Shown: positions 1 through 25,917 of the stretch, one piece after another | How the letters are laid out: every line of letters starts with the position of its first letter | Position numbering within the stretch: the stretch's first letter is position 1 | Source: a virus | Virus record (IMG/VR): IMGVR_UViG_3300029258_003153 | Coordinates: 1-25,917 of that record | DNA: 25,917 nt | Reading direction: 5' to 3' (one strand) | Made by a program: the position numbers and the translations under genes | Notes under the pieces: model-generated | The model's input: the letters and a program-made list of their open reading frames with translations, nothing else | Database searches by the model: none | What the model was told of the DNA's origin: nothing

Positions 1-43
1 CCAAACCACCACTTAGACATACAATCGCTTTTGGTTTACTCAT
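1..43 (-). CDS. queC: QueC, 7-cyano-7-deazaguanine (preQ0) synthase, N-terminal fragment
   Basis: Only the first 14 codons are in the window; the gene runs off the left edge. They read MSKPKAIVCLSGGL, the N-terminal strand and start of the PP-loop ATPase signature SGGxDS of QueC. QueC converts 7-carboxy-7-deazaguanine to preQ0 using ATP and ammonia. The start codon at 41-43 follows an AGAAAGG ribosome binding site. It lies 12 nt after the queE stop, directly behind queD and queE, which strongly supports the assignment despite the short length. The catalytic and zinc-binding parts cannot be checked here. Confidence 0.85.
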   Translation of the reverse strand, partial: MSKPKAIVCLSGGL

Positions 44-55
44 TTCATAACCTTT

Positions 56-730
56 CTATTCTACCCCGATAATCTTATGTATTTGAAGAGATAATATATG
101 TCCAAATTTCTTGCAACTTTCAATAACCGCCTCTAAATTAGCAGACGTCTTGATTGGATCTTTCTCATCCATGGGCTGTAAAAAAATTGGCACATCCCGG
201 AAACGATATAGTCCAATTGGAAGACCATCGTTTTCGTCAAGTTCTCCTGCCCTTCCTACATATTTAGCGGCACTAACACACATCTTTATATCATGGTGAA
301 CAATTGGACCTTTCGGACTACAAATAACAGACATATCATGGTGATTCAAACCTCTAGTGCCACAAGTACCATTAGTTTCCACCTGGGGAAAGAATCCTGC
401 CTCATGTAATCCATTTACCAATTTAGTAATATTTTGACGGAACGGCTCCCCACCAGTTATGACAACAAATTCAGTCGGAATGCAATCAACTATTAAACAA
501 TTAATTAACGAACAACATTGTCGCACAATTTCATCCACTGTCATTTTCTGGCGCACAGAAGTGTAATCTGTATCACAGAAATAACATTTCAAATTACAAC
601 CAGCTAATCTAATAAAGACAGCCGGTGCCCCCGCATCTGGACCTTCCCCCTGAATAGAATAAAAGATATCAGCTACATCTAGAGTTTCACCATTATCACA
701 ACAGGTCTTTTCTATTGGTTGCTCATTCAT
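56..730 (-). CDS. queE: QueE, 7-carboxy-7-deazaguanine synthase (radical SAM)
   Basis: QueE uses S-adenosylmethionine and an iron-sulfur cluster to contract 6-carboxy-tetrahydropterin into 7-carboxy-7-deazaguanine, the second dedicated step of preQ0 synthesis. The 224-aa protein has the family start FYSIQGEG (23-30), the radical-SAM cluster CNLKCYFC (Cys45, Cys49, Cys52; CX3CX2C), the SAM-contacting GGEP (93-96) and a C-terminal LQIHK like the family's LQxHK. Length is normal for QueE. Its ATG overlaps the queD stop in an ATGA, so the two are probably translationally coupled, and queC follows after 12 nt. Nothing essential looks missing. In phages this pathway usually feeds DNA base modification rather than tRNA queuosine, but that use is inferred from context. 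Confidence 0.95.
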   Translation of the reverse strand: MNEQPIEKTCCDNGETLDVADIFYSIQGEGPDAGAPAVFIRLAGCNLKCYFCDTDYTSVRQKMTVDEIVRQCCSLINCLIVDCIPTEFVVITGGEPFRQNITKLVNGLHEAGFFPQVETNGTCGTRGLNHHDMSVICSPKGPIVHHDIKMCVSAAKYVGRAGELDENDGLPIGLYRFRDVPIFLQPMDEKDPIKTSANLEAVIESCKKFGHILSLQIHKIIGVE

Positions 731-1128
731 CGGCTCATCTCCGCCCAGCTATCAGGTGTCTCGTACAACCGGACGGTGACAAGTGTAGTGCCTGGAATTT
801 CCTTCCAAGCATTCCAGAATTCCAGAACCATGTTCTCAGCGGTGGGATTCCCATCTATCTTCATAATGTATACTTTTCCCACTTCCCACATCTCTTGTAC
901 TTTTGGATCATCTCGATTCATTATCAAAGCATGATCCCATTTCTCCATAACAAAATCCTTTATCTGCCTACTAAGAATTTTGAAATCTACCACCATGCCA
1001 TTTTCCAGAACCGGCCCATCAATAGTTACGTCTATTACATAACGATGTCCATGAAAATTAGCACAAGGACCATTGTATTTATACAAACGATGAGCAGCAT
1101 CAAATTCAACTCTTTTAGTTACTTTCAT
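727..1128 (-). CDS. queD: QueD, 6-carboxy-5,6,7,8-tetrahydropterin synthase
   Basis: QueD converts dihydroneopterin triphosphate to 6-carboxy-tetrahydropterin, the QueE substrate. The 133-aa protein keeps the zinc ligands His13 (FDAAHRL), His26 and His28 (HGH), the catalytic Cys22, VDF (47-49), the catalytic pair Asp65-His66 in DHALI, PTAEN (95-99) and the late Glu123 (LYET). This is a complete PTPS-fold enzyme of normal size. The start overlaps the stop of the upstream methyltransferase fusion by ATGA, and its stop overlaps the queE start the same way. No FolE (GTP cyclohydrolase I) is in the window, so dihydroneopterin triphosphate must come from the host or from a phage gene outside it. 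Confidence 0.95.
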   Translation of the reverse strand: MKVTKRVEFDAAHRLYKYNGPCANFHGHRYVIDVTIDGPVLENGMVVDFKILSRQIKDFVMEKWDHALIMNRDDPKVQEMWEVGKVYIMKIDGNPTAENMVLEFWNAWKEIPGTTLVTVRLYETPDSWAEMSR

Positions 1129-2519
1129 TTTCTCACTTTCAATCCAAATCCTTTTGGCTTGGCCCGCAGTGATGTTACGTAATACACCTTGAGCCCTGCC
1201 ATTAATAGTAAGTCAATGTAAAATCTGCCCATGGCTGGAGAAGACTGGCAATAAATAACCTGTTTCACCCCCCTTTCTTCACATTTTTTCTTAAGCACCC
1301 TTGCAAGTTCCTCCTTATCCGGAACTTCAGTTGGATGGATATCATAGAATGCCAAAGCCTCATCATGATAATGTATCCCATAAAGATCGGACAAGATTCC
1401 GTAAGGAATATTCAATTGTTCTGCAAATTTTATTGTCTTCTGGGCATTAGAACCTAGATAAAATTTCTTAGGAAAAGCAACGTCCCCTTGTGTCCCTTTT
1501 GTCCGAGAGCAATTAGAAATCAACATTGTATCCGACCTGGATAACAATTTTATGACTTTCTTATGCCTGGGAACCTTAACGCCGGCGGCTTCAAAATCCT
1601 TCTCCCAATTAGCACTTACCGGTGGTACCAATAATTTCCGTTTCTCAGACTTCTTCTTTCCATCTTTAATGACTTTTTTAGTGGACACGCCATGACCTTT
1701 CTTTTTGCAAATTAGCAATACCTCAGCAGCACCTTCTGGATAAAGAATTGGCATGAACGCCATGAGAAACTTAGATGGTAAGTAATTTTTGAATCTTCGA
1801 TATAAATCTTGTTCCTCAGCAGATTGCGTCCCCATGAACTTTTCAAAGTCCCGAACTTTGCCTACTAGACCATACTCCTCGGTAACTTCAAAACCCACCT
1901 TGTCCAAGGCCTCACGCAATTCCCCCAAGCCCCATTCATAAACATGAGCGGCATATTGAGTATCATAAGGATCTGTCTTATCTTGAGTATTAGGACAAGA
2001 CAGGAACATCCACCCATCGTCCTTCATTAACTCGAAACAATTCTCCAGAGATCGATAACCAACTTCCTTTTGCATGTGCTCAATAGCAGAAGTGTAAATT
2101 ACACAATCAAAAGATTTGTGCTCTAATTTACTAGACATTTCTTCACAAGAACAGACCACTTGTCTAATCGGGAAACTATAATATTCCAAACCTTCATCGG
2201 AAATATTCTTGTTTCCAGACCACCTGGCTTGTTCCTTGAGATTCTTCTCAGAAATGTCTACCCCCACATATTCGACAGATTTTTTTGACCACCTTATCAA
2301 AGGCAGGAGCAACCCCCTGCCACAACAAACATCCAAGACACGTTGCTTGGAACGCATTCTATCGACAGCTACTAGATGTTGAATATAATTCATAACATCT
2401 AGTGAGGAGAAAAATCCATCTCCAAGCTGCCGAAAGAAATTGCGCATTTGGTAAGTAGTGCAATAAACATCTTTAGGGTTTGTATCCCCATCGATCTTTA
2501 GTACGATTTTTCTACTCAT
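1125..2519 (-). CDS. Fusion of class I SAM methyltransferase and CSxxK (DUF6884/YaaA-like) domain
   Basis: The 464-aa protein has two parts joined by a Lys-rich linker (about 281-296). The N-terminal part (about 40-275) is a class I methyltransferase: motif I VLDVCCGRG (61-69), motif II VGVDIS (85-90), and a motif IV region FDCVIYTSAIEHM (137-149). The C-terminal part (about 331-452) carries LISNCSRTK (333-341), YLGS (354-357), LSDLYGIH (376-383) and FYD (391-393). That pattern resembles DUF6884/YaaA-type proteins and the CSxxK domain I recall from archaeosine synthase. Both domains look intact. ATGA overlaps couple it to the gene before it and to queD after it. A role in 7-deazaguanine base modification or insertion is inferred from context only; the methyl acceptor is unknown. 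The two domains are well supported, the shared function is not. Confidence 0.75.
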   Translation of the reverse strand: MSRKIVLKIDGDTNPKDVYCTTYQMRNFFRQLGDGFFSSLDVMNYIQHLVAVDRMRSKQRVLDVCCGRGLLLPLIRWSKKSVEYVGVDISEKNLKEQARWSGNKNISDEGLEYYSFPIRQVVCSCEEMSSKLEHKSFDCVIYTSAIEHMQKEVGYRSLENCFELMKDDGWMFLSCPNTQDKTDPYDTQYAAHVYEWGLGELREALDKVGFEVTEEYGLVGKVRDFEKFMGTQSAEEQDLYRRFKNYLPSKFLMAFMPILYPEGAAEVLLICKKKGHGVSTKKVIKDGKKKSEKRKLLVPPVSANWEKDFEAAGVKVPRHKKVIKLLSRSDTMLISNCSRTKGTQGDVAFPKKFYLGSNAQKTIKFAEQLNIPYGILSDLYGIHYHDEALAFYDIHPTEVPDKEELARVLKKKCEERGVKQVIYCQSSPAMGRFYIDLLLMAGLKVYYVTSLRAKPKGFGLKVRK

Positions 2520-3133
2520 TCTGCTTTGGAGTACTTTCCAGTTTTCTTGTCAAGTTTGACCTTGAAACCAATCTTGGGCATCCAGAGCTTGGCCGTCTTG
2601 GTGTTCTTCTCGGTATCAGGGTCGACACCGCAAGCGGTGATCTCTTCACCCATCTCTTCCAAAGTAGCACCACCATCTCGGCTGACCATGCGGATGCAGA
2701 CTTCCTTCTTGGTAAGTTTCTTCTCTTTCTTCTTACCTTTCTTTTTGTCCTTCTTGGCCTTCTTCTTGGCCTCGACCTCTTCATCGACCTCAACTTCTCC
2801 GTCGATTTCCTCGGCTTCATCGTCCTCGGCTTCGTCGTCCTCATCCTCATCGTCGTCCTCATCGTCGTCAACTTCATCAACGACTTTGATTTCGTCGGCT
2901 TCAGCGGGGTCAGTGACAATTTCCACTTCTTCCTCACTTGCAGCCATGGCCGCAAGTAGAGCATTCAACTTCTCTTCGTCTTCGGTTCCCTCTTCGACCT
3001 CGATTTCGGATTCCTTGGCAAGTCCAACGACTTCCGCCAATTTGCGGGTCATCCGTTTCTTGTCCCATTTCGTGGCGTTCTTATATCCAAGAGCAGTAGC
3101 CAACGAAATCACATCCTCACGTAAAACTTTCAT
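2516..3133 (-). CDS. Acidic/basic two-block protein, first gene of the deazaguanine operon
   Basis: A 205-aa protein of unknown function with striking charge blocks. Residues 1-45 could be a small helical SAP/HeH-like nucleic-acid-binding segment. Residues 76-121 are almost solid Asp/Glu, and 123-143 are almost solid Lys. The tail (144-205), with IRMVSRDGGATLEEMGEEI and a basic strand-rich end, resembles short winged-helix tails of the DUF3489 type. The ATG at 3131-3133 is preceded by an AAAAAGGAAAG ribosome site and a consensus promoter. Its stop overlaps the next start by ATGA. It could be a DNA-binding regulator, or a DNA-mimic or histone-like protein; I cannot decide. It is more GC-rich than the queE region. 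Confidence 0.65.
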   Translation of the reverse strand: MKVLREDVISLATALGYKNATKWDKKRMTRKLAEVVGLAKESEIEVEEGTEDEEKLNALLAAMAASEEEVEIVTDPAEADEIKVVDEVDDDEDDDEDEDDEAEDDEAEEIDGEVEVDEEVEAKKKAKKDKKKGKKKEKKLTKKEVCIRMVSRDGGATLEEMGEEITACGVDPDTEKNTKTAKLWMPKIGFKVKLDKKTGKYSKAE

Positions 3134-3166
3134 GTTTCTTTCCTTTTTCTAAGGGGCTCAATTTCC

Positions 3167-3189
3167 GGGGCGAGTCTCAATCTCACCCC
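3167..3189 (-). other. Hairpin in the 5' leader of the deazaguanine operon
   Basis: An inverted repeat of two 8-nt arms (3167-3174 and 3182-3189) with a 7-nt loop lies between the -10 box and the start codon. It pairs fully if one G-T wobble is allowed. It could stabilise the message or act in attenuation. There is no U-run after it, so it is not an obvious terminator, and I recognise no known riboswitch. Confidence 0.4.
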
Positions 3190-3200
3190 CTTACACCCTT

Positions 3201-3229
3201 ATTATACACATCACGAAATAAAATTTCAA
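3201..3229 (-). promoter_or_regulatory. Sigma70-type promoter of the deazaguanine operon
   Basis: Read on the minus strand: -35 TTGAAA (3224-3229), a 17-nt spacer, and -10 TATAAT (3201-3206). It drives the gene starting at 3133 and, through overlapping genes, the methyltransferase fusion, queD, queE and queC. A TCTTCAAAT element shared with other promoters in the window lies just upstream (3235-3243). Confidence 0.8.
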
Positions 3230-3245
3230 GCGCCATTTGAAGAAT

Positions 3246-4616
3246 TTATTCAGAAATTGAACAAGGACTGCATATTGGATAGCAACCAGCCACATTTATA
3301 TACCTATCTTCATTATAATAACCATCCCGCTTAACTACCCAATTTAATTTAGAAATCCCTTTCTGCTTATCATCATTTGAAACAGCAATGCCTATCATTC
3401 CGGAAACATGAGCCAATTTTGTCTTGCGGCCTGAGAAGTGCTCTTTCCTTAATACCTTTCCTTTCATGGTGTAGGCAGAAGCTTTAGCCTGAGTCGCTGT
3501 TAAAACCAAGCAATGCATCTCCTGAGCTAGCCTGCGGAGTAACCGCCATGTCATATCGATTTCTTCAAGATTATCCCTAGTCGTGGGTGGGGCCGCTAGA
3601 ATGTCCGCATAATCAATTGCAATGATATCAGCAACCCATCCTTCTCTAGCCCAATCTTGTGCTATCCCAGATATGGTAGGTACATCAATGCTGCTATTAG
3701 GATGGCAACTTAACCGAAACAAGTCCTTGCCCCGGCACCGTTTACGGAAGGCCCGAAAGCCTTCTTGCGCAGTAACAGCCTCATCAAATGATTTTTCCTT
3801 AGTTTCAATAGTATCATCATGGTCTATAAAAGTAGGCAAAGTAATGACGCCAGGCTTGTTAGGTTTCCTAGCGGATCTCTGTCCCAATCGGCGCAGCACT
3901 TGGTTTTGACTCATATCCCCACATTCGAAGTATGCCACTTTCTTTCTATTCTTTACCCCCCGGTAAGCTCCATCCATAAGGTACATACTTTTGCCACTTT
4001 TATCAAGACCCATAAAAGCTACAAAATTATCTCGTACCATATCAGCACCTATAAACTCATCCATTATGCCAGGGTAATGGATCAACTGTTCTGTTTCCTC
4101 ACTATCATAAGCAGCACGCCATGCCTCATAATTTTCAGCGGGTTTTACTAAAGCCCCTTCCCCTAATTCTACCTTATCTAAAGTCTGTAGCAAATTGTGG
4201 GCTGATTTAACCTTGCCCCTATCCATCTCAAATTCGGCTTCCTCCATAGCCTTGCGAAGTCGAACCTTATTGAAATACTCCCCTGCCCTATCCAGAATAT
4301 ACTCAGAAGAACGGCTCTCATCCGTAGAATATTCATTAGATAAATCTTCAAGAAAATCGAAGACAACGCCGGCTGTCGTCTCATCTCTTGTATTATTATT
4401 CCATTCCTCATATATAGATTGAATGTGATCTTTCGGTGGTGCCTTATACTTGCGAAAATAATTAACACACCACCCACCCACCAAATCGGCCCATTTAGAA
4501 TCAAATAACCCATTGCTTCCCCACTGACTGGAGATTCTTGCGCATACAATATTATCCATCACCATGGCGGAAAGTATGCGCCGCAATTCTAATCCATTTT
4601 GCGACTGTGATTTCAT
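3246..4616 (-). CDS. DnaB-like replicative helicase (RecA-type ATPase)
   Basis: A 456-aa protein that should unwind DNA at the phage replication fork. A helical N-terminal region (1-160) precedes the RecA-like core with Walker A GLDKSGKS (203-210), Walker B IIAIDYADIL (331-340) and the sensor segment LVLTATQAK (370-378). This order and spacing fit the DnaB/gp4 helicase family. The N-terminal domain is divergent and I could not match it to a standard DnaB N domain. It is the last gene of the initiator/loader/helicase operon, and its ATG overlaps the loader-like stop by ATGA. A clear terminator after it was not seen; the next promoter starts within 20 nt of its stop. Confidence 0.85.
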   Translation of the reverse strand: MKSQSQNGLELRRILSAMVMDNIVCARISSQWGSNGLFDSKWADLVGGWCVNYFRKYKAPPKDHIQSIYEEWNNNTRDETTAGVVFDFLEDLSNEYSTDESRSSEYILDRAGEYFNKVRLRKAMEEAEFEMDRGKVKSAHNLLQTLDKVELGEGALVKPAENYEAWRAAYDSEETEQLIHYPGIMDEFIGADMVRDNFVAFMGLDKSGKSMYLMDGAYRGVKNRKKVAYFECGDMSQNQVLRRLGQRSARKPNKPGVITLPTFIDHDDTIETKEKSFDEAVTAQEGFRAFRKRCRGKDLFRLSCHPNSSIDVPTISGIAQDWAREGWVADIIAIDYADILAAPPTTRDNLEEIDMTWRLLRRLAQEMHCLVLTATQAKASAYTMKGKVLRKEHFSGRKTKLAHVSGMIGIAVSNDDKQKGISKLNWVVKRDGYYNEDRYINVAGCYPICSPCSISE

Positions 4617-4990
4617 AACTCAGATGCCCGAATGATTCCTTCTGAATGCCCTAATCCTATTAATGCCTCATCCACTAATGATTGAGCCACTGGAGCATTC
4701 ATATTCCAATTAGTATTATGCCGCAACCATGCATATACTAAATCCTTGATATTTGTTTCCTCTATCTGTTTTGATTCCTTCCAGGCCTGAACAATCTCCG
4801 ACACCGTAGGCAACCATTTAGATTCCGTAATCAATTCAGAAATAACTCTTTCCAAACCATCAACCGGTATATTGACCAGTGCTTTGCCCATCAATCTTAA
4901 AGCATCGTCGGTATATTTCTTTTGATAACAATCAGCCATGCTTATCAATAATTGAAGACGCTTTTCATTATTTTCTAATTCCTTTAGCAT
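4613..4990 (-). CDS. Putative helicase loader (G39P/DnaB-loader-like)
   Basis: A 125-aa, mostly helical protein. The segment around 50-70, with LITESKWLPTVSEIVQAW, resembles the (F/L)PT(V/I)xEI stretch seen in phage helicase loaders and inhibitors such as SPP1 G39P. It sits between the initiator and the DnaB-like helicase and overlaps the helicase start by 4 nt, the classical place for a loader. No Walker motif is present, so it is not a DnaC/DnaI-type ATPase. The assignment is mainly from gene order plus this short motif. Confidence 0.5.
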   Translation of the reverse strand: MLKELENNEKRLQLLISMADCYQKKYTDDALRLMGKALVNIPVDGLERVISELITESKWLPTVSEIVQAWKESKQIEETNIKDLVYAWLRHNTNWNMNAPVAQSLVDEALIGLGHSEGIIRASEL

Positions 4991-4991
4991 T

Positions 4992-5933
4992 CTATGTTTC
5001 CTCGCTTATCATTTGTGCAATACGCTTAGTTCTACCCGCATTATCCTCTTCTGGGGTAAATCTAACCCTAGCATCTTGGAATTGTCCCCACTTGTCCAAA
5101 ATGTCTTGTATCTTTCCTATTCTAGGAACATACTTCTTTCCCCAGTTCATGCGCAACCATTCAAGCGTGTCGTCTATGACATCAATAGGAACATTTCTTT
5201 CAACCCGCAATTTGACAAAGATTTTAGCCAGGTCATCTAAATCTGGTTTTCTTCTTCCCAAGCGACGATCTGGTTTATAGGCTTGCCAAGTTAAATCAGA
5301 ATCATTTTCAAATAAAATGCTACGAAGCTCTGCTGCTGCCACCCGTTCAAAAGTTTTCGGTAATCCCAATGATTTTTTAGATGGTTTAGATTTCTTCTTT
5401 TTGTTCACACACTGCGAGCCTTGGCTCGCTATATTTTTACCGTAGGTAGAAATATTCTCTTTTACCGGTAAACTTGGTTTATAGACTTTATTATTATGGT
5501 ACGCATTTTTGCTTACCCTGCCTCCGCATTTTTGCTTACCCTGCCTCCGCATTTTTGTGGAGCCTGCATCCGCATTTTTGCTTACCCTGTCCGACGTTGA
5601 TTCCTCGGTTGTATCCCCCTTTGTATCCCCCCTTGTATCTTGACCATATGAAGGAATTAACCACCGCCGGCGGCCATCGAATTTCGTCTGTTTTAGCAAC
5701 CCTAGCTTCTTTAGATGACTGACCATTCTATGGGCTTGTCCTTCACTTACCTTAGTTCTTTCCCCTAAGTAAGCATTGGTAGCAAAGCACCCTTCTTGGC
5801 CTTTTGATAAAGAATCGATAATGGTTAGCAGTACCATTTCCTTAGCATTTATCTCCCCTTCTTCGAATAATTCCAAAACATAGTAAGGAATCCAACAGCC
5901 ACGAAATTGTGGTTCATGGTATTCATTAGACAT
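4992..5933 (-). CDS. Replication initiator with winged-helix domain and internal iterons
   Basis: A 313-aa protein laid out like lambda O and similar phage initiators. The N-terminal winged-helix domain (about 25-98) includes a MarR/DnaD-like AYLGERTKVSEGQAHRMV helix-turn-helix and a basic RRRW wing (88-91). A low-complexity linker (about 99-190) is encoded by DNA repeats. The C-terminal helical domain (about 190-313) is probably the partner-binding part. The start is at 5931-5933 with AAGGG upstream. The stop lies 1 nt before the loader-like gene. The linker includes four copies of a 23-bp repeat, which makes the region a candidate origin. The N-terminal fold and gene order are good evidence; origin binding itself is inferred. 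Confidence 0.7.
   Translation of the reverse strand: MSNEYHEPQFRGCWIPYYVLELFEEGEINAKEMVLLTIIDSLSKGQEGCFATNAYLGERTKVSEGQAHRMVSHLKKLGLLKQTKFDGRRRWLIPSYGQDTRGDTKGDTTEESTSDRVSKNADAGSTKMRRQGKQKCGGRVSKNAYHNNKVYKPSLPVKENISTYGKNIASQGSQCVNKKKKSKPSKKSLGLPKTFERVAAAELRSILFENDSDLTWQAYKPDRRLGRRKPDLDDLAKIFVKLRVERNVPIDVIDDTLEWLRMNWGKKYVPRIGKIQDILDKWGQFQDARVRFTPEEDNAGRTKRIAQMISEET
5380..5501. other. AT-rich segment with palindromes beside the iterons (possible unwinding element)
   Basis: An AT-rich stretch lies beside the iterons inside the initiator gene. It holds a perfect inverted repeat at 5414-5429 (7-bp GC-rich arms, 2-nt loop) and the 12-bp palindrome TTTACCGGTAAA at 5461-5472. Iterons flanked by AT-rich DNA are the usual layout of a theta-type phage origin. 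Function is inferred. Confidence 0.4.
5502..5593. repeat. Four 23-bp direct repeats (iterons), candidate replication origin
   Basis: Units start at 5502, 5525, 5548 and 5571, each beginning CGCATTTTTG. Units 1 and 2 are identical; unit 3 differs at about 5 positions and unit 4 at about 3. Because 23 is not a multiple of 3, the copies are read in different frames by the initiator gene, giving unlike peptides such as RVSKNA, STKMRR and QGKQKCGG. This shows that the DNA, not the peptide, is what is repeated. It matches the lambda arrangement of iterons inside the initiator gene. Confidence 0.75.
5609..5644. repeat. 12-bp direct repeats next to the iterons
   Basis: TTGTATCCCC-type units start at 5609, 5621 and 5633; the third is degenerate. 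They are in frame in the initiator gene (RGDTKGDT). They may be part of the same origin or simply a linker repeat. Confidence 0.45.
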
Positions 5934-5963
5934 TTGCGTACCCTTATTTTATAGGCAAAAGAG

Positions 5964-6010
5964 CGGCCCGTCCTCATTGTCGCAGACAATGCCCTAACTA
6001 GGACGGGCCG
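5964..6010 (-). other. Two-tier hairpin in the leader of the initiator operon
   Basis: Perfect outer arms of 11 bp (5964-5974 and 6000-6010) enclose a second perfect hairpin of 7-bp arms (5975-5981 and 5985-5991) with a 3-nt loop. It lies between the promoter at 6089-6117 and the initiator start at 5933, so it would be in the roughly 150-nt 5' leader. On the minus strand it is followed by CTCTTTTG, a poor U-run. It could be an attenuator, a protein-binding RNA or a cruciform. No known RNA family was recognised. Nothing else was found in the 258-bp gap besides the promoter and terminator. Confidence 0.6.
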
Positions 6011-6088
6011 TAAGGATGGGTGAAATAATAGCATACTTCTGAACCCTTCTCGGTGAACCTGGATTAGGTAATTGTGTTAGGGCTCCTT

Positions 6089-6117
6089 ATTATATGAGGT
6101 CACAAAAAAACCCCCAA
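6089..6117 (-). promoter_or_regulatory. Promoter of the initiator-loader-helicase operon
   Basis: Minus strand: -35 TTGGGG (6112-6117), a 17-nt spacer, -10 TATAAT (6089-6094). The -10 is perfect; the -35 is weak and lies inside the terminator of the preceding genes. Confidence 0.6.
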
Positions 6118-6145
6118 GCCCAATCCATGGGTGTATGGGGTTTTT
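6104..6145 (-). terminator. Rho-independent terminator after the 6192-6672 genes
   Basis: Flanks of AAAAACCCC and GGGGGTTTTTTT form a stem around a loop containing CCATGG. On the minus strand the stem is followed by seven T. With A-runs on the other side it could work in both directions. It lies about 45 nt after the stop at 6192. Confidence 0.75.
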
Positions 6146-6191
6146 CTCAAAATTCTCTAAAATATCTATTTTATAGATACTTAAGTATCTT

Positions 6192-6428
6192 TTACTCATC
6201 CCAACTGAGGAGATCTATGCAAGCATTTATTTCGTCGACCACGCCTTCTTCATTGGTTTCCATGGCATTAATTTCCAGCCAATCTAAACATTCTTGCAAG
6301 TTCCTGCCGGTATCTCCACCAAGATTCCTGGCCGCTAGTATGGCCAATTCTTCGTATTTTTCGTTTCTGGCCGCTTTGTAAGCCAATTCCATCAAGGTAG
6401 TAATAGGGGCTAATTTACTCTTCTTCAT
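6192..6428 (-). CDS. Small helical protein of unknown function (78 aa)
   Basis: I do not recognise it. The start at 6426-6428 (MKKSKLAPITTL) is chosen because a strong GAGAAAGGAAAG ribosome site lies just upstream; an upstream extension would run through that site and the preceding gene. The protein is helical and acidic toward the C-terminus (ECLDWLEINAMETNEEG, ending LLSWDE). It begins 16 nt after the preceding gene, shares its promoter and is followed by the terminator at 6104-6145. Confidence 0.6.
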   Translation of the reverse strand: MKKSKLAPITTLMELAYKAARNEKYEELAILAARNLGGDTGRNLQECLDWLEINAMETNEEGVVDEINACIDLLSWDE

Positions 6429-6444
6429 CGGAATCTTTCCTTTC

Positions 6445-6672
6445 TCAAAAAAGACGAGTGCCGTAAGCCGGATAAGCCAGCGGGGCACCATATTTTTGCC
6501 GGAGCGCATTCGCCCGGCGGAGTTCAGACTTGGCCCGTACCAAAGGCATCAATTTCTCGGCTGCCCATATAAGTGCCTCAGTAGGGGCACCCATTATTCC
6601 CACTCCGTAGAGTTCGTAAAGAACATCTTCGATGCTCAATGAACGGGCTTTTTCAGCAGCAAGAACGGCCAT
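6445..6672 (-). CDS. Small helical protein of unknown function (75 aa)
   Basis: I do not recognise it. It is Ala/Leu-rich and helical (MAVLAAEKARSLSIEDVL at the start) and ends in YPAYGTRLF. It is supported by a strong promoter (6718-6746), a conserved leader and a GAAAGAAAGGAAG ribosome site placed just before the ATG at 6672. It is the first gene of a two-gene unit. Confidence 0.65.
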   Translation of the reverse strand: MAVLAAEKARSLSIEDVLYELYGVGIMGAPTEALIWAAEKLMPLVRAKSELRRANALRQKYGAPLAYPAYGTRLF

Positions 6673-6717
6673 GTCTCACTTCCTTTCTTTCCCCTGACCT
6701 CGCCCCTCAACGCTTTT

Positions 6718-6746
6718 ATTATAGTCTATTGGGCTATCGAGGACAA
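6718..6746 (-). promoter_or_regulatory. Cassette promoter with operator-like half-sites (6.7 kb)
   Basis: -35 TTGTCC (6741-6746), 17-nt spacer, -10 TATAAT (6718-6723). A 21-bp imperfect inverted repeat (6719-6739) overlaps the -10 box. The leader after it carries GGGGCGAGGTC and AAAGAAAGGAAG, as in the promoters at 13.2 and 15.97 kb. The -35 lies in the end of the glycosyltransferase gene. Confidence 0.8.
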
Positions 6747-7465
6747 GTATTTTCCAGCATTTTTCTGCCAAAGAAACGCCATTTTTTAATAGATTGTATG
6801 GCATTAATTAAATCAAGACGGTCAGGTCGCATGGCTAAACACCGGAAAATACTGGGCTCTGCATCGAACCGATTGTTAGAAATGATCCAATCTTTTGTCC
6901 TATCTATGCACACCATGGGAACTTGCTTGCGCTGGGCTTTTAATGCTGCCCAAATATCAGACATATTGCCTACTGGGAAATCAAGAATATTAAATTGAAT
7001 TGTGTCCGCATGATAAGCCATGGTGCCGGTACCAAGAATGTGCACAATAATATCTTGCGGAACTTCCTCACAATAACTAAAAACAAAACGATCGCAATAA
7101 TATTTAGTAGGTGTCGTTGTAGTAAAAGAAGCACCATGAACACCGACAATGGCCTTGCGATCATATTGTTCAATTTTGTCGATCATTCGACGAACATAAT
7201 CCCAAGGATAAATCATATCATCATCAAGAGTAAAATGATAACCTTCTACTTTATCCGCCCACATAAATTTGCCGGCATCTTTCATGTCACCAAAATCTTC
7301 TGCAGTTAATACCTCAACTTTCGATTCCCGTCTCAAAAAATAAGGAACGTGATTTCTATAATTTAGATAAACCTGAAGCTTATCCACTTGAGAAAGAATC
7401 CGTTTACAAACCATTTGCAATCCACGCCGACGAGTGCGTAAAGACGCTACACTAGCAGTAATCAT
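6734..7465 (-). CDS. GT-A type glycosyltransferase with DDD motif
   Basis: A 243-aa protein. The N-terminus (MITASVASLRTRRRGLQM) matches the start of GT2-like enzymes. The sugar-nucleotide/metal motif is TLDDDMIYP (79-87), followed by an HG at 110-111 (VGVHGAS) and a TGTMAY segment (about 146-151), as in GT-A transferases of phages and capsule loci. The acceptor is unknown; it could glucosylate phage DNA bases, a protein or a surface polysaccharide. It is the last gene of the sigma/SNF2/primase operon and overlaps the 66-aa gene before it by ATGA. That is far from the glycosyltransferase cluster at 16-24 kb, so its substrate may differ. Confidence 0.75.
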   Translation of the reverse strand: MITASVASLRTRRRGLQMVCKRILSQVDKLQVYLNYRNHVPYFLRRESKVEVLTAEDFGDMKDAGKFMWADKVEGYHFTLDDDMIYPWDYVRRMIDKIEQYDRKAIVGVHGASFTTTTPTKYYCDRFVFSYCEEVPQDIIVHILGTGTMAYHADTIQFNILDFPVGNMSDIWAALKAQRKQVPMVCIDRTKDWIISNNRFDAEPSIFRCLAMRPDRLDLINAIQSIKKWRFFGRKMLENTCPR

Positions 7466-7662
7466 GAACGTAGCCTAAAAAAATCAATGTCAAGCGAAGT
7501 TAGTACTAATTTCGCTTTAGTACGTAAATCATCATGGGAATCAATTATAACAGAAGCAACAAAATCACGGAACAGTTCTTTCTCCAGAATACTGGCTCTT
7601 TCAAAATCATCACGACAATTTTCAATTAAATCGAGGCGATTACGAATCTCAGAAATATCCAT
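7462..7662 (-). CDS. Small protein of unknown function (66 aa)
   Basis: A 66-aa, probably all-helical protein (MDISEIRNRLDLIENC...). No motif is recognised. It is coupled to the glycosyltransferase by an ATGA overlap and starts 1 nt after the small lipoprotein gene, so it is part of the operon. Its start has AAAAGGA upstream. Confidence 0.6.
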   Translation of the reverse strand: MDISEIRNRLDLIENCRDDFERASILEKELFRDFVASVIIDSHDDLRTKAKLVLTSLDIDFFRLRS

Positions 7663-7663
7663 A

Positions 7664-7810
7664 CTAATCCTTTTCTAAATCATAATAAATACGAATTTCA
7701 GTATTATCAAGGTCATAAGGATTAACACTAATGGCAACCCTAGCACCCCGATCGGCAGAGCAGCCCACCACCGCACACCATAGAACTAAAAAAATAAGCA
7801 ATTTTCTCAT
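7664..7810 (-). CDS. Tiny predicted lipoprotein (48 aa)
   Basis: A 48-codon gene packed exactly between the primase stop and the 66-aa gene, with AAGGAAG upstream of its ATG at 7808-7810. The protein begins MRKLLIFLVLWCAVVGC: positive residues, a hydrophobic stretch and a lipobox VVGC ending at Cys17 with Ser at +2, which in Gram-negatives favours the outer membrane. The mature part would be about 32 residues, including DLDNTEIRIYYDLEKD. It could be a spanin subunit, a superinfection-exclusion factor or an envelope-stress protein; it is not proline-rich like Rz1, so no function is assigned. Confidence 0.7.
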   Translation of the reverse strand: MRKLLIFLVLWCAVVGCSADRGARVAISVNPYDLDNTEIRIYYDLEKD

Positions 7811-7811
7811 T

Positions 7812-8702
7812 TTACACTTCCTTGCAAAAATGTTTCCTAATTTCCTCTATTTCCGATGGTTCACAATCCGCCGGATCATTGCCAGTTTCTAATTCGAGCA
7901 AAGTCGTTTCCCCAGGGAAACAAGACAATTCTTTATACAATTCCCTTGCTTTTCTTTTAGCCTGTTTCTCATTGTCTAAGCATATTGCTCTAATAGGGTA
8001 CTTAGACATTTTCTTTATCTGTTGAGATGTATAGTTCAATCCGAATAATGCTACTGCACCAGGGCCAATAGCCCAGGCATCCAGTACACCTTCTGTTATA
8101 ACAATAGAATGACGAGCGTAATCCTCACCATAAAGCAAATGCTTAATTGGCGTACGTTCTTGCTCTGGTTTTGCGTGCACATATTTAGCAGCACTTTCAC
8201 TTCCAATGGATCGTGTCGTCCATGTCTCCAGTATCCCATGGTGGTAGACAGGTATCCATAAACGAAATTGCAATATACCAAGCCTAGATGTAGCTTGGAC
8301 ACCCCATAATTTTCTAATGTTATCGGCGCTAAATCCGCGTTGTAAGAGGTACTTAGTCTCTAGGCTTCCTATATCGGTCAAACCTTTTGGGACTTGTAAA
8401 CGCCCATGTAAGCCGCCTTCTCGGCCCGATTTGCCCATCCCAGAACCAAAAGATCCTAGCTTGTCACGAATGACCTTAAAAGAAAGCCCTGTAAGATTAG
8501 CAAGAATCTTGAATATTGATTGCGGTCCACATTGCCAACAATTGGCAAAACCTTCATCAATATTAATGCCCAAGTGGTATTTTCCAGTGCCTTCCCCACA
8601 ATGAGGACAATCGATTCCTATCCACCCTTGACGGACATTTTTATGACTAGCACTGTCTTTGTAAGGAATTCGATGTTCATCTAGAAAGTCTTTAATACTC
8701 AT
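7812..8702 (-). CDS. DnaG-like primase (zinc finger plus TOPRIM)
   Basis: A 296-aa primase that should make RNA primers for phage DNA synthesis. The N-terminal zinc finger has CPHC (Cys32, Cys35) and CWQC (Cys55, Cys58). A linker and core region (about 100-190) follow. The TOPRIM domain has the catalytic Glu204 in ITEGVLDAW and an acidic motif LDNE (242-245). It is shorter than host DnaG (about 580 aa) and lacks the C-terminal helicase-binding domain, as is common in phage primases. It starts 2 nt after the SNF2 gene and is followed by the tiny lipoprotein. Confidence 0.85.
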   Translation of the reverse strand: MSIKDFLDEHRIPYKDSASHKNVRQGWIGIDCPHCGEGTGKYHLGINIDEGFANCWQCGPQSIFKILANLTGLSFKVIRDKLGSFGSGMGKSGREGGLHGRLQVPKGLTDIGSLETKYLLQRGFSADNIRKLWGVQATSRLGILQFRLWIPVYHHGILETWTTRSIGSESAAKYVHAKPEQERTPIKHLLYGEDYARHSIVITEGVLDAWAIGPGAVALFGLNYTSQQIKKMSKYPIRAICLDNEKQAKRKARELYKELSCFPGETTLLELETGNDPADCEPSEIEEIRKHFCKEV

Positions 8703-8704
8703 AT

Positions 8705-10048
8705 TTATTTTCCAAGTAACGCAAGTACCTCATTAAAGATATTCGAATTCCCATCTGGTGCCTTGCCATCGATGATGTGATTGATATTCCTATTCTTTGT
8801 TTGAAGGACATCGCAAAGCGTTTCTTCCATGGTTCTTTTAGCAATTAAATAATGTGCCCAAACTGGGTACTTTTGACCAATGCGCCAGCACCTGTCCTCT
8901 GCTTGCAAATGAGACGCCGGCGTCCAACTTAGTTCTGTAAATACGACATTACAAGCTGCGGTAAGATTAAGACCTGTTCCCGCCGTTTTAATGTTTCCAA
9001 CCAATACCCTAGTATCCACATCATTTTGAAAAGCATCCACGGCTTTCCTTTTATCATTGGCAGAAGTCTTACCATAAAGCATGACACTTTTGGCTTTGAT
9101 TCTGCGGTGCAATGCTTCCACCATTTTTTTATGGACAGCAAATACCACTAATTTTTCATCCATCTCCATGAGATGGTCATTAATCCATTCGACTGTTTTT
9201 TTCAATTTTAACTTGGCAATTAATCTCAGCAAATAACCTGCTTTGACTAATGATTCCGCATTGGCGGCACGGTAAGCAGCACCAGGATCTTGAGTTCGCA
9301 ACCAGCCAATGAAGTCCTTAACTGCTCTGCTATACTCACTTTCATTGGATAAAGTGATTGGAACAATTTGCCTTATCTTTTCCGGCAATTGGTCAGCAAT
9401 TACGGATTTCTTAACTCGTACCATGCATTTATTAGTAAGCAATTCATTTAACTTTAATGTATTAGAAGCACCTTTGAAATCCCATCCCCAAGGTGTTTCT
9501 CTGCCATTGCAATATTTCATGCCGAAATCAAATCGACTAGTAAACGTATTCGGTTTCAGTATATTCAATACTGGAAAAAGTTCGATAGGTCTGTTGAGCA
9601 ATGGGGTTCCTGATAATGCGAGAATATGTGGAATACTGGTAGATAATTTGCGGATAGCTTGAGTACGTTTCGCTTTTGGATTACCAATGCATTGACATTC
9701 ATCAATCACCAGTGTTTCAAATTCTTGCTTCCAGAACCATGGTAACCAGAAAGCGAAGATGTCATAATTGATAATCAATATCTTGTCGGTAAATTTTTCT
9801 TTGGGTGGTTTACGACCTTCTCCAACGACAGCTTCTACCTTCAAGAATTTATAGACTTCTGCTTGCCATTGATATTTTACAGAAGCAGGACAAACAATCA
9901 ACGCCGGCCAGGCTTTATTTCGAGCCATGAACCATAAGGACATAGGCGTCTTACCGAGACCCATATCTGCGCTAAGTAATGAGCGCCCACCAAATGCTTC
10001 CATTTTGCGGACGCATTTCTTTTGATATGGAAATGCTTTGATTGTCAT
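8705..10048 (-). CDS. SNF2/SMARCAL1-like helicase
   Basis: A 447-aa superfamily 2 ATPase. Motifs in order: Walker A ADMGLGKT (27-34), motif Ia region CPASVKYQW (53-61), motif II DECQ (116-119), motif III SGTP (146-149), motif V region TAGTGLNLTAA (355-365) and motif VI AEDRCWRIGQ (383-392). The compact size and RIGQ ending fit the SMARCAL1/HARP-like group found in phages, which anneal or remodel DNA at forks. No nuclease or accessory domain is seen. It overlaps the 58-aa gene by ATGA and lies 2 nt before the primase, which supports a role in replication or recombination. Confidence 0.9.
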   Translation of the reverse strand: MTIKAFPYQKKCVRKMEAFGGRSLLSADMGLGKTPMSLWFMARNKAWPALIVCPASVKYQWQAEVYKFLKVEAVVGEGRKPPKEKFTDKILIINYDIFAFWLPWFWKQEFETLVIDECQCIGNPKAKRTQAIRKLSTSIPHILALSGTPLLNRPIELFPVLNILKPNTFTSRFDFGMKYCNGRETPWGWDFKGASNTLKLNELLTNKCMVRVKKSVIADQLPEKIRQIVPITLSNESEYSRAVKDFIGWLRTQDPGAAYRAANAESLVKAGYLLRLIAKLKLKKTVEWINDHLMEMDEKLVVFAVHKKMVEALHRRIKAKSVMLYGKTSANDKRKAVDAFQNDVDTRVLVGNIKTAGTGLNLTAACNVVFTELSWTPASHLQAEDRCWRIGQKYPVWAHYLIAKRTMEETLCDVLQTKNRNINHIIDGKAPDGNSNIFNEVLALLGK

Positions 10049-10221
10049 AGCACCTCATCTGAGCAAAAGTACTCATGGTCATTCTTATTGCGTTCCGTCT
10101 TGTTCAAACCGATGCGATCGGCATCGGCTTCTTTCTTGGTGACATAAGGACCGTACGGCCCGTATTCACCATCACCAGTAATCCAATAATACTTACCAAG
10201 TTTCTTAGTTTTGTACCTCAT
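10045..10221 (-). CDS. Small GPY-rich protein (58 aa)
   Basis: A short gene joined by ATGA overlaps at both ends, to the sigma-like gene upstream and to the SNF2 gene downstream, which makes it convincing despite its size. The protein starts MRYKTKKLGKYYWITG and contains GEYGPYGPYVTKKEADADR followed by IGL. Similar short YWI...GPY...EAD proteins occur in phages and plasmids, as I recall, but none has a known function. Confidence 0.7.
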   Translation of the reverse strand: MRYKTKKLGKYYWITGDGEYGPYGPYVTKKEADADRIGLNKTERNKNDHEYFCSDEVL

Positions 10222-10745
10222 TTTATGGCCTCCCGAATCTCACAAAAAGATTCATTTACACGAGCAATTGACCAGTTAAGTTTCCTCAATTTCTTTATCA
10301 AACCACTGCGAACACATTCACCGATATCAGTGAGTTCCAGCAAGTCGTCCAAATTGTCTGGATAGAGAGTTATAATGCCAACGACCGTCTTGGCATCGTC
10401 CGAAAGATCGTCAAAAAATTCCTCAATATTAAAGGATTCTTTTTGGGCGTGAACTGTCATGTCTAAGTCCCCGCCAGTATTGATAGTATTTTGATCCATG
10501 GCATACGGCTCTGCGCCGGACATTATCATGCCACGTACGTACCAGTAAAGAAAAGTGCTGAACTTCTGTCCCTTCTCGGGGTCATAATTATAATAAGCCT
10601 TCATGAAGGCTAAATTCGCCGTAGATAAGTATCCCTCAAAATCTCCCCCGTAAATCTTAACTGCTTTCCAGCACAATTTGAAAAGCATTTTTTCAAAGTC
10701 ACGGTAAGTATCCTCAATAGCATCTTTTCTAATGTCCTTGACCAT
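10218..10745 (-). CDS. Sigma-70-like factor (region 2 type), phage-encoded
   Basis: A 175-aa protein. Residues about 14-77 resemble sigma region 2: an early helix, then FEGYLSTANLAFMKAYYNYD, GQKFSTF and YWYVRG (68-72), the core-binding and -10-melting region. The C-terminal part is short and helical (FFDDLSDDAKTVVGII...) and I cannot identify a proper region 4. The start MVKDIRKD at 10745 is preferred over one five codons upstream because GGAG is correctly spaced only for it. It leads the SNF2/primase operon and may direct host RNA polymerase to later phage promoters, or may be a co-activator. Function is inferred from region 2. Confidence 0.65.
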   Translation of the reverse strand: MVKDIRKDAIEDTYRDFEKMLFKLCWKAVKIYGGDFEGYLSTANLAFMKAYYNYDPEKGQKFSTFLYWYVRGMIMSGAEPYAMDQNTINTGGDLDMTVHAQKESFNIEEFFDDLSDDAKTVVGIITLYPDNLDDLLELTDIGECVRSGLIKKLRKLNWSIARVNESFCEIREAIK

Positions 10746-10840
10746 AATCCAAATCTCCATAATGTGAATTGAAAACCCCTAGAACGGCCGTGTACTTAAA
10801 TCTCCTTTCTTTCGTCCTAACCACGCCCCTTCACATCCCC

Positions 10841-10869
10841 ATTATAGTCTATCAGCCTATCGAGGACAA
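10841..10869 (-). promoter_or_regulatory. Cassette promoter of the sigma/SNF2/primase operon
   Basis: -35 TTGTCC (10864-10869), 17-nt spacer, -10 TATAAT (10841-10846). It is nearly identical to the promoter at 6.7 kb across the -35 and operator-like spacer. The leader is about 90 nt. It contains the family's AAAGAAAGGAG ribosome-like site, but no start codon follows it, so a small first gene may have been lost here. Confidence 0.75.
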
Positions 10870-10879
10870 TGCCCGCTTC

Positions 10880-10925
10880 AAAAATAAAAAGTGGATTTCC
10901 TGGGGGCGATTCCCCAGGAATCCAC
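10880..10925 (-). terminator. Rho-independent terminator after the DUF932 gene
   Basis: A long GC-rich stem (10891-10905 with 10912-10925, one bulged base) with a short loop is followed on the minus strand by TTTTTATTTTT. It lies 11 nt after the DUF932 stop and just before the next promoter, so it insulates the two units. Confidence 0.9.
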
Positions 10926-10935
10926 CATGGTTTTC

Positions 10936-11964
10936 TTAGATGGCATACTGGATGTCTGCCATACGACAGGCTCCTTGCAAAGCCCGTTCCTTCATGTCCT
11001 GGCCCATCCCGTAGAGGGTAGTGTTGAACCGAGCCTCGGCACGACGTCGTCCACGTCCTCGGCGTGGGAGATGGTCGATGTGCTCAGTTATGGCGTTGTA
11101 GGCCGCCCAGGCGGTGTTAGCAGCAAGCGCTTGGCGCTCATTGCGAAAACAATCCTGGATGGACATGCGAGTCTCGAGAACAGCGTTATTGCGCCGCTCA
11201 GTGAAATCTGGGTCCATGGGATCAAGCAGGGGACACATCAAATCGAGGTAGTGTGCCCATTCCTTGCCGGTGATCTTGTGCTCTGCCAAACGCTTAGCAA
11301 TTGCGGAATGGTTCTCCAATTTCTCACCAGCGAGAAGCAGAATTTCCTTTGCTTCTTCCAACTTCTGTTGGATGTTGCCCTTGTGATTAATGGAAAGTCG
11401 CTTGATGCCCTTTCCACCAATTGCCAATCGGTGAGTATTGGCGCAAACCACACGCACCGAAGTAGGACCGAAATGGATCGCACCAGTGCCGTCATGTGCC
11501 ATGCTAAGCATGATATAGTCGAGCAGGTGATCCCCCTCTGCCACTTCGTGGGCGCCAGGCATGAGAGCCAGCATACAAACCGTCTTTCCGCCTCGCAGCG
11601 AAAATGCGGATTCATACCGCATCTTGTTGTCTTCCACAAGGGAATCCAAGAACTTGAACGCCTCAGTGTTCTGAACCACTTGGTAATGGTCAGTGACAAA
11701 GCCCAGTTCGCCGGCGGGGCCGGAGATGTCTGACCGGACGTTCAAGAAAGCCTCACTAACTTCCCGGAACTTAGGTCCAGTTACCGTGTCCCTCTTGCGG
11801 TACACAGGCTCTTGCAAGACTTGCCAATCCAAGCCTGCCTTCTCCATGGCCTCAGCACTGGTCATGTGGTGGTCAAGGACAGTTCCCAGACCATGCCATG
11901 CCGGTGTAAGGGCGAAAGCAGCCTCAGCAAATCCGTCTTCTCTAATTGTAATTTCGTGACTCAT
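10936..11964 (-). CDS. DUF932 family phage/plasmid protein
   Basis: A 342-aa protein of the DUF932 (phage/plasmid-like, TIGR03299-type) family: PAWHGLGTVL near the N-terminus, YQVVQNTEAFKFLDSL (about 94-109), a TSVRVVCANTH segment (about 168-178) and NTAWAAYNAITEHIDH late. Length is typical. These proteins are common in phages and conjugative elements; their biochemical role is not established to my knowledge. A strong AAGGAGG site precedes the ATG at 11964, and a terminator follows the stop. The gene is more GC-rich than most of the window and uses C-ending codons, perhaps reflecting high expression. A clear promoter of its own was not found in the 127-bp gap upstream. Confidence 0.9.
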   Translation of the reverse strand: MSHEITIREDGFAEAAFALTPAWHGLGTVLDHHMTSAEAMEKAGLDWQVLQEPVYRKRDTVTGPKFREVSEAFLNVRSDISGPAGELGFVTDHYQVVQNTEAFKFLDSLVEDNKMRYESAFSLRGGKTVCMLALMPGAHEVAEGDHLLDYIMLSMAHDGTGAIHFGPTSVRVVCANTHRLAIGGKGIKRLSINHKGNIQQKLEEAKEILLLAGEKLENHSAIAKRLAEHKITGKEWAHYLDLMCPLLDPMDPDFTERRNNAVLETRMSIQDCFRNERQALAANTAWAAYNAITEHIDHLPRRGRGRRRAEARFNTTLYGMGQDMKERALQGACRMADIQYAI

Positions 11965-12091
11965 AATAGTCCTCCTTAAAAAATGGGGTTGATTTTTTTG
12001 TGCCTCTTGTTTCCTTAACCATTAAATTATCCAGGTGACAAAATAAAAGAGATTTTACATATTGAAGCCGTATCCCAGATTTTCGTCTCCT

Positions 12092-12442
12092 TCAATAATA
12101 TCGACGATCAAAATAATCGTCATCCGTTGATTGAACATTCATGCCGTCTACCCATTCCCGCCAAACAAAACCACCGTAATTTTCGGTTTTGAATAGCACG
12201 TCTTCGATAATGAAGCACATTGCCCGCTTAGCTGAGACAGTGCCATTGCATAGCAAAAATAGATTAGCAATTTTCTTAAACTTGTAAATCGTCATGGTCT
12301 TTTTCGGTGACTTCTGCACTCCTCGATCCCACCACTCAGCCCACCATTCTTTAATCATCTCCCGTGACCGATGGTTTATACACGCAGTATTGTGATAAAC
12401 AATCTTGTCCAATTCTTCTTTTCGAATTGTTTTGCGTTCCAT
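12092..12442 (-). CDS. Hypothetical protein (116 aa)
   Basis: I do not recognise it. It is basic at the N-terminus (MERKTIRKEELDKIV), Trp-rich in the middle (IKEWWAEWWDRG) and ends with an acidic, aromatic tail (DDDYFDRRYY). The ATG at 12442 follows an AGAAAGGACGG ribosome site. It follows the 12507-13148 genes after 64 nt and probably shares their promoter. Confidence 0.6.
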   Translation of the reverse strand: MERKTIRKEELDKIVYHNTACINHRSREMIKEWWAEWWDRGVQKSPKKTMTIYKFKKIANLFLLCNGTVSAKRAMCFIIEDVLFKTENYGGFVWREWVDGMNVQSTDDDYFDRRYY

Positions 12443-12506
12443 GTTTTACCGTCCTTTCTAGTAACAGTCCCCATCCGGGAAAGCTTCCTCCAAGCATTGA
12501 AAAAGT

Positions 12507-12746
12507 TTACCCCATGGTTTCTATGCTTACTGGTGCCGCACCACCGTTCCACTCGAAATCCTTCTTTACTTTTTCGAGAACTTGGTGACGTGCCTCGGTA
12601 AGTGAACCATAAGCCGAATATATTTCCGACTTCCACTTACGGGCATTAGGCAAAAAATACCGCACCGTAAATACCCAAGAACCAGTTCCTCTAGGATTTT
12701 TCCCATGGGTGCGAACGTAATCGTTATTAAAGTATGTGACATGCAT
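12507..12746 (-). CDS. Hypothetical small protein (79 aa)
   Basis: The start MHVTYFNNDYVRTHGKNPRG at 12746 is chosen because AGGAG lies 7 nt upstream; a longer reading would run back through the preceding gene. The protein looks like one beta-rich unit (GSWVFTVRYFLP) plus a helix (SLTEARHQVLEKVKKDFEW). That is a layout seen in short phage proteins that handle nucleic acid, but no family is recognised. Confidence 0.6.
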   Translation of the reverse strand: MHVTYFNNDYVRTHGKNPRGTGSWVFTVRYFLPNARKWKSEIYSAYGSLTEARHQVLEKVKKDFEWNGGAAPVSIETMG

Positions 12747-12756
12747 GACAATTCTC

Positions 12757-12948
12757 CTAATTGCTGAGGATTTTGCGAATGTTAGTGATTTCGTCTTCCA
12801 GTTCTTCCATTTCGTGGTAAGCCGCAGCCCATGGAAAATGATTTTTGGCAGCACGCTGATAAATGCGGCAAGCCTCAATCCATTCCGCCTGAGCCCTACT
12901 CAGGCGACCTTCCAGGGCATTAAAAGCCGCAGGAGGAATCCGGTTCAT
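12757..12948 (-). CDS. Small helical protein (63 aa)
   Basis: The start MNRIPPAAFNALEGRLSRAQ at 12948 follows AAGGGGG and overlaps the upstream stop by ATGA. The protein is a helix-rich hairpin, possibly a coiled coil (EMEELEDEITNIRKIL). Unknown function. Confidence 0.6.
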   Translation of the reverse strand: MNRIPPAAFNALEGRLSRAQAEWIEACRIYQRAAKNHFPWAAAYHEMEELEDEITNIRKILSN

Positions 12949-13148
12949 GCTGAACCCCCTTCGCAACCAGTGCATTCGATCCACATTTGATAAGTCCGAG
13001 GATGTTCTTTGCGGGCTTTTTCTGCCGCCATTTTTTCTACTTGCTTGTAGGCAAAATCCTTAGTGCCATGCGCAAACATCCGTCCAGCGTTCACCGTGCC
13101 TTGCGGCACATAAAAATGAACGTCAAATCCCCATTTTCCAGAACGCAT
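12945..13148 (-). CDS. Hypothetical small protein with CXXC end (67 aa)
   Basis: The start MRSGKWGFDVHFYVPQG at 13148 is fixed by the ribosome site GAAAGGAAGG; reading further upstream would translate the conserved leader. A beta-rich N-terminus (FDVHFYVP) is followed by a helix (YKQVEKMAAEKARKEHP) and a C-terminal CTGC. It resembles the neighbour at 12507-12746 in layout (FNNDYVRT...VFTVRYFLP...helix), so the two may be distant paralogues. Unknown function. Confidence 0.6.
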   Translation of the reverse strand: MRSGKWGFDVHFYVPQGTVNAGRMFAHGTKDFAYKQVEKMAAEKARKEHPRTYQMWIECTGCEGGSA

Positions 13149-13194
13149 CTCGCACCTTCCTTTCTTTCCCCTGACCTCGCCCCACACCATTTAT

Positions 13195-13222
13195 ATTATA
13201 CGGTTGTAGGCTATAAAGTCAA
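13195..13222 (-). promoter_or_regulatory. Cassette promoter (13.2 kb)
   Basis: -35 TTGACT (13217-13222), 16-nt spacer, -10 TATAAT (13195-13200). TTATA/TATAA ends of the operator-like 21-bp repeat (13196-13216) are kept. The TCTTCAAAT element lies at 13240-13248. The leader carries GGGGCGAGGTC and AAAGAAAGGAAG. Confidence 0.8.
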
Positions 13223-13281
13223 CAGGAAAAAAACAACTAATTTGAAGATTTTTTGACAAATTTCTTTCGTGGATAAAGATA

Positions 13282-13692
13282 TCAAATCCCCATTCGCATT
13301 TCATAAGCCTGTTCAGCCAGGTATTCAAGTTCCTCATCAATCCATGCTTGAATGCGTTCATTAGCATGCTCATCGAGGCATATAGGCACGACACGTTGAC
13401 CACCACATTCATTACATGGCTGATCATACATGCCGCTCATATAATCAGTGAAAAAATCGGGATCTTCCGCAAAATCCTCGGCGGACAGACCATTGCAATC
13501 GATGCTCGGATTAACGTGCGAGCCCTTGCCATTGCAAGTCGGGCAGACCTCGAATTTAATCGGCACGGTTGCCTCAACTTCCGAATCGTCCTCTTCATAA
13601 TACGTACATGTCGCTGTCATCTTGGCATCGTCAATGGAATTCCACCATCGACGAGCAGTAGCAGTCGTTCGATGATCAGTACAATAATTCAT
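13282..13692 (-). CDS. DnaJ-type zinc-finger protein (136 aa)
   Basis: Two CXXC pairs, CPTCNGKG (Cys50, Cys53) and CNECGG (Cys93, Cys96), match half of the DnaJ central zinc domain (CXXCXGXG). There is no J domain. The acidic stretch between them (EDFAEDPDFF) and the C-terminal helix are unlike chaperones. The start MNYCTDHRT at 13692 is selected by AAAGGAT six bases upstream. Zinc binding is likely; function is unknown. It is last in the 14.9-kb promoter's operon. Confidence 0.65.
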   Translation of the reverse strand: MNYCTDHRTTATARRWWNSIDDAKMTATCTYYEEDDSEVEATVPIKFEVCPTCNGKGSHVNPSIDCNGLSAEDFAEDPDFFTDYMSGMYDQPCNECGGQRVVPICLDEHANERIQAWIDEELEYLAEQAYEMRMGI

Positions 13693-13696
13693 TGTT

Positions 13697-13927
13697 TTAT
13701 CCTTTCGTATAGGACTCATCTGCAAAATGCGATGCCCACTTTACTGCTCTTTTTACGACCTCAGACTCTTCATCCAGGGCTTTGACACTTGTCACCTTTG
13801 TAATGCGGTGATTAGTCCCAGCCACTGGGAACACTGCGCACGCAATTCTTGGATCTTCATTGAGGCAACAGGCGACCAGTTTCGCGATCACTTCGTTACT
13901 GAAATATCCAAAATTAATCGTTTTCAT
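13697..13927 (-). CDS. Hypothetical small protein (76 aa)
   Basis: The start MKTINFGYFSNEVIAKLVAC at 13927 has AAGGAG eight bases upstream, inside the end of the HEXXH gene, giving a 14-nt overlap. The protein looks alpha/beta with VFPVAGTNHRITKVTS and a C-terminal helix. Not recognised. It is followed by the zinc-finger gene after 4 nt. Confidence 0.6.
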   Translation of the reverse strand: MKTINFGYFSNEVIAKLVACCLNEDPRIACAVFPVAGTNHRITKVTSVKALDEESEVVKRAVKWASHFADESYTKG

Positions 13928-14420
13928 CGTCTTTGCTCCTTCTTTTTGCTGCAAGAGACATTGGAATTATCTTGAGTTCTTCGGCAATTTGAACTCGCCG
14001 GCCATAGCGGCCACGGTATGTCTTATGCCTAGGCTTTTCAGCCAAATTCATAAGAAGTTTCGTGGGGGTATCTGCATAATCTTCCCACAATTGCAACATC
14101 AACCGACAGAAATCTGGCCCATGGGGTTCATAATGACCGGAATGCATGGCAATAGAATGTGCCACTTCGTGGAGCACCACTAGCTTGCACATTGCCCATG
14201 GTGGCAAGGTAATTCGAAAAAGACCACCACTAGCCGTTCGGCCTTTATCTCGGCCACGCCTCACTTCTGGACATCTGGCAAGACCACCGAAGTAATCCTT
14301 CCATACTTGCTTGACTAGCAATTCACATTCATGGAAAGACAAGGAATCATTACAACTTGGGAACTTCCTTCGAATGAAATCTTCCCATCGGTACACTGCC
14401 GTACGCTGAGAATCACGCAT
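13914..14420 (-). CDS. HEXXH metallopeptidase-like protein
   Basis: A 168-aa protein with the zinc motif HEVAH (84-88) and a third candidate ligand in HYEPHGPDF (His100), an arrangement seen in SprT-like and TIGR04338-type putative metallohydrolases. The N-terminal half (WEDFIRRKF...) is helical and the C-terminus is basic. SprT/Spartan-type proteases process DNA-crosslinked proteins, but the phage role is unknown. The start MRDSQRTAV at 14420 has AGGAAGG upstream; longer in-frame readings overlap the preceding gene. It overlaps the neighbours at 13697-13927 (14 nt) and 14413-14685 (8 nt). Confidence 0.7.
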   Translation of the reverse strand: MRDSQRTAVYRWEDFIRRKFPSCNDSLSFHECELLVKQVWKDYFGGLARCPEVRRGRDKGRTASGGLFRITLPPWAMCKLVVLHEVAHSIAMHSGHYEPHGPDFCRLMLQLWEDYADTPTKLLMNLAEKPRHKTYRGRYGRRVQIAEELKIIPMSLAAKRRSKDDEND

Positions 14421-14685
14421 TTTTGCATCCTTCCTCTGCCCACTTGATAAGATTTCGCATTGCTTCCAATTCTGCTTGTCGTTTCTCCCACCGGGCGATC
14501 CACCCGAATGTTTCCACCTTCCACATAAGACCTGGTGGCAAAGGATTTTCTCGCATGAAATCCAATGCCTCATCATGGGTCTTGAAAGACGTGTAAAATC
14601 GGAAATCCTCTGCCGGATTCAAATCGAGTGAAGCAGAAATTTCCGGATCTAGGCGGACTAGGTAAACTCGATATTTATCAGCCAT
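14413..14685 (-). CDS. Hypothetical protein (90 aa)
   Basis: A 90-aa protein: beta-rich N-terminus (KYRVYLVRLDPEIS), FYTSFKTHDEALDFMREN (about 30-47), then a helical, charged C-terminus. The start at 14685 has GAAAGGAAAG upstream. It begins 13 nt after the 57-aa gene. Not recognised. Confidence 0.65.
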   Translation of the reverse strand: MADKYRVYLVRLDPEISASLDLNPAEDFRFYTSFKTHDEALDFMRENPLPPGLMWKVETFGWIARWEKRQAELEAMRNLIKWAEEGCKNA

Positions 14686-14698
14686 GGAATCTTTCCTT

Positions 14699-14872
14699 TC
14701 AACTGTTGTCCCATATCTTATGGGCCGCTTTAGCGAACTTTATCAACGCCCGGCTTTCGGCCATATTGGCCGGCATTGGGCACGCGGAATAAGCGTACGC
14801 AAGATCTTGACCAGCTATCCAACGCCTCCAGAACTTGCGCATTTCTTGGAACCATCCGAAAAACCTTTTCAT
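14699..14872 (-). CDS. Small basic protein (57 aa)
   Basis: Starts MKRFFGWFQEMRKFWRRW at 14872 behind AGAAAGGACGG; an upstream reading would enter the leader. It is Trp/Phe/Arg-rich and amphipathic, then helical (ALIKFAKAAHKIWDNS). It may associate with membrane or host protein. It is the first gene of the 14.9-kb promoter's operon. Unknown function. Confidence 0.6.
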   Translation of the reverse strand: MKRFFGWFQEMRKFWRRWIAGQDLAYAYSACPMPANMAESRALIKFAKAAHKIWDNS

Positions 14873-14912
14873 CTCACACCGTCCTTTCTTCCTCCCGCCC
14901 CGCACCATTATT

Positions 14913-14942
14913 ATTATAGTGTAGAACACTATAAAAAGTCAA
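14913..14942 (-). promoter_or_regulatory. Cassette promoter with perfect operator palindrome (14.9 kb)
   Basis: -35 TTGACT (14937-14942), 18-nt spacer, -10 TATAAT (14913-14918). Overlapping the -10 is a perfect inverted repeat with 8-bp arms TTATAGTG and CACTATAA separated by 5 bp (14914-14934), the best operator candidate in the window. The TCTTCAAAT element is at 14959-14967. Confidence 0.85.
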
Positions 14943-14943
14943 T

Positions 14944-14983
14944 GGGTAAAACAGATTAATTTGAAGATTTTTCGGTTTTACCC
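14944..14983. other. Inverted repeat at the end of the OB-like gene
   Basis: Perfect 9-bp arms GGGTAAAAC and GTTTTACCC are separated by 22 bp, directly at the stop of the OB-like gene and next to the 14.9-kb -35 box. It may serve as a weak terminator or as a protein-binding site. Confidence 0.4.
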
Positions 14984-15918
14984 AAGAATTCGGCTTTGGA
15001 AGGCCGCTTGAAGAACCCGAATTTCGGGTCGTTATCACTTGGCGTGAATGTTGCCGTGAATCGGATTCTATCGCCATGGGCCAGTCCTCTTGTTCTGGGC
15101 CAAGTCTTGTCAGGACTTCCGGGCATTGGCACTTCCTCAGTCACTGTACCGATGTCGGTTGGCACTGTTCCCCAGCAGACCCATCCATCATCGGTTTTGA
15201 CCGTCATTTTCAAAGTCCGTCCGAAATTGCTGTCGTGGATTTTAGTCTTGAGCACCATGCCGAAAACTTCCTGGCGTCCGGTGGGACAAGGTGCTGCAGC
15301 GGCTTTCTCAGCCGCCCACTTGGCTTCCCGCTCAGGTCGAGTGTTTATCCGGTTGATCAGAATGCGCAGGAATTTTTCCTGTTTTTCACTCATATGACCA
15401 TACCGCACGATATTGTGCATGATGTCCGTAACGGTGTATTCGTCTGCCGAGGCATCATTAGTGCCATGCTCCGAATATTTTTTGTAAATTTCCCATGCCA
15501 GAGGCATTCCCTTCTCTTCCAACATGTGCTTGGCCTTGGCCCTGCCGGCTTTGGCTTCCCGCCAATTTTGAACGCTTATCCGCAGGTGGCGGAAAGCTTC
15601 CGGCTGCTGCATGTCCATCTTCGCGGCGCAATCCTCGCCGGTTCTTATGTAAGTATTGGTTTCGGGGTGATAAAACACTGCCAGATAAAGTGCATGCGCA
15701 CCACAAACATGACAGGTGCCACCATGCTCATGCCCGGAATACTTGCCACCCGTCATTTCCATGTGACGGCGCACGTTCTTCATGGCCTCGGCATTTGCCA
15801 TTACTCCCATGAAATCGCCCACATTCCGACCGCCAATGGCAACGCAATCCACGAACTCGTAATTTTCGGGATGAATGGCCGAAGGCCGGTGAATGTCAGT
15901 TCTTGTCAAAGCAACCAT
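14956..15918 (-). CDS. Zn-knuckle plus OB-like phage protein (320 aa)
   Basis: An early-region protein of unknown function. Residues 60-100 contain HEHGGTCHVCGAH and GEDC, a Cys/His cluster (Cys69, Cys72, Cys97, His63/65) likely to bind zinc. A helical middle (115-205) is Lys/Glu-rich. The C-terminal 215-315 looks like an OB-fold strand set (EVFGMVLKTKIHDSNFG, LKMTVKTDDGWVCWGTVP, GDRIRFTATFTP). An OB domain plus zinc suggests single-stranded nucleic-acid binding. The start at 15918 is supported by a GAAAGAAAGGAAG site and its own promoter. The gene is GC-rich. A longer reading exists on the opposite strand but has none of these signals. Confidence 0.6.
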   Translation of the reverse strand: MVALTRTDIHRPSAIHPENYEFVDCVAIGGRNVGDFMGVMANAEAMKNVRRHMEMTGGKYSGHEHGGTCHVCGAHALYLAVFYHPETNTYIRTGEDCAAKMDMQQPEAFRHLRISVQNWREAKAGRAKAKHMLEEKGMPLAWEIYKKYSEHGTNDASADEYTVTDIMHNIVRYGHMSEKQEKFLRILINRINTRPEREAKWAAEKAAAAPCPTGRQEVFGMVLKTKIHDSNFGRTLKMTVKTDDGWVCWGTVPTDIGTVTEEVPMPGSPDKTWPRTRGLAHGDRIRFTATFTPSDNDPKFGFFKRPSKAEFLGKTEKSSN

Positions 15919-15963
15919 GTCTCACTTCCTTTCTTTCCCCTGACCTCGCCCCGCACCATTTAT

Positions 15964-15993
15964 ATTATAGGGTATTTCACTATAAAAAGTCAA
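15964..15993 (-). promoter_or_regulatory. Cassette promoter (15.97 kb)
   Basis: -35 TTGACT (15988-15993), 18-nt spacer, -10 TATAAT (15964-15969). The operator-like repeat 15965-15985 matches the 14.9-kb palindrome with one mismatch between arms. The leader is almost identical to those at 6.7 and 13.2 kb. A short inverted repeat with arms AAATCT and AGATTT (16006-16021) precedes it, perhaps a weak end signal for the XRE gene. Confidence 0.8.
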
Positions 15994-16032
15994 GTGAAAA
16001 ATAAGAAATCTGAAGAGATTTTGCAAAATAAT

Positions 16033-16275
16033 TTAGATAGATTCTGTCCGCTCTAATTCAAATCTATCCACCCCGAATAATGCGCACATTTTATCTAAAT
16101 GAACTCGAGTAGGAATCTGGTGTCCTGTCTCCCAAGAAGCAATAGTTACTTGGTGAACACCCATGAGTATCGAGAATTGGGACTGAGTAACGCCAAGCTT
16201 ATTCGCCCTCAAATCGGCGATGCGTTTTCCCATTAGAATTTTGAGCTCTTCAAATGATGCTAATTTGTTCTTCAT
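16033..16275 (-). CDS. XRE-family helix-turn-helix regulator
   Basis: An 80-aa protein with a Cro/C1-type HTH: RIADLRANKLGVTQSQFS (18-35), then MGVHQVTIASWETGHQIP (38-55), typical of XRE DNA-binding domains, and a short tail with no dimerisation domain. It is the last gene of the 25.9-16.0 kb run (start overlaps the glycosyltransferase stop in TAATG) and lies directly before the 15.97-kb promoter. It is the only recognisable repressor in the window, so it is the first candidate to bind the operator-like repeats. That link is inferred. Confidence 0.85.
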   Translation of the reverse strand: MKNKLASFEELKILMGKRIADLRANKLGVTQSQFSILMGVHQVTIASWETGHQIPTRVHLDKMCALFGVDRFELERTESI

Positions 16276-16970
16276 TAATAAGACCTTTCCGAATGCCGAA
16301 CTCTGTATACTCCTGGTAATTTAATAGGCAAGATTTTCCCCATGGTAAGACAATATTTTCGATAAGCTATGTCGCATCTAGTAAGCCAAGACATTATTGG
16401 ATTCGGTTCCACCCATGCTGTATCCTTCAAATATCCGTGCTCTCTAGCAAAGTCCCCTTGCACAATTTGTACACCACCAATGGCTTTCCAATACCTTTTT
16501 ACCCTAAAATCAGCAGGATCAATGATATCAACAGGAATATTTCCTTGTTCGGCCGCAAGCAACATTTTGTCCCCATTTTCATGTGATATGCTAAATTGAA
16601 TCCATTCTGGGTAAATCATAGCAACATCCGCCGGCCAATCGAATTTAGCGAGTGTATCTAGTACTGATCCAAGGAAACAATAATCAGCATCACAAAACCA
16701 AACGATATCACATTCAGTTTGTAAAGCCGCTTTATTTCTGCCTAAAGCCCGGTGACTGAACTCATCATCTTCTAAATATAAAGGATGCACAAATGAATGC
16801 TTATTTATTTCCTCCATTACTAATTCATCCGAAGCCGAGCAAGGAACAGTTATGCGCACAAAATTTTCTGGTAAATACCTTAAAATCGATGCTATTTGCA
16901 ACCTCAGACAGTAAGCATAATGAGGCAACTTCTTAGCATAGCAATGCGTAATAATATCAATGCTCTTCAT
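16275..16970 (-). CDS. GT-A glycosyltransferase (DAD motif)
   Basis: A 231-aa protein with a Rossmann-like start (MKSIDIITHCYAKKLPHYAY), the nucleotide-sugar/metal motif FCDADYCF (92-99) and a WKAIGGVQIVQGDFA segment (about 161-175) as in GT-A enzymes. Donor and acceptor are unknown. It overlaps the KdsB-like gene by 14 nt and the XRE gene by 1 nt. It may use a product of this cluster, but that cannot be read from the sequence. Confidence 0.75.
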   Translation of the reverse strand: MKSIDIITHCYAKKLPHYAYCLRLQIASILRYLPENFVRITVPCSASDELVMEEINKHSFVHPLYLEDDEFSHRALGRNKAALQTECDIVWFCDADYCFLGSVLDTLAKFDWPADVAMIYPEWIQFSISHENGDKMLLAAEQGNIPVDIIDPADFRVKRYWKAIGGVQIVQGDFAREHGYLKDTAWVEPNPIMSWLTRCDIAYRKYCLTMGKILPIKLPGVYRVRHSERSY

Positions 16971-17703
16971 TTAGTAATTCCCTATACTTTAATAAGTCTT
17001 CCTCCGTATTAACTCCCAGGGGCATTCTGGGAATATTAATTGAATGAATCTTAAAGCCGTTTTCTAACCATGTTAATTGCTCCAGACTATATGACTTGCT
17101 CTTCTCAGTAGGACGATAACTTGCCAATTTACTTAATATTTTGACTGGAAAACAATATATTCCGCAATGATATTTTTGTCCCACCATGGGCAATCTCGAG
17201 AACCACATGCAATGACTAGTAGTTTCACTAGTGACTACCTTCGTTATATTTGGATTTTCTTTATCTTCCCCTTTTGGTGGTCTATCAGCAACAATAGTAC
17301 CAATTTCATTCTTCATTCTTGTTTGATGAATTAGTAAATCAATTGCGGTAAAAGAAATCAATGGTTCGTCGACTTGCCAATTAACTACGATATCATATTG
17401 TTTTCCCATGGACATTATTTTACTAATGGCATGGGAGCACCGCACGGTTCCATTAGGAATATCCCCTTCTATTTTAAGAAAATTCATTCTATGAACATTA
17501 CAGTAATCTTGAATTTCTGGTGAATCCGAAATTACCATTACTTTAGAAGCAAGGGAACCTTGCGCCCGCTCATACGTTCTTTGCAGCAAAGTCTTTCCTT
17601 CACAATCTAATAATGCTTTCCTATGTAACCTAGAACTTTCAATGCGACATGGAATCATTATAATACTTCTATGGAAAATTGAATTTATCTCAGAAATATT
17701 CAT
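16957..17703 (-). CDS. kdsB: KdsB-like CMP-ulosonate (CMP-Kdo) cytidylyltransferase
   Basis: KdsB activates 3-deoxy-D-manno-octulosonate with CTP to CMP-Kdo. The 248-aa protein, the size of E. coli KdsB, has IPCRIESSRLHRKALLDCEG (17-36), matching the family's IPAR.S.RLPGKPL.D..G. It also has NWQVDEP (108-114; family NVQGDEP), HCGIYCF (179-185), LEQLTWLENG (208-217) and GVNTEEDL (230-237). The start ATG at 17703 is preferred over a GTG eight codons upstream; it has GAGGAG at a rather long spacing. It overlaps the sulfotransferase-like gene by 14 nt. There is no KdsA or KdsD here, so Kdo itself must come from the host. Other 2-keto-3-deoxy sugars could be the true substrate. Confidence 0.85.
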   Translation of the reverse strand: MNISEINSIFHRSIIMIPCRIESSRLHRKALLDCEGKTLLQRTYERAQGSLASKVMVISDSPEIQDYCNVHRMNFLKIEGDIPNGTVRCSHAISKIMSMGKQYDIVVNWQVDEPLISFTAIDLLIHQTRMKNEIGTIVADRPPKGEDKENPNITKVVTSETTSHCMWFSRLPMVGQKYHCGIYCFPVKILSKLASYRPTEKSKSYSLEQLTWLENGFKIHSINIPRMPLGVNTEEDLLKYRELLNEEH

Positions 17704-18220
17704 AATTAATAAAGATCTCCTCTTCACATTCTAGAATGTCTAAACGTAAACGCCTAGGCAATTGTCTTGTTATAGTTGACTTTGGATTATTCCTTTTTAT
17801 ATTGTCCAAGAGCACCGGGGAAATCCCAAATAAATCCGCAACTTCTATAAAAGACCATGGAAGATCCTCGAATCGGTGGGTAATATCTGCCACATATTTT
17901 CGGTGTAGTTCCACAAGAGCCCCAGGACAGTTATTAAGGTAAGATTCTATAAAACTTTCATAATCATTATAATTTTTAGAATAAAAAGGCAGCATATGAC
18001 CATTTAATTCTTCTCCAGCTTCGAATATTGCCGTCAGCCAATTGTATGGATTTCGAATTAAAGTAAACCGCAAAGCGTTAGATTGTTCCGTGCTCTCCCA
18101 TGGTGTAAAAGCCTTCTCATGAAAAGCCGGCCCTAGACCAGCTAATTGACAGGCTTGGACGTACCAATCAGCACCAGTTAATGGTGGACTCGCTAACTGT
18201 ATCTGTCCGTAATCGATCAT
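17690..18220 (-). CDS. Sulfotransferase-like protein (divergent, PAPS-type)
   Basis: A 176-aa protein. SPPLTGADW (11-19) fits the 5'-phosphosulfate loop (PxxTGxxW) and LIRNPYNWLTA (54-64) fits the 3'-phosphate loop (RxPxxxxxS-like, but with Thr at the last place). It is shorter than typical sulfotransferases, and the spacing between loops is short. It could transfer sulfate from PAPS, or be a degenerate relative. Its start at 18220 (GGGAG upstream) lies 53 nt inside the preceding methyltransferase gene. Moderate confidence in family, low in activity. Confidence 0.55.
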   Translation of the reverse strand: MIDYGQIQLASPPLTGADWYVQACQLAGLGPAFHEKAFTPWESTEQSNALRFTLIRNPYNWLTAIFEAGEELNGHMLPFYSKNYNDYESFIESYLNNCPGALVELHRKYVADITHRFEDLPWSFIEVADLFGISPVLLDNIKRNNPKSTITRQLPRRLRLDILECEEEIFINYEYF

Positions 18221-18788
18221 CTTCGTTCTCCCGTTTTACGAATAACCAGACAAGATGACCGCCAGTGGTAATTTCGTAATTATGTTGCTTAGCAAATTTA
18301 TCGACAGTAGGTTTGACTTGAAATTTTCCTTTTCTATCACCTACTCCATTATAATCATGCCCACTTACCAAACCACCTGGCTTGACTTTTGGATACCAAT
18401 TGTTAAGATCTTTCCATACGTCAGCAGCAGAATGACCAGCATCAATATAAACGAAATCCAAGGAAGCATCTGGGATATGTTGCGCCGCGATACTAGAATC
18501 ACTAATCATTAAGAATTTGCGTTCCCAGTACTCCACTGTTCGAGTATGGGCTTCACATAAAGCAACATTGATTTTTTCTTGTTCCCAAGATCCATTCGTA
18601 AATTCGGGATAGTAAAAATCAATCATATATAGAAATAAAGAAGGAAATTTATTCAATAAGTATTGAGATAGTTCCCCCCGCAATACACCTACCTCTGCCC
18701 CTATTAATTGTGCATCTTGAGAAAATAAATTTTCTATCCATTTTGCCAGGATTCTAAATGAGCCCTTGTTTATAATTTTCATGGTCAT
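18168..18788 (-). CDS. Class I SAM methyltransferase (Methyltransf_24-like), paralogue A
   Basis: A 206-aa protein. Motif I AEVGVLRG (31-38), then SLDFVYIDAGHS (109-120) and KPGGLVSGHDY (136-146), the signature of Methyltransf_24-type enzymes, which often methylate sugars in antibiotic or polysaccharide pathways. The start at 18788 is chosen because it makes an ATGA overlap with paralogue B; the longer frame begins at a TTG. About 20 C-terminal residues beyond the paralogue's end are read over the start of the sulfotransferase-like gene. Closely similar to 18785-19333, pointing to duplication. Confidence 0.8.
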   Translation of the reverse strand: MTMKIINKGSFRILAKWIENLFSQDAQLIGAEVGVLRGELSQYLLNKFPSLFLYMIDFYYPEFTNGSWEQEKINVALCEAHTRTVEYWERKFLMISDSSIAAQHIPDASLDFVYIDAGHSAADVWKDLNNWYPKVKPGGLVSGHDYNGVGDRKGKFQVKPTVDKFAKQHNYEITTGGHLVWLFVKRENEDDRLRTDTVSESTINWC

Positions 18789-19333
18789 CTTTTCTGAAAT
18801 CCCCAATTAGTTAAATTATGAGTGAAAGAATATTCATGCTTTTTTGTCCATTCATTTATTGCTTCTGTGCAGCCAGGAAATTTTTTATACCTGGCTAAAT
18901 AATCATGTCCACCTACGAACCCACCTGAACGAACTTTAGGATACCAATGGTCTAAATCTTCTAGAACAGATTGTTTAGAATGATCGGCATCGATATAAAC
19001 AAAATCTAATACCCCATCTGGGATTAAGTGAACAACTTGTGTTGATTTTCCTACCAATATAATTCTGCGCCTATGAAAAGAAACTGTATTTTCGTAGGCG
19101 TCTTTCATTATACCGAGCATTTTTTGCTGATTCCATGGTCGTCTTTGTGGGAGCCAGGCATCAACCATATACAATTCCATATTAGGGAAATTAGATAGAA
19201 GCTTATTAGATAGCAATCCTTTCCATATTCCAACTTCACACCCAAATTTAGGATCTGGACAGATGCTTTTAATCATGTTGACAGCAATTTCTCGCATCTT
19301 TTCGAAATGGGCTTCTATCCTAGAATTTGCCAT
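18785..19333 (-). CDS. Class I SAM methyltransferase (Methyltransf_24-like), paralogue B
   Basis: A 182-aa protein. GCEVGIWKG (31-39) is motif I; LDFVYIDADHS (109-119) and SGGFVGGHDY (136-145) repeat the signature of paralogue A. The order MELYMVDAW and LYMIDFYY in the two paralogues confirms homology. It starts with a 1-nt TAATG overlap with the upstream methyltransferase. Substrate unknown; a sugar hydroxyl in this cluster is plausible. Confidence 0.8.
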   Translation of the reverse strand: MANSRIEAHFEKMREIAVNMIKSICPDPKFGCEVGIWKGLLSNKLLSNFPNMELYMVDAWLPQRRPWNQQKMLGIMKDAYENTVSFHRRRIILVGKSTQVVHLIPDGVLDFVYIDADHSKQSVLEDLDHWYPKVRSGGFVGGHDYLARYKKFPGCTEAINEWTKKHEYSFTHNLTNWGFQKR

Positions 19334-19959
19334 TACCGTACCTCAAAGCATTCAACAAAATTATGCTTGAAAACACGATCAACACGATCATGATAAACTT
19401 CCAAGAATTTTGTCAATCCTTCTAAAACATGATTATCTTTTTTAATACGATTATCTACGTCATCAAAGATCATCCACCCACCCTTCTTCATGAGAGTAAG
19501 CACATTTTTTGCATCATCAAAAACAGCATAATCATGGTGATTTCCGTCAATCATGCAAATATCAACAGAATTTTTCTTAATTCCAGCATACCCCATTCTT
19601 TTCCGCATCCTAGGGAATATTTCGGCACTAACAGCACGCACCAATTGACATTTCCCAGAATGTTGCCATTCTTTAGTGTTATAGAATGCCCGATTTTTTA
19701 CAGCGAGCATGTCCTCTTCACTCAATTTCGACGTCATTAACCATGGGTCAACCCCCACCGCACGGCTGTCTGGATGAGTAAGAACATACCGCAACATCCA
19801 GCACAAAGATTGTGCTTCGAATACTCCTAATTCCAAATAAGTAGCCGGAACATCTTGCCACCTGGGCAAGATAAAATTACGGAATGTAGGATAGTTTCTA
19901 TTTAGAAACCAATTTTTAGTAAATTTGAAATCCCCTTCTAATCCTAATTCTCTAACCAT
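19333..19959 (-). CDS. Class I SAM methyltransferase
   Basis: A 208-aa protein with YLELGVFEAQS (41-51; SAM motif I), VGVDPW (68-73), SVDICMIDGNHHDYAVF (131-147) and KKGGWMIFDDVDN (158-170). It is related to the two Methyltransf_24-like paralogues but clearly more distant, with a shorter C-terminus. It starts 3 nt after the 298-aa glycosyltransferase. Three neighbouring genes of this type suggest a multiply methylated product. Confidence 0.8.
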   Translation of the reverse strand: MVRELGLEGDFKFTKNWFLNRNYPTFRNFILPRWQDVPATYLELGVFEAQSLCWMLRYVLTHPDSRAVGVDPWLMTSKLSEEDMLAVKNRAFYNTKEWQHSGKCQLVRAVSAEIFPRMRKRMGYAGIKKNSVDICMIDGNHHDYAVFDDAKNVLTLMKKGGWMIFDDVDNRIKKDNHVLEGLTKFLEVYHDRVDRVFKHNFVECFEVR

Positions 19960-19962
19960 GAT

Positions 19963-20859
19963 TTATCCTCGATATCGTTTCTTTATTGATAAGAATTCTT
20001 CTAGTTTATCCATCCACCTATTTTGAATAAGACTAATCCATTCGGTTACATTGCCCGTATTTTCGTCTAAACACTTTTGAAAAATAGGCCACCACCAATC
20101 ATAGCCTACTCTAGACTTATCAATACGCACATTACTATCACCATGATAATGCTTTACAACGACATCTTTTTCAGGTAGTATCTTACTTATAAATTTCGGA
20201 CTGGTATTGAATTCCCCTTGCTCTCCCAACATGACGAATAATTTGCTAGGGGCAAATAATGGCATAAGCGTGTGCAAAACCACTTCATCAGCAATAAATA
20301 ATTTCCGAGCCACGTTCGTCCACTCCGACCAGACGGGCAAAACTGGGGTGTCGGGTCTACAAGCCCATACACCACCGTTTACAGACGGCCATGGGTTAAG
20401 TAACAGTTCTTCCACTACCTTTTGGTGGATGCGCTTGTATTGGCGCAAATCTTTTAACCTATTTGCAATGATACCTGTATTAGTTGTCCAATTATTAAAT
20501 CTGGTACCAGCAAAACCTGTTTTCTCAGCAGCATCGAATAACTCAACTATTCTAGTGGAATGAATAGTAGTATCAGCGTCTAAATATAGAAGAATATCAC
20601 GTTCTCCACATTGGTCTTTCGCCAATTCTATTTTATCCATAAATTGAGCATTTTTTAACCGATGCGCCGGTTCCCGGGACTTTACTTGGATATTGAGATT
20701 TTTATCTTCAGCAATTAACTTAACAATATCTAAAGATTCCTTCCAAGCAAATACTACCACTTCACCATGATATTGCTGGCGCAATGTCTTTAGTGAACAC
20801 AAGAGGTAGGGCAAATGAGCGGGGCCGCTCATTAAATAGAAAATTCTTTTACTTAACAT
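19963..20859 (-). CDS. GT-A glycosyltransferase (DAD motif, GT8-like)
   Basis: A 298-aa protein. KRIFYLMSGPAHLPYLLCSL at the N-terminus, the donor/metal motif LLYLDADTT (90-98) and WPSVNGGVWACRP (about 157-169), where GG helps hold the acceptor site, fit GT8-like GT-A enzymes. A late HYHGD (about 243-247) may be a metal-binding histidine segment as in GT8. It overlaps the FkbM gene by 11 nt. Confidence 0.75.
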   Translation of the reverse strand: MLSKRIFYLMSGPAHLPYLLCSLKTLRQQYHGEVVVFAWKESLDIVKLIAEDKNLNIQVKSREPAHRLKNAQFMDKIELAKDQCGERDILLYLDADTTIHSTRIVELFDAAEKTGFAGTRFNNWTTNTGIIANRLKDLRQYKRIHQKVVEELLLNPWPSVNGGVWACRPDTPVLPVWSEWTNVARKLFIADEVVLHTLMPLFAPSKLFVMLGEQGEFNTSPKFISKILPEKDVVVKHYHGDSNVRIDKSRVGYDWWWPIFQKCLDENTGNVTEWISLIQNRWMDKLEEFLSIKKRYRG

Positions 20860-21532
20860 TTTGTTCTTCCTCGAACTCTTTTACCGTATACGGACAGATG
20901 CAATATTGAGATTGAAATATTGAAGGTTTAGTATATAAGGCATCATATTGTCCACCCTTCATTGTATGAACCCATGAGCGGTAGAAACCTGCTTGCCTTA
21001 ATTTATCATGGACTTCCCCTGGTGATGGCCAAGTAGGGCTAGGTGGCTTTGGTGTCATTTCCACATTAACAGCGGTAGTATATTCTAAAATCCTAGTAGC
21101 ACCATGGAGAACTGCAAGTTCACTGCCTTCGCAATCCAACCATAGCATAACTTCTTTGCCAGTTAGATCACCAATTTCATTGTCTAAAGTACTTGCTTCT
21201 ACTTTTTGAATATTATGACGGACTTCCTCAGGAAATTCTAATACCGAAGAACCATCTTTATGATTAGGTTTTACATAAAGATCTATTACCCCATGTTTAT
21301 CCGCTATTGCCTTATTAATCAAAGTTCCAGGATAATTTGATATCTTGTTATAAGAAGTAGTGCAGGCCTCAAAACCAATGAATTCACAATCCGGCCATTC
21401 TTCTTTCATTACATCCACTTCTTGGTGGTAAAATCCTATTCCAACTTGAATAACACAAGTAGGCTGCCAGCCTAGCCGAGCCACTTCCAATGCGGCGGAA
21501 ACACCACTACGACGTAAAAATCTACTCACCAT
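20849..21532 (-). CDS. FkbM family methyltransferase
   Basis: A 227-aa SAM enzyme. VIQVGIGFYHQEV (27-39) is motif I; FIGFEA (51-56) and VEASTLDNEI (111-120) follow; WLDCEGSELAVLHGA (131-145) is the FkbM hallmark (family I-K-x-D-x-E-G). FkbM-type enzymes methylate hydroxyls of sugars and polyketides. It is placed between a GT-A and a sulfotransferase, supporting glycan modification. Confidence 0.85.
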   Translation of the reverse strand: MVSRFLRRSGVSAALEVARLGWQPTCVIQVGIGFYHQEVDVMKEEWPDCEFIGFEACTTSYNKISNYPGTLINKAIADKHGVIDLYVKPNHKDGSSVLEFPEEVRHNIQKVEASTLDNEIGDLTGKEVMLWLDCEGSELAVLHGATRILEYTTAVNVEMTPKPPSPTWPSPGEVHDKLRQAGFYRSWVHTMKGGQYDALYTKPSIFQSQYCICPYTVKEFEEEQNVK

Positions 21533-21541
21533 TATATCTTC

Positions 21542-22177
21542 CTAAAAAGTATACTTGAAAGTATCTATATCTTCTTCATAAAATTTGGTAACAGCATCTT
21601 TGATTTCTTTAGTATAGTATTCTCGGTACGGTTTATGAACCGACACATTCACATGAGGCAACGGCTCAAATTCGAGACCTACATTTTCAAGCAATTTCGC
21701 CCAATCTTCATTCACATTCTCGAACTTACCTATAAAATCAATATAAGGGCGCAGCCATGTTACCTGAGGCAAAATGGCTTGAAAATGACTTTTGGAAGTC
21801 GACATTTTCAATACGCCTAAATATTCATGGTCAATGACCACTCTTTGTATAAAAGTTTTCCAACTTTTCAAACAAGGATTAGATACTCTATCCCGAGATA
21901 AACGAATACGACAAAAGAAATGATAACAAGAAACTAATCTATCCCATGGATTTCGCACGAATGCAAACTTATAAGAATCTTTCCACCAATTCTTATCGAT
22001 ATTCGTTCTTCTGAGCATGAAATCAATATCCGGAGAACCAATGAAAACGATGTGATTCATCTTTTCAAAATCAAAATCCTCATCCATAATATGCTTGCCA
22101 CCACGAAGACGCAAAAGCGTTTGCATAGAAGTGCCAGCCGTTTTAGGAACGTGTAAAAAAACTAAATTCTTTTTCAT
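21542..22177 (-). CDS. Sulfotransferase family 2-like protein
   Basis: A 211-aa protein with FLHVPKTAGTSM (7-18), the 5'-phosphosulfate binding loop, FAFVRNPWDRLVS (71-83), the 3'-phosphate binding loop, and FIGKFENV (about 148-155), all standard for carbohydrate sulfotransferases using PAPS. Length is normal for the bacterial members. It should sulfate a carbohydrate (or possibly tyrosine or protein glycan) in the cluster's product. PAPS has to come from the host. It is ATGA-coupled to the preceding GT-A gene. Confidence 0.85.
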   Translation of the reverse strand: MKKNLVFLHVPKTAGTSMQTLLRLRGGKHIMDEDFDFEKMNHIVFIGSPDIDFMLRRTNIDKNWWKDSYKFAFVRNPWDRLVSCYHFFCRIRLSRDRVSNPCLKSWKTFIQRVVIDHEYLGVLKMSTSKSHFQAILPQVTWLRPYIDFIGKFENVNEDWAKLLENVGLEFEPLPHVNVSVHKPYREYYTKEIKDAVTKFYEEDIDTFKYTF

Positions 22178-22953
22178 ACTAATGCTTTAGCAACTGCTTT
22201 TCGTATGTTTTCCATGGTTGTCCAATGTTCCCACCCTCTAGTTTTCATTTGTGGCCGCTTAATTTCCATGCCTAATCGTGTCGCAATGTACCACATATAC
22301 CCATCTTGAGAAGGAACAGGCAAGAAGCCTTCCCCACATGATTCTTCCGCAAATCTAGAGCAATCTTTAGTAAAATTTGTATTAAAAAGTCCACACCAAC
22401 TAATTATGCGCTTATGAGACAATTTGTCAGCGTCTGGATCTATTGGTAAGCGCAATGGCTCAGAATTGAATTTTAAGTGTGCACACCCTTCCGCCCACCT
22501 ATCCAATAATTGCATCTGGTTCTTGGGTCGAGTAAATCCCCATGGCTGAGCAATTATTGCCGGCGTGCCATTAAACCAATCTTCAGAAATCCAATCATCT
22601 TGTCCATTAGCAACCGTATCCACATCTAACTTGAGCCAATAATCAGTCTTGACATGCATGGCTGGAACATGTACAAATCCCGCCAACATTTTATACCTTT
22701 GTGGATTACCAAACTTTTCTTCTGTTAATCTAGGATAAGGTTTATCCCCTGGTGGCCAAGGTATGCAAGTTAAATTCGGATGGTCAATGGCCTCAAATAT
22801 CTCATAAGAATGGAGACTAAATCTATCAAAGAATATCAACATCGGATGCTTTAGTAACGTCGACTTATGGCGTTTCCAAGTAGGCCATACCAACTTTAGT
22901 TGCTCAAGATGCTTTCTGTCAACAGCACAAACTAATGTATAACTAGGAATCAT
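22174..22953 (-). CDS. Putative GT-A glycosyltransferase (DVD motif)
   Basis: A 259-aa protein. The N-terminal MIPSYTLVCAVDRKHLEQ and the DxD-like LKLDVDTV (107-114) suggest a GT-A fold; GFTRPKNQMQLLDRW is also seen. I do not recognise a specific family. It is ATGA-coupled to the cupin before it and to the sulfotransferase after it. Role as a transferase is probable; donor and acceptor unknown. Confidence 0.6.
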   Translation of the reverse strand: MIPSYTLVCAVDRKHLEQLKLVWPTWKRHKSTLLKHPMLIFFDRFSLHSYEIFEAIDHPNLTCIPWPPGDKPYPRLTEEKFGNPQRYKMLAGFVHVPAMHVKTDYWLKLDVDTVANGQDDWISEDWFNGTPAIIAQPWGFTRPKNQMQLLDRWAEGCAHLKFNSEPLRLPIDPDADKLSHKRIISWCGLFNTNFTKDCSRFAEESCGEGFLPVPSQDGYMWYIATRLGMEIKRPQMKTRGWEHWTTMENIRKAVAKALV

Positions 22954-23321
22954 TCTGGGGCTCCTATAAAATTTTCACCACCCACTGACCCATGGCGGTC
23001 TATGTCATTAGGATCTAATTCTACCCAATATACTTCCAATGCACATCCATCAGTTAAGGCTTCGAATCTATGCTCAATACCTGGTGGGATATCACATATA
23101 TCCCCTTCCTCTAAAATAGTCTTATCAACTGTTTTATTCACACACTGAGAAATGCGCAATACACCATTCAACACTACAAAACGATTGAATTTAGAATTAT
23201 GAGTATGTTGACTGCAATACCCACCCTTATTGAAATGAATTAAATGACATTCAACATTATTACCATGAAATATGGGACGGGTAGTTCCCCATATCTTTCC
23301 TTGCGTTGCTCCGAAAAGCAT
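22950..23321 (-). CDS. Cupin-fold protein
   Basis: A 123-aa single-domain cupin. Motif 1 is GGYCSQHTHNSKFNRF (33-48; His39, His41), motif 2 is GDICDIPPGIEHRF (73-86; His84). With three histidines it probably binds a metal. In glycan clusters such cupins act as sugar epimerases/isomerases or as small-molecule binders; the exact activity is not readable. It overlaps the following GT gene by ATGA. Confidence 0.75.
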   Translation of the reverse strand: MLFGATQGKIWGTTRPIFHGNNVECHLIHFNKGGYCSQHTHNSKFNRFVVLNGVLRISQCVNKTVDKTILEEGDICDIPPGIEHRFEALTDGCALEVYWVELDPNDIDRHGSVGGENFIGAPE

Positions 23322-23332
23322 TGTCCTTCTCC

Positions 23333-24340
23333 CTATTTTTCGTACCAGCCAGCAAGATCAGGTTTCTCATCTATTCCCATTTTTGCTTCTTTCAAAGCAT
23401 CCTCGAATGGAACATAAGGGAACGCACGTAAACCACTGCTCTGATAACAATTGTAAATCGTTAAGTTAAATTTCTTGAATGTTCCATTTTCCATCATCTC
23501 ACATAACCAACCATTCACATTAGCAAACTGTCGATTATTATTAGCGGAAGCACCTTCATTGCGTGCTTGCTCGAAAGAATACCCTAATTTCGGGGTCATG
23601 TAAAAATCCACCCCCACTAAGTAAATTTGACGAATGCCTAGATGATAAAGTAGTCTAATTCCTAATAGAAATGTGCAAACTGTCTTAGGCTGCTTATGTC
23701 TATCAGCTCCCATCTTGTGGTTGCCCCAACAAGCACCATCTTCCAAAAAGAAGAACTCATTAGGTATTAGTTCACTTATGCGCTTAAATCCCCATACATT
23801 AGGCATTTGATGAGTTCGTCTTTCCAATTGTTCAAATGTCCCATCTTTTTTCTTGCGCCTAAGAATGCCTCGGTTACCTGTTAATTTCGGGGTAGGAATA
23901 AATTTCATAATACCTGGATCTAACCAGATATTATGGTGAAACTTCAAGGGGGGATCGGAGCAGACAAAAGAATTAGGACGAAAACGTGGATGAGCTCCCA
24001 CATTATTAATAGTCATTGTCCAGATGCCCCGGTCGTTGAGTCGTTCTAATGGCAAGTCGTTTGCTGATGGTCCACCACCGATTAGAAATGCACTTTTGCC
24101 TTCCAACAAATTGCGCAAAGATTCAGTAACTTGCTTTTCTTTATCTGTGATATAAAGGTTATCTGACCATTTCTTAGAAAATTTATCATCTTCTAGAAGC
24201 AATTTGTGCTTGCACCACTTACAGGCATTTCCAGGCCCCATTCGCCTTGCTTTGGTCTTTGTGCATTCTTGGAAAATCCTACACTTGTATTTACCATTGC
24301 CTAATCCATCACCTAAGTAAACACATTCATTTCTATCCAT
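23333..24340 (-). CDS. DUF115/Maf-like or GT42-like glycosyltransferase candidate with Cys-rich N-terminus
   Basis: A 335-aa protein. Residues 6-43 hold five cysteines (6, 20, 26, 40, 43), a likely zinc-binding head. The core has AFLIGGGPSANDLPLERL (84-101), INNVG (111-115), CSDPP and LGIRQIYLVGVDFY (234-247). This pattern occurs in DUF115/MptE-like proteins, including Maf transferases that put CMP-activated nonulosonic acids on flagellin Ser/Thr, and in CstII-type (GT42) sialyltransferases (GNGPS near the N-terminus). Placement near a KdsB homologue and a Ser-rich protein fits transfer of a CMP-sugar. Family match is moderate; donor and acceptor are inferred. Confidence 0.55.
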   Translation of the reverse strand: MDRNECVYLGDGLGNGKYKCRIFQECTKTKARRMGPGNACKWCKHKLLLEDDKFSKKWSDNLYITDKEKQVTESLRNLLEGKSAFLIGGGPSANDLPLERLNDRGIWTMTINNVGAHPRFRPNSFVCSDPPLKFHHNIWLDPGIMKFIPTPKLTGNRGILRRKKKDGTFEQLERRTHQMPNVWGFKRISELIPNEFFFLEDGACWGNHKMGADRHKQPKTVCTFLLGIRLLYHLGIRQIYLVGVDFYMTPKLGYSFEQARNEGASANNNRQFANVNGWLCEMMENGTFKKFNLTIYNCYQSSGLRAFPYVPFEDALKEAKMGIDEKPDLAGWYEK

Positions 24341-24353
24341 CCCTGTCGTTCTC

Positions 24354-24845
24354 CTATTGTTTTCCCCATAGCAGGCGGGGACAATACGAAGTCGCCAACC
24401 GTGCTTTATGCATAATTTTTGCTTTTGACTTAGACGTTATATAACATCGGCATACGGGACATTGTATAGTCTCCACCTTATAATCCCCAGTGCAATCACG
24501 ACAAATTTTTTCGATTTTTTCGATTTCTTCATCTGTTCTTAATGGAAAGCCAGCCTTAGCCCATCTGAAAATTTCTCCTATGCAATCGAATACCATTTTT
24601 GGGGTCCATTCCAAAATGCGCATGGAAATCCCCATTAAATCATAATCTAATTTCAAAGGTTCTGCATGAGGAAGATTATTTTTATCCTCATGTTCCAATT
24701 GCATGTTATTCAATAAGTTTTCTATTCGCTTATTGTAATCATTGCACTTACGAATTATTTTGAATGGTGCTACAAATTCTTTGCATGGATCACATATTGG
24801 ACAATACCACTTATCTTTTTCAAATTCTTCCATTTTGCAAAGCAA
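24354..24845 (-). CDS. Cys-rich (zinc-binding) protein, TTG start
   Basis: A 163-aa protein with two Cys clusters: Cys15, 18, 21, 34 (CPICDPC) and Cys115, 118, 129, 132, 134, 155 (ICRDC, QCPVCRC, SYCP). The C-terminal part resembles small Cys-rich phage proteins with a CP..W end. The TTG at 24843-24845 is preferred because GGGAGG, in the end of the upstream gene, is 7 nt before it; the first ATG four codons later would be too far (19 nt). It may be a zinc scaffold working with the next gene, whose N-terminus is Cys-rich too. No enzyme motif seen. Confidence 0.65.
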   Translation of the reverse strand: MLCKMEEFEKDKWYCPICDPCKEFVAPFKIIRKCNDYNKRIENLLNNMQLEHEDKNNLPHAEPLKLDYDLMGISMRILEWTPKMVFDCIGEIFRWAKAGFPLRTDEEIEKIEKICRDCTGDYKVETIQCPVCRCYITSKSKAKIMHKARLATSYCPRLLWGKQ

Positions 24846-24848
24846 TTT

Positions 24849-25917
24849 TTATCCTCCCGATGATTCTGATTCATATGATGAATATTCACTATCCGCTGGA
24901 GAAGTTGTAATAGTGCATGCCAATGTCGATATAAGTTCTCCATTAACAGTAGAATATGAAAATCCCCTTGGCTGACCATTTGGATAAAGGGGGAATATAG
25001 ATTGTGCGTATCCCAATTCTTCACCATCTAATAAATAATCTCGCCACCGCCATTTATAATAGTAAGAACCCAATGGTTCTTGAGAATCATCCTCACTTAA
25101 ATTAACAATCCATTCCCATGTCGCCGGGGATTCATATCCAAGTATCCATGTACTAGGATGATAATGGGGTTGCAAAGCATAACCTTCTGACTTCCATACA
25201 TATGGGTTCTCTGGATCTGGATCAGGTCCAAATTGACTTTCTTCACTGGAAGTTTCCGGGTTATCTCCTTGAAATGAATATAAAAACCATTCAAATTTCA
25301 AATAATATTCAGTAGGTTGATTACCACATCTATTTCCGAATATGCAATAAGGCGCACCACAATCTTCATCGATTATCGTAGGTGGTTCATTATGCGCCGG
25401 TGTAATTTTCCATGTTTCATAAATCCCTTCGTAATCTATATCATTAGGCAATGAATGATAAGTCGGATCTGCGGCATAATTCGGCCAACCCCCAGTCCAA
25501 GTATAATATCTTTCTGCTTTTCTATCTTGTGTGTAATCTTGGGTGATATTAATCTCCCAATCTCGACCATCGATTAATTCCGATAGTAATTCACTAGAAG
25601 AGGATATCGATGATGAGGAAGATATCGATGAAGACGATGAAGATGATGTTGATGATAATGAACTGGAAGATTGTGAAGATAATGATGTAGAAGATTGTGA
25701 AGATAATGATGTAGAAGATTGTGAAGATTCAGAAGAATAAGCACTACTGGAACTAATGGAAATACTACTTCTACTACTCATAGAAGTCGATGAAGATGAT
25801 AATGAACTAATACTACTTTGACTAGAAGAACTGGAAGAACTGGAAGAATTGGAAGAACTGGAAGAACTACTAGTAGATATAGATGATAAAGAAGATGAAG
25901 AAATAGACTGAGAACTA
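24849..25917 (-). CDS. Ser-rich protein, 3' part (N-terminus beyond window)
   Basis: The frame stays open to the right edge, so only the C-terminal 355 residues are seen. An internal ATG at 25781 is not a convincing start because the Ser-rich reading continues upstream of it. About the first 110 residues are almost only Ser with Thr, Gln, Ile and Leu; the rest (about 245 aa) is a folded-looking, Trp/Tyr-rich domain (e.g. YYTWTGGWPNYAADP, TWEWIVNLSEDDSQ) ending YESESSGG. The Ser tract suggests a flexible, possibly O-glycosylated stalk, and the domain suggests a fibre or adhesin tip. It precedes a long glycosyltransferase/sulfotransferase cluster, so it is the natural candidate for decoration. 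Not matched to a named family. Confidence 0.65.
   Translation of the reverse strand, partial: SSQSISSSSLSSISTSSSSSSSNSSSSSSSSSQSSISSLSSSSTSMSSRSSISISSSSAYSSESSQSSTSLSSQSSTSLSSQSSSSLSSTSSSSSSSISSSSSISSSSELLSELIDGRDWEINITQDYTQDRKAERYYTWTGGWPNYAADPTYHSLPNDIDYEGIYETWKITPAHNEPPTIIDEDCGAPYCIFGNRCGNQPTEYYLKFEWFLYSFQGDNPETSSEESQFGPDPDPENPYVWKSEGYALQPHYHPSTWILGYESPATWEWIVNLSEDDSQEPLGSYYYKWRWRDYLLDGEELGYAQSIFPLYPNGQPRGFSYSTVNGELISTLACTITTSPADSEYSSYESESSGG
25666..25729. repeat. 24-bp in-frame tandem repeat in the Ser-rich gene
   Basis: Two full units (25666-25689 and 25690-25713) and a partial third, coding SSQSSTSL on the minus strand. Unlike the iterons, the period keeps the frame, so it expands the peptide and probably arises by slippage. 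Confidence 0.75.

Follow-up and report, generated by a model that had tools for sequence, protein, structure and literature searches.

What does a virus gain from joining a methyltransferase to a second, C-x3-K-containing domain within an operon for 7-deazaguanine synthesis? The question is raised by IMG/VR record IMGVR_UViG_3300029258_003153, a 25.9-kb linear virus fragment that we analysed in its entirety (25,917 nucleotides; hereafter the window). Its minus strand carries, in order, a fusion of a class I methyltransferase (MTase) with a C-x3-K domain, then QueD, QueE and the truncated start of a QueC-like gene, with the following features.

1125..2519, minus strand: fusion gene of 464 residues, class I MTase, linker and ArcS/DpdC-like C-x3-K domain (ATG start, open reading frame, Pfam, AlphaFold)
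1695..2519, minus strand: MTase domain, residues 1–275 (Methyltransf_23; 23-row alignment)
1629..1694, minus strand: lysine-rich linker, residues 276–297 (low pLDDT; between the end of the MTase family at about 275 and the start of standalone DpdC-like homologues)
1164..1628, minus strand: ArcS/DpdC-like domain, residues 298–452 (homology to standalone genes; fold match of a homologue)
1497..1511, minus strand: C-x3-K motif CSRTK, residues 337–341, with invariant Cys, Ser and Lys; Cys337 is the proposed nucleophile
1128..1163, minus strand: C-terminal tail AKPKGFGLKVRK with a putative clamp-binding motif (GFGL plus 4 residues), proposed from likeness to the L030 DpdA end and weak for the window
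727..1128, minus strand: QueD (6-carboxytetrahydropterin synthase), 133 residues (PTPS PF01242, 3.6e-33; QueD-like phrog_2389, 5e-28)
56..730, minus strand: QueE (7-carboxy-7-deazaguanine synthase, radical SAM), 224 residues (QueE-like phrog_2076, 4.2e-48; CxxxCxxC)
1..43, minus strand: QueC-like gene start, MSKPKAIVCLSGGL, truncated by the contig end after 14 codons, among them a PP-loop SGG motif
2516..3133, minus strand: acidic conserved neighbour, whose stop overlaps the fusion start (ATGA)

Open reading frames, Pfam and PHROG matches bear out the view of an earlier note, made from the sequence alone, that an MTase–CSxxK fusion overlaps a preQ0-type operon by ATGA; such overlaps join the fusion to QueD (1125–1128) and QueD to QueE (727–730). 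The note had also called QueD, QueE and QueC clear from their motifs, which holds for QueD and QueE (PTPS, PHROG) and not for QueC, whose 14 codons fit the PP-loop beginning of such a gene at a length below any family test. QueD and QueE provide the preQ0/CDG genes characteristic of phage 7-deazaguanine DNA modification. A search of the record for DpdA and FolE, which the note had suggested, found neither in the 25.9 kb. Their absence, to which the note had attached meaning for DpdA, says little because the record is a linear fragment with its contig end inside QueC. A scan with the window QueE returned three distant relatives only, none of them close and spanning the missing left end. On the other side of the fusion, L002 and L004–L007 have the C-terminal segment of the acidic neighbour directly upstream of their MTase genes, and L027 has the full-length protein.

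The N-terminal domain of the fusion is a class I SAM methyltransferase. It matches Methyltransf_23 (PF13489) at 1.2e-14 (54.8 bits; cut-off 27), and the 23-row family alignment has more than 50 invariant columns; the conserved blocks comprise motif I DVCCGRGL, motif IV YTSAIEHM and an invariant N-terminal TTYQMRNF..DGFF..LDVMNYIQH. This part of the AlphaFold model was mostly above pLDDT 90 and gave VIA Z scores of 16–18 to MTase structures, with ties among many. CmoM and Trm9 were among the top structural rows (Z 16–17), level with many unrelated MTases. Both are tRNA carboxyl methyltransferases that make methyl esters of carboxylates on modified bases; they share the fold class of the window MTase, but their substrates are the side chains of tRNA uridines. 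Fold and profile neighbours also included mRNA cap guanine-N7 MTases, and PF03291 scored 28.1 bits (cut-off 26.6). Motif IV of DNA MTases (DPPY/NPPY, PCQ) was not detected in the family, in which YTSxxEHM stands at that place, and a DNA base methyltransferase of the restriction-modification type was rejected on this ground. A search of 50,697 phage records gave remote MTase-domain matches only (at most 26% identity) and no isolate with the same MTase, nor was a window-type MTase present in the inspected isolate loci of JenP2, Iggy, R7M, BcepGomr, Dp-1 and phi47:1.

We assembled 45 non-redundant MTase loci, counting the window. DpdA was present in 35 (within 1.5 kb of the MTase in 33) and at least one 7-deazaguanine gene in 42, all such counts being lower bounds, as ORF picking missed both DpdA and MTase in L062. 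In most members tested, phrog_887 called DpdA at 1e-44 to 1e-59. The MTase of a Nitrosotalea locus (L065) comes after a different DpdA (Pfam TGT, 1.2e-12), and its link with DpdA is therefore not confined to one phage lineage. Gene content thus points to a regular partnership between the MTase and the enzymes that replace guanines by 7-deazaguanines in phage DNA, and the MTase is plausibly a deazaguanine methyltransferase, one of the roles anticipated for the fusion in the earlier note. Another, that of a new insertion enzyme, was discarded, since in relatives the MTase adjoins a DpdA with a gene of its own.

The C-terminal domain belongs to a family that shares the C-x3-K motif and, as judged from a modelled homologue, the fold of an ArcS-signature protein. 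Fusion to the MTase is rare, and relatives mostly encode both domains separately. The C-domain forms its own gene in seven of them, five of which also have QueC (L002, L024, L058, L061 and L065; 32–40% identity to the window domain); the other two, the L060 and L151 fragments, have the gene without QueC, and the fragments of L058, L060 and L151 have it without an MTase. In L065 the MTase is followed by the DpdC-like gene with an ATGA overlap, the same order as in the fusion. The motif Cys, Ser and Lys are invariant in nine diverse family members. AlphaFold treated the C-terminal part of the fusion poorly (shallow alignment), and homologue L061 was modelled in its place (pLDDT 90.7). One fold match stood out, 2q07 (A. 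fulgidus AF0587; VIA Z 9.2, next row 5.9; rmsd 2.9 over 111 residues, 14% identity), and YaaA was absent among the matches listed. The DUF5591 fold is thus seen in the model of a homologue, the window domain itself not being modelled well, and the suggested likeness to the accessory domain of archaeal deazaguanine enzymes gains support.

ArcS acts on nucleic-acid-borne preQ0. Its signature in 2q07/AF0587, PCTARKPYLTSRTH, has the same C-x3-K spacing as the window, where NCSRTK...FPKKFYLGS keeps C-x3-K and lacks KPY; the full pattern PC-x3-KPY-x2-S-x2-H is absent. Unlike ArcS, the window C-domain has no TGT-like or PUA domain, and its profile was not significantly similar to archaeal DUF5591 (probability 1.2%). 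Archaeal arcTGTs retain the domain without the C-x3-K motif. The noted resemblance to DUF6884 (cut-off 30 bits) was weak for the window alone (17.8 bits) and also under the cut-off for L061 (21.8) and L065 (27.8), and was upheld by one homologous phage protein, that of L151 (38.8); the DUF6884 gene of L074 also passes (112.6). PADLOC gave no DpdC match for the window or two homologues, and neither PHROGs nor PADLOC named the C-domain. A PDB profile search brought up ribosomal L18 by chance matches only. Searches of phage isolates and plasmids brought up no DpdC-like genes. The DpdC protein encoded in bacterial dpd islands has been described as a member of the DUF6884 family (PMC11888242) and as a DUF328 enzyme that hydrolyses dPreQ0 to the amide dADG (PMC12839542). 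Compared by family description rather than sequence, DpdC and the window domain share a C-x3-K-type domain, and DpdC works on preQ0 in DNA together with DpdA and the preQ0 pathway, whereas the window domain is phage-borne and MTase-fused, and no dpdB or restriction genes were recognised. Taken with the fold of its homologue, this suggests that the C-domain likely processes the preQ0 nitrile group.

The MTase is accompanied by an unusual base supply. QueC occurred in 7 of 26 MTase loci with QueE, compared with 52 of 60 MTase-free DpdA loci with QueE (Fisher p 1e-7); QueC and DpdC-like calls in 47 relative records were repeated in six frames. MTase systems thus usually lack QueC, unlike the phage DpdA systems of CAjan, 9g, Dp-1 and phi47:1, with which they share FolE/QueD/QueE/(QueC) and DpdA. 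A QueF-like gene was present in only one (L052) of the 19 QueE-containing MTase loci without QueC. Most MTase phages with their own base synthesis therefore appear to stop at the carboxyl base CDG. In other MTase phages the MTase is paired with a DUF6884-like, QueF-like or DJ-1 protein. In class C loci, whose phages use a salvaged base, the MTase is immediately followed by a QueF-like protein (L010, L012–L017, L026 and L063), and in L052 the two are fused in one protein. Faecalibacterium prophages are among the carriers of the DpdA–MTase–QueF-like arrangement (L063 and L067). If this QueF-like protein reduces or amidates the nitrile, class C would present the MTase with a non-carboxyl substrate. 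No QueF above the Pfam cut-off was found in the 47 records, and methylated preQ1 is for this reason probably not the main case. Those matches below the cut-off that were checked by position lay inside FolE (shared T-fold), except for the QueF-like gene of L026; this gene and the L052 fusion, which lies outside the 47-record search, were confirmed separately. On the MTase tree the supply classes interleave (8 changes versus 14.4 when shuffled), and classes A and B are intermixed within the clade of the window.

C-terminal tails group these enzymes further. In clamp-encoding loci, clamp-binding-like tails end 26 of 33 DpdA, MTase and DpdC-like proteins, compared with 13 of 302 other ORFs and 1 of 38 FolE, QueD, QueE and QueC proteins. 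Since DpdA shares its tails with them, the MTase and C-domain group with the DNA-acting enzymes, and modification in clamp-encoding relatives probably takes place behind the replication fork. The window tail, GFGLKVRK, has no clean clamp motif but resembles the DpdA end (KGMKGFGL, RQGMKGFGL or similar) of L030, its sister on the MTase tree. The DpdA motif recurs in the isolates JenP2 (a relative of 9g), Iggy, R7M, BcepGomr and Dp-1, whose DNA has already been analysed.

We propose, with a probability of roughly 0.65, that the fusion tailors phage DNA in two steps, both of them at the C7 group of 7-deazaguanine. FolE, QueD, QueE and QueC would make preQ0, and a DpdA probably encoded just past the contig end would exchange guanine in DNA for it. 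Cys337 would then attack the nitrile, which would be hydrolysed as reported for DpdC, and the MTase would afterwards methylate the resulting C7 group on DNA. A common substrate at the carboxyl level, which would be reached by direct insertion of CDG where QueC is lacking and through the C-domain where it is present, seems to fit the supply classes best. The favoured product would be the methyl ester of 7-carboxy-7-deazaguanine or an N-methyl amide; the ester in particular is a tentative choice. Doubtful as a whole is the fuller picture of a previously undescribed base, 7-methoxycarbonyl-7-deazaguanine (the CDG methyl ester), formed on DNA from directly inserted CDG or hydrolysed preQ0 by clamp-tethered DpdA, MTase and nitrile enzyme in step with replication.

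Several observations could instead direct the methyl group elsewhere. Reportedly, in work by Cui and colleagues from 2023, phage DNA contains mdPreQ1, and DpdM is the phage dPreQ1 methyltransferase, with a fold new for nucleic-acid methylases; DpdM is thus, like the window enzyme, a methyltransferase of a phage 7-deazaguanine pathway, from which the plain class I Rossmann domain of the window is set apart by the reported fold. That the MTase likewise N-methylates a side chain formed from the nitrile (aminomethyl, amidine or amide) rather than a carboxyl group would suit the placement of QueF-like proteins directly after the MTase in class C and their fusion in L052, QueF/QueF-L chemistry yielding aminomethyl or formamidine groups (PMC5485725). 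We consider this unlikely given the 19 loci that have QueE without QueC, all but L052 of which also lack a QueF-like gene, the mixing of classes A and B around the window and the lack of above-cut-off QueF. A ring nitrogen, the 2-amino group or a normal base, methylated as a second anti-restriction layer by an enzyme that merely co-travels, is an improbable target: all three supply classes would share a ring position as substrate, and the cap guanine-N7 neighbours and PF03291 score are in keeping with one, but YTSAIEHM replaces the DNA-MTase motif, linkage to deazaguanine genes and nitrile-processing partners is near complete, and such partners are fused to the MTase twice (window and L052).

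The C-domain might instead be a non-catalytic, YaaA-like module that recognizes DNA or the base and guides the MTase. DNA binding is known for the YaaA family, and the motif-less domain of arcTGTs would agree with such a role; we nevertheless give it little credence, as Cys, Ser and Lys are invariant across nine diverse members and the domain occurs as a standalone gene, without the MTase in three fragments, and mostly tracks nitrile supply. Methylation of the free base before insertion, which would make the fusion a precursor enzyme, is suggested by its operon overlap with QueD and QueE, enzymes of free metabolites; it is very unlikely in view of the MTase and DpdC-like tails, which align these proteins with DpdA and not with FolE, QueD, QueE and QueC.

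Phage 7-deazaguanines shield DNA from restriction enzymes. With two-step action on the C7 group as the preferred reading, the pairing of DpdA with a widespread MTase, found mostly where base synthesis apparently ends at CDG, suggests one more modified base; the DNA of these phages probably contains a base so far undescribed. The linked gain and loss of QueC and nitrile enzymes bears directly on the question of the MTase substrate, and clamp-binding-like tails, present also on the DpdA of isolates such as Dp-1 and JenP2, would explain the timing of base insertion.

The window is a linear virus fragment of 25,917 bases, identical in extent to the full record, and ATGA overlaps join the successive genes that run from 3133 to 56. 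The genes considered here are as follows.

1125–2519, minus strand: fusion ORF, 464 residues
727–1128, minus strand: QueD, identified by Pfam and PHROGs
56–730, minus strand: QueE, identified by Pfam and PHROGs
43–1, minus strand: initial 14 codons of a QueC-like gene

The earlier note had described a fusion–QueD–QueE–QueC series; Pfam and PHROGs bear this out for QueD, QueE and the fusion ORF with its methyltransferase, but QueC is represented by its 14 codons only. Both resources assign a class I methyltransferase (MTase) to fusion residues 55–214, and the C-terminal part scored 17.8 bits against DUF6884, below the Pfam cut-off of 30. Elsewhere, judged by eye, positions 16275–23321 hold a series of ORFs resembling glycosyltransferases, small methyltransferases, FkbM, sulfotransferases and cupins, which suggests a surface-glycan cassette; a Ser-rich ORF (24849–25917) is interrupted by the right contig end.

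Searching IMG/VR with the fusion gave 27 loci and a profile search for the MTase family 53; bacterial and archaeal assemblies held seven MTase loci, including two Faecalibacterium strains and one Nitrosotalea contig. Phage records searched with the fusion gave matches in four only, at ≤26% identity. The MTase is standalone in nearly all loci, ending at about query residue 273, and its alignment has more than 50 invariant columns, including most of the N-terminal block TTYQMRNF-DGFF-LDVMNYIQH. Gene clustering identified phage DpdA, the base-inserting enzyme, as the commonest neighbour: it is present in 35 of 45 non-redundant MTase loci (a set that includes the window), in 33 of these within 1.5 kb. 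Some deazaguanine gene occurs in 42 of the 45, and the other three loci lie on fragments 8 to 18 kb long. In one relative, L065, a distinct DpdA of the Pfam TGT family immediately precedes the MTase. Among 80 DpdA loci retrieved irrespective of the MTase, just two carry it, both known beforehand. In most clamp-less loci of the gut-type group L009–L023, a ParB-like gene lies immediately upstream of DpdA (for example L010:709–1209; PHROG ParB-like, 1e-53). A 427-residue protein in L041 (5666–6949; DUF6884 22.3 bits, sub-threshold; weak YaaA match) overlaps the MTase start by 4 bases, and no Que genes were found in that contig.

By base supply the loci fall into three classes. Class A encodes FolE, QueD, QueE and the MTase, mostly with DpdA, and lacks QueC, so that the phage-encoded route ends at 7-carboxy-7-deazaguanine. 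Class B combines QueC with a DpdC-like gene (the window, L002, L024, L061 and L065). A DJ-1/PfpI gene accompanies QueC in place of the DpdC-like gene in L022 and L045, and its product is a possible alternative nitrile-acting enzyme. These genes lie near the MTase (L022:11187–11831; L045:8041–8508) in the two QueC-positive loci without a DpdC-like gene. In class C, DpdA and the MTase are followed immediately by a QueF-like gene (L010, L012–L017, L026 and L063), often with a queuosine-precursor transporter. These small proteins are called QueF-like through profile links (1.8e-5; 94% probability) to another protein that itself scores 25.2 bits against PF14489, just below the cut-off. L052 fuses a QueF-like T-fold domain to the MTase (1916–3016) and is a second independent fusion of the MTase to a nitrile-processing domain, with PF14489 sub-threshold (residues 290–346, 22.3 bits; cut-off 27.3). 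No nitrile enzyme was found in the class C-like loci L009, L018 and L021. A clear QueC was not found in the Faecalibacterium genomes concerned, so their prophages probably rely on salvaged base.

QueC predominates in the 80-locus DpdA set, where it was present in 52 of 60 MTase-free loci with QueE; of loci with both MTase and QueE, 7 of 26 had it (Fisher p 1e-7, a guide only, since related phages are non-independent). A six-frame search found it in 45/50 records on the DpdA side versus 5/47 on the MTase and DpdC-like side. On the MTase tree the supply class must change at least eight times, and the window and L002 nest within class A phages. A carboxyl-level substrate common to the classes is argued chiefly from this nesting.

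The C-terminal domain of the fusion is its own gene in L002, L024, L058, L060, L061, L065 and L151, accompanied by QueC in five of these seven. Its invariant residues include C-x3-K as well as Y-G and YD pairs; the L151 homologue exceeds the DUF6884 cut-off, and in the DpdA operon of L074 a full DUF6884 gene sits between QueE and QueC. The AlphaFold model of the L061 homologue (pLDDT 90.7) had a single clear fold match, 2q07/AF0587 (Z 9.2; next 5.9), a protein similar to archaeal arcTGTs in their DUF5591 region. This protein bears PCTARKPYLTSRTH, consistent with PC-x3-KPY-x2-S-x2-H, the signature of the archaeosine synthase ArcS. The substrate of ArcS is preQ0 in tRNA. DpdC, labelled DUF6884 (PMC11888242), is reported to convert dPreQ0 into dADG (PMC12839542). 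QueF and QueF-L are known to bind the nitrile as a Cys-thioimide, also on preQ0-tRNA (PMC5485725). Cys337 of the fusion, in its C-x3-K motif, is predicted to attack the nitrile.

In clamp-encoding loci, tails such as xLF, xLL and FDL end 26 of 33 DpdA, MTase and DpdC-like proteins, 13 of 302 other ORFs and 1 of 38 FolE, QueD, QueE and QueC proteins; in clamp-less loci they end 3 of 67 DpdA, MTase and DpdC-like proteins. Three consecutive L061 genes terminate in KLSLF, TRKLF and ENKLF, the L024 MTase in QKSLF and its two DpdAs in QNRLF and QTKLF, and the Nitrosotalea MTase and DpdC-like protein in TSLFED and ESLFDF. The regular expression was picked after the first tails were seen, which makes the first set partly circular; isolates were inspected later and carry such tails as well (JenP2 RLQDLFDE, Iggy QRIQELF, R7M ADIQELF, BcepGomr EQQGLFV, Dp-1 RQRRLF). 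Across the 80 DpdA loci, Q-x(1,2)-[LMIF]-F falls within the final ten residues of 26/67 DpdAs versus 5/1,219 other ORFs. Q-x-x-L-F is the canonical form already known for beta-clamp clients, and we infer that the DpdA, MTase and DpdC-like tails bind the clamp. A canonical-looking clamp-binding peptide ends DpdA in many phages irrespective of the MTase (L068–L147; isolates L153 and L155–L158). The DpdA of Cellulophaga phage phi47:1 (L154) is without such a tail; its neighbours gp53 (6233–6886), a Cys-rich protein adjoining DpdA, and ParB (7606–8070) terminate in DNQVNLF and SVNLF. A literature search limited to open-licence papers found no report of clamp-binding tails on such enzymes.

Alongside the observed gene linkage, domain architecture, fold resemblance and tail pattern, we propose a route in which an unseen DpdA would insert the base, the C-terminal domain would hydrolyse the nitrile and the MTase would methylate on DNA, giving a putative methyl ester. 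Structural neighbours of the MTase model include CmoM and Trm9, but the scores are tied; both are carboxyl methyltransferases acting on tRNA bases, a likeness that may weakly favour carboxyl methylation. Should the QueF-like proteins of class C convert the nitrile by reduction or amidation, the MTase reaction would instead be N-methylation. This kind of deazaguanine DNA pathway is already known, and a phage dPreQ1 methyltransferase, DpdM, was reportedly described in a 2023 paper. What seems to be new is the association of an ordinary class I MTase family with DpdA, together with the fusion of this MTase to a domain of ArcS/DpdC type and the clamp tails.

Follow-up and report, generated by a model that had tools for sequence, protein, structure and literature searches.

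A phage gene cluster with a predicted role in O-glycosylation of Ser-rich virion proteins

Introduction

Why does a phage carry a long run of sugar-modifying genes directly behind a gene for a Ser-rich virion protein? The question is raised by a virus fragment of 25,917 nt (IMG/VR record IMGVR_UViG_3300029258_003153; this whole stretch is called the window), one end of which falls inside the Ser-rich gene. Virion glycosylation has been documented in few phages. The analysis of the window and its relatives indicates that the locus probably encodes a pathway by which the phage O-glycosylates Ser-rich proteins of its own virion and caps the glycans with methyl and sulfate groups.

Results

The modification cluster and its layout

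The first-pass annotation had described a Ser-rich gene that is followed without a break by a modification cluster, and all genes that it named were found. Behind the Ser-rich gene an almost gapless operon of 14 genes was present, all on the minus strand, as are all features given below. The intergenic gaps from the Ser-rich gene through the last gene ranged from -53 to +13 bases. The operon encodes a Zn-ribbon protein, a glycosyltransferase called MAF here, a cupin, three further glycosyltransferases (GTs), a Sulfotransfer_2 protein, four methyltransferases, a weak sulfotransferase-like protein, a KdsB homologue, and a helix-turn-helix (HTH) protein. The small Cys-rich, Zn-ribbon-like protein at the start (24354–24845) has no assigned role; its counterpart at the corresponding position of cluster L064 shares 33% identity with it, and it is also present in L247 and L249. 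The last gene (16033–16275) encodes a small regulator of the HTH_3 (Cro/CI) type (PF01381, E=2e-9), and an HTH gene likewise terminates clusters L149 and L247. A promoter and terminator scan of the operon yielded promoter-like sites that were no commoner than in shuffled sequence, and none of them was used. In the replication region of the window, about 15 kb from the cluster, QueD/QueE-type genes were observed, a hint of 7-deazaguanine DNA.

MAF resembles GT42 sialyltransferases

MAF (23333–24340) is a protein of 335 aa with a Cys-rich N-terminus that had been described as DUF115/Maf- or GT42-like. The profile turned out to be GT42-like, and the predicted fold appears to be so as well, with remote similarity and modest TM-scores. 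The MAF family profile matched CstII/CstI with E~1e-4, and every match under 0.1 was a GT42 enzyme. The retrieval pattern for a part of the MAF set included a CstII-like motif, which makes the GT42 likeness partly circular where this motif lies. The window sequence alone, without the family set, still matched the sialyltransferase family phrog_4603 (E=1e-5). An AF2 model of MAF (pLDDT 94) was compared with known structures using Foldseek, and the best matches were CstII (probability 1.00, E 1e-4, modest TM of 0.35–0.48), GT42 rather than Maf. The similarity to GT42 lies mostly over the C-terminal half, and the identity to CstII/CstI is about 13–15%. Two invariant residues, N112 and Y254, are the counterparts of CstII N31 and Y162, which we take to have catalytic roles. 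A conserved counterpart of the GT42 catalytic His base (CstII H188) was not found in MAF. PF01973 (DUF115) was matched by 14 of the 42 MAF family members (best E=2e-9), the window copy reaching E=0.008.

A predicted CMP-ulosonate synthetase and further enzymes

The KdsB homologue (16957–17727) is a predicted KdsB-like CMP-ulosonate synthetase that occurs in 17 of the 20 well-covered clusters. Its assignment was confirmed at the family level by CTP_transf_3 (PF02348, E=3e-24) and KdsB from the PDB (E=3e-21). The match to the NCBIfam KDO cytidylyltransferase (E=2e-46) was under the curated cut-off, and the equivalog scores were not reached (103 bits versus 155 for TIGR00466, and 158 versus 193 for NF003952). 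The QxDEP motif is kept, and the Asp of the VDT motif, presumably the second Mg-binding Asp, is replaced by Asn in the window copy and in most relatives.

All three GTs that had been claimed are present, each with a DxD motif, and their Pfam matches are weak or absent. They were found in 20 of 20 clusters. GTa (22174–22953; DVD at 110) is a conserved GT candidate that is 45–56% identical to its relatives; neither the protein nor its family profile had a match in Pfam or the PDB. GTb (19963–20859; DAD at 94) is a GT8/glycogenin-like candidate with a weak glycogenin/GT8 profile match. GTc (16275–16970; DAD at 94) is of the GT2 type, and its family profile gave weak matches, with E 1e-4 to 1e-2, to chondroitin synthase and to GT2 enzymes. 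The four methyltransferases were also recovered by Pfam, three as Methyltransf_24 (PF13578) at 19333–19959 (E=3e-13), 18785–19333 (E=2e-13), and 18168–18806 (E=8e-12), and one as FkbM (PF05050, E=2e-9; 20849–21532; 15/20 clusters). The single-domain cupin (22950–23321; PF07883, E=1e-8; 17/20 clusters) is WbuC-like and might be a sugar isomerase or epimerase; its match to TIGR04366 (E=5e-4) was below the cut-off.

The results for the two proposed sulfotransferase-like proteins were not uniform. ST2 (21542–22177) belongs to the Sulfotransfer_2 family (PF03567, E=3e-17; phrog_3347, E=4e-26) and carries the PAPS-loop-like motifs HVPKTAGTS and VRNPWDRLVS, and it is rare among the relatives (2/20 clusters). 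STx (17690–18220; 16/20 clusters) is sulfotransferase-like by motif only: many relatives contain a PAPS-loop-like PPRTGTTW, altered to PPLTGADW in the window copy. A Pfam match was found neither for the window copy nor for 20 family members, and a PDB search returned no sulfotransferase. Thus, ST2 stands, and it is doubtful that STx is a second sulfotransferase.

Ser tails on several virion proteins

The Ser-rich gene (24849–25916) encodes a virion protein of the fibre type. Its 5′ end is lost at the contig end, and thus the N-terminal part of the protein is absent; a Ser tract of 108 aa is followed by a C-terminal domain of 248 aa. The tract is 74% Ser. Five different Ser codons are used in it, and both codon families are represented, so it is not a DNA repeat, and a low-complexity DNA artefact was ruled out. 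No homologue of the C-terminal domain was found, including by tblastn against 50,697 phage records. The position of the gene, between the distal tail protein and MAF, is that of the Ser-tailed fibre genes in relatives.

In the relatives, a Ser tract is frequent in the fibre, the acceptor that had been proposed. The fibre is not alone, however, because several virion proteins are Ser-rich. A protein of about 190 aa adjoining the tail tube carries a C-terminal Ser tail with a median length of 73 aa and 78% Ser; its globular domain was confidently modelled as a beta-sandwich, without a significant fold match in the PDB. A head protein adjoining the protease (PF04586) and capsid (PF05065) genes is also Ser-tailed. 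The Ser tails of relatives are C-terminal, 23–222 aa long, and encoded by all six Ser codons with an AGY share of 21–78%, which shows that Ser is kept at the protein level.

Ser tails and the cluster occur together

The relatives form a divergent lineage of uncultured tailed phages with MAF proteins that are 42–56% identical, and the window MAF falls within the clade of the lineage MAFs (98/98). They were retrieved with a second MAF motif pattern, after a first one (YLVGVDFY) had given chance matches only; IMG/VR scans with single MAF and KdsB sequences had no match. MAF, GTa, GTb, and the C-terminal domain of the Ser-rich protein gave no tblastn match in the 50,697 phage records, nor did the relatives' capsid, Ser-tailed protein, and MAF. 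Homology of MAF, GTa, GTb, and the Ser-tailed proteins to cultured phages was not detectable. In the relatives, the cluster lies directly behind the genes for the tape measure (PF20155), the distal-tail-type protein, and the fibre.

The first-pass annotation had asked whether the Ser-rich gene and the cluster stay together in related phages. When loci were sampled by the tail tube alone, with MAF not used for selection, Ser tracts were present in 55 of 57 loci, and the remaining two were contigs of about 4 kb that begin at the tube. In contrast, none of 50 unrelated DUF932 phage loci had Ser tracts. In an HMM scan of 49 records, MAF was detected together with the Ser-tailed tail protein in 32, and the 10 plus 7 records with only one of them all end before the place of the other. 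Hence, no record long enough for both lacks either. Within the lineage, both could simply be core genes. Linkage of MAF and GTa/KdsB with nearby Ser-rich proteins recurs in some unrelated phages that lack the lineage tail proteins: Ser-rich proteins were found near MAF in 6 of 10 cases with GTa/KdsB versus 0 of 16 without (Fisher p=9e-4, a post hoc test, the value shifting slightly with wider flanks).

Relatives of the tail tube were not found in bacterial genome contigs, and thus the lineage itself could not be linked to a prophage or a host. Distant relatives of MAF are encoded in genomes of Pirellulaceae, Verrucomicrobia, and Planctomycetota, a mere hint that the host is perhaps a member of the Planctomycetota/Verrucomicrobiota.

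Discussion

Taken together, gene content, tail-module position, conserved co-occurrence with Ser tails, and the GT42-type profile and predicted fold of MAF were obtained computationally, and the sugar-adding enzyme set most likely coats the Ser runs of head, tail, and fibre proteins. In the proposed mechanism, the KdsB homologue would make a CMP-ulosonate of Kdo or a Kdo-like acid with a host-derived carbon skeleton, and MAF would move the ulosonate directly to Ser hydroxyls or onto an initial sugar. The remaining glycan would be the work of GTa, GTb, and GTc, and it would be capped by the methyltransferases and the sulfotransferase(s). The acceptors would be the Ser tails of the tube-adjacent tail protein, the capsid-adjacent head protein, and the fibre. 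The result would be a mucin-like coat on the particle, with shielding, adhesion, or solubility as possible benefits. A more specific version is put forward only tentatively, namely that the whole lineage is mucin-coated, with a Kdo-like acid O-linked directly to poly-Ser by MAF using phage-made CMP-ulosonate, and then extended, methylated, and sulfated.

The enzymes could also act on the host, remodeling the LPS core or capsule as a superinfection block or for progeny protection, and the neighbourhood of tail genes would then be incidental. KdsB, WbuC-like cupins, FkbM proteins, and sulfotransferases are indeed common in surface-polysaccharide loci. However, every lineage relative seen has the locus within its tail module, and it tracks the Ser tails with exceptions that are all explicable by contig ends. 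The same linkage recurs in unrelated phages, and the cluster has no match to a polymerase or flippase family, so that a host-surface target is regarded as unlikely.

The Ser tracts might instead be unmodified flexible bristles or linkers, with the enzymes acting on another virion or host component, as marine cellulolytic bacteria have poly-Ser linkers for which no modification is known. But in the head and tail proteins nothing follows the C-terminal Ser tails, which therefore are not linkers, and Ser tails on three kinds of virion proteins track the enzymes, making this explanation improbable as well. Modification of DNA bases against restriction, a frequent task of phage GTs, would fit with the QueD/QueE-type genes of the window. 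These are distant from the cluster, however, and belong to the replication region; the cluster contains no base-hydroxylating or thymidylate-synthase-like gene, and in the relatives the locus follows tail genes and not DNA-metabolism genes. This possibility is thus very remote.

If glycosylation of the Ser-rich virion proteins is true, it would be a virus-encoded, mucin-like coat not previously described for these phages. No paper that describes phages with Ser-tailed virion proteins and a locus of this kind was found in the open-access literature, and as only open-access papers were covered, the absence of an earlier description is not proven. A glycan locus of core genes together with poly-Ser proteins throughout a lineage, and also in unrelated phages, would make elaborate sugar coats a regular phage strategy. 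The chemistry and purpose of phage sugar coats would become directly testable, and small enzymes would be gained that are candidates for glycosylating Ser in a simple acceptor, poly-Ser.

Several known systems share features with the locus. The GT42 sialyltransferases CstII/CstI resemble MAF in profile, including the counterparts of N31 and Y162, and apparently, at modest TM-scores, in predicted fold; they differ by the low identity and by the catalytic His. The Maf flagellin glycosyltransferases (DUF115, PF01973) include the Maf of C. botulinum, which attaches Kdo to Ser/Thr (PMC11339370). Common features would be a PF01973-related enzyme, a predicted CMP-ulosonate donor, and a Ser/Thr acceptor in a helical surface filament protein. 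In contrast, the acceptor here would be the poly-Ser tails of phage proteins, and MAF differs in its size, its Cys-rich N-terminus, and its fold match.

Serine-rich repeat adhesins are O-glycosylated by GtfA/B and a GT cluster encoded in the neighbourhood, with variable accessory GTs (PMC6973325), and thus also combine a Ser-rich protein gene with a GT set. Family matches to SecA2/SecY2 and GtfA/GtfB were absent from the cluster, its acceptors would be phage structural proteins and not secreted adhesins, and MAF and KdsB would take the place of GlcNAc priming.

In mycobacteriophages, according to a citing paper, phage GTs are thought to glycosylate the C-termini of capsid and tail-tube proteins (Freeman et al. 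2023, as cited in PMC12619734). The likeness consists in phage-encoded GTs and the C-termini of structural proteins, predicted here from the genes alone. A few GT genes are involved in mycobacteriophages, whereas the locus described here comprises about 12 genes including KdsB, MAF, methyl- and sulfotransferases, and is accompanied by long, nearly pure Ser tails on several virion proteins.

Gene content of the window

The window covers an entire virus record of 25,917 bases. A single minus-strand operon runs leftwards from its right-hand end and comprises a Ser-rich gene, truncated at the contig end, and 14 further genes, with intergenic gaps of -53 to +13 bases. The Ser tract has 108 residues, 74% of which are Ser, and is encoded by TCT, AGT, TCA, TCC, and TCG codons. 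TCN and AGY codons cannot be interconverted by one synonymous change, and thus, the protein sequence and not a DNA repeat is maintained. Family tests confirmed the first-pass annotation for the cupin, Sulfotransfer_2, FkbM, three Methyltransf_24, and KdsB-like (16957-17727 (-)) genes. As to the three glycosyltransferases, GTa (22174-22953), GTb (19963-20859), and GTc (16275-16970) all contain a DxD motif, weak profile matches were obtained for two of them, and GTa is assigned by conservation and the DxD motif. The proposed second sulfotransferase (STx, 17690-18220 (-)) was not confirmed, as none of 20 members gave a family match and the PAPS loop is altered in the window copy. A Cys-rich protein of no known family is encoded between the Ser-rich gene and MAF (24354-24845 (-)) and is similarly placed in several relatives.

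Genes for replication and regulation occupy bases 1-16,000 (SNF2 helicase, DnaB-like protein, Toprim primase, sigma-region-2 protein, DUF932, QueD/QueE-type genes). The upstream tail genes are missing from the window. Consecutive genes for a QueE-like radical SAM protein, QueD (PTPS, E=4e-33), and a methyltransferase/DUF6884-like fusion (56-2519 (-)) might mediate 7-deazaguanine (PreQ0-type) DNA modification. An additional GT2-like protein with a weak PF00535 match (6734-7465 (-)) is encoded away from the cluster, among the replication genes. The Sigma-70 region 2 protein (10218-10760 (-)), kept behind the cluster in relatives, is possibly a phage sigma factor.

Relatives and gene order

Database searches with single cluster proteins yielded no relatives, except for remote sulfotransferase matches. 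A degenerate DNA pattern for the motif LGxxx[IV]YLxGxDF retrieved 83 stretches, and MAF relatives were found at nine loci with 44-55% identity and about 45 more with 28-40%. The closest relatives have the same cluster in nearly identical gene order. In extended relatives, genes for a prohead protease, the major capsid protein, a tail-terminator-type protein, and a Ser-tailed protein of about 250 aa are followed by a tail tube candidate (about 143 aa), two small genes, the tape measure protein (PF20155, phrog_9959), a distal-tail-type protein (about 310 aa), and a fibre-type protein in which a Ser tract is frequent. Behind them lie MAF, cupin, GTa, FkbM, GTb, methyltransferases, STx, KdsB, GTc, and window-type replication genes. 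The tail tube, terminator, distal tail, and fibre were named by position and size; the tape measure, capsid, protease, and Mu-F-like proteins by Pfam matches. Where the sequence behind MAF extended for 9.5 kb or more (20 loci), GTa, GTb, and GTc were always present (20/20 each), Methyltransf_24 (18), KdsB (17), cupin (17), STx (16), and FkbM (15) were common, and Sulfotransfer_2 was rare (2). The cluster of the nearest relative, L143, includes accessory Sulfotransfer_4 (E=1e-24; 5928-6524) and GSCFA (E=4e-43; 9399-10244) genes, showing that capping genes vary between phages.

Linkage of MAF to Ser tails

Among 49 distinct, complete Ser-tailed tail proteins, the tail spans 23-222 aa (median 73), and its median Ser content is 78%. 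Three lineage members (L242, L250, L274) have the Ser tract in the tail protein and none in the fibre-type gene. A further protein, with a domain of about 120 aa and a Ser tail, has its gene immediately in front of those for the prohead protease (PF04586) and the capsid protein (PF05065) at L157, L190, L208, and L229, and also at L286 and L287.

When 57 viral loci were drawn by tail tube candidate alignment, without reference to MAF, 55 contained a Ser tract (at least 60% Ser over 30 aa), and the other two are contigs of about 4 kb starting at the tube; several loci are near-copies, and therefore, the effective number is smaller. No Ser tract was found in 50 comparison phage loci (711 kb, drawn by DUF932). 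A MAF-drawn sample of 36 loci gave the same picture as the tail-tube-drawn one. An HMM scan of 49 records detected MAF in 39, the Ser-tailed tail protein in 42, and both in 32, including one (G064) with a head-region MAF copy. All 17 records with only one of the two stop short of the point where the other would be expected; MAF is encoded about 5-12 kb behind the Ser-tailed tail protein. The expectation that relatives keep the Ser-rich protein and the cluster together met no counterexample in the 49 records scanned. The MAF tree places the window inside the lineage (14-row clade 98/98; whole lineage 100/97). A second, head-region MAF in G030, G032, and G039 (L158, L157, L170) forms a sister clade to the tail-module MAF; at L157, this copy is close to Ser-tailed proteins.

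Remote MAF relatives (about 29-40%) occur in phages that lack the Ser-tailed tail protein and in which a tail-tube relative is absent or only remote. Six of 10 such phages with GTa or KdsB nearby had a Ser tract no further than about 10 kb away, versus 0 of 16 with neither (Fisher p=9e-4), a comparison devised after the data were seen, with phages that are not independent, and hence supporting evidence only. Wider flanks, for some of these records, added one case to each class. At L159, Ser-rich proteins of 1845 and 210 aa precede KdsB, MAF, cupin, and GTa; L160, L166, and L168 are further examples with Ser tracts. In the 296-kb jumbo phage G026 (L284, 1-19999), a row of about nine Ser-rich proteins, several of them sharing a WYDASDTDTITDSGG-type domain, is encoded near a remote MAF and a number of methyltransferase/GT genes. 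Assemblies of Pirellulaceae and Verrucomicrobia and long contigs from Planctomycetota genomes also contain remote MAF relatives, a hint at the host; the lineage itself was not found in bacterial genomes. In one genome of that phylum (G454), two prophage-like loci encode Gly/Ser-rich proteins with RYYLYIPVWAT or a near variant, behind a remote MAF in L302 and behind a fibre-type gene in L303.

MAF and KdsB families

A profile search with MAF (23333-24340 (-)) matched CstII/CstI (GT42; E about 1e-4). Its AF2 model (pLDDT 94) had CstII as top Foldseek matches (E 1e-4), with TM values of only 0.35-0.48. The invariant MAF residues N112 and Y254 appear to correspond to CstII N31 and Y162, the N31/N112 pairing being based on position in the motif and not on a printed alignment. 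N31, Y162, and H188 of CstII are catalytic or donor-binding residues; a conserved counterpart of the catalytic His was not found in MAF. PF01973, which covers Maf/DUF115, matched 14 of 42 MAF members. In the KdsB family, QxDEP is conserved and the Asp of VDT is replaced by Asn in most members.

Proposed mechanism and known systems

Judged from sequence, the locus most likely glycosylates the Ser tails of virion proteins: the phage would make a CMP-ulosonate, MAF would transfer it, and the three glycosyltransferases together with methyl- and sulfotransferases would build and cap the glycan. The main rival is that the locus modifies the host surface, which would leave its coupling to Ser tails unexplained. 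For Ser-tail glycosylation, the layout is analogous to a serine-rich repeat adhesin locus (PMC6973325), the secretion genes of which are absent here. Each half of the proposed mechanism has a precedent, as, in E. coli, a Maf from C. botulinum is able to attach Kdo directly to Ser/Thr residues (PMC11339370), and capsid and tail-tube C-termini of mycobacteriophage are glycosylated, according to work cited in PMC12619734.
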